Source of the DNA: Mesotoga sp. BH458_6_3_2_1
GTDB taxonomy: Bacteria > Thermotogota > Thermotogae > Petrotogales > Kosmotogaceae
Direction of reading: 5' to 3'
Assembly: GCF_003664995.1 (NCBI RefSeq)
Contig: NZ_JFHL01000014.1
Span: 1 to 64,000 of the forward strand
Length of the DNA: 64,000 nt
Shown: positions 1 to 64,000 of the stretch, in pieces
Layout of the letters: each line of letters starts with the position of its first letter
Numbering within the stretch: the stretch's first letter is position 1
Made by a program: the position numbers and the translations under genes
Notes under the pieces: generated by a model
Told to the model about the DNA's origin: nothing
Databases searched by the model: none
The model's input: the letters and a program-made list of their open reading frames with translations, nothing else

Positions 1-409
1 ACTTTTCGGGAACTTAGGATTCAAGGCTCTTGGAGGTCCCGGGTCCTTGTCCGCCATCTTTGCTCTACCCTTTCTCTAAGAGACCGCAAAGCAGGTTTAT
101 TGGGGCAGACTCCAGGGGACTACAGCGTATGGTTATTCTGAAAATGCCACAATCTGTCATGCTAAACTTGATTCAGCATCTCGTGCTCTTGGTTTTTGTT
201 CTTCCTCACGCGATGCATGAAGCTATGAAGTAATTAGGTGTGGAAAAAGATGTGCGACTTGTCTCAATCCAATGCACAAAAAACCGGTTCTGTCTCGGAT
301 TTTCCGGATTCTAATGGTCACTGATTTTCAGTCACTGATTCTCTGGTTTCATAGAGAAAGAGAGACCGCAACGAATCAGTTCTCGAAATCATCTAGACTA
401 ACTAAGGTC
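1..409. other. Intergenic region with mosaic repeat fragments
   Basis: I see no convincing gene here. Around 153-182 there is an imperfect inverted repeat (GTCATGCTAAAC ... TTCAGCATCTC). It is nearly the same as a segment around 20339-20365, so it is a fragment of the interspersed repeats found between genes of this window. Short open frames in this stretch lack a ribosome binding site and recognisable protein content. Confidence 0.5.
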
Positions 410-1591
410 TTAGTTTCCCCATTGGTCTGTTGTGTCTACAGTTCTATTCAAACTTTCGGTCATGATCAGGATCAAGAGAGCAAACACTGCAAGGTACACT
501 GGGTAGAATCCAATACTCAAATTGCTTGCAACTAGCCCAAACAATGGAGGCATGAAAGTAGTACCTGAGTATGCGCTCGCCATCTGGATTCCAATGATGG
601 CCTGGGAGTTCTCCTTTCCGAAGTTCGACGGCGTTGCGTGAATTATGGAAGGATATATAGGCGCACAACCTAAACCGATTACAATCAGGCCCACTAAAGC
701 TATTTCTGTTCTAAGTGGGATACCCACCATCACTACGCCAACTATCATGACTGCAATCCCGTAACGTATCAGTTTTCTGTCTCCAAATCTGTCTGCAACG
801 AAGCCGTTCAGGAACCTACCTAAAGTTATCCCCATATAGAAGAGCGATGCGAACATTGCTGCAGTCTCCACATCAACTCCACGATACTCGACGAGATAAG
901 TACTTGCCCAGAGTCCCGTAGTTGTTTCAAGGGCGCAGTATCCGAAAAATGCAATCAATACAGAAGGGACACCCTTGATCTTTACTGCTTGAGTAATGGT
1001 AAGCGGTTTCGAAGAGGTTTTTCCAGAATCTCCAAAATCCATTTTCCCGTTCTTCCATTTCTGCAAAGTGGCAAATAGAATTATCGTCAACACAATCTGA
1101 ATAACTGAAACCGTTGCATACCCTCCGCGCCAACCAAGCTTTGTTCCAAGGGAAAAGCTCATGATATAGGGACTGATAGAGGCCCCAACACCCCAGAATG
1201 AATGAAGCCAGCTCATATGTCTCGAAGCGTAATGCAAGGCAACATAATTGTTGAGAGCCGCATCGATCGCTCCGGCACCGAGGCCATAAGGCACCGCGAA
1301 GAGGCAGATTACCACGAAAGACCTCGACAAGGAAAATCCAAGAAGAGCCATCGCAGTCATTGCAACGCTTATAGAAGTGACGAGTCCCGTTCCCAGTTTT
1401 CGCGTCAGTCGGTCTGACATGAGACTGGCAGCAATCGTACCTCCTGAAATAATCATGGAGACCATACCCGCAAACGATAATGGAACGTTGAATGAATCCT
1501 TCATAGCAGGCCATGCGGAGCCCAGCAGAGAATCTGGCAAGCCAAGACTAATGAATGCAATGTAGATAATAACCAGCAAGAGTGAAAACAT
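410..1591 (-). CDS. MFS transporter
   Basis: This is a major facilitator superfamily permease of about 393 residues with some 12 hydrophobic segments. A loop with SDRLTRKLG after the second segment matches the MFS motif between helices 2 and 3, and a GRFLNGFVADRFGDRKLI stretch repeats it in the second half. The start at 1591 is preferred over an upstream codon because AGAGG lies six bases before this ATG. The substrate cannot be read from sequence; closest in style are fucose permease-like sugar transporters. It is convergent with nothing and stands apart from the sugar operon by about 370 bases. Confidence 0.85.
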   Translation of the reverse strand: MFSLLLVIIYIAFISLGLPDSLLGSAWPAMKDSFNVPLSFAGMVSMIISGGTIAASLMSDRLTRKLGTGLVTSISVAMTAMALLGFSLSRSFVVICLFAVPYGLGAGAIDAALNNYVALHYASRHMSWLHSFWGVGASISPYIMSFSLGTKLGWRGGYATVSVIQIVLTIILFATLQKWKNGKMDFGDSGKTSSKPLTITQAVKIKGVPSVLIAFFGYCALETTTGLWASTYLVEYRGVDVETAAMFASLFYMGITLGRFLNGFVADRFGDRKLIRYGIAVMIVGVVMVGIPLRTEIALVGLIVIGLGCAPIYPSIIHATPSNFGKENSQAIIGIQMASAYSGTTFMPPLFGLVASNLSIGFYPVYLAVFALLILIMTESLNRTVDTTDQWGN

Positions 1592-1960
1592 GTGCAACCT
1601 CTCAAACTCGGTCGATTCATTTAACAATACTTCGCCGGTGTTTTGCGAAGGATTCGCTACTATGAAGAAACCGGGGTGGTCGATTCCTGATTCATTTAAC
1701 TGAATTTAAATCAAAAACTGTGGAAACCATTATGGGTAGTGCCTTTTTGTTACCACGACTTACACGTTCATCCATAAATTATTATATCGCAATTTCGCAC
1801 TCTAGAGTGGCAATACAGAACCGAATTCCATCCTTGTGCTGCACAGTTCATAATGCAGCCTCATGTCCTTTCTGAAATAGAATTTGAGAGCTGATTCTCA
1901 TATTAAGCGCAAAATTAAGGGAGGGCAATGCCCTCCCATTAACTAGTTTTCTGTTTTCAA
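1592..1960. other. Intergenic region with terminator
   Basis: No gene is seen. The segment holds the terminator of the leftward sugar operon near 1919-1937 and presumably the promoter of the MFS gene. Confidence 0.5.
1919..1937 (-). terminator. Intrinsic terminator of the sugar operon
   Basis: An eight base pair perfect stem GGGAGGGC/GCCCTCCC with a three-base loop lies 24 bases beyond the stop codon of the binding-protein gene, and on the minus strand it is followed by TTAATTTT. It closes the leftward operon. Confidence 0.8.
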
Positions 1961-3121
1961 TTAATCGAGCAGGTCTAGAACGTCCTGAGGAAGCTCGCCT
2001 ATTGCTTCGAGATTTGTCTTGTTGTACACATCCACCAGGTTAGCCTTCACTACCGGGTACACTCTGCTCACGAAGTAACCCTGAGCGATGTCGGTATTGC
2101 CGAGATACCACTTGATGGCAGCGTTGACTGAATTCTCTCCCATTTCAATACAGTCAGCCTCTGCGGCTCCAATGATCGGATTCTCTGGGTCAGCAATGTA
2201 CTGAGCTCCAGCCTTTCCCCCCAAGTCAGGTGCTGCCACAATGACCTCACCAAGTCTGCCTAGAGAAAGAACTGCTTCTGCCGCGCCAGTGGCAACTCCC
2301 ATCATCCAGGTTCCCCACATGGCATCTATTTCGGGATACTTCTGCAGTAGACCAATAGCCAGATCAAAAGACTGAGACGGATCTGTGAATCCTGCTTTGC
2401 CAACTACTTTGATATCAGGATACTTTGCGAATGTATCTTCCGCGCCCTTCAGTCTCATAACGTTTGTCCACTGTTCTAGAGCAAAGTAGATAAGACCGAC
2501 TTCTCCCTTGTAACCCATGGAGTAAGCAAGGATTTCTGCCGCTGCAGCACCCTGGCCATAACCATCGGCATCAACGAGACCAACATAGTACTCTTCGTTC
2601 TCAAGTCCTGCAGGGGTTGTCCAGTTGTGAAGCTGAGGAACGCCTGCTTTGGCAAGTTCGACGAACGAGGGCCCTAATGTAACTGCTTCCCAGGCTTGCG
2701 CAACGACGAAACCAATCTCATCGGCCTTCCCTGCGAGTGTAGTTACCTGGTCGATCTGATCAGCTATTGAGTTGGATCCCATGAAGCTTATCTCGGGTTT
2801 GCCTATAGAGGCCAGAACCTTGTTCATACCAAATCTGTTAAGGGTCTCTGTCATGTCCAAGCTAGCACCCATGAAGTAATATTGACCGAGATCGAGCGAC
2901 TTTGCTTTCTCGATTTCTTCTGCAGTCAGCTCTAGGTCTCCGGCTCCCCTTACTTCTTCACCACTTGGACCTGCCGGAGTCCAGACCTGATGGAACTGCT
3001 TCTCCATCAACTGAATGAGTTCTAGCGGGACCTCTCTGAACTTCTCTGCTGCTAGGGCTGCTGACCCGGCAACAATTAAGAAAGCTACTAACAAAACAAT
3101 TGCTAAGCTCTTTCTCAACAT
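1961..3121 (-). CDS. Sugar ABC transporter substrate-binding protein
   Basis: This 386-residue protein begins with a classical signal peptide (basic LRK, a hydrophobic core and an ALAAEK cleavage region), so it is exported. The rest has the alternating alpha/beta pattern of type 1 periplasmic binding proteins (RbsB-like, Peripla_BP_4), with NSIADQIDQVTTLAGKADEIG early on and a DAMWGTWMMGVATGAAEAV stretch typical of the second lobe. GGAGGTG lies just before the ATG. It is the last gene of an operon with an RbsC-type permease and one ABC ATPase, so it probably captures the imported sugar. The ligand is unknown; the linked beta-galactosidase suggests a galactoside or its product. Confidence 0.88.
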   Translation of the reverse strand: MLRKSLAIVLLVAFLIVAGSAALAAEKFREVPLELIQLMEKQFHQVWTPAGPSGEEVRGAGDLELTAEEIEKAKSLDLGQYYFMGASLDMTETLNRFGMNKVLASIGKPEISFMGSNSIADQIDQVTTLAGKADEIGFVVAQAWEAVTLGPSFVELAKAGVPQLHNWTTPAGLENEEYYVGLVDADGYGQGAAAAEILAYSMGYKGEVGLIYFALEQWTNVMRLKGAEDTFAKYPDIKVVGKAGFTDPSQSFDLAIGLLQKYPEIDAMWGTWMMGVATGAAEAVLSLGRLGEVIVAAPDLGGKAGAQYIADPENPIIGAAEADCIEMGENSVNAAIKWYLGNTDIAQGYFVSRVYPVVKANLVDVYNKTNLEAIGELPQDVLDLLD

Positions 3122-3153
3122 CTTTACACCTCCATTAGATAGTTTGGTGCTTT

Positions 3154-4386
3154 TTACCTCCCAAAGAAACTTGTCTCGATTGGGTTCCCAAGTCTGTCGA
3201 AGATTCCAAGCAAAACAGGCTTGTGACTCTGAATACCTTTGACGATTGCTACATTTGCTCTGGAGACAAACACCTGATTCCGTAGACCGTAGATTACGGA
3301 ATCTCCCACGGAGAACTCGACTTCTCTGTTTCCATACAGAGTCCCGTAGTAATCAATATAGCTGGACCTCTCGGCAAGGATCTTTCTCCGAAGTATTGAA
3401 TCCACATTGTCTCCCGAAAGTGCATTAAGCCTGTGATTATGATAGAGCGTTGACCAAATACCCATTGGTGAGTCACCGCTCATTAGACCTCCTCCGATTG
3501 CGTAAGCGTTATCACCATTAACATGCGAAATCTCTGATAAATACAGCCAGGCAGGTTTCTCGGGTAGATCCTCGAATGCGTGCCATGGAGTCGTGCCAGT
3601 GAACGCATTTCCGGGTTCTACATGGGTTACACCAAGTTCTCTGAACTGGTCCATCATCTGTGCCGAACTGTCTCCGGGCGCGTTTATCTGTGTTATTCTT
3701 AACCCTAATTCCTTCTCCAGAGTTTCAGCTGTGCGCTTTAGGGTGAACAGATTTGGCATGGGCATCGTCTTTCTCGCTTTCACGTCAAATCTGAAGCAAG
3801 GAAAGCTTACAACTCCGACAACTTTTACCGACGGGAGCTCGCAGATTTTGCCGACAGTTTCGAGTAGATCTTCTTCTTCTATACCTCCGAACTGAAATGG
3901 ATAGAAGAAGTCTCCCTTACCCACAACTCTTATGAGCAAGTTCTGAACTATTCCCAGATCCTTTGCCACTTCAGAAATCTGTAAAGCCTTCTCATAGGAA
4001 AACACAGTTATAACTTCAGGGGCCATTGAAGAGAGCACATATCTTATTGATGCTTTGGGAATTTGAACAAGATGACCTATGTGTCCCACTCTGATCCCGT
4101 TTTTCTGCAAACAAATACCGTCTTCAAGATCCACGGCAACAGCCTTGTCAATACCCACGTTGTTAAGTGTCCGACAGATTTCCGGATTCCTTCCAAATTG
4201 CTTAGTCATGAAGTACAGATGAATTCCTCTTCCAGCGGCAGCGTCAAGAATTTTGACCGCGTTTTCTTCAACCATATCGAGATCAACAACGACAGAGTTT
4301 GCAGGTAGTTCATTTCTTTGATGCATAGAGACTGCCGTTTGTATGAGCGAGGGATTACGTCTGACGATAGTGTCAAGAAAATCCAT
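3154..4386 (-). CDS. PLP-dependent alanine racemase-fold enzyme, YhfX-like
   Basis: The 410-residue protein matches the fold-type III PLP enzymes with an alanine racemase N-terminal domain. NSVVVDLDMVEENA leads into YFMTKQFGRNPEI, where the lysine of MTKQF is the expected PLP-binding residue. The closest remembered family is E. coli YhfX, a protein of uncertain reaction. The second half carries a beta-rich domain near SVGDSVIYGLRNQVF. It lies between the permease and the binding protein, so an amino-sugar or amino-acid conjugate substrate for the operon is possible, but that is inference. Confidence 0.72.
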   Translation of the reverse strand: MDFLDTIVRRNPSLIQTAVSMHQRNELPANSVVVDLDMVEENAVKILDAAAGRGIHLYFMTKQFGRNPEICRTLNNVGIDKAVAVDLEDGICLQKNGIRVGHIGHLVQIPKASIRYVLSSMAPEVITVFSYEKALQISEVAKDLGIVQNLLIRVVGKGDFFYPFQFGGIEEEDLLETVGKICELPSVKVVGVVSFPCFRFDVKARKTMPMPNLFTLKRTAETLEKELGLRITQINAPGDSSAQMMDQFRELGVTHVEPGNAFTGTTPWHAFEDLPEKPAWLYLSEISHVNGDNAYAIGGGLMSGDSPMGIWSTLYHNHRLNALSGDNVDSILRRKILAERSSYIDYYGTLYGNREVEFSVGDSVIYGLRNQVFVSRANVAIVKGIQSHKPVLLGIFDRLGNPIETSFFGR

Positions 4387-4410
4387 ATTTCACCTCATTC
4401 CTAAATGATG

Positions 4411-5370
4411 CTAGTCACGGTTCATATTCTGCAGGTATCTGACTGAAAGAGCAGATATCAAAATTACACCCATAAAAATGTCACGGTATGCCGGCTCCAA
4501 ACCAATCAAAGTGACTCCGTTCGTAATGATAGTTAGGACAAATGCTGCCAGCAATGTTTTGAAGGCAGACCCCTGCCCTCCGGTAAGTGCAGCTCCAGCC
4601 AGGATGGGTGCAGAAATGGCGGGCATCAGATAGCTAGTCCCCATTGCAGGGCGAGCGGATGTTGCTCTGCTACCCAATATGAATCCGGCGATACCAGCAA
4701 GAATTGCGCTGGTAACAAAGAGAGAGATCTTCACTCTATCTGTAGGAATGCCCATGAGGCGTGCCGAACTCTGATTTCCACCAGTTGCATAAACCCATTT
4801 TCCGAATCTCGTTCTTGTCAGAACAAACCAGATGACTATTGCTATTCCGATCATCCAGTAGACCGCTGAGGCAATGTTCGCAAACGGTCTCCCAAAGAAC
4901 ATGTTAATGAAGCTCTTGTCCCTGATTATGATCGTTCTGTAGTCACAAAGAATCATAACTAAGCCGCCTATTGCCACTTGAGTACCCAATGTGACAAGGA
5001 AGGATGGTATCTTCAGCTTCACGGCAAAGAACGCATTGATTAGCCCCACAGCTGTTGCAGCAAGTACACCAAATGCAATTGAAACAAACGTATTCATGTG
5101 TGCAGTGCTGCTTATCGCAACAACAGCGGCAGAAAGCTCCAGAACAGACGTGAATGAAATGTCCATTTCACCAGCTATCAGGAGAAAATTCACGCCAAGT
5201 GAAAGAATTCCAAGAATACTCATCGTCTCCAACAGAATCCTGAAATTATTCACCGAAAAGAATCTTGGTTCAAGAATTGAGAACACAACAATCAGAACAA
5301 CCGCAGCAAGCAGAAGAACAAACAACTCAATGTTGGCCGTACTTCTCTTCAACAAGTTTTTATAATTCAT
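4411..5370 (-). CDS. Sugar ABC transporter permease, RbsC type
   Basis: This is an inner-membrane permease of the ribose/xylose branch (BPD_transp_2) with 8-10 hydrophobic segments. LETMSILGILSLGVNFLLI and AGAALTGGQGSAFKTLLAA are family-typical; the latter is the EAA-like cytoplasmic loop contacting the ATPase. The ATG at 5370 was taken because a TTG nine bases further upstream sits only three bases from the AGAGG site, although both are possible. It follows the ATPase gene by about 20 bases in the same operon. Confidence 0.88.
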   Translation of the reverse strand: MNYKNLLKRSTANIELFVLLLAAVVLIVVFSILEPRFFSVNNFRILLETMSILGILSLGVNFLLIAGEMDISFTSVLELSAAVVAISSTAHMNTFVSIAFGVLAATAVGLINAFFAVKLKIPSFLVTLGTQVAIGGLVMILCDYRTIIIRDKSFINMFFGRPFANIASAVYWMIGIAIVIWFVLTRTRFGKWVYATGGNQSSARLMGIPTDRVKISLFVTSAILAGIAGFILGSRATSARPAMGTSYLMPAISAPILAGAALTGGQGSAFKTLLAAFVLTIITNGVTLIGLEPAYRDIFMGVILISALSVRYLQNMNRD

Positions 5371-5389
5371 AAAAGACAATCACCTCTCA

Positions 5390-6118
5390 TCACATCATCG
5401 AAAGGAGCTCTTCGAGGCTGAGGTCTTTCGTCACTTCGCCCTCATACTCAATTACTCCATGCTTCAAGATTATGATGCGGTCGCATAGTTGCAGTGTGTT
5501 GTTCAGATCATGAGTGACAAAGATGAGAGAATGTTCTTCCTTAAGACCCTTCAAGAGTTTGAAGACTTCATGCTTTGCGATTTCCGAGAGAGCAGAGGTT
5601 GGTTCATCGAGAAGGACAATTTTGGGATCGGCGAAAACCGCTCTGGCAACCGCGATTGCCTGTCTCTGACCGCCAGATAGATCAGAGACTTTCTTGTTAA
5701 CATCCATGCTGAATTCCATCTGTTTCAGCGCCTGTTCAGTTTCGTTTTCCATCTTCTTCTTTCTAAGCACGGGAATGAATCCCAGTTTCTTTTCACGAAG
5801 TTCCCTTCCAAGAAAGAAGTTGTCAACAATTGTCATCTGATCGACCAGGGCGAGATCCTGATAAACACACTGTATTCCTTCTTCCGCTGCATCCATTGGA
5901 CTGGAGAATTCAACTTTCTTTCCGTTTATCAATATCTCACCGGATGTGGGTTGAACGGCTCCTCGAATTATCTTCAGCAGAGTTGACTTACCGGCCCCGT
6001 TGTCTCCAACGAGGCCCAATATCTCATTTTTTCTAAGCTCAAATGAGACGCCGTTTAACGCTTCTACGTTTCCGTAGTGTTTAACAATATTCCTGCATTC
6101 AAGTACGACGTCATCCAA
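5390..6118 (-). CDS. ABC transporter ATP-binding protein (single domain)
   Basis: The protein carries Walker A GDNGAGKSTLLK, Q-loop region VYQDLALVDQM, signature LSGGQRQAIAVARA, Walker B KIVLLDEPTSAL and the switch histidine in FVTHDL. It has one nucleotide-binding domain of about 242 residues, unlike the duplicated RbsA type, and resembles FrcA/XylG-like short ATPases. It would energise the neighbouring permease, probably as a homodimer. The start is taken as the TTG at 6118, eight bases after GAGAGG; the upstream GTG at 6127 overlaps that site. Confidence 0.9.
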   Translation of the reverse strand: MDDVVLECRNIVKHYGNVEALNGVSFELRKNEILGLVGDNGAGKSTLLKIIRGAVQPTSGEILINGKKVEFSSPMDAAEEGIQCVYQDLALVDQMTIVDNFFLGRELREKKLGFIPVLRKKKMENETEQALKQMEFSMDVNKKVSDLSGGQRQAIAVARAVFADPKIVLLDEPTSALSEIAKHEVFKLLKGLKEEHSLIFVTHDLNNTLQLCDRIIILKHGVIEYEGEVTKDLSLEELLSMM

Positions 6119-6170
6119 ATTAAACACCTCTCTTCTTCGAGGGGGCTGACATAATAATTACCTGGGTCTC

Positions 6171-7013
6171 TCAGCTTAGCTCGTGCAATCTGTACTTAGC
6201 AACAAAGGCCTTCAGTGACTCAGTTGAAGGATCAATAATGATGGAACCTTTATCGCAAAGGCCTTTGAACAGATAAGAGGGAGCCTTACTGCTTGAAATC
6301 TCAAGGAAATCCTTCTTGTCCATATAGATCGCCAGTCCGGATTTCCAGTAGTTCTCATCAACCCATCTGTTGATGTCCTGGTATTCTTCTCTCCAGTCCT
6401 TCTTCACTATGCCCTGTTTGACTGAGGTTATTAGAGAGATTTTGCCCTTTTCGTCCACCCCTAGAACCAGACTTGTCCAGAGTTCCGTCTTATTCTCAAA
6501 AACCGCAATCACAACTGCAGTACCTCTATCGGCAAAGCTTTCCAATACTGATTTGAACTGAAGATACCCGACCTTTCCGGGTAGCAACCACTGCAGGCCG
6601 AATTGGCGACTTGCAGGACCGGGATAGGCCACTATTCCAGGGTAATAGCAGTCCAGCAAGCTGTACATTCTGTACATGTACTCATCAAGATCCTCGTCGA
6701 CTTTCCATGAACTCTGGACTTCATTGTAGTAGTTCTCTACGTGGCTTCTCTCTAGAACCATTACCAGATCAACATTCTTTTCATTTGTCTCAAAGAGTTT
6801 CTTTGCGTCCATCTCAGGATCTGTGACCTTCCTGATTGGATTTACAACTTCCACTTCATGAGAATGACTGATGTTTTGGACCTTTCCATTCTCATGTATC
6901 ACAACGATTCTTCTCTTCTCTCTCAAGCCTTTTAGAACTACATGATGAAGATTTGCCCATTGCTTTACATCGATATCAATCATCAAAGGATTTTTATCCA
7001 ACATACTCATCAT
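6171..7013 (-). CDS. Unknown protein of the sugar operon
   Basis: I do not recognise this 280-residue protein. It has no signal peptide or membrane segment. It contains an acidic, aromatic-rich middle (ENYYNEVQSSWKVDEDLDEY) and a beta-rich second half with AVVIAVFENKTELWTSLVLG. Several start codons compete (ATG at 7013, 7010 and 7004) after GGGAGGG. The gene begins nine bases after the glycosidase stop, so it is clearly part of the same operon and is likely a cytoplasmic accessory of the pathway. Confidence 0.7.
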   Translation of the reverse strand: MMSMLDKNPLMIDIDVKQWANLHHVVLKGLREKRRIVVIHENGKVQNISHSHEVEVVNPIRKVTDPEMDAKKLFETNEKNVDLVMVLERSHVENYYNEVQSSWKVDEDLDEYMYRMYSLLDCYYPGIVAYPGPASRQFGLQWLLPGKVGYLQFKSVLESFADRGTAVVIAVFENKTELWTSLVLGVDEKGKISLITSVKQGIVKKDWREEYQDINRWVDENYWKSGLAIYMDKKDFLEISSSKAPSYLFKGLCDKGSIIIDPSTESLKAFVAKYRLHELS

Positions 7014-7022
7014 CCCTCCCGT

Positions 7023-9122
7023 CTAAGCGTTGATTGCCTTCCAGCTGAAGATCCTAATGTCGTGCGCGCAAACTTCCGTCACTAATCTTCCAGCCGAGAT
7101 CTGTTCCTTCTTTTCTTCCCAGATGTCTGTAATGCTCTCGGAAACGCTAGGCAACGGAATGTCAATTTCAATTTTCTTGTCTGATGGATTTGCCACAAAG
7201 AGAATGTACTCATCACTTGTCTTGCCCTTGTACAAAACCAAGTCTGCAACGGATTTACCTTTGTCTATTCTGAAGACCTTAACGGAATCCAAGATCTCGA
7301 TCAAACCGGAACTGACACTTTCCAGCTCGAAAATCTGTATTAGGGAGCCTTTACCACATGCGAATTTCTTTCCGATTTCCATGCCGTTGCTATTGAGCAC
7401 TGGCTTCCCTGTTGTGGAACTCACCAGCTTGCTTAGGGCAGACTCTGAGCTGAACGTATCGTCAAGCTTTGGAACCTCCGGACCCAGAACTACCGTACCG
7501 CCGGTTTCGATGTACTCGGCCAACTTGTCGGCCGTTTTCTTTCCTATGTAGTCGAAAGCAGAGATAACCAAAACCTTGTGCTTCTTGAGTGCTTCGACTG
7601 ACTGAGCGGTATCTCCCAAGCTGAACACTACTCCACCTTCTGTCAATGCCCTGTAGAAAGCATCGAACCATGTACTCTTGTGCTGCTGTATTGGTCTTCT
7701 GAATCCAAGATTTTCATCGGAGACTATTACTGAACTTGGATATTCGGAGAATCCAAAGACCGGTTCTAGAAAATCTCCTACTACAGGAAGAAGAGTAGTT
7801 GCGGCTTCTAGTCTGTCGTAATCTCTATTGACCACAAGTAGTACGTCATCACACTTGGCAAAGTCGTTCCACCGTATCTTCATAAGATTGGTCCCGACTT
7901 TCTTGTGAGCGGCGTAAGAGTCTTCTTTTACGACTCCCTTTCTGTTGATAGGGGACCCGAGCCATTTGTTTCTATCAACTAGCATGTACCTGTTGAATTC
8001 CTTTATCCCGTGCATAAGCGCTTCTTTCGTTACGAAAACCTCGTCAGTGACGTCTCCGGGCTTTATATACCATGGCCAGACACCCATAATGAACTCTGGA
8101 ATATATGGAAATCTGCTGCATCCTGAGACATATGATGCGATCGTCTTGACGTGGTCGTAGAGTTCCTTTCTTGAATAGATATCGAAGCCGACAAAGCCAA
8201 GCTTTTCTTCGAGAGCAGGGAGATTGAACGGAGTAGTAGGAGCTCCCTTTGCTCCACCGGGACCTAGAGGATGTGGATAGTTGTGGAATAGAGGCACGTG
8301 AATCCCCCTTGACTTCATTCGATTACCTAAGTTCTCCATGCTGGTTATCAGGTAGAATTCTCTGTATTCTATCCAATCGAGGTAATAACGAAGCTCTTCC
8401 TTCCTTGTCCCTTCAAAACGGCCTGGGGGATCTATCTCGTCAAACCCACTGTAATTTGAAGAGTACATTTTGTTAAGCTCGGAAACCGTGTTGTATTTCT
8501 CCTTCAAAAAACTTCGGTAAAGAGCCTTTGAAGAGTCGCTGTAATCTGTTGAATATGGATTGACATTGAAAAAGAATCCCATCTCGTTGTCTACTTGCAC
8601 AGCGACGAGATTCCCTTTCGGTGGTTGATGCTTCTCGAGTATGCTGAAGATCGCATCATACCATAGATCAACTTCGGCGAGGAATTCCTCTGAATGATAA
8701 GCGAGTGCCGGAATGGGTCTTGGCACTTGTGTCAACACAACTTTCCCACCCTTTGCGTTTCTTGCCTGTAGCTTTGGGTCTTCGAGGATTCTCTCCGGGA
8801 AACCGAACCAGGTAAGCTCCGAATTTATCTGTGGGCCCGGCCTGACTGCGAAATATAAACCCTTTTCTTCGCAAAGCGTCAAGAATCTGTCTATGTCTCT
8901 GCTGGGTTCTACCTCCCCGAAATCAAAAACGCCTCTCTGCAATTCGTGGATTTCCCAGGGAATGTAAGTGGTAATTGCATTGAAGCCCATGTCCTTCACC
9001 TTATCAAGAATTCCGCTCCAGGCTTCCGGTTTGCTACGCCAGTAATGAACCGATCCGCTGTACATGGAAATCTCTTTCCCGTCGACCTTGAACTTCTGAT
9101 CTTCAATTTTAACTGTCGCCAT
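7023..9122 (-). CDS. Glycoside hydrolase, GH35/GH42-like beta-galactosidase
   Basis: This is a large cytoplasmic enzyme (699 residues, no signal peptide) of clan GH-A. The N-terminal part reads YSGSVHYWRSKPEAW and DMGFNAITTYIPWEIHE, typical of GH35 beta-galactosidases, followed by RPGPQINSELTWFGFPE. A VAVQVDNEMGFF stretch supplies the acid/base Glu (the NE pair), and IPEFIMGVWPWY supplies the likely nucleophile Glu. The C-terminal part resembles a trimerisation/glutamine amidotransferase-like domain (KHKVLVISAFDYIG) and a beta-sandwich. The ATG at 9122 sits six bases after GGAGG. It is the first enzyme of the operon after the ROK regulator, so it probably hydrolyses imported galactosides. Confidence 0.85.
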   Translation of the reverse strand: MATVKIEDQKFKVDGKEISMYSGSVHYWRSKPEAWSGILDKVKDMGFNAITTYIPWEIHELQRGVFDFGEVEPSRDIDRFLTLCEEKGLYFAVRPGPQINSELTWFGFPERILEDPKLQARNAKGGKVVLTQVPRPIPALAYHSEEFLAEVDLWYDAIFSILEKHQPPKGNLVAVQVDNEMGFFFNVNPYSTDYSDSSKALYRSFLKEKYNTVSELNKMYSSNYSGFDEIDPPGRFEGTRKEELRYYLDWIEYREFYLITSMENLGNRMKSRGIHVPLFHNYPHPLGPGGAKGAPTTPFNLPALEEKLGFVGFDIYSRKELYDHVKTIASYVSGCSRFPYIPEFIMGVWPWYIKPGDVTDEVFVTKEALMHGIKEFNRYMLVDRNKWLGSPINRKGVVKEDSYAAHKKVGTNLMKIRWNDFAKCDDVLLVVNRDYDRLEAATTLLPVVGDFLEPVFGFSEYPSSVIVSDENLGFRRPIQQHKSTWFDAFYRALTEGGVVFSLGDTAQSVEALKKHKVLVISAFDYIGKKTADKLAEYIETGGTVVLGPEVPKLDDTFSSESALSKLVSSTTGKPVLNSNGMEIGKKFACGKGSLIQIFELESVSSGLIEILDSVKVFRIDKGKSVADLVLYKGKTSDEYILFVANPSDKKIEIDIPLPSVSESITDIWEEKKEQISAGRLVTEVCAHDIRIFSWKAINA

Positions 9123-9168
9123 CATTGGCCTCCTTTCAATTCTCTTTTTGAGCTCTAGATATTAATGA

Positions 9169-10311
9169 CTACAAGAATGTTTTTTTCTGAACTAAGTAGC
9201 CCGCACCTATTAAGACTCCTTCAGATGGAAATTTGCTTCTTGCAAAATCTACTGAACCGACAAACTCATTCGGGAGAATGTTTTTAATCAGTGGGATTGT
9301 ATATTTTGTTAGGAGCTCGAATTGGTTGTAGCCGATCCCCCCGGTCATAACAACGATATCTGGATTAAGAATTGAAATCAAGTTACAGAGCGCAAGAGCT
9401 AAGCTCTTGCATCCTTGATAGATTAGATCTCTTAAGCGCTCGTCATCAATGTCCCTTTCAAATAGATCTGTGGCTGTGAACCCGTGATATCCAAATTCGT
9501 CAAGCTTTCTCTCTAAACAAACACCTGACATCTTTTCTTCAAGCTCGCCGAAGAAGCTCTCTCTGTAATAGGTATTGTCCCAGTTGGAAATTAAGTAACC
9601 CAATTCTCCGGCCCTTCCAGTAGAACCTGTATAAAGCCTTCCGTCAATAATCACCCCGCTACCGATCCCTGCTCCAAGGTTAATTACAACAACGTTTTTC
9701 TTTCCTTCAGCCACACCTTTCCAGCTTTCACTGAGCGCCTGCAAAGCTGCGTCGTTCTCACAAAAGGTTTCAATACCGAATTGCTCCTCGATCCATGATT
9801 TAATTGGAACATTTCTCAAAGACAGTACCGGGATGAAATCGGCAACGCCGTTATTGCTGCCAATTACGCCTGGTATTCCTACTCCTATGCCAATTATCTT
9901 CTCTTTTGGAACGACCTCGATTACCCCTTCTATGGCTTCAAACAAAAGACTCATGAACTCTTCTTTTGACATGTTTTCTCTAAGAGAAACTGTTTGTGAA
10001 GCTCCTATGTTTCCATCGAGATCGATCATTGCAGCAACTATCTTGGTTCTGCCGATGTCTACTGCCAGTGTCAGTCTGAAATCGGCAACAAAGCCCAATA
10101 AAGTAGCATGCTTGCCGCCCTTTGAGCTTCTCTTAACATCCTTCCCGACTTCTCTGACAGCCCCTATGCTCAGGAGTTTGCGAACTCCAAGAGTGACAAC
10201 AGGCTTACTTATGTTTTCTTTCTTCGCAATTCTGACTCTTGCAATAGGACCCTCATTTCGAATCCTTGCAAGAATAACTCTCTCTCTTTCCGTAAAATGC
10301 AGATTCCCCAA
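9169..10311 (-). CDS. ROK family transcriptional regulator
   Basis: The protein has an N-terminal winged helix (ERVILARIRNEGPIARVRIA, then SKPVVTLGVRKLLSIG) and a ROK sugar-kinase fold: TLAVDIGRTKIVAAMIDLDG, GIGVGIPGVI and NLGAGIGSGVIIDGRLYTG, with GRAGELGYL matching the ROK ExGH region except that the usual His is Tyr here. The zinc-binding cysteine cluster of classical ROK proteins is not apparent, which fits a regulator rather than a kinase. The TTG at 10311 is favoured because AGGAG lies seven bases before it. Located 43 bases upstream of the glycosidase gene, it probably controls the whole operon in response to a sugar. Confidence 0.85.
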   Translation of the reverse strand: MGNLHFTERERVILARIRNEGPIARVRIAKKENISKPVVTLGVRKLLSIGAVREVGKDVKRSSKGGKHATLLGFVADFRLTLAVDIGRTKIVAAMIDLDGNIGASQTVSLRENMSKEEFMSLLFEAIEGVIEVVPKEKIIGIGVGIPGVIGSNNGVADFIPVLSLRNVPIKSWIEEQFGIETFCENDAALQALSESWKGVAEGKKNVVVINLGAGIGSGVIIDGRLYTGSTGRAGELGYLISNWDNTYYRESFFGELEEKMSGVCLERKLDEFGYHGFTATDLFERDIDDERLRDLIYQGCKSLALALCNLISILNPDIVVMTGGIGYNQFELLTKYTIPLIKNILPNEFVGSVDFARSKFPSEGVLIGAGYLVQKKTFL

Positions 10312-10363
10312 GATAGAACTCCTAACCAAGTTAGTATCATAAAGTCCAACGAATGAATTCTAT

Positions 10364-10374
10364 CACACTTTTCC
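10364..10374 (-). promoter_or_regulatory. Promoter-like element of the ROK operon
   Basis: On the minus strand the sequence AAAAGTGTGATAGAAT contains an extended -10 (TGA then TAGAAT) about 35-45 bases before the ROK start. It is a weaker relative of the motif that recurs in the defence island. Confidence 0.4.
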
Positions 10375-10398
10375 ACACCATCAAAACTTGATTCATCA

Positions 10399-10418
10399 TA
10401 GTTAGTAAAACCTAACTA
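10399..10418. promoter_or_regulatory. Candidate operator upstream of the ROK gene
   Basis: A perfect inverted repeat TAGTTAG/CTAACTA with a six-base spacer lies about 85 bases before the ROK start, and a half-site (AAGTTAGTAT) recurs near 10329-10338. Its position suits an operator for the ROK repressor; binding itself is inference. Confidence 0.4.
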
Positions 10419-11735
10419 ATTGTCTGATCATAGAGAAGGCTGATAATCAGTCTAGAATGCGTTTGAATGATCATGACTGAAGTTAAGAGGGAACTATTAA
10501 GGCAGTAAATTGTACATTGCTTTCGAAGCAACGGCACTTCAGAGGCTAAAAGGCCCTGTGTGCGGATTGTTGCTGTGATGATAAAAAAGCCTTCAGATGA
10601 ATGATTTCTTTCTCCGAATTCTTATTGTAATAGAAATCAATGTTTTACATAGATTCTGCAGGAATCTCTCACCTGATTCGAGGAGACTCCCTTCTAGTTG
10701 GCAATTAGAGTGCGTTTTCATTCATCGAAAGGGCTAATCTAAGTGATATGGAATTAATGATTACTCCAAGTGTCTCGCATAGCCGAGCAGCCCACAAGAG
10801 GCGGAAGCTCTAAAAAGGAAAAAGAGAATCCTTCAGACCGAGCCTTCACAAAGTCGATCAGGTTCTAATGTTTATCCAAATTTCTGCTCAAGTCAAGCAA
10901 ATCGAAGCAGAGTAATACTAGATGGTACTCCGTAATATATATACAGTTTCGATTTCATTGTTCCACTGAACCTAATACCCCCTCGAAAACCCAGATCCTG
11001 AATAGGAGCTTTTCAGGATGACGAAGTGAGAGATCGCAAGAAGTCACTACGGAACGATAACGCAATAAGTTTTCGAAAAGCCGTTATCGGGATAAAGTCC
11101 TTAGTAACACCGATAATTGCTAATCTGCCAGCCGTTTCTGTTCGCTAGACCCCAGACTCGAGGCCCGAGAACCGTTTCGTTGGGCTTTTTTACTCGCAAC
11201 TGTTCTTTTCGGTGAACGGAGAACCGCTCAACGGTCAACCAGTTTCTTTGCTCTTACTAACCTCCGACCCCGGCCTTTATTGCAACTCACATCTTGGAAC
11301 TTGCAACTGGTTTTTTGCTCTTTTTCTTTGGTTTTTGCCTCCTGGTGCGTAAGCGCCAGCATCACTTCCTCGCGCCAGCGAGCCTCACTTCCTGCTGGAG
11401 GCAGCATCACTTCTGATCTTGATGCCACCAACCTGCAACCCCCTACCTCGCTGTAGTTCAAGCCCAGATTCTGAACAGGAGCTTTTCAGGATGACAAACT
11501 GAGTTGGTTCTCACAGCCTAACATGATGCCCCTTGAAGGATCTTTCCTCCTGGCAAAGCCCGCCTTGCGTCCTGCAACTTCTTGTCGGAGGACGGTAGAC
11601 CAGTGACGGTTGACCTGAGAGGCTTCCTGCGAAGCAGCATCACTTCCTGGGATGCTCATCCCAGCATCACTTCTGCATCTTGCAACTGATCTTCTGCTCT
11701 TCCCAACCCCCTACCCGCAACCCCGTACCTCGGTT
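10419..11735. repeat. Gene-free mosaic repeat region
   Basis: This 1.3 kb has no supported gene; open frames inside it have repetitive, implausible products. It holds a palindromic unit at 10995-11019 and again at 11468-11493 (ATCCTGAA pairing with TTCAGGAT) that recurs inside the CRISPR arrays. It also contains short tandem hairpins joined by CATCACTTC near 11342-11412 and 11626-11680, and phrases such as GAACTTGCAACTG that recur near 18490 and 22660. It looks like accumulated non-coding interspersed repeats. Confidence 0.6.
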
Positions 11736-13124
11736 CTATTTCAACAAAATTGTCTTCATGGTGAAAGAATCAAGAATCGCCATTGTGACGTCGAACTCTT
11801 CGTTACCGAATTCGCTCTCAACGAACGGAGACTGCAGCGTGATCTCAAGTAGCTGAGTGTCGGCGGGCCTTTCGGCCGGCAAGAAGTCGACGGAGTTTTG
11901 AACCACGAGTCTCAATGGATCCTGGTTAGCGAAGAAGTAATCGATGAAGTCCTGTCGCTCCTCTTCCGTGATTCCGTAAGTGTAGGTAGCAATCTGTCCT
12001 GCCGAAGTGTCCACAGGAACCCAACCGTAATTTGGCAGATAGAACTCGGCCCAAAAGTGCGAACCCAGCTGTCCGGAGAAAATCTGAAAGCCTCCCGGTG
12101 CCCTTGCCGGTATTCCGACGGATCTGCAGAGAGCTGAGAAGATCATCGACTGGGTCCCGCAGTCACCGTAACCGTGTTCGAAAGAGTAGAGGCTTTCCGG
12201 AATGCCGGCGGCTTCTAATGAAACGTGAGCCATGAAAGTGTATTTGATGTTTTCGACTACGTAATAGTAAATCTTTTTCGCCTGGAGGTAAGGATTGGTT
12301 TCATCTCCAACAACGCTTCTTGCAAGCTGTTCAAATCTTTCATCGAAGTAGATGCTTCCTTCTGACTTCGTGTAGTCCTTGTAAAGCGAGCTTTCTTTGT
12401 CGTATTCGCCTACCTGATCTGGATCTATATCGAACTGTTGCTGGTAGTGTGTGAAAGTAAACTTCACTGAGATATCCAGATCCTCAACGAGGTTCGAAAG
12501 ATCGAATTCGAAGAGAACATATGCTATATCGCCGGAGGTTCTGGGAATGCCGACCACCGCTTCCTTCGGGGTCACCTCAAGCAAAGAAATATTCTCTTGA
12601 GCGGCCGTCTGCAGAGGAAGGGGGAACCAGATTCTCAACGAACCCTCATCCGGCAGCAGAGATCTTTCAGTATGCACTTTGTACTCCACGAGGTAGTTTT
12701 TCGGGCTGAAATACGGGCTGTGAGCTGGCTTGAAGGTGGCAAAAGGTGTTTGCCTCGGTCCGTATTCTTCCAAGAGGTATCTAACCAGCAAGACATTGCC
12801 CGCCGACCACTCTGGCACCCTGTTTACCAGTTCAGGGTCCCTGGTGAAGAGATTGTGCTCCATGTCACAGTAGTACATCTCTACGCCGTCCACGATAGCT
12901 CTCTGGATGTCTCTTTCGATAATGAATTCTCTAACTTCTTCATCACTCTTGAGCTCGGGATAATGTTTCACAATTATCTCTTTAGCCTCTTCGAATGTCA
13001 GCGAGAATTCCAGGGTGCTTTTCAGTTCGTTCTGTCTTCTCAAATACTCGTCGGACCGCTGGAAGAAATTACCGAAAGCGACTGTCGAAATGAGAACGAT
13101 CACAAGAACAAGTTTCAATTTCAT
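11736..13124 (-). CDS. Secreted transglutaminase-like protein
   Basis: The 462-residue protein starts with a signal peptide (MKLKLVLVIVLISTVAFG). A transglutaminase/protease core occupies its later half: YGDCGTQSMIFSALCRSVG with the nucleophile Cys, GSHFWAEFY with His and GWVPVDTS with Asp, a complete Cys-His-Asp triad. The region before it (about residues 140-260) is beta-rich and resembles the domain that precedes this core in bacterial transglutaminase-like proteins. GGGGG lies before the ATG at 13124. It is monocistronic. It probably acts in the periplasm or cell envelope as a peptidase or crosslinking enzyme; the substrate is unknown. Confidence 0.82.
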   Translation of the reverse strand: MKLKLVLVIVLISTVAFGNFFQRSDEYLRRQNELKSTLEFSLTFEEAKEIIVKHYPELKSDEEVREFIIERDIQRAIVDGVEMYYCDMEHNLFTRDPELVNRVPEWSAGNVLLVRYLLEEYGPRQTPFATFKPAHSPYFSPKNYLVEYKVHTERSLLPDEGSLRIWFPLPLQTAAQENISLLEVTPKEAVVGIPRTSGDIAYVLFEFDLSNLVEDLDISVKFTFTHYQQQFDIDPDQVGEYDKESSLYKDYTKSEGSIYFDERFEQLARSVVGDETNPYLQAKKIYYYVVENIKYTFMAHVSLEAAGIPESLYSFEHGYGDCGTQSMIFSALCRSVGIPARAPGGFQIFSGQLGSHFWAEFYLPNYGWVPVDTSAGQIATYTYGITEEERQDFIDYFFANQDPLRLVVQNSVDFLPAERPADTQLLEITLQSPFVESEFGNEEFDVTMAILDSFTMKTILLK

Positions 13125-13282
13125 AGTTTATCCCCCTTTTCTGTTCCCTGATTTGTCACAACAAAGAAAGTATATAATGATTGACTTTCAAAATTAAAAC
13201 AATGAATGTAGTCTTTTGATGAATATCCTTGCCTTGTGATCTCAGAAAAGAGTAAATTCAGATCGGAGCACTCAAATATTGA

Positions 13283-13340
13283 GGCTAAACAGTTAATCCC
13301 CGGTTCTGGATTTTTATTTGACCAAATGCTGTATTTACTA
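13283..13340. repeat. Repeat shared with the region after the istB remnant
   Basis: This stretch (with GGTTCTGGATTTT followed by GACCAAATGCTGTA) closely resembles 23810-23869, which lies just past the istB fragment. It is probably a remnant end of the same insertion sequence or an interspersed repeat. The rest of 13125-13413 shows nothing else. Confidence 0.4.
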
Positions 13341-13413
13341 ATGTCAGAAGCTTAGGGGTTAATTTGATCAAATATGTTGGTGCGTTAGTTTTCCTTTTCA
13401 TTTGTCCCCTTAT

Positions 13414-13851
13414 TTAGCTGTTTTCAGATTTCTTGCTGTCAAAGTTGAGTATGAGCTCGAGAGTCTCTCTTGTAGTTGCGACTTTGATTAATACTCTAAC
13501 TCGCTCCTCAAAGAAGTCTTTGTCGCCTGTGACAAACACATCTGGTCTAGCCTCAATGGCGGAAGCAAGAATCGGAGCATCATGATCATCTCTGATTAGA
13601 TCAATACATCGCTCCACTTCACTTTTGTCTGGAAGGGGCAATATTTCTGCATCAAGTGATTGGAGAACATTCTTGTAATCTTGGATCATACTTGGGAACT
13701 TCCTTCTCAATACTCTCTCGACCTCTGAAACACTGAACTTCGCAAGCAGAAGCACATGATCAGAATGGACGAGGGTACGCAACAAGAGTCTTTCCATTCC
13801 GTCGAAAACAATGCCCGAGAGGAATGTGTTCGAATCAATCATCACTCTCAT
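13414..13851 (-). CDS. PIN-domain toxin
   Basis: This 145-residue protein is a PIN-fold ribonuclease of the kind labelled 'putative toxin component, PIN family'. Conserved acids are visible: Asp in MIDSNTFLSG, Glu in SEVERVLRRKF, Asp in DDHDAPILASAIE and Asp in VFVTGDKDFF. The ATG overlaps the end of the antitoxin gene by 17 bases, indicating translational coupling. It presumably cleaves RNA when not bound by its partner. Confidence 0.85.
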   Translation of the reverse strand: MRVMIDSNTFLSGIVFDGMERLLLRTLVHSDHVLLLAKFSVSEVERVLRRKFPSMIQDYKNVLQSLDAEILPLPDKSEVERCIDLIRDDHDAPILASAIEARPDVFVTGDKDFFEERVRVLIKVATTRETLELILNFDSKKSENS

Positions 13852-14110
13852 CGTAAATCTCTTTGAAGAGCTTCTTTCTGACCTTTTCCAGCTCGTTTTC
13901 TAATTCTTCCTTTGTATAGCCTCTCGCCTCCGCCTCTTTCTGAAACTCCTTTACTATCATGTCGAAAGGCGACACCAGCTGATAGATTATCTTATCTCCT
14001 TCCACAGAGACCTTGAACCTGCTGTCGGGAGTGATCTTAAGTTTATCTCTCGCTTCCTTTGGTATTGTTATCTGTCCTCTCTCCGTTGGTCTGAGTAATC
14101 TGGTCGACAT
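13835..14110 (-). CDS. AbrB/SpoVT-type antitoxin
   Basis: The first 50 residues form a swapped-hairpin AbrB domain (RGQITIPKEARDKLKITPDSRF), a dimeric DNA-binding fold. The acidic/basic helical C-terminus (RGYTKEELENELEKVRKK) would wrap the PIN toxin. GGAGGTGA precedes the ATG. As the first gene of the pair it is expected to neutralise the toxin and repress the operon. Confidence 0.85.
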   Translation of the reverse strand: MSTRLLRPTERGQITIPKEARDKLKITPDSRFKVSVEGDKIIYQLVSPFDMIVKEFQKEAEARGYTKEELENELEKVRKKLFKEIYDESDD

Positions 14111-14982
14111 GACATCACCTCCAGCAAGTAATATGATAGCATGAATTCATATTTCCTATTAATGATGTTTTTTCATCAACTACACTGCTGAAGCGATCAG
14201 TTATAAGATCTACGAAGTCTCTTCTAAAAGCAATTTTGTTCAATAGGAACGGATTCACGTTCATGTGCATAGAGGCCTTTTTCAAGACGAGGCGAGAAAT
14301 TCACAGGCGCTAAGGATCAATACTTCGAAAATATGGGGACAGACAGGTTTTCCGTTGTCTGTCCCCTTGAAAAAACGCTATCAAGATGACGTCCTTAGTA
14401 ACACCGACAATTGTGAATCTGCCACCTGCTTTTGTTCGCCAGACCCAAGACCCCAGACTCCAGATCCGCTGTCAATCTTGTACCCTACCCGCTAACTCCG
14501 ACCGCGGCCTTCGCTTCAAGAAAAATCGAGTCTGAATCCTCTTGCTAAATGAGATGCTGATATGTTCTTCTCGCGGTTAGGCATTGTGAAACAAAGGTCA
14601 TATGCTATCATTCAAATACTAGCAATCAAGTTTCAGGACTGCCGGGAGAAATCCATGGAAGAAAACGAGCAGAGCAAAGTCGTTAAGTGGTTCAAAAAGG
14701 GCTTTTTTGTTAAGGCTATCATGTTGTCTGAATTACAGACAGTGCCCTTTCTCGATGCAAGACTCGTTTCTGCTAGTTTTCCAGGAATGAGGAGAAACGA
14801 TCCGCCAAGAAACCCGTGTGCTTTTGGTAGCAAAGGGAAGTCTGAACTTGCCATTAGTAGCCTGCGCTCATATTTACTCAAGATTAGTACCATTCAATAA
14901 GTGTATAGTGTGTGGGGGCAGTTTGATAGGCCTCTTTTCTTGATTCCGAGGAGATTGGTCTATTGATTAAGGGGGATGATCA
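14111..14982. other. Intergenic region with a strong hairpin
   Basis: No gene is supported. A ten base pair hairpin lies at 14335-14366, and the part after 14390 carries interspersed repeat fragments. The last bases hold AAGGGGGATG, the ribosome binding site of the following gene. Confidence 0.5.
14335..14366. repeat. REP-like hairpin
   Basis: The arms GGGGACAGAC and GTCTGTCCCC pair perfectly over ten bases around a 12-base loop and are followed by TTGAAAAAA. This could be a REP-type palindrome or a terminator-like element. Confidence 0.5.
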
Positions 14983-17469
14983 ATGTCAGCAAAAATCCTG
15001 GTTGTGGACGACTCGACTGCTGATCGACTTATGATCGAGAAGATGTTGAATCAATACGATGTCCTCACTGCTTGTGATGGCATAGAAGCAATGCAGCAAA
15101 TAGATGAGAACGAAGAGATTCAGCTGGTCATACTCGATCTTAATATGCCCAGAATGAATGGATTCGAGGTTCTCGCCGCACTGAAGTCAGATGAGCGGTA
15201 CAAGAGAGTACGTACGATAATATTGACAAACTACGAAGAACTGGAAAATGAAATTAAGGGTCTAGAGCTCGGAGCTGTTGACTACATAAGGAAACCTATT
15301 AGTCTTGATGCTTTGAAGGTCCGAGTCAATATCCACCTTGAACTGCTCAGAAGTCAGCTAATGGCCGAACAGAGGCTTGCCGAACAGAAATCAACATTTG
15401 AAAGGATCTTCAATCAGGCACCGATTGGGATTTCGATTTCTTACGGCAGCGACTCCTCAGATGGAATCAGCGGTGTAGATACACAGATCAACTCGATGTT
15501 CGAGCAAATTGTTGGCAGGACGAAAGAAGAGATGATCGAGCTCGGCTGGGCAAAGATCACACATCCAGATGATCTTGAGAAGGACTTGTCATACTATAAA
15601 AAGCTGAAGTCGGGCGAAATCGAAGACTATTCAATGGAGAAAAGATTTGTCAGGCCGGACGGTTCAATCGTATGGGTTGAGATGACAGTGGCTTCACTAA
15701 ACCTGCCTAATCAAAAGGAAATCCCCCACATTGCCCTTCTTAAGGATATCACCAGAAGAAAAACAATAGAAGCAGACCTGATAGAAAGCGAGCGCAGTAA
15801 ATCCGTTCTTCTATCTCACATTCCCGGAATGGCGTACAGGTGCAACTACGATCGGGAATGGACTATGCAGTACGTCTCTGCGGGTTGCTTCGAACTGACC
15901 GGCTATCCTTCGGAGAGCATCATAGGCAACAGGGACCTCTCTTTCAACGATTTGATCGCACCGGAATACCGTGCGTTTCTCTGGGATGTTTGGAAAGAAC
16001 GTCTAGCGAAGCGAGAGCCTGTAAAACAGGAGTACGAGATAGTAACGGCCGATGGGACGCGCAAGTGGGTTCTGGAGATGGGAGAAGGGATATTTGATGA
16101 AAAAGGACGGGTTGAAGCCTTAGAGGGAATCATTATAGATATCTCCAGCCGTAAGAAGTTCGAGAATGACCTCAGATATCGCTCTGAACACGATAACTGG
16201 ACCGGTTTATATAATCGACATTATCTGGAGAGCCTTTTAGAGAGTGATGCAAGCAAACGAGCAGCTGGGAAAAGGGCCATTGTGAGTATTAACTTGAGTC
16301 CAGTACAGTCACTGACAGCAACCTACGGATTTCATTACACACAGGACCTTGTAAAGAAGATAGCAGATATGCTAACACAGTTCTGCAATGATAAACAGAT
16401 ACTGTTCAATACATATGAGAATCGATTCGCATTCTATTTGAAAGGCTATAAAGACAAAAACGAGCTGACGAACTTTTCAATAGCAGTTGCAAAGCAACTG
16501 GAGCCTGTACTTCTGATGGAAAGGACCAGCGGTGGTATTGGAGTAGTTGAAATCGATGAAGGTAATGAGAAAGACGTTGATCTTCTACTGAGAAGGCTTC
16601 TTATCACATCTGAAAAGGCGATCGATATATACGATAGAGACATCGGAGTTTGCTTCTATAACGAAGAAATCGAGAAACAGATGATCCGTGAACAGGAGAT
16701 AACCTTAGAACTGGCGAAAATCTCGACAGAACAGGAAGACTACGGACTCTTCCTGCAATACCAGCCGATTCTGGACCTTAAGTCAGATAGGATAAACAGT
16801 TTTGAGGCTCTGTCCAGACTGAACATAGATAAGCTTGGTATAGTACCGCCTCTAGAATTCATACCGATAGCGGAGAAAACAAAGCTTGTCGTTCCGATCG
16901 GCAGGAAGATTATTCTCCAGGCTCTTCGCTTCTTGAATGAGTTGAAGAGAAACGGGCATAGATCGATCGGGGTTTCAATCAATATATCAGCCATACAGTT
17001 ATTGAGAGACGGTTTCGCAGGCAGCCTTCTTGAGATGATAGAGCAAACTCAGGCCAACCCTAAGAATGTCGGACTCGAGATCACCGAATCGGTATTTGCC
17101 TCGAATCACGATGAGATAAACCGCATTCTTGGCAGGCTGAGTGATACAGGGATTCATATAGCTATAGACGACTTCGGGATCGGATACTCCTCTCTTGCAA
17201 GAGAAAGAGATTTAAACGTGAACTGTCTCAAGATAGACAAATCCTTCATAGATAGACTGATGTATCTCGAGACCGACGATGCAATCACCAGTGACATAAT
17301 TTCGATGGCACACAAGCTAGGCCACTGTGCCATTGCAGAAGGGGTAGAGCACGAAAAGCAAAGAGAGTATTTGGAGAAATGGGGTTGTGACAAAATACAG
17401 GGTTATTTGATTAGCAGACCACTTGATGAAAAAGCGGCGATCGAATTCCTAAAGACGTATAATCATTAG
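14983..17469 (+). CDS. Response regulator with PAS, degenerate GGDEF and EAL domains
   Basis: The 828-residue protein is a two-component output protein. Residues 1-120 are a receiver domain (LVVDDS, phosphoacceptor Asp in VILDLNMP, Lys in RKPIS). Two PAS/PAC sensor modules follow, about 140-260 and 270-390. A GGDEF-fold segment (about 400-550) has ENRF where GGDEF should be, so it is not expected to make cyclic di-GMP. The EAL domain (about 580-825) retains FEALSRL, ITESVF, DDFGIGYSSL, KIDKSF and AEGVE, and should hydrolyse cyclic di-GMP. A phosphorylation- and PAS-controlled phosphodiesterase is the best reading; the sensor kinase is not in the window. Confidence 0.9.
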   Translation: MSAKILVVDDSTADRLMIEKMLNQYDVLTACDGIEAMQQIDENEEIQLVILDLNMPRMNGFEVLAALKSDERYKRVRTIILTNYEELENEIKGLELGAVDYIRKPISLDALKVRVNIHLELLRSQLMAEQRLAEQKSTFERIFNQAPIGISISYGSDSSDGISGVDTQINSMFEQIVGRTKEEMIELGWAKITHPDDLEKDLSYYKKLKSGEIEDYSMEKRFVRPDGSIVWVEMTVASLNLPNQKEIPHIALLKDITRRKTIEADLIESERSKSVLLSHIPGMAYRCNYDREWTMQYVSAGCFELTGYPSESIIGNRDLSFNDLIAPEYRAFLWDVWKERLAKREPVKQEYEIVTADGTRKWVLEMGEGIFDEKGRVEALEGIIIDISSRKKFENDLRYRSEHDNWTGLYNRHYLESLLESDASKRAAGKRAIVSINLSPVQSLTATYGFHYTQDLVKKIADMLTQFCNDKQILFNTYENRFAFYLKGYKDKNELTNFSIAVAKQLEPVLLMERTSGGIGVVEIDEGNEKDVDLLLRRLLITSEKAIDIYDRDIGVCFYNEEIEKQMIREQEITLELAKISTEQEDYGLFLQYQPILDLKSDRINSFEALSRLNIDKLGIVPPLEFIPIAEKTKLVVPIGRKIILQALRFLNELKRNGHRSIGVSINISAIQLLRDGFAGSLLEMIEQTQANPKNVGLEITESVFASNHDEINRILGRLSDTGIHIAIDDFGIGYSSLARERDLNVNCLKIDKSFIDRLMYLETDDAITSDIISMAHKLGHCAIAEGVEHEKQREYLEKWGCDKIQGYLISRPLDEKAAIEFLKTYNH

Positions 17470-18658
17470 TAGTCAATTAGGATCGACTGATGAACACTGC
17501 GAAGAGAAATTTTAAGAGCCGCTGAACGCTTTGAGCTGTAAGGAGACGTCCTTGGTCCTTCGTTGGCCCGTCCGCCGAAAAGAATAACAACAATAGCTGA
17601 AGTGCTCCTGCAAAAGTCATCCCGTGATGCCTCTGCACGGGATCTTGCATTAGACACCGCTCTACGCTTAGGAACAAAAAAACGCTGAACGTCCTCAAGA
17701 CAACGTTGTCCGTTAACGGTCCACCGTCCTCCGCCGCGAATACCGGTTCTTCGTTCCGACGCTACGGGTCCAGGTTTTTTTGTTCTTGGCAAGAATTCCG
17801 TCATGACTGAAAATGAGGTCCGTTCTTGATCTTAAATCCCCGCTTGAGCGGGGGGGACCGCTTGCGGTGGGGTGTGTGCTCTTTGAACAACGTTTAGAAT
17901 AGATTGGCCTGTTCGCAATTGAACGATATATTCACTACTTCACATTATTAAGCTGTGATCCATATGTATGCTCCTACCAGAGACCAAGAACTAACATCGA
18001 GCAATCACTCACATCGGACTATTTCAGAGCATCAACTTTTCTCGCATACAAAGACCAACACCCTCCGCCACTACGTGGCCCTCCTCCCTCAAGGGAGGAC
18101 TTAAGATCAGGATCATCAAGAGCCAAACACAGCATTCGCACGAGGACCAACATATTAATGGAATTTTGCTCCCTGACTCATGGGTAATGATGAGCTCTTG
18201 AGGGAAATTATAGAGCTCTTCAAGGCTTTTCAATATCGCGGAACCTTACCTACCCTCTATACTTTTCCCTTCTCTCTACTCTCTGAATAATGGTTCGACC
18301 AAGAACGGTTATTCTGAAAACGCCCAATTCCGTCATTCCGACAAAGCTCCTGGTCGGAATCCCGATGCTATTGCTTCACGGCTCTCCTCGACGAACGGAG
18401 AACCTCTCAACGGTCAACCAGTTTCTCTTGCTCTTGCTAACCTCCAACCCCCGACCTCCGACCCCGGCCTTTATTGCAACTCACAACTTGGAACTTGCAA
18501 CTGTTCTTTTCGGCGAACGGAGAACCTCTCAACGGTCAACCAGTTTCTCTTGCTCTTTCCAACCCCCAACCTTGGCTCCCAAAAAAACCGGGTCCTTTTC
18601 AGTGAAATTAACCGGAAACCTAGAAAGGATGAGAGATGTGAAGATGATTTGCTATAAA
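17470..18658. repeat. Gene-free mosaic repeat region
   Basis: No gene is supported. The stretch is assembled from phrases that also occur at 20.3 and 22.5 kb, for example TTCGTTCCGACGCT near 17751 and CGTCATTCCGACAAAGCTCC near 18331, plus GAACTTGCAACTGTTC near 18490. Confidence 0.55.
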
Positions 18659-18689
18659 TATACTTTATAGTATAATACTGTAAAGTATA
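18659..18689. promoter_or_regulatory. Inverted repeat before the AAA ATPase gene
   Basis: TATACTTTA and TAAAGTATA form a perfect nine-base inverted repeat with 13 bases between, ending 17 bases before the GTG start at 18707. A -10-like TATAAT lies in the centre. It could be an operator overlapping the promoter. Confidence 0.5.
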
Positions 18690-18706
18690 ATAAGTAGGTG
18701 ATTATT

Positions 18707-20074
18707 GTGTTTGTTGGCAGAAAGAGGGAATTAGCCTATCTCGAGGAGAGACTTGAAAGGGGAAAACCGGAACTGCTTATTCTATACGGTAGAAGGAGAG
18801 TTGGAAAGACAGAACTCACAAAGGAATTCTTGAGGAAGAAGCGGGGGATCTATTACCTGGCAGAGAAACTGCCTGAGAATCTTCAACTGAAGAAGCTCTC
18901 CGAGAGGGTCATTGAATTCTTCGACGAAAACATAATAACCGAATTCTCCAACTGGGAGATGCTGTTCAAGTACCTTGCCTCCAAGCACGATCGATACGTA
19001 TTCGTGATAGATGAATTTCCTTACCTTATAGAAAGAGAACCGGGCATTATTTCGTCTTTTCAAAAAGGCTGGGACGAATACTTGTCAGACTCGAATGTCT
19101 TTCTCATTCTCACGGGTTCGAGCGTCTCCGTAATGGAGAACAGTGTCTTGAGCTACAAGAGCCCTCTATACGGCAGGCGAACTGGACAGCTTCTTCTAAA
19201 CCAGTTTCCCTTCAATGAAATCGGCGAGTTCTTCGAGAAGAAATACGAATTTGACGATTTACTCAAGATATGGGGCACTCTTGGTGGAGTACCGTTCTAT
19301 CTTGAGCAGTTTGACAGCGATCTTGACTACTACGGAAATGTCATGGAGAAGATATACAACCAGAACGAGGTGTTGTTTGCCGAAGCCGAGTTTCTTCTGA
19401 ATGAGGAGCTCAGAGAACCGAGAAACTACTTCGCCATTTTGAGGGCAATCTCGCTTGGAAAGAGAAAACTGGGCGAGATAATAAACGAAACTGGTATCGA
19501 CAAAAGTAGCATCATGAAATATATCTCCATTCTCAATCTTCTTGGCATAGTGGAGAAAGAAGTACCAGTGGGTGAAGATCCGCTTAAGAGCAAGAAGGGA
19601 CTATACAGAATAGCAGACAACTTCTTCAGATTCTACTTCCGTTATGTTTTCTATTACAAAGATCTAATACTCACCGATCAGAGGGAAAGACTGTTGAGCA
19701 TCCTGAAGGATACCGAAAACCAGTTCTTCTCGCTCACATATGAGGATTTCGCGCGCAGTGCCGTCATGTGGATTAGCGAATCGAATTACTTCGAAATCGG
19801 TCGCTGGTGGGATAGAAACACTGGGATCGATCTGGTGGGCATGAACAGAGAAGAGAAACGAATATTATTGGGAGAAGTCAAGTGGAGTGAAAGGCCCGTC
19901 GGCACTGATATTCTTGCAGCATTGCGTGAAAGGGGAAATCTGCCGCGATGGGATGAATTCAAAGAGAAGGAGTACGCTATTTTCAGCAGATCTGGCTTCA
20001 CCAAAGCTCTAGTTGACGAGGCTAAGTCCGATCGATCTCTAATGCTTTTTCACGGGGACAAGAGAGTAGTCTAA
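18707..20074 (+). CDS. AAA ATPase, archaeal ATPase/DUF234 family
   Basis: The protein has Walker A LYGRRRVGKTELTKEF, Walker B FVIDEFPYLIE and sensor LILTGSSVSVME, followed by a winged-helix stretch (RKLGEIINETGIDKSSIMKYI). The C-terminal DUF234 nuclease-like region contains IDLVGMNREEKRILLGEVKW, the D...ExK pattern of restriction-like nucleases. These proteins are common, mobile and of poorly known function. The GTG at 18707 is preferred to one nine bases upstream since AGGTG is then at normal distance. It is monocistronic. Confidence 0.85.
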   Translation: MFVGRKRELAYLEERLERGKPELLILYGRRRVGKTELTKEFLRKKRGIYYLAEKLPENLQLKKLSERVIEFFDENIITEFSNWEMLFKYLASKHDRYVFVIDEFPYLIEREPGIISSFQKGWDEYLSDSNVFLILTGSSVSVMENSVLSYKSPLYGRRTGQLLLNQFPFNEIGEFFEKKYEFDDLLKIWGTLGGVPFYLEQFDSDLDYYGNVMEKIYNQNEVLFAEAEFLLNEELREPRNYFAILRAISLGKRKLGEIINETGIDKSSIMKYISILNLLGIVEKEVPVGEDPLKSKKGLYRIADNFFRFYFRYVFYYKDLILTDQRERLLSILKDTENQFFSLTYEDFARSAVMWISESNYFEIGRWWDRNTGIDLVGMNREEKRILLGEVKWSERPVGTDILAALRERGNLPRWDEFKEKEYAIFSRSGFTKALVDEAKSDRSLMLFHGDKRVV

Positions 20075-20654
20075 AGATCCTGTGATAAGCACACCACTTT
20101 CCGAAAAATCTGTCAGTAAGAAACCTTTTCGAGAGTTTACCAGTCTTCTGATGAGAGGAATAGAAATCGAGAAGGCAGTAACCTTCGGTGTCGAGTCCGG
20201 ACTTTGTCGGAAAGCGAAAATGGGAACTGACGAGTTCAATTAGACCCGCTGGTCGCTTTGAAGAGCCGCCCTTTCGGAAAAACAGTTCATCGTTCCGACG
20301 CTGCGCGTCCAAGTTCTTAGTTCTTTGTCTGAGATTTCGTCATGCTGAACTTGTTTCAGCATCTCTATCCTAAGAACCGGTGTACGCTGTAGAGATCAGC
20401 TGCAAGTTGCTTGTTCCAAGTTGTAAGCTGAAGTCCAAAGGAATCTCGATGCTATTGCTTCATGGCTCTCCTCGGCGAACGGTGGTCTGTTGACGGCTGA
20501 CCTGTTCCTTTGATCATTCCTACCTCCTACCCCGAACCACGTCCGTAATTTTGCATCTTGGAACTCGCAACAGGTCCTTTGGTCTTTCCTACCACCGACC
20601 CGCTACCCCCGACCCCGGTTCAACATTCCATAGCCAGGCTCAATCTCTGACTCC
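20075..20654. repeat. Gene-free repeat region
   Basis: Only interspersed repeat phrases are seen, such as GTCATGCTGAACTTG near 20339 and CGTTCCGACGCTGCGCGTCC near 20292, each with relatives elsewhere in the window. Confidence 0.5.
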
Positions 20655-22070
20655 TCAAGGTTTGCCGACATTATCAACAGTTTCAGATTTCCTCACTGGA
20701 ACCAGACAAGAAAGAGAATCCAGCACTTCCCGTGAAGGAAGATATAATCTCATGGTGAGTGAGAAGATTCCATCTGGTGCGGGTAGCCAATTAGATTCCT
20801 TGTCAACGCCAGGTGATTCATGCTGAATATAGATAACAAGCGAACCGTCCTCTTCATATTTAATATCAGTACGATCGCCTATCGAATAGCGATTTATCTC
20901 ATTGGCAACCAGGAACTGATCTTCGCCGTACATCGTGATTGACCAGAATCCCTTTGGTTCAACCGCCGGAACCTCATCACTATTGAAAGAGAGAACGTAA
21001 TTGAATCTCGATCCATCAAAAGCATTCCCGTCTGCATCTACTAGACCGTTTGGGCAATATGCTTCTTCAAGGCTGTTCCCGTACAAGCTGCGATAAGCAG
21101 CCACAGCCCGCAGTTCGTACTCTCCCTGCATTTCTTCTCGATTCCCGAAGACACTCAGATTCCAGCCATTTTTCGAGATTCCCACCATTTCTCCCGGGCT
21201 CTCAATTATCTCCAGAGCTTCCTTGATTCCTTCCTCCACCGCCTCTCTTATGCCGGATGGCATTGCATTGACGCCGAACGGGAAGTTCGGACCGATGCCT
21301 ATCCTGCCGAATTGTTCTATCAGCTCCTTCTCGCTCGGATGTACTTCGAGCTGGCCCAGAAGAAAATTGAAATACGAGATAAACTCCGCGGACTCGGCTT
21401 TTGTCTTGTCATAGGTCGGGAAGATAGTGGGATCTGCGGGCGGCGGAGCCTCTTCTCCAAGATATGAACTGAGGGACTGAATCTCATGCTCATCCTGTAT
21501 TGCTAGAACCTTCTCAAGATCGCCTTCGACTTCCATGTCAACCGCAATCCGAACTAGGCACAGGACAAAATTACCTTCGCTGCGAAAGACATCATCTACT
21601 CCGGCAGGCATGCTGCCCTGCCAGAAAGGGCCGGAAATCACAAAGGTTCGCGCGCCAGTTCCGGTGGTCCTTGTGCCAACATAAGCAAAGTTGTGTGTGT
21701 ACATGTCGATCATCTCGAAGGAGTAATAGCGGTCCTCTACTGCCGGTACACTCACCACTACAGGCTCCGATCTCAGGTCAAGCCAGAGCCTAGAATAGAT
21801 GCTGTCGTTATTTGGCCGGACAACTTCTCTGTAATCAGGACCCCGAAGGCTCCTTTTGTGATAGAACATGCTGAATAGCCCGGGATCGACCGCCTGGATT
21901 ATCATGGTCTTGAAATCCTCCAACATCGGATAAGCAAAGATGTAAGCTTGCTTAGCGATTTCTTTTGCTTCATCGAAATTGGTTGTCAGTTCCGTTGCGT
22001 TTGCAATTGGAGAAGAAAACAGGAAGAGACAGAGAATGGCAAGCGTGATCAGATTCTTGCATTGTAGCAC
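20655..22070 (-). CDS. DUF1254/DUF1214 domain protein
   Basis: The precursor has a signal peptide (CLFLFSSPIANA), then a DUF1254 domain (IFAYPMLEDFKTM, VVRPNNDSIYSRLWLDL, RYYSFEMIDMYTHNFAYVG) and a C-terminal DUF1214 domain (GFWSITMYGEDQFLV, DGSLVIYIQ). The pairing of the two domains in one secreted chain of about 470 residues is the usual family architecture; biochemical role is unknown. The GTG at 22070 lies eight bases after GGGGG. It is monocistronic. Confidence 0.85.
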   Translation of the reverse strand: MLQCKNLITLAILCLFLFSSPIANATELTTNFDEAKEIAKQAYIFAYPMLEDFKTMIIQAVDPGLFSMFYHKRSLRGPDYREVVRPNNDSIYSRLWLDLRSEPVVVSVPAVEDRYYSFEMIDMYTHNFAYVGTRTTGTGARTFVISGPFWQGSMPAGVDDVFRSEGNFVLCLVRIAVDMEVEGDLEKVLAIQDEHEIQSLSSYLGEEAPPPADPTIFPTYDKTKAESAEFISYFNFLLGQLEVHPSEKELIEQFGRIGIGPNFPFGVNAMPSGIREAVEEGIKEALEIIESPGEMVGISKNGWNLSVFGNREEMQGEYELRAVAAYRSLYGNSLEEAYCPNGLVDADGNAFDGSRFNYVLSFNSDEVPAVEPKGFWSITMYGEDQFLVANEINRYSIGDRTDIKYEEDGSLVIYIQHESPGVDKESNWLPAPDGIFSLTMRLYLPSREVLDSLSCLVPVRKSETVDNVGKP

Positions 22071-22827
22071 TTTTTGCACCCCCTTGTGCGCTCCAATTAT
22101 TATACAAAAGGGCTTTGGCAGAAGAGAAAAGGCGAGGCTTTAGGTTTGAAGGCACACGGCCGATTATACTGTGGAACAGTTAAGAATCCAAGGGAAAAAG
22201 CAGACTCTTGACAGAAGAACTCTCGTCGGGAAGGTGGTTACTCCCCAGTATGCTTCTGGTCTCGAATTCTATCTCGACCAGAAGGCAAAAAATAGAGCCG
22301 TCACCAGTCATCCCATAGAGCCTGCCCCAAAATGGTCCTGTTTGGGGGACCTGCACGGGATCTCTCATTAGAAACCGCTCTACGCTTAAAACCAAGGACC
22401 CGCTGAGCGCTGGGAAGTGCCGTCCTTGGTCCTTCGTCCCAAACCATGAATCCGTCCTTCGGGAAGACTGGTTCTTCGTTCCGACGCTGCGCGTCCAGGT
22501 TGTTCGTTCTTGGAAAAGATTCCGGATCAAGTTCGGGATGACAGCGTATGGTTACTCCGAAAACGCCCAATTCCGTCATTCCGACAAAGCTCCTGGTCGG
22601 AATCCTGATGCTATTGCTTTATGACTTCAACGGTCCTCGTTTCTTACAACTCACATCTTGGAACTTGCAACTGTTCTTTTCGGCGAACGGAGAACCGGTT
22701 TGTTTGATCTTCCGAGACCCGAGACCCGTTTCGTTGGACTTTTCTACTCACAACTCACACTGGAACTTGCAACTGATCTTGGCGCACTCCAACCACCGAC
22801 CCGCTATCCCCACAACCCCGTTTGAGA
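22071..22827. repeat. Gene-free mosaic repeat region
   Basis: No gene is supported. The part 22440-22800 repeats phrases from 17.7-18.6 kb and 20.2-20.6 kb almost verbatim, for example CCGTCATTCCGACAAAGCTC near 22575. It ends at a decayed CRISPR array. Confidence 0.55.
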
Positions 22828-23114
22828 GTCTCAATTCCTCATAGGTACTCTTAGAACAAGCTTTTCTCTGAATCTAGATGTCGCCGAGGTGTTGTTTCAA
22901 TTCCTCATAGGTAGTCTGAAAGCGCACCGCCCTCGGGGGCTTTCTTGTGATGCTAATTCGTTTCAGTTCCTTATAGGTAACCTGGAAGCGGTGCCAAAGC
23001 TTATAAGAGCATTGAGTCTGTTGTTTCAATTCCTCATAGGTAGCCTTGATGCTTTGTAGAAGTATATCATATATGTATCATTGTGTTCAAATGCCTCATA
23101 GATAGGCGTATAGC
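22828..23114. CRISPR. Decayed CRISPR array, repeat family 2
   Basis: Five divergent 30-base repeats lie at 22828, 22894, 22960, 23023 and 23085 with 32-36 base spacers. The common part is GTTTCAATTCCTCATAGGTA with variable ends; CCT/AGG forms a short stem. Mutations in every copy and the absence of cas genes or leader beside it indicate a dead remnant. It is unrelated in sequence to the main repeat. Confidence 0.8.
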
Positions 23115-23152
23115 GGAGGTTTTTGCATTAGTTCTATATAGAATACTTAAAA

Positions 23153-23676
23153 TGGCCTCTTCTTTTCAAATTGATCCATCAGTTTCTGATTTAACTCAAA
23201 TGGAATTCCGTGATCTTCTTCAACCGGCTTTCGTATTCGAGAAGAAGAATTCGAATCTGTATGGAAATGCTGGTAATGGAAAGACTCACCTTGCTCAGGC
23301 AATCGGTTTAGAAGCGTGCAAACAGGACAAGGTGGTTCGTTTCTTCAGAACGGCTGCGCTGGTAAATCGCCTTTCTGAAGCACAGAAGAAGTCAGAACTA
23401 AACGCCTTCATGAAAACTCTAATGAAGGCCGATCTGATTATCTGTGATGAGTGGGGCTATGTGCCTCTTGATCGTGATGGATCGAAGTTGTTGTTTCAAG
23501 TTATCTCAGAATGCTATGAACAAAGGAGCGTGATAATCACAACGAATCTTGAGTTCAGCAAATGGGTCCATATCTTCTACGATGAACAGATGACTTCGGC
23601 AATGATTGACCTTCTTGTTCACCACAGTCACTGTTTTTGTTCAAAGGCCAAAGCTTTAGAATCAGGAATTGGCTAA
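23153..23676 (+). pseudogene. istB: IS21-type istB remnant
   Basis: The frame encodes the AAA+ helper of IS21 transposons: YGNAGNGKTHLAQAIG is Walker A, ADLIICDEWGYVPLD is Walker B, and SVIITTNLEFSKW with LVHHSHCF are conserved C-terminal motifs. The N-terminal domain that normally precedes Walker A (about 90 residues) is replaced by unrelated sequence and no istA transposase is present. It is therefore a broken remnant, sitting between two CRISPR tracts. Confidence 0.8.
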
Positions 23677-23968
23677 TGAAAACTCCTTAACACAATTTCC
23701 TGGTGGAAAGTTGTTTGCAATTCTTGCAAAAACAGGAAATTCACTCTTGCAAATAACATTCTTTGATTGCTTATCTGGAAGAAATAGCAGAATGGAGCAT
23801 CCTAACATTAAGGGTAAGCGATTGATTATGGGTTCTGGATTTTGTTTGGCCAAATAATGTACTGCTTACTTTCCAAAAAACAGTTGTTTGGGATTCCTAG
23901 AAAAACCAAAAATTCGCTCATGAAAAAGACTGCGGATTTTCCTTCTTGAGCTGTATTGAATTGATTGG
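23677..23968. other. Intergenic segment between IS remnant and CRISPR
   Basis: No gene is supported. The part 23810-23869 resembles 13283-13340 and may be the end of the IS21 element. Confidence 0.4.
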
Positions 23969-24129
23969 ATTTAGATACCTTTAAGGATATATGGGGACGC
24001 TAAAAGCCAGCCCCTCTTGTCGTGCATTTTTACAATTTAGATACCTTCAAGGATATATGGGGACCGGCACTCGACCTTCGCACTCATAACCGGGCTCATA
24101 TTTAGATACCTTCAAGGATATATGGGGAC
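23969..24129. CRISPR. Short CRISPR tract, repeat family 3
   Basis: Three 30-base repeats lie at 23969-23998, 24035-24064 and 24100-24129. They start ATTTAGATACCTTCAAGG and end ATATGGGGAC; the first has one substitution (TTTAAGG). Spacers are 36 and 35 bases. After the third repeat another 36-base spacer leads straight into the first family-1 repeat at 24166, so two repeat families share one continuous array. Confidence 0.88.
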
Positions 24130-24165
24130 CGCATATCGAACACCAAACAGCACGAGTCCAAGGCG

Positions 24166-24868
24166 GTTTCCATACCACTATGGTTCTCACGCAACAATAT
24201 GATTTTAGTATTTAATAAGAAAGCGTATAGGCTGTTTCCATACCACTATGGTTCTTACGCAACCCTATTGATACCCTATCAATACCGTATCCATACCCTA
24301 CGTTTCCATACCACTATGGTTCTTACGCAACTCCTGACATGGCGGGACACCGATCTGCCAGAGGAAGGTTTCCATACCACTATGGTTCTTACGCAACCAA
24401 GGTAAAGGACAGAGAATTCGTGCTGCGTGGTATAAGTTTCCATACCACTATGGTTCTTACGCAACCTATAACTCATATTTTCCTTGTACCAGAACCCCCA
24501 GAATGTTTCCATACCACTATGGTTCTTACGCAACAAGTAGTGCGGTATGGCTTTCTATTTATAATCAAATATGTTTCCATACCACTATGGTTCTTACGCA
24601 ACAAGTCAAATGGGGAATTGCTGAGGATTGTCCCAATTTGTTTCCATACCACTATGGTTCTTACGCAACGTATGTGTTGGAGGTAGAACAATGATTTTTC
24701 TCAAGTTTCCATACCACTATGGTTCTTACGCAACGTGGCTGGTTCTAACGATACTGCTAGCTTCGTGTATAGTTTCCATACCACTATGGTTCTTACGCAA
24801 CATGAGAATGAGAAATTATCTGCGGGTGATCTCTTCGGGTTTCCATACCACTATGGTTCTTACGCAAC
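24166..24868 (-). CRISPR. CRISPR array 1, repeat family 1
   Basis: Eleven 30-base repeats start at 24166, 24234, 24302, 24368, 24436, 24505, 24573, 24640, 24705, 24772 and 24839, with spacers of 35-39 bases. On the plus strand the repeat starts GTTTCCATACCACTATGG and ends TTACGCAAC; CCATA/TATGG forms a five-pair hairpin. Transcription is assigned to the minus strand because the repeat then ends in ATGGAAAC and a promoter lies at the right end. The left-most (oldest) copy has a T-to-C change at position 22. Confidence 0.95.
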
Positions 24869-25370
24869 CGCTTTTATTACAAAGATATTATACAGGTTTT
24901 GGGGAGGCAGAATCAACCAAATGGAAAGATCTCGTAAGCAACATCGAGTTTGCATTTCAGCGATTCGCCTAGATTTGATTATGATGGACTCAGTGCTAAG
25001 TGGAGAGAGAAGGCGTCGGTATCTTCTAAGGAAGACCGATCGCAGAAAATACCGGCGAGACACTCTCTAGCAGAAGCTTACAGAAGAAAACTGCTCTCGA
25101 TTTCGCTTTTAAACAAATGACCTATCCTCAGTCGGATTTGTGTAAACTGTGCAATAATAATTCTAAATAAGTTTAAAAGTGTTATTAGCAAAGGAGTTCA
25201 GGAGAAGATGGTACACGATCGATCCGACAAGGATCGGTAACGGAATTATTAACTCGTAAAAAGCTTTATGGAAGGACAACTCAGTGCGATCAATAAAATA
25301 GGATAACTTTACTCCGCAATATGAACTTCAACAGAATCGACTTTATGTAATGCGATCCGACAATAAGGAT
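24869..25370 (-). promoter_or_regulatory. CRISPR leader of array 1
   Basis: About 500 bases right of the array are homologous, by eye roughly 80 percent, to the segment right of array 4 (52089-52590). This fits a conserved leader plus ancestral flank. On the minus strand TTGATT (24916-24911) and TATAAT (24892-24887) are 18 bases apart and would start a transcript about 15 bases before the first repeat. The remaining 25371-25544 shows no gene. Confidence 0.75.
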
Positions 25371-25544
25371 AACGTACAACAACTTAAAAAGCTCTTCAAG
25401 AGTTTTTTTGAAAGAAATCTGCTAATATCAAGTCAAGTGTGTGAAATGGGGTATTTTAAATGATAATATTGCGAAGATATGAACCAAGATCGAGAAGGTG
25501 ACTGCCACTGAATAGCAGATCTTCAATACCCTCAAAAGCAAAAA

Positions 25545-25575
25545 GGCACACCGGCTTTGTTGCCCAAGGTGTGCC
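25545..25575 (-). terminator. Terminator of the CARF/helicase operon
   Basis: GGCACACC and GGTGTGCC pair over eight bases around a 15-base loop. On the minus strand TTTTTGCTTTTG follows. It lies 40 bases past the stop of the CARF-RelE gene. Confidence 0.8.
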
Positions 25576-25614
25576 CAGAAAAAGTCTTCAAGGAAAAGCC
25601 AATGTACGAATTGT

Positions 25615-26664
25615 TCAGATACTTATTCTTGTTTTTGTGTAGTTTAAACCTGCTTCGTGTTGCTCTGTTCTGATGTACCTTTCGTATTCGTCATGATTTC
25701 TAAGTATCGTGGCTATTTTGAAGGGCTCTTCCCCGTGTCTTATATAGAATACTCTCACACCCTTTGCCGGAAACTTGTAGCACTGGGCATCACCAACATA
25801 CTCATGAAGCTGATGCTCTGCTTCTGCCTCGCCCCTAAGCATTTTTCTGATGTAGTCCATGTAGATCGGGTCTCTGTCGATGATCTTCTGTGCGGAGTCA
25901 CTGAAGTATATTTCAGGGTTCGAAACAGTGTACCTCCCCCAGAGAATTTTCCCGAAGTTCGAGAGATAGACGAGCCCGTCTTCTTCAAGAAGTATTTGCG
26001 GGACTATTTTGGTGAAAAGCTCATATCCAAATCCCTTTATTGCTTCCTCGGCAGGAACGCAATCGTTATCAGCTCTTTCGAAGAAGGCAGAATGCTCCTC
26101 GATTATTGCAAAGTCGAAGTTTATCGGGAATGGAGGAAGCTCCAGCAAGTGAGGTGAATTCTCGTAAAGGTAGATCACCCGTGAATCGAAAACTGCCGCA
26201 ACGATCGTGGTGTACGGAATCAGTGATCTGTATCCTGAGGTGGCATTGAAGTAGTTGTCGTATGACCATTGTTCGCCGTTATCAAATAGGCCAATAATTT
26301 GATCTACGTAATCTGCGATCCCCTTTTTAAAGGCCGTACTCGAATCGTCGGTCAAACCTTCGACAACTCTTGTGACGACGTTGATTCCCCCGGATCTGTA
26401 TAACTCTGTGAGAGCTTCCATACATGCTTTAGATACATCAGTATTGGTAGCTATGAAGATTAGCAAATCGTCTTTGCTTACACCGAAGGTTTCGAGCCCG
26501 TTGATTTCTGGAGAAATCTTCTTAAGCTCGTCCTCGCTCATCTTTCTGAGATAGCTTACGATTGCTGAACTGCTGAGTTCACTGTCTGGGGAAGCATACA
26601 TTTTCTTAAGGTTGAACCATATCGTTCCACCGACGTTTGTTATTACTCTTCTTTGTCTGCCCAT
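25615..26664 (-). CDS. CARF-RelE effector, Cami1-like
   Basis: The N-terminal 185 residues form a CARF domain: RRVITNVGGTIWFN opens it and YFNATSGYRS (about 138-146) holds the Thr/Gly ligand loop of the APE2256-type subfamily. The C-terminal part (about 250-332) has the RelE toxin pattern: helices, then CYKFPAKGVRVFYIR and PFKIATILRNHDEYERYI. CARF-RelE proteins (Cami1) are known type III CRISPR effectors that cleave ribosome-bound mRNA after binding cyclic oligoadenylate. The gene overlaps the preceding CARF-HD gene by 22 bases and ends the operon. Catalytic residues were not individually assigned. Confidence 0.82.
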   Translation of the reverse strand: MGRQRRVITNVGGTIWFNLKKMYASPDSELSSSAIVSYLRKMSEDELKKISPEINGLETFGVSKDDLLIFIATNTDVSKACMEALTELYRSGGINVVTRVVEGLTDDSSTAFKKGIADYVDQIIGLFDNGEQWSYDNYFNATSGYRSLIPYTTIVAAVFDSRVIYLYENSPHLLELPPFPINFDFAIIEEHSAFFERADNDCVPAEEAIKGFGYELFTKIVPQILLEEDGLVYLSNFGKILWGRYTVSNPEIYFSDSAQKIIDRDPIYMDYIRKMLRGEAEAEHQLHEYVGDAQCYKFPAKGVRVFYIRHGEEPFKIATILRNHDEYERYIRTEQHEAGLNYTKTRISI

Positions 26665-29600
26665 GATTTGCTCTCCGGAAGCTCGACGACGTCGCCTACG
26701 ACATAAGGCTCTTTCTTCTGAGCGTCAATTCCTCTTCTGTCGACCGCGAATACTCTAGTGACATCAAGCATCTTAGATTCCAGAATCTCTGCAAATTCAC
26801 CCGTTACGTACTGCAGAAAGGATGTTCCACCGGCGAGATTTACGGTTATTCTGGATGTGATGTCAACCGGGAAGTCCGAACTCATTCTTCTCATGATGTC
26901 TTGAACATCTTCAAATCCTGTGAATGGATCATTGAAGAGATAAGGGGTGATCTTCTCAATATCGAATCCGGCCTTCATGCATATCTCTGGAATGTTATCT
27001 TTACCTGCTTGCGAAGTTATGACTATTACTCTGTCAGGATTCAGCCTTTTAATGAGCGTGTACAGTACTCCCGGGGATGTGCCGAGAGGAGTAAGCAGTA
27101 TTTTCTCTGTCAATGGTGTGACCTCCATCTTTATGGTTTTTATTGCGAATTGATTCAGGCCGGCACGGACGAACTCCTTGACTATGTCCTTCTTAACACC
27201 GTCTATGATTTTGATCAATGAATTCATGTCATTTTTGCTTTCTCTCTCTATATTGATACTCAGGCAGAGAGTGCCATTGGTGTTTCCAAATAGGCTCTTT
27301 TCCATGAAGAACCTTGGGTAAACGTAGTTCACCATATTGTGTTTTTCGAAGTGTGGAAACTGGACAGCCTTGAAAGAGATCTTTGACAGGAGCTTCAGCC
27401 AGTTTGGCATCGTGATCGTACCCAAGCATTCATCGATTCTCTTCCGAATCATTGGGTAGAGTGTGCTCTTTTCTAGCTCACTTGCTTTGTTTCTGATTGA
27501 GATTGCGAGATCTCTGTTCATTGACTTGTATTCAGAGGCTTCGAAGGACGCTCGCAGCTTACTCAACTCACCCACAAGATCGGATACCTCATTCCTAATA
27601 GATATTGAAATCTCCGTGTTGCTTTCGAGTTCCACAGCAAGCGCTTCGATCTCGGTTATTGTTCTCAAGACGCGTGTCTTGAAATAGTTTGGTTCTACGG
27701 TTCTGTCTGACTGAACATCCGTGCCGTCAATAAACTTTAGCCATCTCGCAGCCATTATCGTTAATTTCTGCCAGTTTTCGTCGGCGAAACTAGCCGCAAC
27801 CACCTTATCGAGAGGTTCTGGTTCCATCGAAAGCATCCTCACAATATCCTTCAGCTTTCCGGGTTTTCCGGTAATGGGCATGTACTCTCTGTGGTATCTT
27901 GTCACCAGTTTCACGGCAGTCTTTATGTTGTCCCAAGTGTTTTTATTACATGAGTCTGTGTCAAATGAGTTTTGCTTATCATCGAATAGCCTAAATCTAT
28001 CATCATCTTCCAGCATCTGATATGAGAGCTCATGATGAAGATCTCTTACTACGCATGGAAGACTATCTAGAGGCAATATGCGACCGTCTCCAAGTTCGTA
28101 GGTTAGTTTTGTGTGACCCAGATCATGAACATTCATCGCAATTGCCAACACGAAATAGAACTCGTTTCGCAGTTGCTTTGGGATACCGTTGAGAAAGTTT
28201 TCTTCGCCGATAGTATTTATGAGATTGACAGTAAATTCCATAAGCCTTTTACTATGGCGCTGAGAATGTTCAACGGTCTCGGGTATCTGATCGCCTATCC
28301 ATTGCAGGGACCAGACTTCTCGAATCATTTTCCGGAGGTAGTTCTTGTAGTTTTCCGTACAACTGTAATCATTATCTAGAAGCTTCAAGAAGTCTTCGCC
28401 GTACCCGAAGGGAAGGCCTCTAGCTTTTCTATATTTGCTTTCAATGACGTTTAGCGGTAGAGAACTCGTAAGATAGTCTTCATTGCTGCTTGCGGTATAC
28501 AGATTTCTGAAAGTCTCCGGGAGCGAGCAATACTCTGAGTATTTCAGATGATTTCTTTCGAAACTATGTGTTGTGTTCCTAATAAGAATAGAATTGAATG
28601 CAGCCAGCGCTTCGTCAATTGCTCCAAAATCCCAGCTTGCTGGAACGGGTGGGAATTTCGCAAGACTGACTTCTCCTTCGAAGATGTAGAAGAAGGGTAG
28701 ATTGTTAAAAATACAGTATAGTGAAGCCATAATACCCGGATACTTTTGACCACCCGTAACGTCAATCAGAATTTCCTTGTTTGGGTATTCTTCTCGGATT
28801 CTGTCAAGGATTTTCCAGATCTCAGTGAAGGCTCTTGAAAGACTCTCTATGTTATCACCTGTGTAATACATTGGCCTTTTGTGGACATCAATACCATACT
28901 TGCTGAAAGCATTTTCTGTAAGCGCCTTAAGAAAGCCATAGATTGCCGGTTCGTCTTCTCTCGAAAAACCTTCTGGCCTATCCGGAAATACAATGTACTC
29001 TACATCTGATATTGAATATCCTGTATTCAATATGTGCTGGATACTATCGGTCTCTGCGGCTAGGAAACGAATGTCGTTGTAAGAGCACGGATTCTTCAGT
29101 ACTTCGTTCAGATCACAACTGAGTTCTTCATCGTCGTTGTACTTTTTCTTGTACCTAAGTACGCTGTACTCTTTTTCTTTCCGGAATCCTTCGCGTTCGT
29201 ATTCGTTTCTAAGGTTGCCAAGCTTGTTGAAGAAAGAATTACCCTGCAACGCCACAACGACTTGCTCTGGTTTGAGCCTGTTTTCGACATACTGAATGAT
29301 TTTGAATGCGCTGCTCTCTTCGTGATGTTTGGCAAGTGTCTTGTTCTCATATTTCTTTGATTCTTCCTCTGTCAGACCAGTAAGATCTTTCAGAAATTTC
29401 CATGAGGAGGCCTCTTCAGAGATGATGCTCCTGTCTTCTTTCCCATCGTTCATTTCGATCTCAACTAGATACTGGCAATCGCACTTCCATTTCTCGAGAA
29501 ATTCATCCAGAATCACTTCTTTGATCCCTTTGTTCTTAGGTTCGAGATAATGCCTTATCTTTACCACGAAGGGAAGTGTTTCCAGGTTCTTGAGATCTAC

Positions 29601-29870
29601 TTCTGTTGGGTCGAGCGAATACTCTCTTTCGATTCTGTCTTTCGAATCCGAGGAACGCTTCTTATAAGTCTGAGTCCACACATGGCGCATTCCGGTCTTT
29701 TCCGGAACAATCTCTAGACGGACCCGTTCCTCTTCATTTTCTTCACGCATGATATACCACTGAATAATGCCTGTTTTTCTTTCTGCCTCTTCCTTAAAAG
29801 CAGCAATTGCCTTTTCGTGTGAAGTTCTGTCTAGCAGAAACTTCTCTTCTTTTTCTAGTTTTTCTGACAT
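26643..29870 (-). CDS. CYTH-CARF-HD-CARF fusion protein
   Basis: Four domains are visible in about 1075 residues. Residues 6-145 resemble a CYTH triphosphate-tunnel domain: EKEEKFLL matches its ExExK signature, followed by EERVRLEIV, IEREYSL, VVKIRHYL and YLVEIEMN. Residues about 205-420 form a CARF domain with ILIDVTGGQKYPG. Residues about 530-720 form an HD phosphohydrolase with HSQRHSKRL, NVHDLGHTKL and RYHREYMP. Residues about 922-1050 form a second CARF-like domain with LLTPLGTSPGVLYTL and VNLAGGTSFLQ. The ATG at 29870 lies seven bases after GGAGG. It presumably senses cyclic oligoadenylate made by Cas10 and acts on a nucleotide or nucleic acid; substrate unknown. Confidence 0.78.
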   Translation of the reverse strand: MSEKLEKEEKFLLDRTSHEKAIAAFKEEAERKTGIIQWYIMREENEEERVRLEIVPEKTGMRHVWTQTYKKRSSDSKDRIEREYSLDPTEVDLKNLETLPFVVKIRHYLEPKNKGIKEVILDEFLEKWKCDCQYLVEIEMNDGKEDRSIISEEASSWKFLKDLTGLTEEESKKYENKTLAKHHEESSAFKIIQYVENRLKPEQVVVALQGNSFFNKLGNLRNEYEREGFRKEKEYSVLRYKKKYNDDEELSCDLNEVLKNPCSYNDIRFLAAETDSIQHILNTGYSISDVEYIVFPDRPEGFSREDEPAIYGFLKALTENAFSKYGIDVHKRPMYYTGDNIESLSRAFTEIWKILDRIREEYPNKEILIDVTGGQKYPGIMASLYCIFNNLPFFYIFEGEVSLAKFPPVPASWDFGAIDEALAAFNSILIRNTTHSFERNHLKYSEYCSLPETFRNLYTASSNEDYLTSSLPLNVIESKYRKARGLPFGYGEDFLKLLDNDYSCTENYKNYLRKMIREVWSLQWIGDQIPETVEHSQRHSKRLMEFTVNLINTIGEENFLNGIPKQLRNEFYFVLAIAMNVHDLGHTKLTYELGDGRILPLDSLPCVVRDLHHELSYQMLEDDDRFRLFDDKQNSFDTDSCNKNTWDNIKTAVKLVTRYHREYMPITGKPGKLKDIVRMLSMEPEPLDKVVAASFADENWQKLTIMAARWLKFIDGTDVQSDRTVEPNYFKTRVLRTITEIEALAVELESNTEISISIRNEVSDLVGELSKLRASFEASEYKSMNRDLAISIRNKASELEKSTLYPMIRKRIDECLGTITMPNWLKLLSKISFKAVQFPHFEKHNMVNYVYPRFFMEKSLFGNTNGTLCLSINIERESKNDMNSLIKIIDGVKKDIVKEFVRAGLNQFAIKTIKMEVTPLTEKILLTPLGTSPGVLYTLIKRLNPDRVIVITSQAGKDNIPEICMKAGFDIEKITPYLFNDPFTGFEDVQDIMRRMSSDFPVDITSRITVNLAGGTSFLQYVTGEFAEILESKMLDVTRVFAVDRRGIDAQKKEPYVVGDVVELPESKSWADKEE

Positions 29871-29895
29871 CAAGCGGCCTCCATTTTCTGAAAGA

Positions 29896-29920
29896 AACGG
29901 GGCGGGATTTCCGCCCCGTT
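29896..29920 (-). terminator. Intercistronic hairpin after the RecQ-like gene
   Basis: AACGGGGCGG and CCGCCCCGTT pair over ten bases around a five-base loop, immediately after the helicase stop; TCTTTC follows on the minus strand. It could terminate or attenuate transcription before the CARF genes. Confidence 0.65.
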
Positions 29921-32900
29921 AATAAATTCTACCAAGAAAGTAATTCTCAATGAAATCCCATCTCTGGCTGTCATCGAGCTTCATGGTGAAGAAATCGCGC
30001 ATAATCTGCTCTTCCCTATCGATTCTTCTTCGGATATCTCTCGTTATTTCACAGTAGTAGTTCTTGAAGTTATTCAGAATGTAATTTCTGTCTGTGCATT
30101 TCAAGTGAACAGCACAGCTTTCGCCACCGCTGAACTTGACGTTTGCCATTCCCAAGATGTCCAAAATGTTTAGTAGACTGGTAATTACTTCTGTGTGTTC
30201 ATCCTGACCGTTTAGATAGAGTCTGCAAATTCCTTCTTCACAGGGCTCGAGTAACTCTTCGAGCTTGTTCAACCATCTGTCCTTTGTTATGTTGGGGATG
30301 TTCTGGACCGTATAGATGTAATTCCCAATTTCTCCCCGACATTTGAACAGGCCTGTCTGAAATCTATCACCATTATATGAAACGAAGTTGTTCTTCACGA
30401 TATTTCTAATTTTTATATCCAGATCCTGCACACCTGTGAGAAGAGATGCCGACTTCACCTTCGAAATGATCCCGTCGAAGAGGCTCTTCTCATCCATCTG
30501 TTTTCTTGCAGAATCTAGGGCGAACTCGCCCAGAATCTCAATGAATCTTGTGAGTTGCTGTTTTATACTGTCCATATCCTTGATGACTGACATCTCGACG
30601 GCAATTTTCGGGATTACCGGTTTTCCTAGAACCTTTGACGGAAATCTCATGAACTGCCAGACGAGCTTTCTAAGATTTCTGTCCCTGTATAGCCTAGCCC
30701 AGAGGGCAGAGATGTCTATCTTGTAAACGGCTCCAACGGATCTGATCTCCTCGTTATGGAAAAAGCCTTTTCTCGAATAGCCGGCAGATTCTCTGGATAT
30801 TTCCGGGAAGGATTTCATGAGCTCTTCGGCGTCATCGTTGCTGGCAGTGAAGTAAAGATACTGATAGGTTTCTCCCTTTCTAATCAGAATCTGTTTCCCA
30901 GTCCTGCTTTCAAGGTCTTTCTGAATGAGGAAGATGGCGACTCTAGCCTTATCCCTTATTGTTTCCTCATTGTACTTGTCTTTACCGGTAATTAGGAGAT
31001 ATCTGATGTCGTCCAGGGAGAGAACAATCTCTCCATTCTTGCTCTGCCGTATCAGTGTACCGATGTGCTCCATTATGTGTCTCATCTTCCACTGTTCCGG
31101 AACGGATATTTTGGAGAGCTTCAGGCTATCTGAAAGGTCTTTCGTATGGAAGTGAGTTGAAGCGACTGAAGGCCTTCCATCTCTTCCTGCTCTGCCGATT
31201 TCCTGGACGTAGTCTGCCATGATAGAGGGAACACTGTGATGAAAGACTTCATCTATATCTGGAATATCTACTCCCATCCCAAAAGCTTTGGTCGCGATTA
31301 CAGTTCTATAGATACCCTTCCTGAAGAGCTCCTGGGTTAGGCGACGTTCCTGGGTCTCGGTCGGCCCCGTATATCTGCCGACTTTGTTGCGGCACTCTTC
31401 GAGGTCGGCTATGGCATTGTATATGTTGTGAGCCTGACCAACAAAGGGACAGTAGATAATGCTCTTCTTTCCCGACTCGACAAGGTCGATTGCATAATCA
31501 ATACTGTCTGATAACTTTTGTGCCGTTCTGCAGTCTTTAGAATGTTGATTCAATTCGAAACTGTCGATCTTAAACTTGATATTGTCCCTTCGAACATTTG
31601 TCATGACAGTCTTGGGATTTTTCAGACAGAGAAGCTTGCTTATTTCAGATATTGTATTCAGTTCGCCTCCGGAGATAGCCGTGGCGGTAGTGGCCATCAC
31701 CGGAAAGCTGAGCCTAGATCTAAGGAATCGAAGATCTTCTCCCAGATATCCATAGTCCACTCTGAAGGTCTTTCCCCACGTTGTAACTAGATGAGCCTCA
31801 TCTACTACAAGAAGACCGATAGACCTTTCGCCGATAATTGAAGATAGAGAGTTTCCCACGAAGGTTTCAGGAGAAACATACAGAATGGTGATCTCTCCCT
31901 TCCTTACTCTTTGAGTGAGTTCGCTTTTCTCGTCAAAGCTCAAGTCTGAATTCAAAAAGGCAGCCCCATTTTCAAAGTATCTTTCGATAAGCCCATTGAC
32001 CTGATCTTCCATTAGGGCCTTCAGAGGAGTAATGACTACCGTGAGTCTATCCAGATCTCTCTTCAGAATCTTCGCAGTAAGCTGATAGATAAGGGACTTT
32101 CCAGACCCGGTCGAAGCAACAAAGAATAGATCGGAGGGGTCTTGCCTGTAGTTCTGATCGATCAGATATCTGATCAACTCTTCCTGACTGACAAGATAAT
32201 TGCCCGTTTTTCCATAGACTTCATACTCTTTGAATGAATCGAATCCGAAATGCTCCTTCAATTCATTCTTGAGATCTATGCTTCTCGCCTCTTCACCGGG
32301 ACAGTATCCTGTGAAGTCTATTACTTCAACTTCTTTGCCAATAGCTCTAAGCATAGAGACCTCTCTGTCCACTTCACTCAGTACACTTTCGGCTGGAGAA
32401 CTCACAATAATCACTTCGTGCTTAGAGCTACCGCTTACAAGCGATATACCGGCTTCGGTAAGGAATGATTCCAGATTCTTATCGAGGCGGATGCCAGTGC
32501 ATTTTCTACCCGCTGTGTGATTGAGAAGCTGATCGAGAGTGTTCACTTCAATAGGAGTAATTCTTTCGAACAGAGAAATAGTCTCGGTCTCTGGGAAATC
32601 TTTGACAGAAATGAACTGTCCTTCGATATCGAAGAGAGGCATCAGTTCATCTGAGATATTCTCCCCTGTGTCGATTGAAGCTCTCTCTCCACAATCAACG
32701 GCGACCACTTTTCCGAAGTAGCTTTCAAACAGTGGAGCGTACTTCTTTATTATGACGTATAGCCATTCAGTGATTACGACCGGAGAGTCGCTGAAATGAT
32801 CTGCAACTGAAAGAAGCCCATTGAGAGATTTGATTGTCTGATACCATTCGAAATCGAGATTCATGTCATTCGAGATGGTTTTGAATTCACCTTCAGAAAT

Positions 32901-33014
32901 GCACTTAAGCGTTTCTTTCTTTGCATTTTTCAGGACGACGGTCTTCGCCCCGAGAGTTGTAGCGTGTTTTACTCTTGAACTCAACAGTGTTTTCAATGGT
33001 TCGAGTTCATTCAA
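29919..33014 (-). CDS. RecQ-like superfamily 2 helicase
   Basis: The 1031-residue protein has a central helicase: FVASTGSGKSLIYQL (motif I, near residue 305), TVVITPLKALMEDQ, LVVDEAHLVTTWG (DEAH), VMATTATAI, and in the second lobe IYCPFVGQ, VIATKAFGMGVDIPDI and QEIGRAGRDGRPS (motif VI). This order and wording are RecQ-like. About 280 residues before the helicase and 430 after it have no family I recognise. TTG at 33014 is the start, seven bases after GGAGG. It begins a leftward transcription unit with the two CARF effectors, which suggests a role in the type III response or an independent anti-phage function. Confidence 0.85.
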   Translation of the reverse strand: MNELEPLKTLLSSRVKHATTLGAKTVVLKNAKKETLKCISEGEFKTISNDMNLDFEWYQTIKSLNGLLSVADHFSDSPVVITEWLYVIIKKYAPLFESYFGKVVAVDCGERASIDTGENISDELMPLFDIEGQFISVKDFPETETISLFERITPIEVNTLDQLLNHTAGRKCTGIRLDKNLESFLTEAGISLVSGSSKHEVIIVSSPAESVLSEVDREVSMLRAIGKEVEVIDFTGYCPGEEARSIDLKNELKEHFGFDSFKEYEVYGKTGNYLVSQEELIRYLIDQNYRQDPSDLFFVASTGSGKSLIYQLTAKILKRDLDRLTVVITPLKALMEDQVNGLIERYFENGAAFLNSDLSFDEKSELTQRVRKGEITILYVSPETFVGNSLSSIIGERSIGLLVVDEAHLVTTWGKTFRVDYGYLGEDLRFLRSRLSFPVMATTATAISGGELNTISEISKLLCLKNPKTVMTNVRRDNIKFKIDSFELNQHSKDCRTAQKLSDSIDYAIDLVESGKKSIIYCPFVGQAHNIYNAIADLEECRNKVGRYTGPTETQERRLTQELFRKGIYRTVIATKAFGMGVDIPDIDEVFHHSVPSIMADYVQEIGRAGRDGRPSVASTHFHTKDLSDSLKLSKISVPEQWKMRHIMEHIGTLIRQSKNGEIVLSLDDIRYLLITGKDKYNEETIRDKARVAIFLIQKDLESRTGKQILIRKGETYQYLYFTASNDDAEELMKSFPEISRESAGYSRKGFFHNEEIRSVGAVYKIDISALWARLYRDRNLRKLVWQFMRFPSKVLGKPVIPKIAVEMSVIKDMDSIKQQLTRFIEILGEFALDSARKQMDEKSLFDGIISKVKSASLLTGVQDLDIKIRNIVKNNFVSYNGDRFQTGLFKCRGEIGNYIYTVQNIPNITKDRWLNKLEELLEPCEEGICRLYLNGQDEHTEVITSLLNILDILGMANVKFSGGESCAVHLKCTDRNYILNNFKNYYCEITRDIRRRIDREEQIMRDFFTMKLDDSQRWDFIENYFLGRIY

Positions 33015-33387
33015 ATAATCACCTCCAGTTTTTTCATACGGAGTTAAGTGAGCAGTTTTTTGAAGCGGGAAATAGAATCGAATAAAACAAAGCGTAGAGG
33101 AAGCGTTCCAAAAGAATTTACGTTGTTTCTGACGATATAGAAGTACGAATTAGCAGTGGATTACCCCAAAGTGTATAATCACACTTTTTTGGGAGCTGGA
33201 TCGAAGTTGTTATTTGGAGAGTGCAAGAGACTAGAAAACTGACAAGTCTTGTGAAGGGAGCTCCGAGTATAGATAACTGAAAGGCACTGAATCAATAAAG
33301 ACGGAATTGCGACCTTCTTCAGACCTTGTTTACCTTCTGATTCATTCAATATTACGGACAATTCCGGTTAGCTTCCAAATGTGGTTT
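33015..33387. other. Upstream region of the RecQ-like gene
   Basis: No gene is seen in 373 bases. The recurrent promoter-like motif lies at 33174-33189, leaving a leader of about 150 bases before the TTG start, so post-transcriptional control is possible. Confidence 0.5.
33174..33189 (-). promoter_or_regulatory. Recurrent promoter-like motif (copy 1)
   Basis: On the minus strand this reads AAAAAGTGTGATTATA. The TGA plus TTATAC part looks like an extended -10. Distance to the RecQ-like start is about 160 bases. Confidence 0.6.
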
Positions 33388-35538
33388 TCATACAATTTCA
33401 AGAGCAAGGCCTATTAATTTTTCTTTTTCCGAAACTTTTCTAATCAAATCCTCATCATTTGCCTTTTGAGCTATCTCAGCAGCATAAAAAAACTCTTCAA
33501 TTTCAAAGAGGTAGGTGCTTAGGTCAGAATACATTTCATATTTACACATAAGCGTGATAGCCTTTTCGAGGTCACTTTCTTTACTTGATTCTTTATATTG
33601 TTTTAGGAGATTTTTCGCTCTCTCAGTTGCAGTGTTCAGTAACTCTCCGTAGTCAATACTTGTTCTTCCATATTCTATTAGTTCATTTATGGCGTCAACG
33701 AGATCCATCTCTACACTTGCCTTTCCGTGACCATCCAGTCTTGTGTCAGTCAAGAAGAGTGAGAAGATCTCTTCATCTGCTGGAGCCTCCTCTGTAAAGA
33801 TAGTGAGGAGCATGTATTTTGCCCTGGTAATCGACGTGTAAAGTTTCTCGTGGAGAGTTTTGACTTCTATATTACCCATTTCATGAGGGTTGACCAATAT
33901 TACGTTGCTGAATTCGAGGCCTTTTATCTCTGAGATCAAGAACGGATAGATTTGTCTGTCGTCACAGTCATCAAAACGGTCTTGAAATTCAAGTTTCATT
34001 TTCTGGTTCGGGAGGAGAACGGCTATCATCACCTTGTTTGAGTTATCAATACTATTCTTCAGGTTAAATACAAGACTATCTAGATTGGTCGATCTTGACA
34101 CAATAGGCTTCTGATAAGGCAATACCGGTTCAGTCAGTGGGTCAGAATCCTTCGTAGCTATCCTGAACACCTTAGCCAGAAGGAAGATATCGCGGGTGTT
34201 CCTGTAAACCTCTTTGAGCGAGTAATCTTTTGCATTGTCGAAGTATCGAGTGATGAATTCCTTTCGCGATAAACGGCCGAGAACCTGCTGGTTGTAGTCA
34301 CAAGCAATGATATAACTGGCTGGATTACAGCTGGCCAGATACTTCAGCTCGATTTCTGTTAAGTCCTGAGCTTCATCGACTAGAAGAAGATATTTGCTGA
34401 GGTCCCTGGGAGTCTGCAGAGCTCCCGCCATAACTTCCCAGGGCAGCAACAGATCTTTGTGATCATGTGTCTTTAAATCTTCTGCCTTCTTCGATAGTTT
34501 TCGCAGAGTATTGTCAACAACATCTGCTAATCCTTCAAGTGGAGCATCTGTAAAGCCACACTTCTTTAGGAGATAAATGGTCTTATTTCTATCGTCATTA
34601 TCAGTAGTACCTTCTATATTCACAGTCTTCACAGAATAAAGCAACCTTGAGAAGGCCTCTATGAACTCATGTGAGCCTCTTTCTGGTAGATGACTTTTCA
34701 GAATAGGCTCGAACTCCCTGCTAATAGGTATTTCCTTGATAAGTGAACCCAAGTTATGAAACGATTTTGCAAGGCCAGGAACAAGATCCTGAATGGTTGT
34801 GAATTCAGTCGGTATTTTGCTTTCACATTTTGTTCTGTTGTAGTGACTCTCCCATTGCTTCAAAAGGTTTTTGCTGCATGAAACATACATAGCATTGCTT
34901 ATGCTGTCTTCACTGCTAGTAATAGTAGGGTCTTCCCTAAACATGGCTCTAAAAAGCAAAAGGGATTTTCCGGTGCCTGCGGGTCCTTCGATGATGTAGT
35001 TTGAACCCTTACTGAAGGAGTCCCGAATTATTGCCTTTTGAGTGGGCGACAACTCATATTTGATTTCGCGGAGGTTCTCCAGTAGTTCATCTATCGATTG
35101 AGAAGGATCGAATCTAAACATACGGATAGGAATCGAAGAATGACTTGCGAAGATTTTGAAATTATCTCCGTTTTCAAGCTTGAGTTCAACCAGCTTCTCA
35201 CGAAGCTTTTCCTCAAAGAAACGTAAATGACGCCCTTTCCTGAAAGCATTATTTGCCTTCTTGTATGATTTGTCGTGTTCATCCACAAAATAAAGAATTG
35301 ATGTGGATCTTTCCTTGTCAACAATGAACTGCGCTCTATTGCCACTTTGATGTCTGTATGCATAGTAAGTGTACATGTCTTCACTATAAAGAAACTCAAC
35401 TTTACCGTCCTTAACTGGGCCTTCGCCTGTGTCTATGTGCCTCCAGAAGTCTTCCCACAAATTCTTCAAGTTGATTCCTAGCTGGTTTGCTCTTTCAACA
35501 GCGGTTTCAACACTGAAGAATCTTGCCGTTTTCACCAT
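33388..35538 (-). CDS. Superfamily 1 (UvrD-like) helicase
   Basis: This protein of about 716 residues has Walker A YIIEGPAGTGKSLLLFRA after an N-terminal region of about 180 residues with no clear match. YLLLVDEAQDLTEIEL follows as motif II, DYNQQV as motif III, LKEVYRNTRDI as motif IV, EIKGLEFSNVIL as motif V and LYTSITRAKYML as motif VI. The set is that of UvrD/Rep-type helicases. The ATG at 35538 overlaps the stop of the coiled-coil gene (ATGGTGA), so the two are translationally coupled. A dedicated partnership with that membrane-tethered protein is likely; its target is unknown. Confidence 0.85.
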   Translation of the reverse strand: MVKTARFFSVETAVERANQLGINLKNLWEDFWRHIDTGEGPVKDGKVEFLYSEDMYTYYAYRHQSGNRAQFIVDKERSTSILYFVDEHDKSYKKANNAFRKGRHLRFFEEKLREKLVELKLENGDNFKIFASHSSIPIRMFRFDPSQSIDELLENLREIKYELSPTQKAIIRDSFSKGSNYIIEGPAGTGKSLLLFRAMFREDPTITSSEDSISNAMYVSCSKNLLKQWESHYNRTKCESKIPTEFTTIQDLVPGLAKSFHNLGSLIKEIPISREFEPILKSHLPERGSHEFIEAFSRLLYSVKTVNIEGTTDNDDRNKTIYLLKKCGFTDAPLEGLADVVDNTLRKLSKKAEDLKTHDHKDLLLPWEVMAGALQTPRDLSKYLLLVDEAQDLTEIELKYLASCNPASYIIACDYNQQVLGRLSRKEFITRYFDNAKDYSLKEVYRNTRDIFLLAKVFRIATKDSDPLTEPVLPYQKPIVSRSTNLDSLVFNLKNSIDNSNKVMIAVLLPNQKMKLEFQDRFDDCDDRQIYPFLISEIKGLEFSNVILVNPHEMGNIEVKTLHEKLYTSITRAKYMLLTIFTEEAPADEEIFSLFLTDTRLDGHGKASVEMDLVDAINELIEYGRTSIDYGELLNTATERAKNLLKQYKESSKESDLEKAITLMCKYEMYSDLSTYLFEIEEFFYAAEIAQKANDEDLIRKVSEKEKLIGLALEIV

Positions 35539-36308
35539 AGAAATGCAACCGCCAGATTCGCTGCCAATGAAACAAGGCAGATAAGCGCCCATAACTTGCT
35601 TCTATGAGAATGTTTATCGCTCTTCGAAAGCTGAGCTTGAATCGTTTCTTCACTCGCCCTCTTTTTACACTCCAGTTCTAAAGTTTCTTTAGAGAGCTTC
35701 TCAAAGAATTCTTTAACTTTATTGTTAATCGCTTCTTCTGCCTGGTTGAACTCCTGCTCAAAGTTCTGCTGAGCGATTTTTAAATTCTTATTTTCTGAAT
35801 CCAGAGCCAATAGCAAGTTGTTCATGCTGGCAAGTCTATCTCCAATACTCTTATCAAAATCTCTGACCTGATTAAGGTGGTTTTCAAATGACTTAAGATC
35901 GAATCCTCTGGTTTTCGAGATTATTGAAATTAGTTTCTCAAGAGATTCTGTATCCGATGAATTGAAGAAGAGTCGAAGCTCTTGCCGTACTTTATTGAAA
36001 GAATCTCTGCAACTAATTACATCAGACTCGAACTCCTCAAGGAGTTTCTTCTGATTATCAACGTTTGAAAGCTCTTTTCTGAGTGAAACCATGGCCTCTT
36101 GTAAATCTTTGACATTAGCTTCAGCCTTGAGAGCCTCCGAATCAATCTCACTAAGCTCTGTACGGATATCACCAACTCTTTTGATGATGTCCTTCGATTC
36201 TTTTTTTGTCTCACTGAGGAGATCCTTCATTTTCAAATACTCTTCCCTAAATCCCTCATAAAAGGCTTTTGCTTCCTTCAAGTTCTGCATTAGTTTTGTT
36301 TCGGCCAC
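35532..36308 (-). CDS. Tail-anchored coiled-coil protein
   Basis: About 258 residues are dominated by heptad-rich coiled coil (for example EALKAEANVKDLQEAMVSL and NLKIAQQNFEQEFNQAEEAI). The last 20 or so residues form a hydrophobic segment after basic residues (HRSKLWALICLVSLAANLAV), so the protein is probably inserted in the membrane by its C-terminus with the coil in the cytoplasm. The GTG at 36308 sits eight bases after GGAGG. No family is recognised. The overlap with the downstream helicase gene suggests a membrane scaffold for it. Confidence 0.75.
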   Translation of the reverse strand: MAETKLMQNLKEAKAFYEGFREEYLKMKDLLSETKKESKDIIKRVGDIRTELSEIDSEALKAEANVKDLQEAMVSLRKELSNVDNQKKLLEEFESDVISCRDSFNKVRQELRLFFNSSDTESLEKLISIISKTRGFDLKSFENHLNQVRDFDKSIGDRLASMNNLLLALDSENKNLKIAQQNFEQEFNQAEEAINNKVKEFFEKLSKETLELECKKRASEETIQAQLSKSDKHSHRSKLWALICLVSLAANLAVAFLW

Positions 36309-36343
36309 TAACTTCACCTCCTTCAGTTATCGATACTAAGAAA

Positions 36344-36363
36344 ACAGCGGCATTCGCCGCTGT
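36344..36363 (-). terminator. Intercistronic hairpin at the end of the type III genes
   Basis: ACAGCGGC/GCCGCTGT pair over eight bases with a four-base loop, and TTTTCTT follows on the minus strand. It lies at the stop of the 165-residue protein gene and may end or attenuate the cas10 transcript before the coiled-coil gene. Confidence 0.65.
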
Positions 36364-36860
36364 CAATTACCTAGCTTCTTTCTCAACTTCTCGAAGGGAT
36401 TGTAAGTAGCTGGACCACTAACTGGCCTATTAGGGGCGTTCCCTCTTCTATTACCACTTTGCTTAGTTGCTTTACCATTATTAGATCCATCTGAATGAGT
36501 GAAGGCCTTAGCCGATTCCAGATACTTCAATTCCCTCGACAGGTATCCAAGAAAGCTAGGGATATCTTCACTCGAAAGCTTACCGGTTTTAGACAACTCT
36601 TTGATCTTGTCAATAATTGTGCCAAGATTATCTCCTGAACCATCAGTTCTCATTTTTCTATATTGATTCAGGTCCAGTTTCTTTGCTTCATCAAATCCGA
36701 ATTTCTTTGAGATCTCCAAAAGTATTTTGGCTGACCTGGATAGATCTGCTTTGTTAGCTCTAAAAAGCATATTTGCAGTTTCGGCTGCAAGTTCAATTAA
36801 CGATGTACTATCCCTCTTCAAGCTGCAACACCTTCTTTGAGTCATCAATGATTTTGTCAA
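36363..36860 (-). CDS. Unknown type III-associated helical protein
   Basis: I do not recognise this protein. The longest frame has 165 residues but overlaps the preceding gene by 53 bases; a methionine at 36770 (residue 31) is an alternative start. The core is helical (KADLSRSAKILLEISKKFGF, DIPSFLGYLSRELKYLESAK) and the C-terminal 45 residues are Asn/Gly/Lys/Arg-rich and probably disordered. Size, charge and position at the end of the RAMP genes would fit an extra small subunit or crRNA-complex accessory, but that is inference. Confidence 0.6.
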   Translation of the reverse strand: MTKSLMTQRRCCSLKRDSTSLIELAAETANMLFRANKADLSRSAKILLEISKKFGFDEAKKLDLNQYRKMRTDGSGDNLGTIIDKIKELSKTGKLSSEDIPSFLGYLSRELKYLESAKAFTHSDGSNNGKATKQSGNRRGNAPNRPVSGPATYNPFEKLRKKLGN

Positions 36861-37692
36861 GATTTGCGACTATATCACTATCTCCTGTGATACTTTGAAG
36901 ATAGACATCGGCACATTCATCAACGAGTTTTGTGAGCTCTTCTCCAGAAATTGGAATTTCGCTCACAGCACTTATCTTCAAGAAGTTTTCTGGTCTTAAG
37001 GTCACACTTCCAAAGCCTATGTTCTTGCCTCTTCCTAGCTTTACTGAAAAGCGCTTTCGTGATACTCCCATTGCAACTAACAAGAGACCGAATTCCTTCC
37101 TGGTAAGTCCTTTCACAGTTACTTCGAATTGAAAACTGCTGCCGGGTTCTATCACTTCGTAGTTTGAGGTTTTCTGACCGGTTTCTGATAGAGTATGGGA
37201 GTAAATTTTGCCCGTATTTGGCAGAGTTGCTTTTCCCTTCCATTGAGAAGGACCGGAAACAACAGTTGTTTTCAAGCTACGTTCGTTAACAAGAACGTCG
37301 TCGAACTGGACTCTACCGAGTTTTCCAAGTGTTCCAAACATTGAACAGACAATACAAAGTCTATCGCTGCATGAAGCTGTTCCGCTTCCAGCACATGAAT
37401 TAGAAAGGAACTCCGCGTACGTACGTATAGCCCCTTTGAGCGACGCCCCAGGAATCAGTACTCTTGTCCCTTCTCTCGACAATACATTAGTGATTTTTCC
37501 CTCTTTCATCAAGAGATCTCCCTGAGTGAAGCAAGTATATGATTTTGTGACCGCTCCAATTCTCAAGATACCATTAAGTCGATCAGAGCAAAATGAGTCA
37601 ATGTGAGAAAACTCTTGGGAACTGATGTGAGCACTAAGCTTGGGAATCTTCAGTCTTAAATATCCTTTTGGAGAGTCATTATAATCTGTCAT
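36808..37692 (-). CDS. Type III Cas7-like RAMP protein
   Basis: This 294-residue protein has the RAMP hallmarks: VLIPGASLKGAIRTYAEFL after the first strand, cysteines in CIVCSMFGTLGKLG (zinc knuckle with FG) and the glycine-rich loop KLGRGKNIGFGSV near the C-terminus. No Asp is evident at the position that cleaves target RNA in Csm3, so it may be structural. It starts with ATG after GAGGAGG and overlaps the neighbouring 130-residue gene by 14 bases. It belongs to the backbone of the csx10-containing complex. Confidence 0.82.
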   Translation of the reverse strand: MTDYNDSPKGYLRLKIPKLSAHISSQEFSHIDSFCSDRLNGILRIGAVTKSYTCFTQGDLLMKEGKITNVLSREGTRVLIPGASLKGAIRTYAEFLSNSCAGSGTASCSDRLCIVCSMFGTLGKLGRVQFDDVLVNERSLKTTVVSGPSQWKGKATLPNTGKIYSHTLSETGQKTSNYEVIEPGSSFQFEVTVKGLTRKEFGLLLVAMGVSRKRFSVKLGRGKNIGFGSVTLRPENFLKISAVSEIPISGEELTKLVDECADVYLQSITGDSDIVANLDKIIDDSKKVLQLEEG

Positions 37693-38071
37693 CAGGTTCC
37701 TCCTCTACTCTGATATACCTCATACCACCAGGCATCGAAAGGTCTCTGACAAACTTTATTACGGGATTAGAAAATGGTATCTTTTTCCTGATACCGGCAT
37801 TAAGAAAAACAATCCCTTGATTGCTGTTCTTTTCATCGCTGATGTAGATATCTCCGTAGAACCACACAAAATCTAGATGCTCATTGAAAGCTCTGAAGTA
37901 GAAATTGTAGTCGAAACTATCATGCAGTTTATTGAACAGCTCTACACTTTCATCGGGGGTCATTTTGTCAAGATGAAGAGCCCTGTAGTCGTTAAAGATC
38001 ACATAGAACAAGTCTTCTGTGCTTTTTAATCTTTCGAGATACTCAAGTCTATCATTCAACTGTCTCACCAC
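37679..38071 (-). CDS. Small protein of the type III operon
   Basis: This 130-residue protein has no motif I can name with confidence. It is mixed alpha/beta with an aromatic-rich centre (FDYNFYFRAFNEHLDFVWFY). GTG start codons overlap the stop of the upstream RAMP gene. In III-D loci a small Csx19-type protein often sits in this kind of position, so it may be a divergent equivalent; resemblance is too weak to assert. Confidence 0.6.
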   Translation of the reverse strand: MVRQLNDRLEYLERLKSTEDLFYVIFNDYRALHLDKMTPDESVELFNKLHDSFDYNFYFRAFNEHLDFVWFYGDIYISDEKNSNQGIVFLNAGIRKKIPFSNPVIKFVRDLSMPGGMRYIRVEEEPDDRL

Positions 38072-38964
38072 GCTCTTGAAAGAGTGGAGTTGACGTCTGC
38101 TTCAAATTTCTCCAAGGCCTCGCCTGAGAACTCAAAGCTGTATGGTGGAAATGTGTCCGAAGAATGGAACACACTCATAGGGTCGTCGATGAATCCTCTA
38201 GCTGAATCAAATGAGGAGAAGACTATTTTATCCCTCAGTTTTGATAGGCATGATATCTTTTCAATCGTTAGGTGAACATGGCCAAAGCCTCTTGATTTCT
38301 GCCCACCAGCTTTTTGATAACCATGATTAATATGTGCAAAAGTTTTTAACAGCAGAGCGAGCTGCCACTTTTCTGGATTCTTAAGGAATATGCTTCCAAA
38401 AAATTGGCCGCCGGAGAGACACTCAATGTCATAAAGTGCTCTATTTGCTACCGAACCTGACTTCCTGTCAATCTTTATTCCATGTCTGATATTTAAGTAC
38501 TTCTCGATGTCGGTAACCGCTTTCATTTTTTCTTCTCGAGTATTCTCCGGCTTGTAAGGAAAGAGGTCATCGAATCTGACGATCGATCCAACTGCAGTTG
38601 AGCCGAACATTTTGCATGAATAACAGGAATTCCGGTATCTTAGCAGACCATCATTCTCTCTTTCAAGAGTACCCCTGTTGATTTCCTTCTTCCCACAGTC
38701 AGCACCCCTTTGATGAGAGAAGCCGCATACTTCCTTTGACAGCGCCTTTAATATGCTTTCTATATGGCTTCTGAAAACTCCCTTCATTGAACTTCCGGGA
38801 ACATAAATAGAGTAACCGTAAGGTGTGTTAATCCTTACGAACGGATTGTCAGGAGCTGTCGGATCTGGTGAATCTCCGCCGGCTCGTATTACAAACGCTG
38901 TTTTTGGCTCGAGTGAATAGTCGATCTTTATATGGCTCCTAAGTTCTCCAAAGAGTGTACTCAT
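38065..38964 (-). CDS. Type III Cas7 (Csm3-like) RAMP protein
   Basis: The 299-residue protein aligns by eye with Csm3: AGGDSPDPTAPDNPFVRI, where Asp39 matches the catalytic Asp of Csm3, then YVPGSSMKGVFRSHIES. It has cysteines in CGFSHQRGADC and CYSCKMFGS, and a Gly-rich loop KAGGQKSRGFGHVHL. It should form part of the crRNA backbone and cut target RNA. GGAGG precedes the ATG. It lies directly after the second Csm3-like gene with a four-base overlap. Confidence 0.85.
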   Translation of the reverse strand: MSTLFGELRSHIKIDYSLEPKTAFVIRAGGDSPDPTAPDNPFVRINTPYGYSIYVPGSSMKGVFRSHIESILKALSKEVCGFSHQRGADCGKKEINRGTLERENDGLLRYRNSCYSCKMFGSTAVGSIVRFDDLFPYKPENTREEKMKAVTDIEKYLNIRHGIKIDRKSGSVANRALYDIECLSGGQFFGSIFLKNPEKWQLALLLKTFAHINHGYQKAGGQKSRGFGHVHLTIEKISCLSKLRDKIVFSSFDSARGFIDDPMSVFHSSDTFPPYSFEFSGEALEKFEADVNSTLSRAW

Positions 38965-39719
38965 ACTATAACCTCCGCTATATGGTTTCTAGCAGCGATT
39001 CTCATATTTTCGATCTCAGGATCTGAAAGTCTGACTGCGCCGCCTTCTTTCAAAATACTCTCTTTGTCAATCTTGTGTATGTTGAAAGACAGCTTCACTC
39101 TTCCAAGACCAGCTGACTTTTTTCCGCCAAGTCTGATAAATCCCTCATTCATAAGATCGATGATCATCAATACATATCCAACCTGATAATCATCAACGTT
39201 CTCGAGCAATATCTCTCCGGCGAAAACCGTTCCAGGATTCACAACTTCAAAATCGTACTTCCTACCACCTGCAGCATTTTCAGTATCTCTTCTTATCATC
39301 ACTCCATCTCTGATTGACGTAAAACTCTCGCCTGGCTCACCCTTCCTTATGGCGTCACTTATGTAAATGTGAGAAGAAATCGACTGTGAACCGAAGAGGG
39401 AACATACTTCGCAACTCTGTTCAATATCTTTGTACAATTTCTCGTTTGAGGAATCTTTTGAGCTATAACTGCACGTTGAATTTGTGCTGTCACAAACATA
39501 GAGACCTCTCATTCGTAGTATCGCTTCCAAGTTTGACCTAAAGACCCCTTTAAGAGATGCTCCGGGAATCACTGCATTTCCATCGGGCATTCGCATTATT
39601 GCGTTATCTGAATCGAGGGGTGAGATTGATTGATTACCAACTCCAATATGAAGAGGAGTGATGAGCTCTATTTCTATGTCTAGAGTATATCGATTGATAA
39701 AAGTATCAAAGAATCTCAT
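38961..39719 (-). CDS. Type III Cas7 (Csm3-like) RAMP protein
   Basis: This 252-residue RAMP has LHIGVGNQSISPLDSDNAIM, in which Asp38 matches the Csm3 catalytic position, then VIPGASLKGVFRSNLEAIL, a CEVCSLFGS knuckle and RLGGKKSAGLGRVKL. It is the closest of the set to canonical Csm3. It begins with an ATGA overlap with the small-subunit gene and is preceded by GGGAGG. Confidence 0.87.
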   Translation of the reverse strand: MRFFDTFINRYTLDIEIELITPLHIGVGNQSISPLDSDNAIMRMPDGNAVIPGASLKGVFRSNLEAILRMRGLYVCDSTNSTCSYSSKDSSNEKLYKDIEQSCEVCSLFGSQSISSHIYISDAIRKGEPGESFTSIRDGVMIRRDTENAAGGRKYDFEVVNPGTVFAGEILLENVDDYQVGYVLMIIDLMNEGFIRLGGKKSAGLGRVKLSFNIHKIDKESILKEGGAVRLSDPEIENMRIAARNHIAEVIV

Positions 39720-40039
39720 CTTCTCCCTCCCCTTTCAGCGGCAACAAACTTCGCAAACCTTGCCATGTAACCGAAGTAATATGAAATGGCTTCGAGAGTT
39801 TCTTCTTTAGCAAACTCCTTTATCTTTTCTACCTCTTTCATGAGTCCTTTTCTGAAAGGAAAAGTGTCCCTTCCAATCTGGTACTTCAGGTAGTTTTCAA
39901 ATTCCTCGACGCAAGATGACTGCTTTGCGATTTCGCAAAACTTACGAAGCTGCGTATCAGTATCAGTTCTGGACCCACCGCTCTGATAATATTCCTCTGC
40001 CATAGTAACCAGCTTTCTCTTTTGATCAGCACTGATCAT
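39716..40039 (-). CDS. Type III small subunit, Cas11 (Csm2-like)
   Basis: The 107-residue all-helical protein has the Csm2-style sequence TQLRKFCEIAKQSS, YLKYQIGRD and a closing helix EAISYYFGYMARFAKFV. Csm2 subunits form the inner filament of type III complexes. GGAGG precedes the ATG, and the gene lies between csx10 and a cas7 gene, the expected place. Confidence 0.75.
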   Translation of the reverse strand: MISADQKRKLVTMAEEYYQSGGSRTDTDTQLRKFCEIAKQSSCVEEFENYLKYQIGRDTFPFRKGLMKEVEKIKEFAKEETLEAISYYFGYMARFAKFVAAERGGRR

Positions 40040-40052
40040 ATCTATTCCTCCT

Positions 40053-41609
40053 TCACTTATAGATAACGAACTGACCGTATCCAGACCCGGTGAACTTTCC
40101 CAAACCTTTTATATATAGCTTCTCAACAGTCTCAACGGATTCTTCAACTGACAAATCGGTGTCGTAGATAAGAACCGTTCCTGCAGAAACGACATTTTGG
40201 AAAGGTTTAAGATTGTTGGAGGCTGAAGACCATCCCGAGGTATGAGAAGTCTTCAATAGGCTCAATGTGAGTTTGAACTCATTACCAAGCAGCATCTCTA
40301 TATTCTCGCCTTTCCGAAGTATGAGATCCGAGGTTAGCAGAATCGGAACATACGTACGATCTTTTCCCGAAACAGCTATCTGAATACTGTCATTGAAACT
40401 TCTTATTTCTGCTGACAAATCGATAGTATATTTTTTGATTTCTACAACTCTTACAAGTCCAAATCCTCTGGTCTTTGAATTGCCAATGTATAGCCAATCT
40501 TCATTAAGCACACTCAGAAGAGATTCCGACTCGGATCTGAAGAGTCCCGACATTTTATTATGGAAATACGTATTGTAAGTTCTCAGGGATCCGTCCTTTG
40601 CACTTCGTAACTTACTGTCAAGCGACACCTGAGTTGACGTATCACCTTTTCCTGAATCAAAAACACCGGTTCCTAGGACATACCATTTTCCGGCCCGGTC
40701 AAGTCTCTTACCGTTTCTAGCGTTTTTTACCGACAATTTCTTGCCTCTACTATTCTCAATGCTGGATATTAGTATAGTCCTCAGTTGATCGAATATTTCG
40801 TCAGAGTCTTCAGAATACTTCGCCCTAAGAATCGAGTCCGGGGAGGGATATGCAATAGCATCGTCTATCATTGGATAAAGGTTGGGAAACTTCACCCTTT
40901 CTAGTAGAAATATTTCTTTAAAATCCTTGGTGTCTTTCGACAATCGTGCCGCATATGCTCCTCTAAGTGTAGATCCCGGGATGTATTTGGCAGAGTTGTA
41001 CAGGTAAGACTTAGTTCTTTCCGAGGTGACCAGAAAAGGCTCCATTGGTTCGCATATTATCTGTGCTACTCTTGCTTGGGGAATATTCTTTATGCTGCTT
41101 TTCTCCACTTTGCCAGTTAGTCTGATGTCTATGAAACCGTAGCCGGCCGACTTCTTTGAACCGAGTTTCTTTGTGAGAGAGAGTAAGAGTAAAAGAATCC
41201 TCTCCTCGCTAGAAGTCAAGGGTGAAACGGTAAATACTTTTCCCTGGAACTTCACTCCAGTATTCACAGCACGTACCTTAAACAGCTTCTTTTGGCTCAC
41301 TGTCCTTGTCTTCCTATCCATAGAAATATGGGTGCGCTCAATAAAAAGGTTTGAATCACCTGGAGTCTTAACCGATAATTCAGTGAAGATGAGCTTTCCC
41401 TGATTTTCAGAATCACCAAAAAGAGAATTGACTTCATTTACGTATTCGCTTAGCATAGGCGAGACTTCTCTCAATGCTCCCTTAATGGCTGAACCTGGTA
41501 TTATTGGAAGGTTTTTCTTCATTGCAATGTCCTTTGACCAGACATCGCTTCCCGAATTTGAGCCAATAAGAAGAGGCGATTTGGTCTCGACTTCGATGTT
41601 GTATATCAC
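40053..41609 (-). CDS. csx10: Csx10-like double RAMP protein (Cas7-Cas5)
   Basis: Two RAMP units are visible in 518 residues. The first (1-175) has LPIIPGSAIKGALREV and LGSKKSAGYGFIDI, like a Cas7 subunit. The second (about 185-515) has LVTSERTKSYLYN, YIPGSTLRGAYAARL and GNSKTRGFGLVRV, as in Csx10, the Cas5-like subunit that marks type III-D. Its second unit would bind the crRNA 5' handle. The GTG start overlaps the cas10 stop (GTGA). Whether the N-terminal unit is universal in Csx10 or a special fusion needs alignment. Confidence 0.8.
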   Translation of the reverse strand: MIYNIEVETKSPLLIGSNSGSDVWSKDIAMKKNLPIIPGSAIKGALREVSPMLSEYVNEVNSLFGDSENQGKLIFTELSVKTPGDSNLFIERTHISMDRKTRTVSQKKLFKVRAVNTGVKFQGKVFTVSPLTSSEERILLLLLSLTKKLGSKKSAGYGFIDIRLTGKVEKSSIKNIPQARVAQIICEPMEPFLVTSERTKSYLYNSAKYIPGSTLRGAYAARLSKDTKDFKEIFLLERVKFPNLYPMIDDAIAYPSPDSILRAKYSEDSDEIFDQLRTILISSIENSRGKKLSVKNARNGKRLDRAGKWYVLGTGVFDSGKGDTSTQVSLDSKLRSAKDGSLRTYNTYFHNKMSGLFRSESESLLSVLNEDWLYIGNSKTRGFGLVRVVEIKKYTIDLSAEIRSFNDSIQIAVSGKDRTYVPILLTSDLILRKGENIEMLLGNEFKLTLSLLKTSHTSGWSSASNNLKPFQNVVSAGTVLIYDTDLSVEESVETVEKLYIKGLGKFTGSGYGQFVIYK

Positions 41610-43180
41610 GCTCTCACCCCATTCTGTAATGACATCGCTTTACTGAGTTCCATTAAAGTCAACACTTTACTTTCAATCTCTTCTTCTGAAGTGTCACCTA
41701 TTAGGAAATACTTGTTTATCATTTCTACGATATTCATTCCTAAGTCGTGAGATTTTTCTCCATGAGCGTAGAAATATCTCATGTTCAGTTTCGCAACCAA
41801 AGGATCATCTGCCATGCACGAAATTATCTTCTGAAGGAGGTTTGAAAACTTCTTGGGATCATCTATTCTTATGATTCGAAGAATCTCCTCAAACTCACTC
41901 ATCGGCAATCCTTTTCCCAAAGTCTCCTTTACCCTGTGACTAACACCAGGAGCTGTGAAAAAATGCTCCTGGATAGGGTTGAGAGAATTTTGAAGCAGCA
42001 TTCTGAATGCAACATAATTCCCCGGATTAGAGTAGTTAGCTTTGTACGCAGCTTTCTTGGCTGATTTTAACAATTCCTCAACTACTTCAAAAATGAATCT
42101 CACCGGAAGCTTCTTTGGAACTAGTGCCATTCCACAACAGAAACCTATTCCAAGCGCTTTGAAACCATTGTTGATACTCTCGGTAAGTGTTTTATATACT
42201 GCGAATAACTTTGCTGCAGGTACGAAGAGAAGTAAATCGTCTCCTCCGATTATTGGAGTCGAATAAGTGCCTTCTAACTTGTTTTCTACAATTGCTTTTT
42301 TCAGCGATTCTGAAACGCATCGTTCAATTGCCTGGCTCTTCTCTCTATAATCTCTTTCGTCACGGATCTTCGAGTACAGATTTCCCAAGTTATTGCCATC
42401 GATATAAATGACGCCGAACAGGTTATTTTGCGATTCAGGATCCTCAGTCACATCGATATCGTTTATAGAAAGTGCCATCTTCCTGTTCTTGATCAATTCA
42501 TTAGCAAGGTCTCTCTTTTCTTTGCATACCGGGCAAATATAATGGACCTCATCGTAAGATTCAATTTTTATCTGTGCGGCTTCTCTTGAACAGAACTCAC
42601 ATCTTTGTATTTCTTCTGTTAGAAGGAAACTACTGAATATCTCTTCGTTTCTTCTCTCTCTAAGTTTTGTAGATAGCCACTCGAAAAGATCAGAGAATTC
42701 TCCTGTACCCGTTAAGTCCTTAAGATCTTCTATCGGTGTTCCATTCCCGCGTTTCTTAAGACCATATATTAACTCATAAGGCTCAAGATTGACTCGCGAC
42801 ACAATCAACTTAGCTCCGGGGACATTCTTTGAGAAACTCTCGTTCAGCCAATCGGTAATGATTTTGCTATCCTCTACACTGCATATAAGTAACCCAGTTC
42901 CACCTGCGGCAATAACTACATGCGAACCCAATTTCTCGAGTTCCTCTGTTGCAAGACTATCGAATCTGCTCAAAGCATTGCTTGCACCAAACATCCCTCT
43001 GAAATCCGATGTAGAGAAGATGTACCTTTTTATTGAGGGAACATCGTACGAAAGAACACAGATTTTGGGAAGCGATTCATCTCTGTTATCCAGCCTCCTC
43101 CTAAGTTCTTCGTCCGTAGATCCTGTGCATTTTGCGAGTATTCTAATCACCGCTTCTTTGTCAAACAAACTCAAATTCAT
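41606..43180 (-). CDS. cas10: Cas10, HD-less, cyclase-competent
   Basis: This is the large type III subunit (524 residues). Two palm domains flank a zinc finger (Cys194, Cys197, Cys216, Cys219). The second palm has YIDGNNLG at 259-266 and GGDD at 312-315, the metal-binding cyclase motif that makes cyclic oligoadenylate. No N-terminal HD nuclease domain is present; the chain begins with the first palm. DNA cleavage is thus not expected, and signalling to the CARF proteins should be the output. GGAGGG precedes the ATG. Confidence 0.9.
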   Translation of the reverse strand: MNLSLFDKEAVIRILAKCTGSTDEELRRRLDNRDESLPKICVLSYDVPSIKRYIFSTSDFRGMFGASNALSRFDSLATEELEKLGSHVVIAAGGTGLLICSVEDSKIITDWLNESFSKNVPGAKLIVSRVNLEPYELIYGLKKRGNGTPIEDLKDLTGTGEFSDLFEWLSTKLRERRNEEIFSSFLLTEEIQRCEFCSREAAQIKIESYDEVHYICPVCKEKRDLANELIKNRKMALSINDIDVTEDPESQNNLFGVIYIDGNNLGNLYSKIRDERDYREKSQAIERCVSESLKKAIVENKLEGTYSTPIIGGDDLLLFVPAAKLFAVYKTLTESINNGFKALGIGFCCGMALVPKKLPVRFIFEVVEELLKSAKKAAYKANYSNPGNYVAFRMLLQNSLNPIQEHFFTAPGVSHRVKETLGKGLPMSEFEEILRIIRIDDPKKFSNLLQKIISCMADDPLVAKLNMRYFYAHGEKSHDLGMNIVEMINKYFLIGDTSEEEIESKVLTLMELSKAMSLQNGVRA

Positions 43181-43203
43181 ATCCCTCCAATCTAAGAGAG
43201 TCT

Positions 43204-44334
43204 TCAGAGCAAATATCTGTTGATAACTTCAACCGCTTTTTCTAGTTCATATGGATTTCTAGCTGTCGTTCGGATTTCCATGTACAGTGTTCCGCCTCTA
43301 GTACTGTATCTTGCCTTAATGATTTCCCCGAACTGCTTGCAGACGAATTCATTTCTGTCAAATTTTTGGCTTGAGCCCCTCACCAATACTTCTTCGATGA
43401 ATGGAATGGATACCAGCTTGTCTATGAATGATTGATTGTCCGAAATCATCTTGTTTGAATGGGCTTCTTTGGAGCTTTTCTTTAGTCTGTTCTCTATCGG
43501 TACAGAGCTATCCTTAAGACTCGCTTCAACATCCAGCTTTCCAAGACTCAATCTGCAGGCTTGGACAAAAACCTCGCCCATCGGACTCAGTGAAAGCATA
43601 TGACCTACTGAATCCTGTTCGCGGTCTATGAGAAGCTTAATTTCTGCGGGAAGCGAACTGAAGTTGATCCTGTAATCGTACTCTCTTTCCAGATCTTTTT
43701 CGTTTATTACGGAATTCATTTCCAGAGTGTCGAGAAGGCCTTTGTTCTCGAGCCAAAGCTCAACATCAAGAGACAGAGGCATTGGTGGCAGCTTTATAAC
43801 GCCATCAAATGTCTCGAAGCGGTAATAAACTGGGATCTTAACCCCCATCCCGAAAGCTAGAGAAAGCGCGATCTGAGCCTTGTATCCTCCTGTAGCGTTG
43901 ATAAGTAGATTATCCATGTGATGTTTGTAAATCTCGGCAATTTTCTTAACTAGATTACGCAAGCCTTTGTTCTGGAAATCGTCTGGTCTTGAGTCATCAA
44001 GATCGGATATTGGATTCACGGAGACATTTTCGAAGCTCATATCTTTCGAGTGATCAAAGAATGATTTGAGAGCGTCACCGATCTTCTTGCCTTCTTCGGT
44101 ATCCGAGGTCAAGAAGTATAGGTAGTCTCTCGAAGACAAGACAGACTGAGAAAGAATTGACGCAAGAGAGTTAATCTCAGCTCCAAAGTCGCGATTCCCG
44201 ATCGGATCTTTCAAGTGAAGCAGACGATCAGCAATTTCAATCGAAGCCATGGAGCACAGTTTTCTCAAGCTTGCTCCAACTGTGCAGATAATCGTGTTTA
44301 TGACGGTTTCCCCCTGTCTTCCCTCAAAGTGCAA
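43204..44334 (-). CDS. CARF-domain protein, APE2256/Csm6-like
   Basis: Residues 12-190 form a CARF domain (NTIICTVGASLRKL and NATGGYKAQIALSLA at 146-160). A linker resembling a winged helix follows, and the last 75 residues (IEEVLVRGSSQKF, ARYSTRGGTLYMEI) form a small alpha/beta module I cannot name. No HEPN RxxxxH motif is evident, so it is not an ordinary Csm6. It could be a ring nuclease or an effector with a new output domain. The start is uncertain: the TTG at 44334 has a poor site, whereas GGGGG at about 44305 points to a non-canonical ATA near 44301. Confidence 0.78.
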   Translation of the reverse strand: MHFEGRQGETVINTIICTVGASLRKLCSMASIEIADRLLHLKDPIGNRDFGAEINSLASILSQSVLSSRDYLYFLTSDTEEGKKIGDALKSFFDHSKDMSFENVSVNPISDLDDSRPDDFQNKGLRNLVKKIAEIYKHHMDNLLINATGGYKAQIALSLAFGMGVKIPVYYRFETFDGVIKLPPMPLSLDVELWLENKGLLDTLEMNSVINEKDLEREYDYRINFSSLPAEIKLLIDREQDSVGHMLSLSPMGEVFVQACRLSLGKLDVEASLKDSSVPIENRLKKSSKEAHSNKMISDNQSFIDKLVSIPFIEEVLVRGSSQKFDRNEFVCKQFGEIIKARYSTRGGTLYMEIRTTARNPYELEKAVEVINRYLL

Positions 44335-44431
44335 TCCCCTAGAAAAACTGAAGTCAGAATGGAAATTGAATTGATTATGAACGAATTATATCAGTTACTT
44401 TGTGGATATCCAAAGGCCATACTAGCTATTC

Positions 44432-44695
44432 TCATAGAATTTGCGTTTCTTTGGCCTTGTCAAGGCCAATAATTTCCTTCTTGTAATCATTTGACAGGCT
44501 CGAGCTGAATATTATAACTGAGTCCTCTTGCGTGTTCATGAGTCTTTTCAGTCCAGACTTCACTTTCTTAAGCTCTGCGTAAGTCAACTCTCCCTCAAAG
44601 ACGGAATTCTGGATCCAGTTCAGGTAACGGCGGAGATACTTCAGCACCTTTGCTACTCTCTTCTCGTTCACATCATACACAAGTATTATCCACAT
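44432..44695 (-). CDS. cas2: Cas2
   Basis: This 87-residue protein has the ferredoxin-like Cas2 fold with IILVYDVNEKRVAKVLKYLR (metal-site Asp8), NSVFEGELTYAELKKV and DSVIIFSS. It is the dimeric core of the spacer-integration complex with Cas1. GGGGG lies before the ATG. It heads the type III operon, while cas1 lies on the far side of the CRISPR array, about 8 kb away. Confidence 0.93.
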   Translation of the reverse strand: MWIILVYDVNEKRVAKVLKYLRRYLNWIQNSVFEGELTYAELKKVKSGLKRLMNTQEDSVIIFSSSLSNDYKKEIIGLDKAKETQIL

Positions 44696-44858
44696 TTAGC
44701 CCCCATGAGTAATAGATCCTGGTAGAAAGACCTCCATTCAATTCGGACTATTTTGAGTAAGAAGTGAAGTAGGTATTGTCCCTTCCATGAGTTGAGAACT
44801 ATCATAGGATTGTCCAGGAGCATATGTTTAAAGCCATATTCTTGCAATACTGAACTTT

Positions 44859-45050
44859 TTACATACTAAAAATCTTGTCCGTGATCTTCTTCGCGATTAC
44901 TGTGTTTCCGTTATCCATCTCTCTGCTCGTTGTTGCGGTAGCTTTGACTGTTAGAAATACCGCACATGCACCTGCTACAATGACAGCACAGGTATGTACT
45001 GCAGAGCGGATATTTTTGCACTTCTCTTCAAATGAGAGTTTGACCGACAT
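44859..45050 (-). CDS. Small single-pass membrane protein
   Basis: The 63-residue protein has a basic N-terminus (EEKCKNIRSAVH) and one hydrophobic segment (CAVIVAGACAVFLTVKA). No family is known to me. It has a good ribosome binding site (AAAGGTGGTGA) and its own copy of the recurrent promoter-like motif 43 bases upstream, which supports it as a real gene. It lies between the CRISPR array and cas2. Confidence 0.6.
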   Translation of the reverse strand: MSVKLSFEEKCKNIRSAVHTCAVIVAGACAVFLTVKATATTSREMDNGNTVIAKKITDKIFSM

Positions 45051-45092
45051 ACTTTCACCACCTTTCTCCTATAAGTTGACTATTCCAAGTTT

Positions 45093-45108
45093 CATAATCA
45101 CACTTTTT
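45093..45108 (-). promoter_or_regulatory. Recurrent promoter-like motif (copy 2)
   Basis: On the minus strand AAAAAGTGTGATTATG, then about 43 bases to the ATG of the small membrane protein. Confidence 0.6.
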
Positions 45109-46180
45109 GTGTAGATTTGCTTTTTGGCAATCGCGTTTCATTCTTCCGACGCTTCTATCTCCTTATCTGTGAGGCTGTGTTTAACTGACGTGGCTTCAAG
45201 TCATGTGGGTACACAAGGAATGAGCTGGGATAGTTTAAGATCATTCTCCTTTGCTTTTTGCATTTGTTGCGACCCGCTTTTTCTTAAGAGTTTTGAGCTG
45301 AGAAGACTTCTTTTTCCATGAATTGAAAGAGTTTATTGCTTCGAATCTCGAGTCTGAAAAAAGAAATCAAGAATCACGTTTGAGCACTAAATTGTCTATT
45401 AAGCTCTTTAATAAATGCTTTTAGCCATTTCTAGATGCAAGTGAAGACTTTCTAACGCGAAAAAATCAACGCGCAAGTCGTACGCAACCAATGTGCAATC
45501 CATACGCACTTTCAACCCACTATGCTGATTGCACATAATTCCCTTCCGAAAAGGGATAGCATTAATTAAAAATGCAGTACTGCGACGATTCTACGCGCAA
45601 GTCATGCGCAGACTATGCGCAACTTTCGCGCGAACCACGCACCCGCACATTATATATAAACAAAACAAAACAAGACAAAACAAAACATAAAACATTCTTT
45701 CTCCTAAAGGAGAAACGAAAGTTTTGCTTTCGGAAGAACCAACTGAAGAGACGAAAAAGCCGAGAGATCAAAGAAGTTTTTGTTGACATGATTAAGAACC
45801 GTTCTTTGTTAAGATCAATCGAGAAAGATCATTTAGAGACGTTCGCTGCGCTCACGAAAAGGCGAGAAATAGAAAAGCCAGTCTGCTGGCGCAGGCCAGT
45901 CTTTGCTTCGCAAAGGCCAGTTCCGACTTCGTCAGGCAAAGAGCCACTATTAGGAACGGGTTATGAAAATCGGGTTAGTGGGAGCGAGTTATCAAAACGG
46001 TTTATGAATATCGAAAAACCATTCAACGGCTAACCAGTCCCTTTGCTCTTTCCAACCACCAACCTGCTAACCCCAACCACGGTTTCCCAAAAGCCCAGAT
46101 CCTGAACAGGAGCTTTTCAGGATGACAAACTGAGTTGGTTCTTACAATCTAACGTCTTGGCTCTTGAGAGGTTCTTCCTC
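45109..46180. other. Gene-free, compositionally odd region
   Basis: No gene is supported. From about 45465 to 45650 words such as GCGCAAGTC, TACGCAAC and GCGCAACTTTCGCGC recur with variations. An AAACAAAACAAGACAAAAC tract lies near 45658-45690, and CTCCTAAAGGAG near 45703 forms a hairpin. From 45880 GGCCAGT and GGGTTA words recur. A palindromic unit at 46099-46123 leads into the first tandem-hairpin element. Confidence 0.5.
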
Positions 46181-46296
46181 CTGGCGAAGCCAGCCATGCG
46201 TCCCCGGATGGTTCTCCGGGCATTGCGTCCGCCGATGCTCTTCGGCGCATCACTTCCCGGGATGATCTTCCCGGCACAGCGTCCTGCCGAAGGCAG
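46181..46296. repeat. Tandem hairpin element, copy 1
   Basis: Five consecutive hairpins are separated by nine-base linkers: CTGGC-GAA-GCCAG, then CCCGGA/TCCGGG, CGCCGA/TCGGCG, CCGGGA/TCCCGG, each with a six-base loop, then CTGCC-GAA-GGCAG. The linkers are similar (CATTGCGTC, CATCACTTC, CACAGCGTC). It ends directly at a truncated CRISPR repeat. Confidence 0.75.
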
Positions 46297-46301
46297 CAAT
46301 T

Positions 46302-46461
46302 CATACCACTATGGTTCTTACGCAACGGTGATGAAATGAAGATCTCCACACGGAAGATGACCTAGTTTCCATACCACTATGGTTCTTACGCAACGGGAAC
46401 AGGTGGCAAAGATGACTCCGGAGCAGATCAAGTTTCCATACCACTATGGTTCATACAAGAG
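46302..46461 (-). CRISPR. CRISPR array block A
   Basis: There are three family-1 repeats: a 5'-truncated copy at 46302-46326, a full copy at 46365-46394, and a copy at 46432-46461 whose last nine bases are changed to ATACAAGAG. Spacers are 38 and 37 bases. The block is cut off from a leader by the element at 46462-46737. Confidence 0.88.
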
Positions 46462-46737
46462 CAGTCCTCCGTTGACCGTCCCAGAGCATGGACCCGTCCT
46501 CCGAAAGGATCAAAGACCAGATCCTGAACAGGAGCATTTCAGGATGACAAAATAGTTGGTTCTCACAGCCTAACATAATGCCCCTTGAAGGATCTTTCCT
46601 CCTGGCGAAGCCAGCCATGCGTCCCCGGATGCTTTTCCGGGCATTGCGTCCGCCGATGATCCTCGGCGCATCACTTCCCGGGATGATCTTCCCGGCACAG
46701 CGTCCTGCCGAAGGCAGCAATTAGCCATTCGGTCATC
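46462..46737. repeat. Element interrupting the array (copy 2)
   Basis: The insertion begins with CAGTCCTCCGTTGACCGTCC, contains the palindromic unit at 46521-46545 and a five-hairpin tandem at 46602-46717 with the same linkers as copy 1, and ends GCAGCAATT. About 15 bases of residual spacer precede the next repeat. Confidence 0.7.
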
Positions 46738-48306
46738 GTTTCCATACCACTATGGTTCTTACGCAACTTAGTGTTCGGCCCCGATCAGGACCGCCTGATC
46801 GAGGCAGTTTCCATACCACTATGGTTCTCACGCAACAGATCACCGAGCACCTGCCCGACGACATATATATTAGTTTCCATACCACTATGGTTCTCACGCA
46901 ACTGGTGTCTTCTATGATATGAGGCTTACTCCTCATGCAAGTTTCCATACCACTATGGTTCTCACGCAACGCTCCTTGTGAATTATCCTTTGGACTTTTC
47001 AAAACTGTTTCCATACCACTATGGTTCTCACGCAACCTACGGGCGTTTAAAAGGTTCAAAAATTTAACTAAAAGTTTCCATACCACTATGGTTCTCACGC
47101 AACTATCCTGTTGATGTTCTTGAATTTATCGTGTTAACACAGTTTCCATACCACTATGGTTCTCACGCAACGAACCCGAAAGAATCGTTCCTGTTGTCAT
47201 CGCTCAAGTTTCCATACCACTATGGTTCTTACGCAACGGGTGACATCCGCATCAAGATGAGTGCTCGCCTCCACGTTTCCATACCACTATGGTTCTTACG
47301 CAACATGAGGCCATAGATCCTGAAACTATGAGCCTGTACAGTTTCCATACCACTATGGTTCTTACGCAACGAAAGTTTACTATGTGAAAAACATTGCAAG
47401 ATTTGCACGTTTCCATACCACTATGGTTCTTACGCAACTCGAGGTCGAGTACGAGGACCTCGCCACGTTGCTCGATAAGTTTCCATACCACTATGGTTCT
47501 TACGCAACTCCACCAGGCGATTCCAAGATTAACAAGAGTAGACACGTTTCCATACCACTATGGTTCTCACGCAACCAGAAAAAAGTAAGTATTTACATTG
47601 CTGGAGATTGTGTGTTTCCATACCACTATGGTTCTTACGCAACAACCCTCAGGAAGAAACTAACCTGTGTGTCGCCACGTCTCCATACCACTATGGTTCT
47701 CACGCAACTTTGGGTAGAAATAGGGTTCAACGGACTAAGTGTATTCAGTTTCCATACCACTATGGTTCTCACGCAACAAAGTTTGCCCTGGCGAATACTT
47801 GTGTGAAAGTTGCGTTTCCATACCACTATGGTTCTCACGCAACTAGAGCTACCGGATTAGTTATTACCATAACACGTACGTTTCCATACCACTATGGTTC
47901 TCACGCAACCCATGATATATACGTCCCGAGCAAGACGTAAAACTGCTGTTTCCATACCACTATGGTTCTCACGCAACGAAAAACCGGTGCTGGAATACCT
48001 CGGCCAGAACGAGTTTCCATACCACTATGGTTCTCACGCAACGGATTCCGAACGGGCAAAATACATCAACAACAAAGTTTCCATACCACTATGGTTCTCA
48101 CGCAACCATAATGTAAGCACAACAGCAATCAGCAAATACATTAGTTTCCATACCACTATGGTTCTTACGCAACCTACTATCTCGACAGTTACCTGCAAAA
48201 GAAATTTGCTGTTTCCATACCACTATGGTTCTTACACAACCTGTTGACGTTACCCTCGAAGACGGTATCCATTTGTGTTTCCATACCACTATGGTTCATA
48301 CAAGAG
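46738..48306 (-). CRISPR. CRISPR array block B
   Basis: Twenty-four family-1 repeats run from 46738 to 48306 with spacers of 34-40 bases. Runs of repeats carry C at position 22 (46807-47142 and 47546-48077), others T; the copy at 48211 has A at position 26. The last copy (48277) ends in ATACAAGAG like those in blocks A and C. No leader adjoins it. Confidence 0.95.
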
Positions 48307-48507
48307 CCGTCCTCCGTTGACCGTCCAAGAGCATGGACCCGTCCTTCGTTAAGATCAAAGACCAGATCCTGAACAGGAGCTTTTCAGGATGACAAACTGA
48401 GTTGGTTCTGATCATATTGCTATAATTTGCTTCTTGAGGATAGGTCAGGCTCTAGTTTTTTGCTCCTGACCAACCACCAACCACGAACCACCCACAACGG
48501 CTCTTAG
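48307..48507. repeat. Element interrupting the array (copy 3)
   Basis: It starts CCGTCCTCCGTTGACCGTCC and includes the palindromic unit at 48366-48390, but the hairpin tandem is replaced by unrelated AT-rich and CCACCAACC-rich sequence. It ends at a truncated repeat. Confidence 0.65.
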
Positions 48508-48602
48508 CATACCACTATGGTTCTTACACAACTAGTCTTCAAGTTAGCAGAAATCCATACGATGATCCAGCAGTTTCCATACCACTATGGTTCATACAAG
48601 AG
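48508..48602 (-). CRISPR. CRISPR array block C
   Basis: A truncated repeat (48508-48532), one 40-base spacer and a repeat at 48573-48602 ending in ATACAAGAG remain between two elements. Confidence 0.85.
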
Positions 48603-48864
48603 CCGTCCTCCGTTGACCGTCCAAGAGCATGGACCCGTCCTTCGTTAAGATCAAAGACCAGATCCTGAACAGGAGCTTTTCAGGATGACAAACTGAGTTG
48701 GTTCTTAAAACTTAATGTCTTGCTCCTAGAAGGGTTTTCCCTCCTGGCGAAGCCAGCCATACGTCCCCGGATGCTTTTCCGGGCATTGCGTCCGCCGATG
48801 ATCTTCGGCGCATCACTTCCCGGGATGATCTTCCCGGCACAGCGTCCTGCCGAAGGCAGCAATT
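48603..48864. repeat. Element interrupting the array (copy 4)
   Basis: It starts with the same CCGTCCTCCGTTGACCGTCC, holds the palindromic unit at 48662-48686 and the five-hairpin tandem at 48744-48859, nearly identical to copy 2, and ends GCAGCAATT against a truncated repeat. Confidence 0.7.
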
Positions 48865-51800
48865 CATACCACTATGGTTCTTACGCAACCGGAAGAAAAC
48901 GTTGTATACATTGTGTCCTCCCGTTTCCATACCACTATGGTTCTTACACAACAAGTACTTCATACATTAGTTTACTCTGTTACCTATAAGTTTCCATACC
49001 ACTATGGTTCTTACACAACACCAATCAGACGAGACCGGCCTGATATTCTAAACGTGTTTCCATACCACTATGGTTCTTACACAACGGTCCGAAGCCTCAG
49101 AACGCTCTCGTGAAAGCTGACAGTTTCCATACCACTATGGTTCTTACACAACGGTTGATGGTGTAGTTGGATTTGCTTCTAGAATTGGGTTTCCATACCA
49201 CTATGGTTCTTACACAACCCAATCGATTCCTTGACGACGAATACAAGAAAGTCATGTTTCCATACCACTATGGTTCTTACACAACTGTAAAAATCCACAG
49301 CGCGTGCAACAAAACTTTATGTTTCCATACCACTATGGTTCTTACACAACACGCGCGTACAAACTTATCATGAAGGTGATATCATGCGTTTCCATACCAC
49401 TATGGTTCTTACACAACAATGATTATATGTTCTTCGACAAACTTGAGTTCTGCAAGTTTCCATACCACTATGGTTCTTACACAACGCGCTCAATGGACTC
49501 AGATGTCTCTCTCCCCTCAAGGTTTCCATACCACTATGGTTCTTACACAACTGAGAATCGGACTCAAGGACGATGAGCTGTATGTCTTGTTTCCATACCA
49601 CTATGGTTCTTACACAACTCATGAACCTTTCTCTTTGCCGCTGGTACGATCCCTGTTTCCATACCACTATGGTTCTTACACAACCAGGAGCTTTGTAAGC
49701 TGCTGCTGGAGCTTAACACGTTTCCATACCACTATGGTTCTTACGCAACCTAAGTGAGAGTCGGCCACAAAAGGGAGGAAGAGAACAGTTTCCATACCAC
49801 TATGGTTCTTACGCAACCTAAGTGAGAGTCGGCCACAAAAGGGAGGAAGAGAACAGTTTCCATACCACTATGGTTCTTACGCAACCGAGCAAACGGTGAG
49901 GTCAGCTTTGTAAGTAACACACCAGTTTCCATACCACTATGGTTCTTACGCAACCCAAGGAGACCATCACGCACCCACCGTTAACCAAAACCGTTTCCAT
50001 ACCACTATGGTTCTTACGCAACGAAGAGCGAGACCAGCCTCACGTAATCATTTACAAGTTTCCATACCACTATGGTTCTTACGCAACCGGGGGATCTGCG
50101 ACAGGTAAAGGCTGTACGATCCAGTTTCCATACCACTATGGTTCTTACGCAACCAGCCTCAAGACTACCGGTTAGGATTCTAACGCTCATGTTTCCATAC
50201 CACTATGGTTCTTACGCAACATATTATAATTGAAACACGCAGAAAAGGCGGTCTCAGTTTCCATACCACTATGGTTCTTACGCAACCGACTACGAAATTA
50301 AGTACATCGGAGTCTACTTCTAGTTTCCATACCACTATGGTTCTTACGCAACACAATGGTTAAGAGATCAGAGCTTCTACCCAAATTTGTTTCCATACCA
50401 CTATGGTTCTTACGCAACGAGCTATTAGAAAAAGCATTATCGACCGATACATGTTTCCATACCACTATGGTTCTTACGCAACTCGCCCTCGCTTCGCTCG
50501 GTTGACTCCTACTCATGTTGTTTCCATACCACTATGGTTCTTACGCAACCTTTCATCCGACCATCTATCTAATCTTCTTCTGAAGTTTCCATACCACTAT
50601 GGTTCTTACGCAACTTAGGAGAAGTGATCGACCACTGGCTCGACCACATGCAGTTTCCATACCACTATGGTTCTTACGCAACGGATGTTGCGTCAAGCGT
50701 GTCGGTGATCGGGGGTATGTTTCCATACCACTATGGTTCTTACGCAACGCGTGTCTGGTCCGTTGCTGTGGGTCGGTACGTGTACGTTTCCATACCACTA
50801 TGGTTCTTACGCAACTGCTACGGTTGCAATTCCTAGTATGGCTGTTAGTGTAGCGTTTCCATACCACTATGGTTCTTACGCAACAAGGCTTGACGGCAAC
50901 GTTCTGGCGTTGCAAAACAGTTTCCATACCACTATGGTTCTTACGCAACCATATACATCGAAAACAATTGTGGCCCGTATATCCCGTTTCCATACCACTA
51001 TGGTTCTTACGCAACGATCACATGGAAAAACCATCAGCCGTCTTCACTTGGCGTTTCCATACCACTATGGTTCTTACGCAACCGGAAACTATGTTCATTC
51101 AGGCTTAGGCGTTACGAGAGGTTTCCATACCACTATGGTTCTTACGCAACTGGGGATTTCACACACAACATTCAGGGAAAGGTTGATAGTTTCCATACCA
51201 CTATGGTTCTTACGCAACTGGTAAGCGGCAGGGAATATGTGCTGTTCAGAGGTATGTTTCCATACCACTATGGTTCTTACGCAACAAAAAGTTTTATCAG
51301 GCGTTGAAGGAGGCACAAAACAAGTTTCCATACCACTATGGTTCTTACGCAACTGATTCTGCGACCGAAACTTTCTATGCTATTTGTGAGTTTCCATACC
51401 ACTATGGTTCTTACGCAACAGATAAACGAAAAAACAGGGGCAAAGGAGGTGCAATAGTTTCCATACCACTATGGTTCTTACGCAACCCGCGGAGTATTTG
51501 ACTAAAGGCAGCCCCATTTTGCTGTTTCCATACCACTATGGTTCTTACGCAACCGCCGGCATCTGGCAGCTCTTAGGTCTCACGATTCCGTTTCCATACC
51601 ACTATGGTTCTTACGCAACCTAATGGAGAGATATCATTCATCTCACCAGATCCCTCGTTTCCATACCACTATGGTTCTTACGCAACTAAAACCATATCAG
51701 ACCATACTAGACTAAGCCTGCATGTTTCCATACCACTATGGTTCTTACGCAACCCATCGAGAACATCAGAGCCGCAGAGACACCGGAGCAGGTTTCCATA

Positions 51801-52088
51801 CCACTATGGTTCTTACGCAACAGAGACACCGGAGCAGAGAGAGAAACTCATAAGAAAAGTTTCCATACCACTATGGTTCTTACGCAACACATATTAGACC
51901 AGACCCGCATAGACTGTATACATGTTGTTTCCATACCACTATGGTTCTTACGCAACGTGGCTTGATCGCAGCGGGAACATACCCTTCACAGGAGTTTCCA
52001 TACCACTATGGTTCTTACGCAACTCAGCATCACCACCATTTATTTGATTAAATATCCCGTTTCCATACCACTATGGTTCTTACGCAAC
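48865..52088 (-). CRISPR. CRISPR array block D (leader-proximal)
   Basis: One truncated and 48 full family-1 repeats run from 48865 to 52088 with spacers of about 34-40 bases. The twelve full repeats starting 48923-49655 have A at position 26 (TTACACAAC); the rest have G. One 38-base spacer occurs twice in a row (49750-49787 and 49818-49855). Spacers at 51754-51791 and 51822-51858 share AGAGACACCGGAGCAG. The right end adjoins a leader with a promoter, so this is the active, growing end next to cas1. Confidence 0.96.
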
Positions 52089-52590
52089 CGCTTTTATTAC
52101 AAAGATATTATACAGGTTTTGGGTAGGCAGAATCAACCAAAAGGGAAGATTCCGTAAGCGACATCGAATTTACATTTCGGCGATTCGCTTGGATTTGATT
52201 CTAGATGGACGCAGTGTTATGTGGAGGGAGAAGGCGTCGGTATCTTCTCAGGAAGACCAATTGCAGAAAATACCGGCGAAAAACTCTCCAGCAGAAGCTT
52301 ACAGAAGGAAATGTTACCGATTTCGCTTTCAATCAAATGACCTATCTGCAGTCGTATCTGTGTAAACTGTACAGGAATGATTATAAATAGGTCTAGAAGT
52401 GTTATTAGGAAATGAGTCTAGAAGAAAATGGCATACGATCGATCCGACGAGAATTGGTAACGAAATTATTAACTCGGGAAAGGCTTATGGGAAGGATAAT
52501 ACAACTCTGTTCGGAAAAGCCGATGATGATAATCCGCAATATGGCTTTTACATGAAATGATCGCATGTAATCTAGTGCGACAATAAGCTG
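52089..52590 (-). promoter_or_regulatory. CRISPR leader of the main array
   Basis: This is homologous to the leader at 24869-25370. On the minus strand TTGATT (52136-52131) and TATAAT (52112-52107) with an 18-base spacer form a promoter reading into the first repeat. The remaining 52591-52775 before cas1 shows no gene. Confidence 0.78.
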
Positions 52591-52775
52591 AATTAACCAA
52601 TCTTGAAATGCCTCAGTGGAATTGGGTTTTAGAAGCATAGTGATTTCGACGGCAAGTAGTTCCGAATGGGTATTGACCGAGAATGATTATTGCGGGAATT
52701 TTACTTCTGGAGTCAAGAAAATTCGAACTTGATGAAAGGATTTGAGAGAATTGTTCTGAATGGGTGTTCTGCCTT

Positions 52776-53759
52776 CTACCACCACATGTGAAGCGCTTTG
52801 TACTCCTCCTCTGAAAGAAGTGACCGGATCAGTTTGTAGCATTCGGTTAGAAGAAGCGTGTTGTACGAGACTTTCCTTTTTAGTGTTGGATGAAAGACCG
52901 TCTCTTCCATGAATTTCTCGAAGTGCTCTACGTACTTCTTCATTCCTTCATTGGTAAGAAGGGTTGAATTCATTTCCTTATCGAAGTCGTCTTCTGTAAT
53001 GATGGTTTTGTTTAGTAGAGTCATGATCAGTCTGTCTACTATTACCGGCTTGAAGACCTCGCTTATGTCAAGGCAGAGCGAGAATCTCATTTCGCAGGGT
53101 TCGTGTAGGAAGCTTACTGTGGGGTCGAGCTGAGTCTGATAGATCTTGCTGAGTGTTCTGGTGTAGAGAAGAGAGTTTCCGAAGGAGATCATGCAGTTGA
53201 GTATACCCAGTGGAGGCTGTCTGACTCTTGTGACGAATTCCTGACCGGTCAGCCCTGCAAGAATCGGATAATAGTATTGTCTGAAAGCGCCCTCGACAGC
53301 CATTACCGAGTTGATTCCGGTCGTGTTCTGAAGTCTTTCTCTAGTGCTTTTCAGCCCCTCTATCTTGTCTTTGTAACCGGGAATCTTGCTGGATGATCTC
53401 TGAAGTACCCTGAGCATGTTGTGCATCGCTCCGTCGATGAATTCTCTAGATAGCTTCAGCCTTTTAATAGGGTCGAGAAAGGTTCTGACCTGTTCTACCA
53501 GTAGTTTCCCCGAGACTTTTTGCTTCCTCGGTACGAAACTCCCGCTGTACCAGCCATTATGCGAGTAGACATGGAGCGCAACTTCCTTTTGGGAAAGAAA
53601 TGAGAGAAGACGGGTATTAAGATCGATTTCTCCAAAGGTTGAAATCGATTCGATCTTTTCTATTGGAATGAACTTTCTTCTACCCTCGCGTTCTAGTAAG
53701 AGAGTGTTGTCTTTTCTGCTCAGCTGTCCGCTGGCAAAGAGATAGAAGTTCTTCTTCAT
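52776..53759 (-). CDS. cas1: Cas1
   Basis: This is the integrase of spacer acquisition (327 residues from the chosen start). It has SVMAVEGAFRQYYY with catalytic Glu156, FLHEPCEMRFSLCLDISEVF with His219 and the nearby acidic residue, and KPVIVDR. The N-terminal beta domain is ASGQLSRKDNTLLLE. It is of the type I-B branch. The start at 53759 is fixed by AGGAGG just upstream; the longer frame begins inside cas4. It is the last gene of the I-B operon and lies beside the main array's leader. Confidence 0.95.
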   Translation of the reverse strand: MKKNFYLFASGQLSRKDNTLLLEREGRRKFIPIEKIESISTFGEIDLNTRLLSFLSQKEVALHVYSHNGWYSGSFVPRKQKVSGKLLVEQVRTFLDPIKRLKLSREFIDGAMHNMLRVLQRSSSKIPGYKDKIEGLKSTRERLQNTTGINSVMAVEGAFRQYYYPILAGLTGQEFVTRVRQPPLGILNCMISFGNSLLYTRTLSKIYQTQLDPTVSFLHEPCEMRFSLCLDISEVFKPVIVDRLIMTLLNKTIITEDDFDKEMNSTLLTNEGMKKYVEHFEKFMEETVFHPTLKRKVSYNTLLLTECYKLIRSLLSEEEYKALHMWW

Positions 53760-53770
53760 GATCAAACCTC

Positions 53771-54280
53771 CTAGGAAAAGCAGAGATCGAAGTAAGAGCA
53801 ACCTTTGCAGCCTTTCTTGAATAGCGGAACGGGCGCGCTTTCGAGGTTGAAGATCGTCTTTATCTCTTCGAGATCTCTTCTTATCTGTTGTTCATCTTCT
53901 TCGGTAAGTGAGATCATGATCATTTTCTTGGCTCTAGGATATGTAAGTCGGGCAGTGAATCCGTGAAGGCCAAGTTTGTGCTTTAGGTAGTAGAGATAAT
54001 ACTTGACCTGATAGATGTGACCTTCTCTCACTTCTTTGCCATACTTAATTTCAACGATTTCTCTTGTGTTTCTTAGTATGTCGAGAGAGATTTCGTCGAT
54101 CACAATGTCTTTGTCTTCGCCCTGGCTGTATTCTTCTTGGAGAAGCTTGCCGAGCTGAACGCTCTCTGAAGTAGATTCCATAGATATGTTGTGCAGAAAG
54201 AACCAGAGTTGTGTCTTGCAGTAATGGAGATAGTTGATTGCATTACCTCCTATCCTCGGCTGTCTTTCGGTGATTTCCAT
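53771..54280 (-). CDS. cas4: Cas4
   Basis: This 169-residue RecB-type nuclease with an Fe-S cluster processes prespacers. Cysteines 21, 158, 161 and 167 form the cluster site (final stretch GCKGCSYFDLC). Nuclease residues appear in VIDEISLDIL and IVEIKYGKE, then HIYQVKYYLYYL (QhxxY motif). Its ATG overlaps the cas3 stop (TGATG). Confidence 0.93.
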   Translation of the reverse strand: MEITERQPRIGGNAINYLHYCKTQLWFFLHNISMESTSESVQLGKLLQEEYSQGEDKDIVIDEISLDILRNTREIVEIKYGKEVREGHIYQVKYYLYYLKHKLGLHGFTARLTYPRAKKMIMISLTEEDEQQIRRDLEEIKTIFNLESAPVPLFKKGCKGCSYFDLCFS

Positions 54281-56334
54281 CAGGTGTCCTCGACTATGGG
54301 GCTTTCGTCTTCTTTCGGACCGAGGTAGCCGAGTGATGGATTGTAGATGATTGGCGCGTAGATGAATCCGTCATCATCCTTTTCCAAACGCCCGATGACA
54401 TCCTTTACAGGTACTTTGACAAGTTTGCCGAGTTTCTGCATCTTGCCTGAATTATTGGCTCTGAATTCAGAAGGAATGACTTCGATGGTCTTGTAGGGGA
54501 TGCGGCGAATCAGGTCGTCTGCAAGCCTTTGATCGATTGACATCGAATAAATCTGGAAGTTCATCTCTCTCACAAACTGCCAGCTTGCCTTACCGGCAGA
54601 GATCTCCTCTTCAATGTTCTCGATTTCAGAGAGTAAGTTTTCCATCATTTCCCTTAGTTCAAGTCCGCTAGGTGTTTGACGGGCTTTTAGGAGTCCAAGA
54701 GATTTGTCGACAAGGTTCTTGTTATAGATAGAATATGAGTTTTCATTCTGAGGGAAGATGATAACCTCACCTATCGGAGTGGTGCCTTCTCTGTTTACTC
54801 TCCCGAATCGCTGGGTGAGCGAGTCAATCGGTGCAGCTTCTGTTATGAGGACATCGTAGCTTATATTAAGGCTAATTTCGATCGTCTGTGTGGCTACGAT
54901 GATTCTCGGAGGAGAATCTCCCGTTATGCGAGAGAGGATTCTTTCCCTGTCCTCGAGGTTGAAGCGGCCGTGATAGAGAACTATGTCTTTATCTGGCATC
55001 TTATCGGACAGGGTTTTGAAAGCTTCGGTGGCCTTTCTGACGGTGTTGAAGCATAGAATGGCTCTTTTTCCCTTTTCATATTGTCTCTTTGTCTCTTCAA
55101 CAGGGTCGACTTCTTCTAAATGAGAGATGGTGATTCTTCTCAGCGATTCACCTTCGTAATCTCTCACTATCACAGGGTCATCAAGAACTTCCTTGAGCTT
55201 CTGGATCATGTAGGAAGGGAGAGTGGCGCTCATCACGCAAACTGGAGTACCCATGGCTTTAAGCATTTTTATGCTTTCAAGCAGTATGCCAAATGTGTAC
55301 GGTTGGCTCGCGTGGATCTCGTCGAATATGACCGCCGAATTGACGATATTTACTATCTTTGGCTCCCATCTTCCCCAGTTAAGTGACATGAGAAGAAGCT
55401 GATCTAGAGTAGCGACGTTAAATGGGTTGTCAAAGGCTTTCATCCAGAAGATTCTATCTCGGGTGTCTTCTGAATATCCTTCGTTAGAATACAAATAGTA
55501 TGCGATGTTGCCGTGGACCAGACCGGTTTTGTCGGACACTTCTTCCGTGTATCTTTTGTACATAGCTTCGACTGTTGTCACTGTGGGAAGAAAGAGGGTG
55601 GACTTTTCTCTTCCAGTCGATTTTGTCCAGACAAGAGCGGCGAGAGATTTTCCACGACCAGTAGGAGCGAGGATTATCGTGTCCTTTCCGGTAGAGGCCT
55701 CTGCTTGAAATGTGCGCAAGGGCCGAGAATCGAGTTTTATGCTTGCTGATGAGAGGGGCTTCTTTGCGGAAGCCGACCAATCTGCAAGGTTTAGAATTCC
55801 CTGGATCAAGAAATAGAGTCGCCGATCGCGAGGTGCGCCAAAAAAGAAGTTGCAGAGTCTCTTGAGAAGTTCTCGAGGAGAAGGTATCTGCAAGTTGAGA
55901 TCGGGAAGCTCAATGCTGAAGTGGCCCTTCGCATAGTCTTTTATCTCCTTGAATTCATTCACAAGTTCGGGGTTTGGAGTCGCCTGTTGTCTTTGAAATT
56001 CCAAGGATGAAAAAGAGTCTTTGAATCGAGAACCATGATGGCCCAGTATAGACTGGAGGATGTAGTTCTTGATGGGGGATTCATTAAGAGAGGCCATAGC
56101 TATCTGAGCCGAAGCAAGTGAGTGGGAAAAGCCTTTCTTGTCGAAGGAGAATTCTACACAGCCTTTCCCGATGTCGTGGAAGGCGCAGGCGGTTAGAATT
56201 GCTTCTGAGATTTGTTTTGGGTCAAGATTCGTGTTTTTGAGGGCGATTTTGTTTTGATCAAGATAGCTATGAGCGTAATCAAGAACTCTCTCGGTATGCT
56301 CTATTAGGCTTACTCCCGGCTTTGCGAGAGACAT
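54280..56334 (-). CDS. cas3: Cas3 nuclease-helicase (type I-B)
   Basis: In 684 residues an N-terminal HD nuclease (His13, HD at 53-54 in AFHDIGKG, His71, HH at 99-100) precedes an SF2 helicase: IILAPTGRGKSLAALV (Walker A), AVIFDEIHA, VMSATLP, IVATQTIEISLNI and LTQRFGRVNREG. It is recruited by Cascade to degrade target DNA. All catalytic motifs are intact. GGAGG precedes the ATG four bases after cas5. Confidence 0.95.
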   Translation of the reverse strand: MSLAKPGVSLIEHTERVLDYAHSYLDQNKIALKNTNLDPKQISEAILTACAFHDIGKGCVEFSFDKKGFSHSLASAQIAMASLNESPIKNYILQSILGHHGSRFKDSFSSLEFQRQQATPNPELVNEFKEIKDYAKGHFSIELPDLNLQIPSPRELLKRLCNFFFGAPRDRRLYFLIQGILNLADWSASAKKPLSSASIKLDSRPLRTFQAEASTGKDTIILAPTGRGKSLAALVWTKSTGREKSTLFLPTVTTVEAMYKRYTEEVSDKTGLVHGNIAYYLYSNEGYSEDTRDRIFWMKAFDNPFNVATLDQLLLMSLNWGRWEPKIVNIVNSAVIFDEIHASQPYTFGILLESIKMLKAMGTPVCVMSATLPSYMIQKLKEVLDDPVIVRDYEGESLRRITISHLEEVDPVEETKRQYEKGKRAILCFNTVRKATEAFKTLSDKMPDKDIVLYHGRFNLEDRERILSRITGDSPPRIIVATQTIEISLNISYDVLITEAAPIDSLTQRFGRVNREGTTPIGEVIIFPQNENSYSIYNKNLVDKSLGLLKARQTPSGLELREMMENLLSEIENIEEEISAGKASWQFVREMNFQIYSMSIDQRLADDLIRRIPYKTIEVIPSEFRANNSGKMQKLGKLVKVPVKDVIGRLEKDDDGFIYAPIIYNPSLGYLGPKEDESPIVEDT

Positions 56335-56338
56335 TATT

Positions 56339-57034
56339 CTACCTCCAGAGGGGAAAGACAGTATCTGAGACAGCTACTGCTTCTCCAGAGTATTCGACCG
56401 GTTCGGAGATGTATGTGTAAGGTGATCTGTTTCTTGGCCTCCGTACTTTCGGGTTCCGTTTATCTCGATCAAATTCGCTATTCAGCCAGTAAGTCTTGAA
56501 GTGAGGGATACTCCCTTCACTTAGAGCGGTGATGTTGATCTTGCCTTGAAGGTCTCCCTTAACCACAGTGTTGTGTATGACTGATTTCTCCACCCTCTCT
56601 GCGGTCTCTAATTCAGACTGGATAAAGGTTATGAACTCGTCGTCCCTTCCCAGACTTAGGGGGAAGCAGGGATCGGAGATAGCTTTCTCGATCTCTTTTA
56701 GTTTGGTCTCGGGGCCCACAATTAAAAGTATAATATTGGGTCGATAGAGGACCTCTCTTATTACGACAGCCTTACCAATGGATCTTCCACCGTCTTTTAC
56801 CTTCTTTATCGCCCATGCGTCTTTCGCCATTCCTTCATTCTCCTGTATGTGTACGCCGAAAGAAAGGTCCCGGCAATAGTTCTGTGCTTCGAAGTATTCT
56901 CTGCCGGTAGCTGCGCCGATTATTCCAGTGATCGTGGTGGGCGGAGGAAAGGGCAGGCTCTCCTGATAATTCATGGATGCGGGGCTTCGAAAGGAAGCTG
57001 TGTATCCTTTTATTGAGATTTGGAGCACTAACAT
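56339..57034 (-). CDS. cas5: Cas5 (type I-B)
   Basis: This Cascade subunit (231 residues) caps the crRNA 5' handle. The opening MLVLQISIKGYTASFRSPAS, then LPFPPPTTITGIIGAATG is diagnostic of Cas5 in type I-B. ATG at 57034 follows GGAGGTG; the longer frame starts before that site. It is separated from cas7 by a terminator-like hairpin. Confidence 0.92.
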   Translation of the reverse strand: MLVLQISIKGYTASFRSPASMNYQESLPFPPPTTITGIIGAATGREYFEAQNYCRDLSFGVHIQENEGMAKDAWAIKKVKDGGRSIGKAVVIREVLYRPNIILLIVGPETKLKEIEKAISDPCFPLSLGRDDEFITFIQSELETAERVEKSVIHNTVVKGDLQGKINITALSEGSIPHFKTYWLNSEFDRDKRNPKVRRPRNRSPYTYISEPVEYSGEAVAVSDTVFPLWR

Positions 57035-57055
57035 CTTTTCACCTCCATTGGAAAA

Positions 57056-57075
57056 GGCCCCTCGCATGAGGGGCC
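57056..57075 (-). terminator. Hairpin between cas7 and cas5
   Basis: GGCCCCTC/GAGGGGCC pair over eight bases with a four-base loop and are followed on the minus strand by TTTTCC. It may attenuate transcription after cas7. Confidence 0.7.
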
Positions 57076-57079
57076 AGTG

Positions 57080-57961
57080 TTATATTGTTGAAAGAATCTC
57101 TTTCACTCTGGAGAAGGCATCTGTCATGGGAAGAACTTCAACTGTCTCAGGAACTCCACCATCCAGCGCAGATGCGTCAAGTACTTTCGTGGTTCCAATG
57201 ATTACGCGATCGATTATGCTTGAATAATTGGTAATGCTATCGATCAGCGTTTCGGCCATGATCTTTCCCTTTGTATCACAGCTTACGGATTCGAGGAGGA
57301 AGGGAAGCTTTACTGTTTGAAAGGCGAAGGTGATGAATTTCGGAGAGATGTCTGATAGTATGTTGGTCTGCTTTCCGCCTGTCCAGAGAGTCATCATGGA
57401 ATCGAGGAAGAGGTTGAGTCTTCTCAAGCGCTCTTCTTTCTGTATCTCGAGTGTGGTCTCTTTGATTTCAGAAGGATCGAATTTGCCGACCCTGTCAAGT
57501 TCTATGAGTCCACCGCCTCTGAGATACGCGGAGTAGACTTCGGTTTCAACCATGTTTCCGCCCTTGTCGCTGGCTTTTCTTGTCTTTGTAAGTAGATCTC
57601 TGTCGCCTCTGTAAGGGAAGAGAGATACGAGCGGGGCGATTCTTACGGGAGACGTTCTCTTTCTGTTGTCACCGGTTACCGCGATCATGTAGCCGAAGAG
57701 GTCGTCGTCGATGTAGTTCAGCGGATCTCCGAGTGTAGTTTCGACTTCTCCATCTACGGGAGTGGAGAGGGCCTCGCCGATTTCTGCAAATCTCTCTCTC
57801 AGGCCGTGGCGCTGACATTGTCCGGAAACGTAGTTGAATGCGGATCCGTCTGGAGCGACGATCTTTTTTGCGGTCTGAATGTTGCCTTCTGTGAATCCTG
57901 CGTTGGGGTTACCCATAGTGACTTTGGATATTGAACCCCAGGAGAGACACTTAATCTGCAA
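57080..57961 (-). CDS. cas7: Cas7 (type I-B backbone subunit)
   Basis: About 293 residues. It has GSISKVTMGNPNAGFTEGN, DLFGYMIAVTGDNRKRTSPV and VYSAYLRGGGLIEL, as in DevR/Csh2-type Cas7 proteins that polymerise along the crRNA. The start is the TTG at 57961: GGAGGTGAAAAGA lies right before it, and it overlaps the last codons of cas8b, so the upstream in-frame ATG is not used. Confidence 0.92.
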   Translation of the reverse strand: MQIKCLSWGSISKVTMGNPNAGFTEGNIQTAKKIVAPDGSAFNYVSGQCQRHGLRERFAEIGEALSTPVDGEVETTLGDPLNYIDDDLFGYMIAVTGDNRKRTSPVRIAPLVSLFPYRGDRDLLTKTRKASDKGGNMVETEVYSAYLRGGGLIELDRVGKFDPSEIKETTLEIQKEERLRRLNLFLDSMMTLWTGGKQTNILSDISPKFITFAFQTVKLPFLLESVSCDTKGKIMAETLIDSITNYSSIIDRVIIGTTKVLDASALDGGVPETVEVLPMTDAFSRVKEILSTI

Positions 57962-59252
57962 TCTTTTCACCTCCATTCTGTGAGGATGCATAATGTCTCG
58001 AAAGGTATTTGTTTACGGCGAAGATTACAAGGAGAGCCTTGGGCTTCTTCCAGGTTTCCTCGTTGAGAATCCTTATGAACTCTTCGGGGATTCTGATCTT
58101 CCAATCCTCTTTTGCGTACTTGAATTCAAGATCGGCAAGGGTGAGCAAGAGATCTTCCAGAGAGCGGCTGTTGCGTAAAGAGTATAGATCGCCGAAGCTC
58201 TGGGCTTCAAAGACCGCGTTGCCAATCACTTCTCCGGCCTTTTTTGAGAGATCGATTGTCATTTGATCCAAGCCATTCACTCCTTTCATGGTATTTGATG
58301 CAACTATCACCTCGTATATAGAACGGACAGGGTAATCGAAATCAAAGATGATCATCTGAAGCCTTTCTTCGAGTGGCTTGAAAGAGAGGATCATTCTGGA
58401 TATCTCTTCACGTCTCGAAACGTCGGCAGAGGGGCTTCCGGGGATTACCAGACTGTCCATGAATTTCGAGAAGTCGCCACCCAGGGTCTCCACGTTTTCG
58501 AAAAAGGTTGTCAGCTCCTCAACTCTCTCGAATGAGTCGAAGTTGAGAAATGAGTTGTTTCTTCCAGTGTTCGAGACCTGCATAACTTTGAACGAAGAGC
58601 GGGGAATGAATCTGGTCTTCTCGAACAGGGTGTGAAGAGAAAGGAGAAGAGTCTCATAGGGTTCCTGAGGATAGAATCTCGATTTGACCTTCAGGTTTCT
58701 CCATGAACCGGGTTCGTAGAGATCCTTCATCCAGAGAAATGTATTGTAGGTCGATTCAAGAGTATCGCTCTCCGGGAAGAGGTAAGTGATCACGTAGTCC
58801 TGCCCGTCCTTATAGGATGTGTAGAACAAGGCGAGACCGGCCATCATTCCAAGGAACTGGCAGTCAAGGCAGACTTCGCCGCTTCCTGAGCCGAAGCTGA
58901 AGAAGCTCTGAAAGTTCTCGGCTTTTACCGAGAGAGGATCTCCCAGCATCGACAGTTTTTCGAGAGTTGAGACTCTAGAACCGCAAAGACTGCATACTTT
59001 GCTTCCAATCTTGTTTTCCTCGAGGATCTTTGAGACTTTGTCCAGAACTGTGTACTGCTTTAGAAAAGGTCTGAGGTTTGGCGCCCAGGGCTTGCCGTTC
59101 TTGTTGAGCATATCTTTGAGAGCATTCTCGAAGATTATCTTTTTGGGCGTCTGTGTCTCGAAAAGGTTTCCCGTGATAGTACAGTCTGCAGTATATCTCT
59201 TTATCGCGACCGCTCCGGCCATTTGCCAGAAACTTCTTATATGAACTCTCAT
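57951..59252 (-). CDS. cas8b: Cas8b (type I-B large subunit)
   Basis: This protein of about 433 residues has a zinc finger formed by CSLCGS and CLDCQF, the usual Cas8b1/Csh1 feature, then FLGMMAGLALFYTSYKD. By position and size it is the PAM-recognising large subunit of the I-B Cascade, although the sequence is divergent. ATG at 59252 follows AGAGGTG. It opens the cas operon, or follows the cysteine-rich small gene with a 16-base gap. Confidence 0.82.
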   Translation of the reverse strand: MRVHIRSFWQMAGAVAIKRYTADCTITGNLFETQTPKKIIFENALKDMLNKNGKPWAPNLRPFLKQYTVLDKVSKILEENKIGSKVCSLCGSRVSTLEKLSMLGDPLSVKAENFQSFFSFGSGSGEVCLDCQFLGMMAGLALFYTSYKDGQDYVITYLFPESDTLESTYNTFLWMKDLYEPGSWRNLKVKSRFYPQEPYETLLLSLHTLFEKTRFIPRSSFKVMQVSNTGRNNSFLNFDSFERVEELTTFFENVETLGGDFSKFMDSLVIPGSPSADVSRREEISRMILSFKPLEERLQMIIFDFDYPVRSIYEVIVASNTMKGVNGLDQMTIDLSKKAGEVIGNAVFEAQSFGDLYSLRNSRSLEDLLLTLADLEFKYAKEDWKIRIPEEFIRILNEETWKKPKALLVIFAVNKYLSRHYASSQNGGEKIAD

Positions 59253-59268
59253 GTGACACCTCTTTCGG

Positions 59269-59442
59269 TTAAGAATTGTCCTCACAGTTTTCGCAGACGT
59301 TTCTTCCTTCCTGAATTGTGCAACCGCAGCAGTCGCAGAAGACTCCTTTGCACCAGCAGGTCGCGCAGGCGCTGCCTTCTAAACCAAATCCCTCATCTTC
59401 ATCTAGGCAATCATCCTCGTAGAAATCTCTTTCGTCTTCCAA
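59269..59442 (-). CDS. Small cysteine-rich acidic protein
   Basis: A 57-residue frame starts at TTG 59442 after GAAGGAGGTG. It encodes an acidic N-terminus (EDERDFYEDDCLDEDEGFG) and a cysteine cluster (CATCWCKGVFCDCCGC, then CENC), ten cysteines in all, which should bind zinc. It is preceded within 30 bases by the recurrent promoter-like motif and ends 16 bases before cas8b. No family is known to me. It could be a zinc-ribbon regulator or an accessory of the I-B operon. An ATC six bases after GGAGG, in the same frame, is an alternative start. Confidence 0.7.
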   Translation of the reverse strand: MEDERDFYEDDCLDEDEGFGLEGSACATCWCKGVFCDCCGCTIQEGRNVCENCEDNS

Positions 59443-59466
59443 GATGGCTCACCTCCTTCAAGCTTT

Positions 59467-59482
59467 GTAATCACACTTTTTT
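59467..59482 (-). promoter_or_regulatory. Recurrent promoter-like motif (copy 3)
   Basis: On the minus strand AAAAAAGTGTGATTAC, 25 bases before the cysteine-rich gene and upstream of the whole I-B cas operon. Confidence 0.65.
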
Positions 59483-59488
59483 GGAGTA

Positions 59489-59809
59489 TCAGTTCTCGAG
59501 TACATATTCCCCGTCAATCTTATGGAGTCTTGGTGGTTCAAAGGCGATGTTGACCTTACTTAGTAATTCAGATATCTTGTCCAGAGCAGACTGTAATTCC
59601 TCTACGCCGTTGTCTTCCTCGCAGAAATGGGAGAAGGTAACGAACACGGAAAAGTCGTCCTGCCGTCGGCTGATTTGAATCTGTCCTTCGGGAAGTATCT
59701 CTCCATTTTTGAGAGAGTCGAGCAGTTTTTCTTTGAAGTAATCGACGACAATCCAGGGAGCTTTTGCATAGTATTTGTAGACAAGCTCGATGAAATCACC
59801 TCCTTCCAT
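59489..59809 (-). CDS. Unknown small protein of the defence island
   Basis: I do not recognise this protein of about 100-106 residues. It is mixed alpha/beta (YKYYAKAPWIVVDYFKEKLL, DDFSVFVTFSHFCEEDNG). The start is unclear: the ATG at 59809 has no ribosome site before it, while a perfect GGAAGGAGGTGA lies just inside the frame with ATC (59791) as the only codon at normal distance. It has its own promoter-like motif at 59838-59853. Confidence 0.6.
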   Translation of the reverse strand: MEGGDFIELVYKYYAKAPWIVVDYFKEKLLDSLKNGEILPEGQIQISRRQDDFSVFVTFSHFCEEDNGVEELQSALDKISELLSKVNIAFEPPRLHKIDGEYVLEN

Positions 59810-59837
59810 TGCAAGTCTTGGCAAGCAGTCCAAGATA

Positions 59838-59853
59838 CATACTCACACTTTTT
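59838..59853 (-). promoter_or_regulatory. Recurrent promoter-like motif (copy 4)
   Basis: On the minus strand AAAAAGTGTGAGTATG, a slightly diverged copy, upstream of the 100-residue protein gene. Confidence 0.55.
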
Positions 59854-60105
59854 AGGTGAGATAGAATGAGAGGTTTCGGGGCCTTTTGGTGGAATTTCCT
59901 TTGGTGAAGAATCATCTCTTCAACCTAGAAGGCATTATTAAGGGAAAACGTTGTTACGTGTGATTCCTATTCCGTAAGCGGCACGATCTTCTGGGAAGGC
60001 GGCTCAGTATTCCTCTAATGACAAATAGAATCAGGTGAGAGAGAGTCTTTGGGTGATTTAAGTATGGAACGGGGATCCAGGTGCCGTTAGCTTGGGTGGC
60101 GCAGA
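59854..60105. other. Intergenic segment
   Basis: No gene or repeat is evident between the small genes here. Confidence 0.4.
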
Positions 60106-60255
60106 TTACTTGCTCAGTTCTTCCTTGGTCTTCTTGTACTGTACAGCTATATGACATGCAGCATCGAATACTTCCAGTCCTACTTTGACAATGAGTATGA
60201 TTGCCTGCGCGATGTTTGTTGGATTTCGAGGTGCTCCCAGTTCATTTGGTTTCAC
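60106..60255 (-). CDS. Small hydrophobic-helix protein
   Basis: A 49-residue frame starts with GTG at 60255, seven bases after a perfect GGAGG, and ends TAA at 60106. The middle (NIAQAIILIVKVGLEVFDAA) is a long hydrophobic helix, followed by a charged tail (QYKKTKEELSK). It is preceded by a copy of the recurrent promoter-like motif. I know no family; a membrane-associated or toxin-like peptide is conceivable. Confidence 0.6.
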   Translation of the reverse strand: MKPNELGAPRNPTNIAQAIILIVKVGLEVFDAACHIAVQYKKTKEELSK

Positions 60256-60308
60256 TGCTTCACCTCCCTTTATCTCATTACCTCAATTAGGATCGTACTT
60301 TCATGATT

Positions 60309-60324
60309 TATAATCACACTTTTT
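60309..60324 (-). promoter_or_regulatory. Recurrent promoter-like motif (copy 5)
   Basis: On the minus strand AAAAAGTGTGATTATA, about 55 bases before the 49-residue gene. Confidence 0.65.
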
Positions 60325-60346
60325 GAATTATTGCCGCAAAGACAGC

Positions 60347-61036
60347 TCAGAAGAGATTGAGCTGATTATCATTGCCGGGTTCTCTTGAGATCAGCGCGTT
60401 AAAAAGAATCGAATAGGTCTTGATTCCTATTCCTCTAATGTCTAGGATCTCTCTGAAACGAGTGACGTCTTCGCGTTTGTCCAGAAGTCTTTTTATGATC
60501 GAAGGCCTGAGAGTAAGGCATTTCAGTTCATATTCAGACATCGCCCTTAGCTGTTTTATCATCGATTCCTCGGTTTTCGAAGTGGTTTTATCCAGACAGA
60601 GAAGTATTTCTGCCTTTGAGCTTTCAAATACCTCTCTTGTTATGTTCTCCGATGTTTGAGGATCTATACCCCCCTTTCCTGCCCCGGCCAGAGGAAGGGC
60701 AACTCTTTCAAAATTGCTTTCTGTTATGATCTCTTCTGCACGCTTAAGAGAGGAACGTATCCAGGAGATTTTTGATGGCATCTTCCAGTCTTCTTTGACA
60801 AACAGGCTGATTATCCTTGGAAAAATATCTCCTCGGAATATCCAGGCCGAACCGGGAGAGGGACTTTCGTGGGAGCATTTCTCTCTGTAATTATCAAAAT
60901 AGCTAGGAAATCTAAGTTTGAACTCAAGCGCCAATCCGGCACCCATAACTCCCTTTGTATTGACTGTGTTTGCGATGACGGGCACTTTCTCTTCTTCAAA
61001 TGCGGCAAATACACTTTTCTTATAAACAGTTATCAT
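60347..61036 (-). CDS. Macro-domain antitoxin, DarG-like
   Basis: The first 150 residues are a macro domain: VPVIANTVNTKGVMGAGLALEF (ADP-ribose loop with Asn and the GAG turn) and VALPLAGAGKGGIDPQ. DarG uses this domain to remove ADP-ribose from DNA. The remaining 80 residues (SIIKRLLDKREDVTRFREIL) are helical and shorter than in classical DarG. ATG at 61036 follows GAGGG, four bases after the toxin stop, the usual darT-darG order. Confidence 0.85.
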   Translation of the reverse strand: MITVYKKSVFAAFEEEKVPVIANTVNTKGVMGAGLALEFKLRFPSYFDNYREKCSHESPSPGSAWIFRGDIFPRIISLFVKEDWKMPSKISWIRSSLKRAEEIITESNFERVALPLAGAGKGGIDPQTSENITREVFESSKAEILLCLDKTTSKTEESMIKQLRAMSEYELKCLTLRPSIIKRLLDKREDVTRFREILDIRGIGIKTYSILFNALISREPGNDNQLNLF

Positions 61037-61040
61037 GATC

Positions 61041-61631
61041 TCAGCCCTCGAAGTAATAGTTGTATCCGCTATCGCGGAGTTGTCTGATGGAGACTCCGTT
61101 AATCTTTTCCGTAGTTCCGTCTAGAATTATACATTCGATCCATTCCGGTTCGATCATGTCGGTCTTCACTAAGATCTCGGCACCAAGTCTTTTCTTGAGC
61201 AACCTGTTATCGTAGAAATTTCTTGCTGAAAGCACCAGTTCAATATTTATCTTCTTGAGAGCGGCTTCACTTAGAGTGTAGATCTCGGCATCACTGCAGG
61301 CGGCGATTCTGTCAGATACCAGGCAGTCATAGTGGGTTACTAGATCGCTATTCAGTCTTAGAATCGCGAAATCTCTCTTTTCTTTCTGGTAGCGGAAGGT
61401 CATCGCATTCCTGGTATTCAAGAACAGCGGTACATATTCATGTAGGGACTTTCTTTCTCTGATCGTTTGAACGGTCTGATCTGAGTAATCATCGTACGGT
61501 ATCTCCAGAGTCTCTACTGCCATCTTGCTCATTACTCCGTGTTCGAGTATCGAAGGAATGTTATTTACTGGCGAAAGATAGTAGAGATGCTTCACTCCGA
61601 ACGCCTGTAAGGGATTACTGCTCGTAACCAT
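61041..61631 (-). CDS. darT: DarT-like DNA ADP-ribosyltransferase toxin
   Basis: The 196-residue protein matches DUF4433/DarT: LYYLSPVNNIPSILEHGVMS (NAD-binding), EYVPLFLNTRNAMTF with Arg74, and GAEILVKTDMIEPEWIECII with the likely catalytic Glu152. DarT modifies thymidine in single-stranded DNA and DarTG pairs act in phage defence. GGGAGGTGA precedes the ATG, and a recurrent promoter-like motif lies 24 bases upstream. Confidence 0.85.
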   Translation of the reverse strand: MVTSSNPLQAFGVKHLYYLSPVNNIPSILEHGVMSKMAVETLEIPYDDYSDQTVQTIRERKSLHEYVPLFLNTRNAMTFRYQKEKRDFAILRLNSDLVTHYDCLVSDRIAACSDAEIYTLSEAALKKINIELVLSARNFYDNRLLKKRLGAEILVKTDMIEPEWIECIILDGTTEKINGVSIRQLRDSGYNYYFEG

Positions 61632-61654
61632 TATCTCACCTCCCTTTCAAGGTT

Positions 61655-61670
61655 TATAATCACACTTTTT
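61655..61670 (-). promoter_or_regulatory. Recurrent promoter-like motif (copy 6)
   Basis: On the minus strand AAAAAGTGTGATTATA followed by AACCTTGAAAGGGAGG, giving a very short leader for the darT transcript. Confidence 0.7.
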
Positions 61671-61679
61671 TACGAGGCT

Positions 61680-61707
61680 TTGGATTCTCAAATGGAAAGC
61701 GTATAAT
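61680..61707 (+). promoter_or_regulatory. Promoter of the RNA polymerase-like gene
   Basis: TTGGAT at 61680-61685 and TATAAT at 61702-61707, 16 bases apart, read rightward towards the start at 61760 and are divergent from the darT promoter. Confidence 0.55.
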
Positions 61708-61759
61708 ATCGTTGAAACTGAATTACTAATTCTTTGCAGTTGTCTGTTTTGGAGGATTT

Positions 61760-64000
61760 ATGGTTAAGAAAATCACTTATTCCTTGCAGCAGGTCTTCGC
61801 CGGTCTAGAACTTCTGATAAAAGAGGACTACAGATCGTTGTTCGAGAAGTTCTCTCCGGGATTGCGACTGATCGAAACGCTCGAGGAGCCTTCCGGTTCT
61901 GCTCTAGCGGAGTTCTCGTTTACATTCGAAGAAGAACGTTATTCTGTAAGGTTCAAGGTTCTATATCCCGATCAGGATGGTGCCTTTTCATATCTTTCGA
62001 AAATGTATTCAACGCCGCTGGTTCTGCTTGAGAAGAGGGGACGTTCCTCTGACTATCTCGATCTCGAGAACTTCTGGATAGTGCCAGGGTATTACTTGAG
62101 AATGGCCTTTGTGTGCTTGCAGGTTTTGAGAGAACTGCAGTCAAAAAACGGCATGGAACGTGTAGATACAGTCCTCGAAACGGCTGAAACTCTTCTCAAC
62201 AGAACTGTTGTTGGAACCGAGATTCTCAAGCAATACGACAAAGGTGACATTGAGGAAGAACCCGAGATAAAGAATCCGAAGTATCTGAAAGTCCCGATCC
62301 TCTTTGAACTGCCCTCTTCAAACGGGCTTCTGCAGATATCCGAGCTGAGAAAGGCGGTCATACCCGGAGACAAGGTAAAGGAGTCGCTTAGGTTGCCTCA
62401 TTTCTCCCATCTAGGGAAGCTGGATCTTCTCGAGACTCCTGAATCCGTGAGAATCGGAATGAATCTCTTCCTTGCAAACGGCGCCCGTTGTGATGCTTCG
62501 AATCTTGAGATAGAAAGCAGTGGCGAAGATTCCGAAGCCCTTCTTAGCCCTTCTACTTGTGCTGTTCCTTTCATTGCATACTCAGATGGCGTTAGGGTTA
62601 CTATGGGGGGCAAGAATCTGAAGCAGGCAGTAAAGGTCGTTTCCAGCGAAAAGCCAATAATTCGGACTCCCATAGATGAGGAAGTTGATCTTGACTACGG
62701 TGTCAATGCCCTAGCAGGATATGCGTTGTTCAACGGCTTGAACTTCGAAGATGGAATAGTCTGTTCTGAAGGGTTTGCAACGAAAATGTGCGTCGTAGAG
62801 AAAAAGACAATTGAAATCGTTGACTCAGTTCCTGTATTGCTAAATGCGAGGGTCAGTGTTAAGAACAGGTCTACGATAGAGCTTTCCAGTGAGGAAGGTT
62901 CGATAAGGGTTGTTTACCGCTTCAGAACAAAAGGTTCAATTGTTAATAAGGGCGATTGGTTGATGAAGAGAAGCGTCTTTTTTGGGGGGAGCGATGATCC
63001 CAATAAGTCGTATTCAAAGAATATCTACTATGACCTTTCATATCCAGGAGAGATTCTGAAGAATCCAGAAGAGGAAATGATCTCGTTCATTATGAGAACC
63101 ATACCCACCGCCAGGAAGATAAAGAAGGGGGAAAAGTTAGTAGACAACTTGAACGAGAGCGTCGTCTCCGTAACGGTTCCCTTGACTATCACAAAGCCGC
63201 TCGAAATTGGTGACAAGATTACTGGCAGGCATGGAAACAAGGGCACTATATCGAAGATCGTTTCCAACACGGAGATGCCACATGTCGAGATAGATGGCGT
63301 ACTCAGACCTCTGGACGTTATTCTGAGCCCCTTCGGGGTAATAACCAGGATGAATCTCGGTCAACTTCTAGAGACGCACAAATCACTTGAAGGTGAATAT
63401 GTCGATAGACCTTTTAAGAATCTGGACCTCGCTTCCAGAGTCGCTAAAGGAAGAGACATACCACAGCTGAAGAAGAGACTCTTTTTTGCAGATGGAACTT
63501 CGTTTGAGGCAGCAGTCGGTTATCAGTATTTTGTAAGGCTAGATCACTGCGTAAGGGACAAACTCCATGTAGTAGATCTAGCGGAGACCTCCAAGATTAC
63601 GGGACAGCCAGTGAAGGGAAAGCGGAGAGAGGGTGGGCAAAGAATCGGCGAAATGGAGTTTTGGACTCTCTTCGACAACAGTGCACTTGAGACGGTGGGG
63701 AGGTTTTCTCAAACTAACATCAGCGACGCTTCAGAGTTCAGAAAGCGCTATTTCGATACCTTCAGGCTTCTTATGAACTACTACAGGGATTTTGATGTTG
63801 AGATAGAGGACGGCCCGTTGAGAATAATCGTAAAGAATGCTTCTGACGAGTTCTTCGAAAAAGTCACGAGCGACGAAACCATGAGCGAGTTCTTCAAGCA
63901 GATAAAAGGGAAAGCGAAAGACAGAAAGGAGAAAAGGTTCCTGCTATCGAAATCGGGATACTTGAGAAAGTACATGCTTGGAAGACGGATTCACTCTTCT
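61760..64000 (+). CDS. Divergent single-chain RNA polymerase (beta fused to beta-prime), partial
   Basis: The frame starts with ATG after GGAGG and is open to the window edge (747 codons, no stop). It carries RNA polymerase beta motifs in order: HFSHLGKLDLLETPES (225-229 for ETPES), NGLNFEDGIVCSE (328-331 for NFED), GDKITGRHGNKG (484-495, including both active-centre lysines), RMNLGQLLETH (530-540) and GGQRIGEMEFW (625-635). ETPES lies at about residue 225, against roughly 560 in E. coli beta, so the N-terminal lobe and protrusion are much reduced. After residue 690, LLSKSGYLRKYMLGRRIHSS resembles the beta-prime switch-2 region (KGxxGRFRxNLLGKRVDYS), without the beta-prime zinc and clamp domains before it. 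It is not the housekeeping rpoB. Confidence 0.85.
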   Translation, partial: MVKKITYSLQQVFAGLELLIKEDYRSLFEKFSPGLRLIETLEEPSGSALAEFSFTFEEERYSVRFKVLYPDQDGAFSYLSKMYSTPLVLLEKRGRSSDYLDLENFWIVPGYYLRMAFVCLQVLRELQSKNGMERVDTVLETAETLLNRTVVGTEILKQYDKGDIEEEPEIKNPKYLKVPILFELPSSNGLLQISELRKAVIPGDKVKESLRLPHFSHLGKLDLLETPESVRIGMNLFLANGARCDASNLEIESSGEDSEALLSPSTCAVPFIAYSDGVRVTMGGKNLKQAVKVVSSEKPIIRTPIDEEVDLDYGVNALAGYALFNGLNFEDGIVCSEGFATKMCVVEKKTIEIVDSVPVLLNARVSVKNRSTIELSSEEGSIRVVYRFRTKGSIVNKGDWLMKRSVFFGGSDDPNKSYSKNIYYDLSYPGEILKNPEEEMISFIMRTIPTARKIKKGEKLVDNLNESVVSVTVPLTITKPLEIGDKITGRHGNKGTISKIVSNTEMPHVEIDGVLRPLDVILSPFGVITRMNLGQLLETHKSLEGEYVDRPFKNLDLASRVAKGRDIPQLKKRLFFADGTSFEAAVGYQYFVRLDHCVRDKLHVVDLAETSKITGQPVKGKRREGGQRIGEMEFWTLFDNSALETVGRFSQTNISDASEFRKRYFDTFRLLMNYYRDFDVEIEDGPLRIIVKNASDEFFEKVTSDETMSEFFKQIKGKAKDRKEKRFLLSKSGYLRKYMLGRRIHSS

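Follow-up and report, generated by a model that had tools for sequence, protein, structure and literature searches.

A CRISPR array in Mesotoga that combines two repeat families and probably arose by the joining of two arrays

We found that a CRISPR array in Mesotoga sp. BH458_6_3_2_1 consists of two parts with different repeats: three repeats of one family (family 3, positions 23969-24129) run, through a single 36-base spacer, into eleven repeats of another (family 1, positions 24166-24868). The window in which the array lies, a stretch of 64,000 nucleotides at the start of contig NZ_JFHL01000014.1, belongs to a draft genome of 3.23 Mb in 36 contigs. We consider it probable that the composite array is a splice, in which the orphaned tail of a lost type I-B system was joined to a resident family-1 array. 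The composite is real, and its origin is probably an accident of recombination. Its parts are as follows.

23969 to 24129, minus strand: relic of family 3, with spacers of 36 and 35 nt between its three 30-nt repeats, the only copies in this genome
24130 to 24165, minus strand: junction spacer, 36 nt, between the last family-3 repeat and the first family-1 repeat
24166 to 24868, minus strand: family-1 array, eleven 30-nt repeats and ten spacers; the leftmost repeat is the TTCTCACG variant
24869 to 25400, minus strand: family-1 leader, which aligns with other family-1 leaders

An initial annotation of this DNA had given the same order of repeats, with a spacer of normal length between the families, and it was right to the base. 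The composite has direct repeats, unique spacers, regular lengths and a leader at one end that is conserved among arrays of its family (six family-1 leaders align), and chance is ruled out as the source of 30-mers repeated at this spacing. Within the family-3 part, the repeat at 23969-23998 has one mismatch, and those at 24035-24064 and 24100-24129 are exact. The leftmost copy of the family-1 part has one variant base, the other 10 copies are identical, and the spacers are 35-39 nt long.

An assembly artefact, in which reads from two places were fused, has to be considered in a draft genome of 36 contigs and in a region so rich in repeats. However, family 3 occurs nowhere else in the assembly, and families 1 and 3 share only 16 of 30 repeat bases, which leaves little to confuse an assembler. 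Moreover, the DNA to the right of the join is syntenic with that of a related genome, G008, and the left-flank piece 17698-18442 also lies to the left of the G008 array. We regard such an artefact as highly improbable. The initial annotation had named, as the sign of such an error, an intact array of family 3 at another place that carries the same last spacer. A search for one showed that the genome has no further family-3 repeat and that, among 38 genomes of the order, the junction spacer is confined to the composite.

The active leader had been placed on the right, and the sequence from 24869 onward indeed aligns with the flanks of five further arrays of family 1, which belong to this genome and to the relatives G008 and G012. 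A promoter-like site, TTGATT-18-TATAAT at 24916-24887, faces left, toward the array, with 18 bases between its end and the first repeat. It was the sole such site found in the family-1 leader, and neither hexamer varies among the six leaders. Promoter-like sites in this region showed no excess (three found, with a mean of 4.9 expected in shuffles). No terminator-like site was found on the transcribed strand within the composite array. On these sequence features, we infer that the family-1 leader probably transcribes the whole array leftward, with the family-3 spacers co-transcribed.

A second relic, of a third repeat family (family 2), and a truncated istB gene lie to the left of the composite.

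22828 to 23110, minus strand (crRNA strand): decayed family-2 array, with repeats at 22828, 22894, 22960 and 23023 and a very decayed one near 23081
23083 to 23676, plus strand: truncated istB of the IS21 type, which separates the relics of families 2 and 3 and covers only positions 72-226 of 238 of Pfam IstB_IS21

The four repeats at 22828-23052 have 6, 1, 4 and 3 mismatches, respectively, to the family-2 repeat GTTTCAATTCCTCATAGGTAGTCTGGAAGC; together with the fifth copy near 23081, they bear out the decayed third family that had been noticed nearby. The istB gene lacks its start, and copies of the region 23228-23763 that are 92-94% identical are present in G008 and G012. The family-2 relic and the truncated istB show that this spot has undergone deletions and the earlier loss of another CRISPR array.

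The repeat families had been described as unrelated. However, the repeats of families 1, 2 and 3 are all 30 nt long and agree, ungapped, at 16-17 of 30 bases, which is beyond chance: this likeness was reached by 2-26 of 20,000 shuffles, and 14 of 20,000 30-mers from the window reached 16 matches against family 1. Read by eye, the layout of the crRNA strand is also shared, with 12 bases, a short stem (CCN/NGG) around a loop of 3 bases, 1 base and an 8-base handle. When single repeats were folded as RNA, family 1 formed a hairpin in the stem region, family 3 only an overlapping one and family 2 a different one; thus, a common stem is not supported by folding.

Leader and Cas1 lineage are specific to each family. 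Family 3 (up to 3 mismatches) was found in 3 of the 38 genomes, namely this one, G007 and G009. G008 and G012 have family-1 arrays. Both families thus have arrays in relatives, where the initial annotation had proposed to look for them. A cas locus matching family 3, also proposed there, is present in G007, where a distinct leader and then cas2, cas1, cas4 and cas3 come after three family-3 repeats (the contig ends at this array, before its far flank). The Cas1 of this locus is 38% identical to the sole Cas1 of the present genome. G009, a relative in the same genus, has two slightly decayed family-3 copies. The exact family-3 form of the window was found neither in the genome contigs collection nor in the viral contigs collection, and a looser form gave one record in the former, LVBU01000311.1 (the G009 contig C370). 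Family-2 repeats are intact beside a third Cas1 lineage in G008, G011 and G012, and this Cas1 is 41-43% identical to both the family-1 and the family-3 Cas1. A BLAST comparison among the leaders of the three families gave no match at E 0.1. The G007 family-3 leader region had no match in the present genome, in a search run without a positive control here; neither a Cas1 nor a leader belonging to the family-3 system was thus found in it.

Comparison with G008 places the composite in its context. Positions 24233-32159 of the window are 94% identical to G008 over 7,973 aligned columns, and G008 has at the syntenic place a long family-1 array with 52 repeat matches, some of them broken by inserted elements. 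No family-2 or family-3 repeat (up to 8 mismatches) was found in the syntenic 20 kb of G008. The left-flank piece 20681-21986 is inverted there. By this sequence comparison, the family-1 part and the right flank are an inherited unit, and the family-3 tail is the difference from G008; either the tail was joined in this lineage, or the join is older and G008 has lost the tail. G008 array A and the composite have no whole spacer in common, and we therefore suppose, from this comparison of two single genomes, turnover since their divergence. The composite spacer at 24735 has a 22-nt stretch in common with a spacer of the other G008 array. When we scanned a small sample of eight sequences (the window, two G008 stretches, contig C25 of the same genome, G012, G010, G006 and G009) for family-2 or family-3 repeats beside family 1 (up to 8 mismatches), only the window had either family in that position. 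No relative with families 3 and 1 separate yet adjacent was found, and the state before the joining is unseen.

To the right of the leader, the window contains the resident systems.

25615 to 44334, minus strand: type III locus with CARF proteins, including Cas10 (41606-43180), Csx7/Csx10-like RAMPs and a Csm2-like protein (39716-40039); in part syntenic with G008
44432 to 44695, minus strand: Cas2
46297 to 52088, minus strand: main family-1 array, with blocks of repeat variants and inserted REP-type elements
52776 to 53801, minus strand: Cas1 (type I-B), cognate of family 1, the only Cas1 found in the genome with a Cas1 query
53771 to 59285, minus strand: cas4, cas3, cas5, cas7 and cas8b of the resident type I-B system

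The sole Cas6 match in the genome lies slightly outside the window (68057-68674 of the same contig, C14). The family-1 type I-B set (cas1b, cas4, cas3, cas5, cas7, cas8b, cas2 and cas6) is present in full. Its cas2 and cas1 are separated by the whole main array and leader, and the flanks match G008 too. The type III locus encodes a 1,076-residue CARF protein with an HD-like region (26643-29873) and a 1,031-residue RecQ/DpdF-like helicase (29919-33014). At 60347-61631, a macro-domain-like protein and its neighbour resemble a DarT/DarG pair when the translation alone is read by eye.

In the main family-1 array, the variants TTACG, TCACG and TTACA alternate in blocks; from the old end, and with broken copies omitted, the order is T, C, T, C, T, C, T, A, T, A, T. 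Back mutation would have to be exact and recur many times to give such alternation; exchange between arrays is the easier route, and the pattern supports it. Two identical adjacent spacers at 49750-49855 represent an exact duplication of a unit. Family-1 repeats contain, at the same position, an inserted REP-type element that mostly measures about 270 bp and is flanked by a 16-base duplication, CATACCACTATGGTTC. It occurs in the main array at 46437-46734, 48282-48503 and 48578-48860, and also in arrays of G008 and G012 (L054, L055 and L057). The eight scanned sequences have 14 left boundaries of the element, among which copies may be duplicates and not separate insertions. The right boundary deviates at 48503 and at 46734; at the latter, the pattern match is simply where an ordinary repeat begins. 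Parts of the element are widespread outside arrays.

We consider the joining of two arrays to be the best explanation of the composite because, within the genus, the families differ from one another in leader and in Cas1, and because G008 has a plain family-1 array at this place. We infer that the family-3 part is probably the leader-distal tail of an array from another type I-B system. In the simplest account, that array stood at this place and lost its leader and cas genes, neither of which was found in this genome. Recombination or deletion would have attached the surviving tail to the family-1 array that neighbours the type III locus, with the breakpoint inside a spacer or at its edge. A family-2 array had previously been lost from this spot, and the family-1 leader would still drive the fused array leftward.

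The initial annotation had proposed either a switch of leader or recombination between arrays. The latter agrees with the separate leaders and Cas1 proteins and with the plain array of G008, whereas a simple leader switch is less likely. New CRISPR units copy the leader-proximal repeat; a leader alone would therefore have kept copying the family-3 repeat. A leader switch alone was accordingly set aside: given the change of repeat type, the leader must have brought one or more family-1 repeats with it. The annotation had also taken the family-3 part as the older end, which is correct by position but not as dating, since after a fusion the order does not date family-3 spacers relative to family-1 spacers. 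The two inner family-3 repeats are mutually exact, in contrast to the decayed family-2 relic; this intactness fits either a recent join or some use.

The junction itself is neat, with whole repeats on both sides of a 36-nt spacer, and this neatness leaves room for a repeat-guided process. In simulations, a random join gave whole repeats with a spacer of 35-39 nt in about 4% of cases, and in 13% of cases given whole repeats. Cas1-Cas2 might have made the join by integrating the ends of a prespacer at the family-1 leader-repeat boundary and at a nearby family-3 repeat, with deletion of the intervening DNA, so that an exact repeat-spacer-repeat was left. Such a route, which we hold to be unlikely, would account for the whole repeats and the canonical spacer that random joins so seldom gave. 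A foreign repeat can act as the partner, to judge from the Sulfolobus Cas1-Cas2, which is reported to show specific integration when its own leader is combined with a foreign repeat in a chimera (PMC5815122). However, ordinary recombination at a repeat edge gives equal neatness, the composite is a single case, and no protospacer was found that would make the junction spacer one capture. Both repeat-edge recombination and Cas1-Cas2 with the family-3 repeat as second site would give a neat join, and the data do not decide between them.

The 36 bases could also be the old flank of the family-1 array, and not a spacer, with family 3 ending there by chance. Terminal repeats often carry variant bases, and the leftmost family-1 repeat has such a base. 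However, the same variant is common inside other family-1 arrays and so does not mark an end, and a length of 36 nt fits the spacers of both families (35-36 nt in family 3 and 33-41 nt in family 1). We find this interpretation quite improbable.

Searches for spacer targets were made with the 900-base array as the query, within which the ten family-1 spacers were searched together. There was no plasmid match, and no PAM or spacer origin could be set. Against phages, two weak matches (E 0.08 and 0.3) fell at query positions 294-332, inside the spacer at 24264-24301. Cores of 20-21 nt, taken from the junction spacer and the two family-3 spacers, had no exact match in IMG/VR.

The locus thus preserves, in one direction within about 2 kb, what is left of three CRISPR lineages that differ in repeat, leader and Cas1; two are orphaned and one is live, and the array documents how immune systems have turned over. 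The locus offers a clear test case for the passing of memory from one CRISPR system to its successor, which would depend on whether the single Cas6 and the family-1 effector process and use family-3 crRNAs. In its strongest form, the proposal would be that Cas1-Cas2 fused the arrays with one prespacer across two repeat families, and that the fused array now supplies one Cas6 and one effector with spacers from the lost system. We give this little credence; if it were true, immune memory would outlive the machinery that wrote it.

The composite is likely ordinary in its origin and unusual as an object. In titles and the beginnings of abstracts, in a literature coverage that leaves out most subscription journals, no natural array of two repeat families was described. 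CRISPR arrays have trailer ends and orphan remnants, in which leader-distal repeats no longer grow. The family-3 part resembles these in its non-growing leader-distal repeats but differs in that the remnant belongs to another repeat family than the live part. Recombination between CRISPR arrays is described as rare in the SpacerPlacer report (PMC11472070, citing Kupczok et al.); as presented there, it is like our case in the exchange of array segments, whereas the partners here are unlike in repeat, leader and Cas1. Both family 1 here and family 3 in G007 conform to type I-B CRISPR-Cas, with 30-nt repeats, spacers of about 35-39 nt, a leader adjoining the array and a Cas1 of the TIGR03641 (cas1_HMARI) family. 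The composite differs from type I-B arrays in having two such repeat families under one leader.

Follow-up and report, generated by a model that had tools for sequence, protein, structure and literature searches.

The reading frame that begins at position 61760 of the window (the whole 64,000-nucleotide stretch of Mesotoga DNA analyzed here) encodes a compact single-chain β-β′ RNA polymerase (RNAP), and we are highly confident that it is functional and belongs to a CRISPR-linked three-gene system, together with a middle protein and an AAA+ protein. We give an even chance to a specific role, in which it is a dedicated, DNA-dependent enzyme that its own AAA+ motor opens via the middle protein, under type III CRISPR control. 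The polymerase set probably switches on a private group of defense genes.

61760..64000, plus strand: single-chain β-β′ RNA polymerase, first 747 of 1300 residues (Pfam, motifs, alignment to housekeeping RpoB/RpoC)

The frame extends past the window to 65662 on contig C14 (81,889 b) of genome G000, giving a chain of 1300 residues with no internal stops. Pfam matches were obtained to Rpb2 domain 6 (E 5.7e-33), Rpb1 domain 2 (E 3.2e-22) and Rpb1 domain 5 (E 1.3e-15). Residues 484–495, GDKITGRHGNKG, form the β motif of the GDKxxGRHGNKG type with both active-center lysines, and the β′ portion carries NRQPSLHRH (residues 801–809), the catalytic motif GADFDGDSM (835–843), a bridge helix (1003–1026), a trigger loop (1135–1156) and an F-loop. 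A sequence-only reading of the window had proposed such a compact fused chain, with its catalytic end to be looked for beyond 64000; the extension bears this out, since GADFDGDSM and the trigger loop follow in the same frame with no early stop, and the neighboring genes include no separate rpoC-like one. The family profile matched bacterial β′ chains in the PDB (E ~1e-61). All 30 of the AAA+-linked RNAPs examined, 26 from Thermotogota and 4 distant, keep DFDGD and both active-center lysines.

We aligned the chain to the housekeeping RpoB and RpoC of the same genome, which are encoded by separate, intact genes on contig C2; the single-chain RNAP is additional to these. The N-terminal domains of β (the lobe/protrusion region) are absent or unrecognizable, in agreement with the earlier view that the N-terminal half of β is shortened. 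Approximately the first 480 residues of β′ are likewise absent or unrecognizable, a region that takes in the clamp, the N-terminal zinc ribbon and the sigma-docking coiled coil. The earlier claim that the β′ clamp and zinc finger are lacking thus holds for the N-terminal zinc ribbon, but a second zinc site is present (C1038, C1102, C1111 and C1114) and is invariant across the clade-A alignment. The sequence evidence lends good support to the chain being a complete, compact, single-chain core of the multisubunit (double-psi β-barrel) type, which would synthesize RNA from a DNA template.

Two kinds of single-chain polymerase invite comparison. The fused RpoB-RpoC housekeeping chains (NCBIfam PRK09603 and PRK14844) also hold β and β′ in one chain, but these models are full-length (2839–2890 positions) and the RNAP described here scores 208–227 bits against cut-offs above 4600. 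With 1300 residues, and not being the sole RNAP of its cell, it is not of the housekeeping fusion type. YonO of prophage SPbeta is a single-peptide RNAP with no trigger-loop homology (PMC5467207). Both are single-chain relatives of multisubunit RNAP; however, YonO is prophage-borne and lacks the trigger loop, whereas the enzyme described here keeps the trigger loop and bridge helix and sits in CRISPR islands.

The RNAP gene opens an operon in which the genes for RNAP, middle protein and AAA+ protein are translationally coupled. The second and third genes and cas6 lie beyond the window, and so were outside the sequence-only reading.

C14:65620-66528, beyond the window, RNAP operon: middle protein, 302 residues
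C14:66525-67898, beyond the window, RNAP operon: receiver-AAA+ activator, 457 residues
C14:67916-68695, beyond the window, RNAP operon: cas6

In all Thermotogota members the middle protein starts with 30 residues of net positive charge and continues with 30 of strongly negative charge; the domain behind them shows a pattern, R..L...G...L..T..GRP, that is loosely conserved. The protein has no Pfam match, no PDB relative by sequence and no detectable homology to sigma54 (RpoN; hhalign probability 0.2%), and its predicted structure (pLDDT 50) was too poor for a structure search. The layout of the protein recalls that of sigma54, as an analogy and not a homology; the flexible N-terminus of sigma54 is drawn into the pore of the PspF ring (PMC9770992). 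Middle proteins from outside Thermotogota do not match the Thermotogota profile, and therefore their equivalence is positional only.

The AAA+ protein of this genome matches Sigma54_activat with E 1.2e-32, and the Walker A motif is intact throughout the family. Nearly all Thermotogota members have the loop G-[AS]-[FYW]-T-[GD]-[AS]; at the GAFTGA position the sequence is GSWTGS in this genome, GAFTGA in close relatives and GA[FY]TDA in most others. The AlphaFold2 model of the UBA1373 homologue (pLDDT 83) has an N-domain resembling a receiver, then a helical linker and the AAA+ domain, and aligns to NtrC1 (Z 25.4) across 365 residues that span the receiver and AAA+ parts. The receiver Asp is not conserved. 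The chain stops after the lid, leaving no C-terminal HTH, and no DNA-binding domain was found; certain known bEBPs also lack the HTH. PADLOC matches the protein to RtcR (CARF-AAA-HTH) over residues 189–441 only. We set aside the CARF domain implied by this name as unlikely, since the match covers the AAA+ part alone and the N-domain is modeled as receiver-like, without the conserved Asp. The protein resembles the sigma54 bEBPs NtrC and PspF in its AAA+ domain, its receiver-AAA+ layout and probably its sigma54-contact-type loop, but differs in lacking an HTH, in having its own polymerase and an unrelated middle protein, and in occurring in hosts without sigma54.

This last difference bears on whether the AAA+ protein is an ordinary bEBP for the host sigma54-RNAP, with the single-chain RNAP merely a co-regulated product. 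Sigma54 is encoded in this genome and in most carriers, and the loop in Mesotoga members is near GAFTGA, as such a role would have it. Against it, sigma54 was not detected in at least six Thermotogota carriers (G006, G007, G054, G094, G095 and G097, of which G094 and G095 are 99% complete) or in either actinobacterial carrier, and the missing HTH speaks the same way; we find this reading hardly credible. In the hosts without sigma54 the AAA+ protein must therefore act on something else, and its constant neighbors, the RNAP and the middle protein, would be the natural targets. The loop sequence showed no link to the absence of sigma54. Among 395 Actinomycetes genomes, a strong sigma54-activator domain was present in three, one of which is an RNAP carrier; the PF00158 count of bEBPs included many weak AAA+ cross-matches, and the three strong ones alone were used.

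The AAA+ partner also bears on the template. In an RNA-templated alternative, the enzyme would copy crRNA precursors or invader transcripts, amplifying guides or targets for type III. Eukaryotic RdRPs have the same two-barrel single-chain architecture, and cas6 lies within the operon in Mesotoga-genus carriers, but it lies outside the operon in most others, the partner is an AAA+ protein of the promoter-melting type, and the enzyme retains the bridge helix and trigger loop that characterize DNA-dependent polymerases. We regard this alternative as very unlikely. An RNA-dependent defense polymerase was one of three roles put forward in the sequence-only reading, and is disfavored on account of the retained bridge helix and trigger loop and the constant promoter-opening-type partner. 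A second, the polymerase of a mobile element, lost ground as well: a scan of viral contigs found no relative, and phage and plasmid searches gave housekeeping genes or remote phage RNAPs, so that a viral origin was rejected. The third, transcription of a dedicated set of genes, is the best supported.

We tabulated orthologues and their neighbors, as the earlier reading had suggested. With a profile of the family-specific β segment, 26 of 103 Thermotogota species proved to carry the RNAP, their scores falling into two classes; the middle protein (ORF302) as sole marker undercounts, with 9 carriers. The chain is uninterrupted in 25 of these genomes, more than chance would give, and another genome holds a fragment. 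Where no contig end cuts the locus, which is the case at 23 Thermotogota loci, the genes for RNAP, middle protein and AAA+ protein always follow in this order, overlapping or nearly touching. A pattern scan of a genome contig collection found RNAP, an ORF and AAA+ in the same order in three other phyla, in four carriers (Ozemobacter, Propionibacteriaceae, Bifidobacteriaceae and a Desulfobacteraceae MAG), and a tree places the Thermotogota family apart from these four with support of 1.0. G097 has two copies of the operon, on two short contigs (L099 and L100). Another kind of compact single-chain RNAP was seen in Armatimonadota (L031:4712-8292 and L034:8949-12625; 1005 and 1038 residues). There an ECF-type sigma factor gene immediately precedes the RNAP gene, an AAA+ partner is lacking, and neither bridge helix nor trigger loop can be recognized; the pair is possibly a two-gene cassette of sigma factor and RNAP.

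Next to the RNAP gene lies a CRISPR island. Going away from the RNAP, it begins with the divergent darT and darG, continues with type I-B cas genes and with arrays, and then reaches a type III-D locus (25615-44334).

61632..61759, no strand: divergent darT/RNAP intergenic region; by inspection, a TATAAT (61702-61707) is oriented toward RNAP, and the island motif toward darT
61041..61631, minus strand: darT, DNA ADP-ribosyltransferase toxin (PF14487, E 2.2e-32)
60347..61036, minus strand: darG-like macro-domain antitoxin (PADLOC DarG, E 1.2e-30)
52776..59285, minus strand: type I-B cas1, cas4, cas3, cas5, cas7 and cas8b
43204..44334, minus strand: CARF7-type protein (CARF_DUF2103/RelE)
41606..43180, minus strand: Cas10 with GGDD cyclase motif
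36808..41609, minus strand: type III-D effector genes (Csm3-like Cas7 subunits, Cas7-Csx10-like protein)
29919..33014, minus strand: large RecQ/DpdF-like helicase, 1031 residues (PADLOC C3a193, 1746 bits)
26643..29873, minus strand: CARF-CYTH-HD protein, 1076 residues (PADLOC CARF7--CARF_CYTH_HD, PDLC01929, 491 bits)
25615..26664, minus strand: CARF7-type protein (CARF_RelE-like)

The sequence-only reading had correctly placed the RNAP divergently beside darT and CRISPR genes; two features within the window, an island-specific promoter-like motif and the type III-D locus that encodes the CARF-CYTH-HD protein, had been left unconnected. A sigma70 consensus scan of the darT/RNAP intergenic region gave no full match. 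The PADLOC model matched by the helicase carries the description 'poss. alt. Cas3', and a homologue of this helicase adjoins the RNAP operon in G020. The darTG pair recurs beside the RNAP operon or linked Cas operons in several Thermotogota (including L105:5875-9261), and some of these loci are preceded by the island motif.

Across genomes, the gene most tightly linked to the RNAP is that of the CARF-CYTH-HD protein. Called at E<1e-70, it is present in 16 of the 103 genomes, comprising 16 of the 26 RNAP carriers and none of the 77 non-carriers (Fisher 2.4e-12), and Cas10 occurs in 19 of 26 carriers against 30 of 77 non-carriers (p 0.003), both p-values being guides since species are not independent. 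The CARF-CYTH-HD gene adjoins the RNAP operon in G020, G027, G006, G008, G066, G094 and G095, and is directly upstream of the RNAP gene in the last two; in this window the distance is 32 kb, within the same island. In G094 and G095 (L089:10636-12915 and L090:10512-12737) it abuts or slightly overlaps the RNAP gene, making a four-gene operon that sits beside the Cas10 operon. The link between the RNAP set and genes for type III CARF proteins is thus well supported. A clear Cas10 was not found in 7 of the 26 Thermotogota carriers, nor in three of the four carriers in other phyla; therefore type III control is not universal.

A linkage of this kind has been reported before. Altae-Tran et al. (2023, PMC10910872) described UAS-58, a 'two-component RNAPol + CARF' found close to type III CRISPR loci. 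As in that main-text phrase, the present system has an RNAP gene with a CARF protein gene near type III CRISPR, and by comparison with the phrase the two are very likely the same or related families. The linkage of an RNAP to type III as such is probably not new. The main text on UAS-58 does not describe the single-chain architecture, the AAA+ activator, the middle protein, the absence of sigma54 or the promoter-like motif; RNA polymerase is not mentioned in the main text of the 2025 CRISPR classification or the 2024 type III survey, and the library entry for CARF7--CARF_CYTH_HD is silent on a polymerase partner. Our literature search found nothing on this system beyond UAS-58. In the literature searched, we met no description of the architecture, the AAA+ partner in hosts without sigma54, the middle protein, the motif or the breadth of occurrence, which therefore appear to be undescribed.

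We then consider the motif, AAAAAGTGTGATTATA.

61655..61670, minus strand: AAAAAGTGTGATTATA, 0 mismatches, just upstream of darT
60309..60324, minus strand: island motif, 0 mismatches, downstream of darG and upstream of the ORF114 region
59838..59853, minus strand: island motif variant, 2 mismatches, at the ORF114 start
59466..59481, minus strand: island motif, 1 mismatch, upstream of cas8b
45093..45108, minus strand: island motif, 1 mismatch, upstream of the type III CARF/cas10 region, ~760 nt before the CARF gene
33174..33189, minus strand: island motif, 0 mismatches, upstream of the RecQ-like helicase and CARF-CYTH-HD genes

These six sites in the 64-kb window compare with 0.06 expected. 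All are on the minus strand, 5′ of minus-strand island genes, and in most cases CTTGAA or a variant comes right after the motif. Across the 3.23-Mb genome there are five sites with ≤1 mismatch, every one of them within the 28-kb island; in the close relative G025, six of the seven sites with ≤2 mismatches lie in the island. This near-confinement rules out a plain housekeeping promoter. A looser form, AAAGTGT-N10-14-TTGA, has 18 matches in 437 kb of carrier loci against 2–4 for control patterns. In Athalassotoga (G008), CARF-CYTH-HD and Cmr genes have a version of the motif in front of them, as does the helicase gene of G020.

Whether the motif is the promoter of the dedicated RNAP or the site of another CRISPR regulator is about evenly balanced. 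It stands, in strict or loose form, at the edge of the RNAP operon in G000, G020, G032, G006, G008 and G064, pointing away from the RNAP or into the next operon, which favors the first. It is also present in G010, G011 and G024, where the RNAP was not detected, and most clade-B carriers lack it, as do the carriers G023 and G027; it may therefore belong to another regulator. The genomes without a detected RNAP are drafts with short contigs, which weakens that argument. In G010, G011 (L140, L141) and G024 (L136-L138) the motif precedes cas6, darT, cas8b and a helicase gene, the G010 sites being those before cas6 and darT. A version in which the motif is an operator or promoter of a separate regulator, read by the housekeeping RNAP while the single-chain RNAP serves other targets, is plausible, at somewhat less than an even chance. 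It is compatible with middle-protein gating, cyclic oligoadenylate sensing and AAA+ opening.

The motif bears likewise on whether the polymerase has promoters of its own at all. Most type III ancillary proteins are effectors, the RNAP is tightly linked to the CARF-CYTH-HD protein, and its AAA+ protein has no DNA-binding domain that we could find. The RNAP might thus be a suicide or interference effector, in which cyclic oligoadenylate leads the AAA+ protein to unleash unregulated transcription that drains NTPs or disturbs replication and host transcription, with no private promoters. Promiscuous transcription, however, would need no AAA+ protein of the promoter-opening type, yet one is conserved at every intact locus, and an island-specific promoter-like motif exists. 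We consider an effector of this kind unlikely.

We propose that a dedicated, AAA+-opened RNAP would work as follows. At rest, the middle protein, with its basic flexible tail, acidic stretch and folded domain, would hold the RNAP closed on promoters; sigma54 plays this part in ordinary bEBP-dependent transcription. On infection, Cas10 would make cyclic oligoadenylate, which either the CARF-CYTH-HD protein or, directly, the AAA+ protein with its receiver-like domain would sense. The AAA+ ring, with its sigma54-activator-type loop and no DNA-binding domain, would then engage the tail of the middle protein and open promoter DNA by ATP hydrolysis, without sigma54, allowing the RNAP to transcribe its private gene set. 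The best candidate targets in this genome would be the units behind AAAAAGTGTGATTATA, namely darT, the ORF114 region, cas8b, the cas10 region and the RecQ-helicase/CARF-CYTH-HD genes. This promoter assignment is the weakest link; AAA+ opening via the middle protein, DNA-dependent transcription of a private regulon and the cyclic oligoadenylate trigger are inferred. There are precedents: in CalpL/T/S, cA4 signaling is connected to a sigma factor, and for Cam2 it has been proposed that a receiver domain senses cyclic oligoadenylate (PMC11229360). Like CalpL-CalpT-CalpS, the system would turn a type III CRISPR signal into a transcription response, but there a protease frees a sigma factor for the host RNAP, whereas here the polymerase itself would be dedicated. 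More tentatively, it is possible, but on balance doubtful, that these genes represent a further mode of initiation, in which a single-chain RNAP without sigma70 or sigma54 uses its own unrelated gating factor and a private AAA+ ring, switched on by type III CRISPR second messengers, at an island-specific promoter.

The RNAP raises the question of how a multisubunit-type polymerase without recognizable sigma-docking domains chooses and opens its promoters. This is directly testable, and the RNAP and its two partners, encoded in one short operon of a thermophile, are convenient for reconstitution. If the proposal is true, AAA+ promoter opening would be separated from sigma54, and CRISPR immunity in approximately a quarter of the sampled Thermotogota species would involve a private transcription machine.
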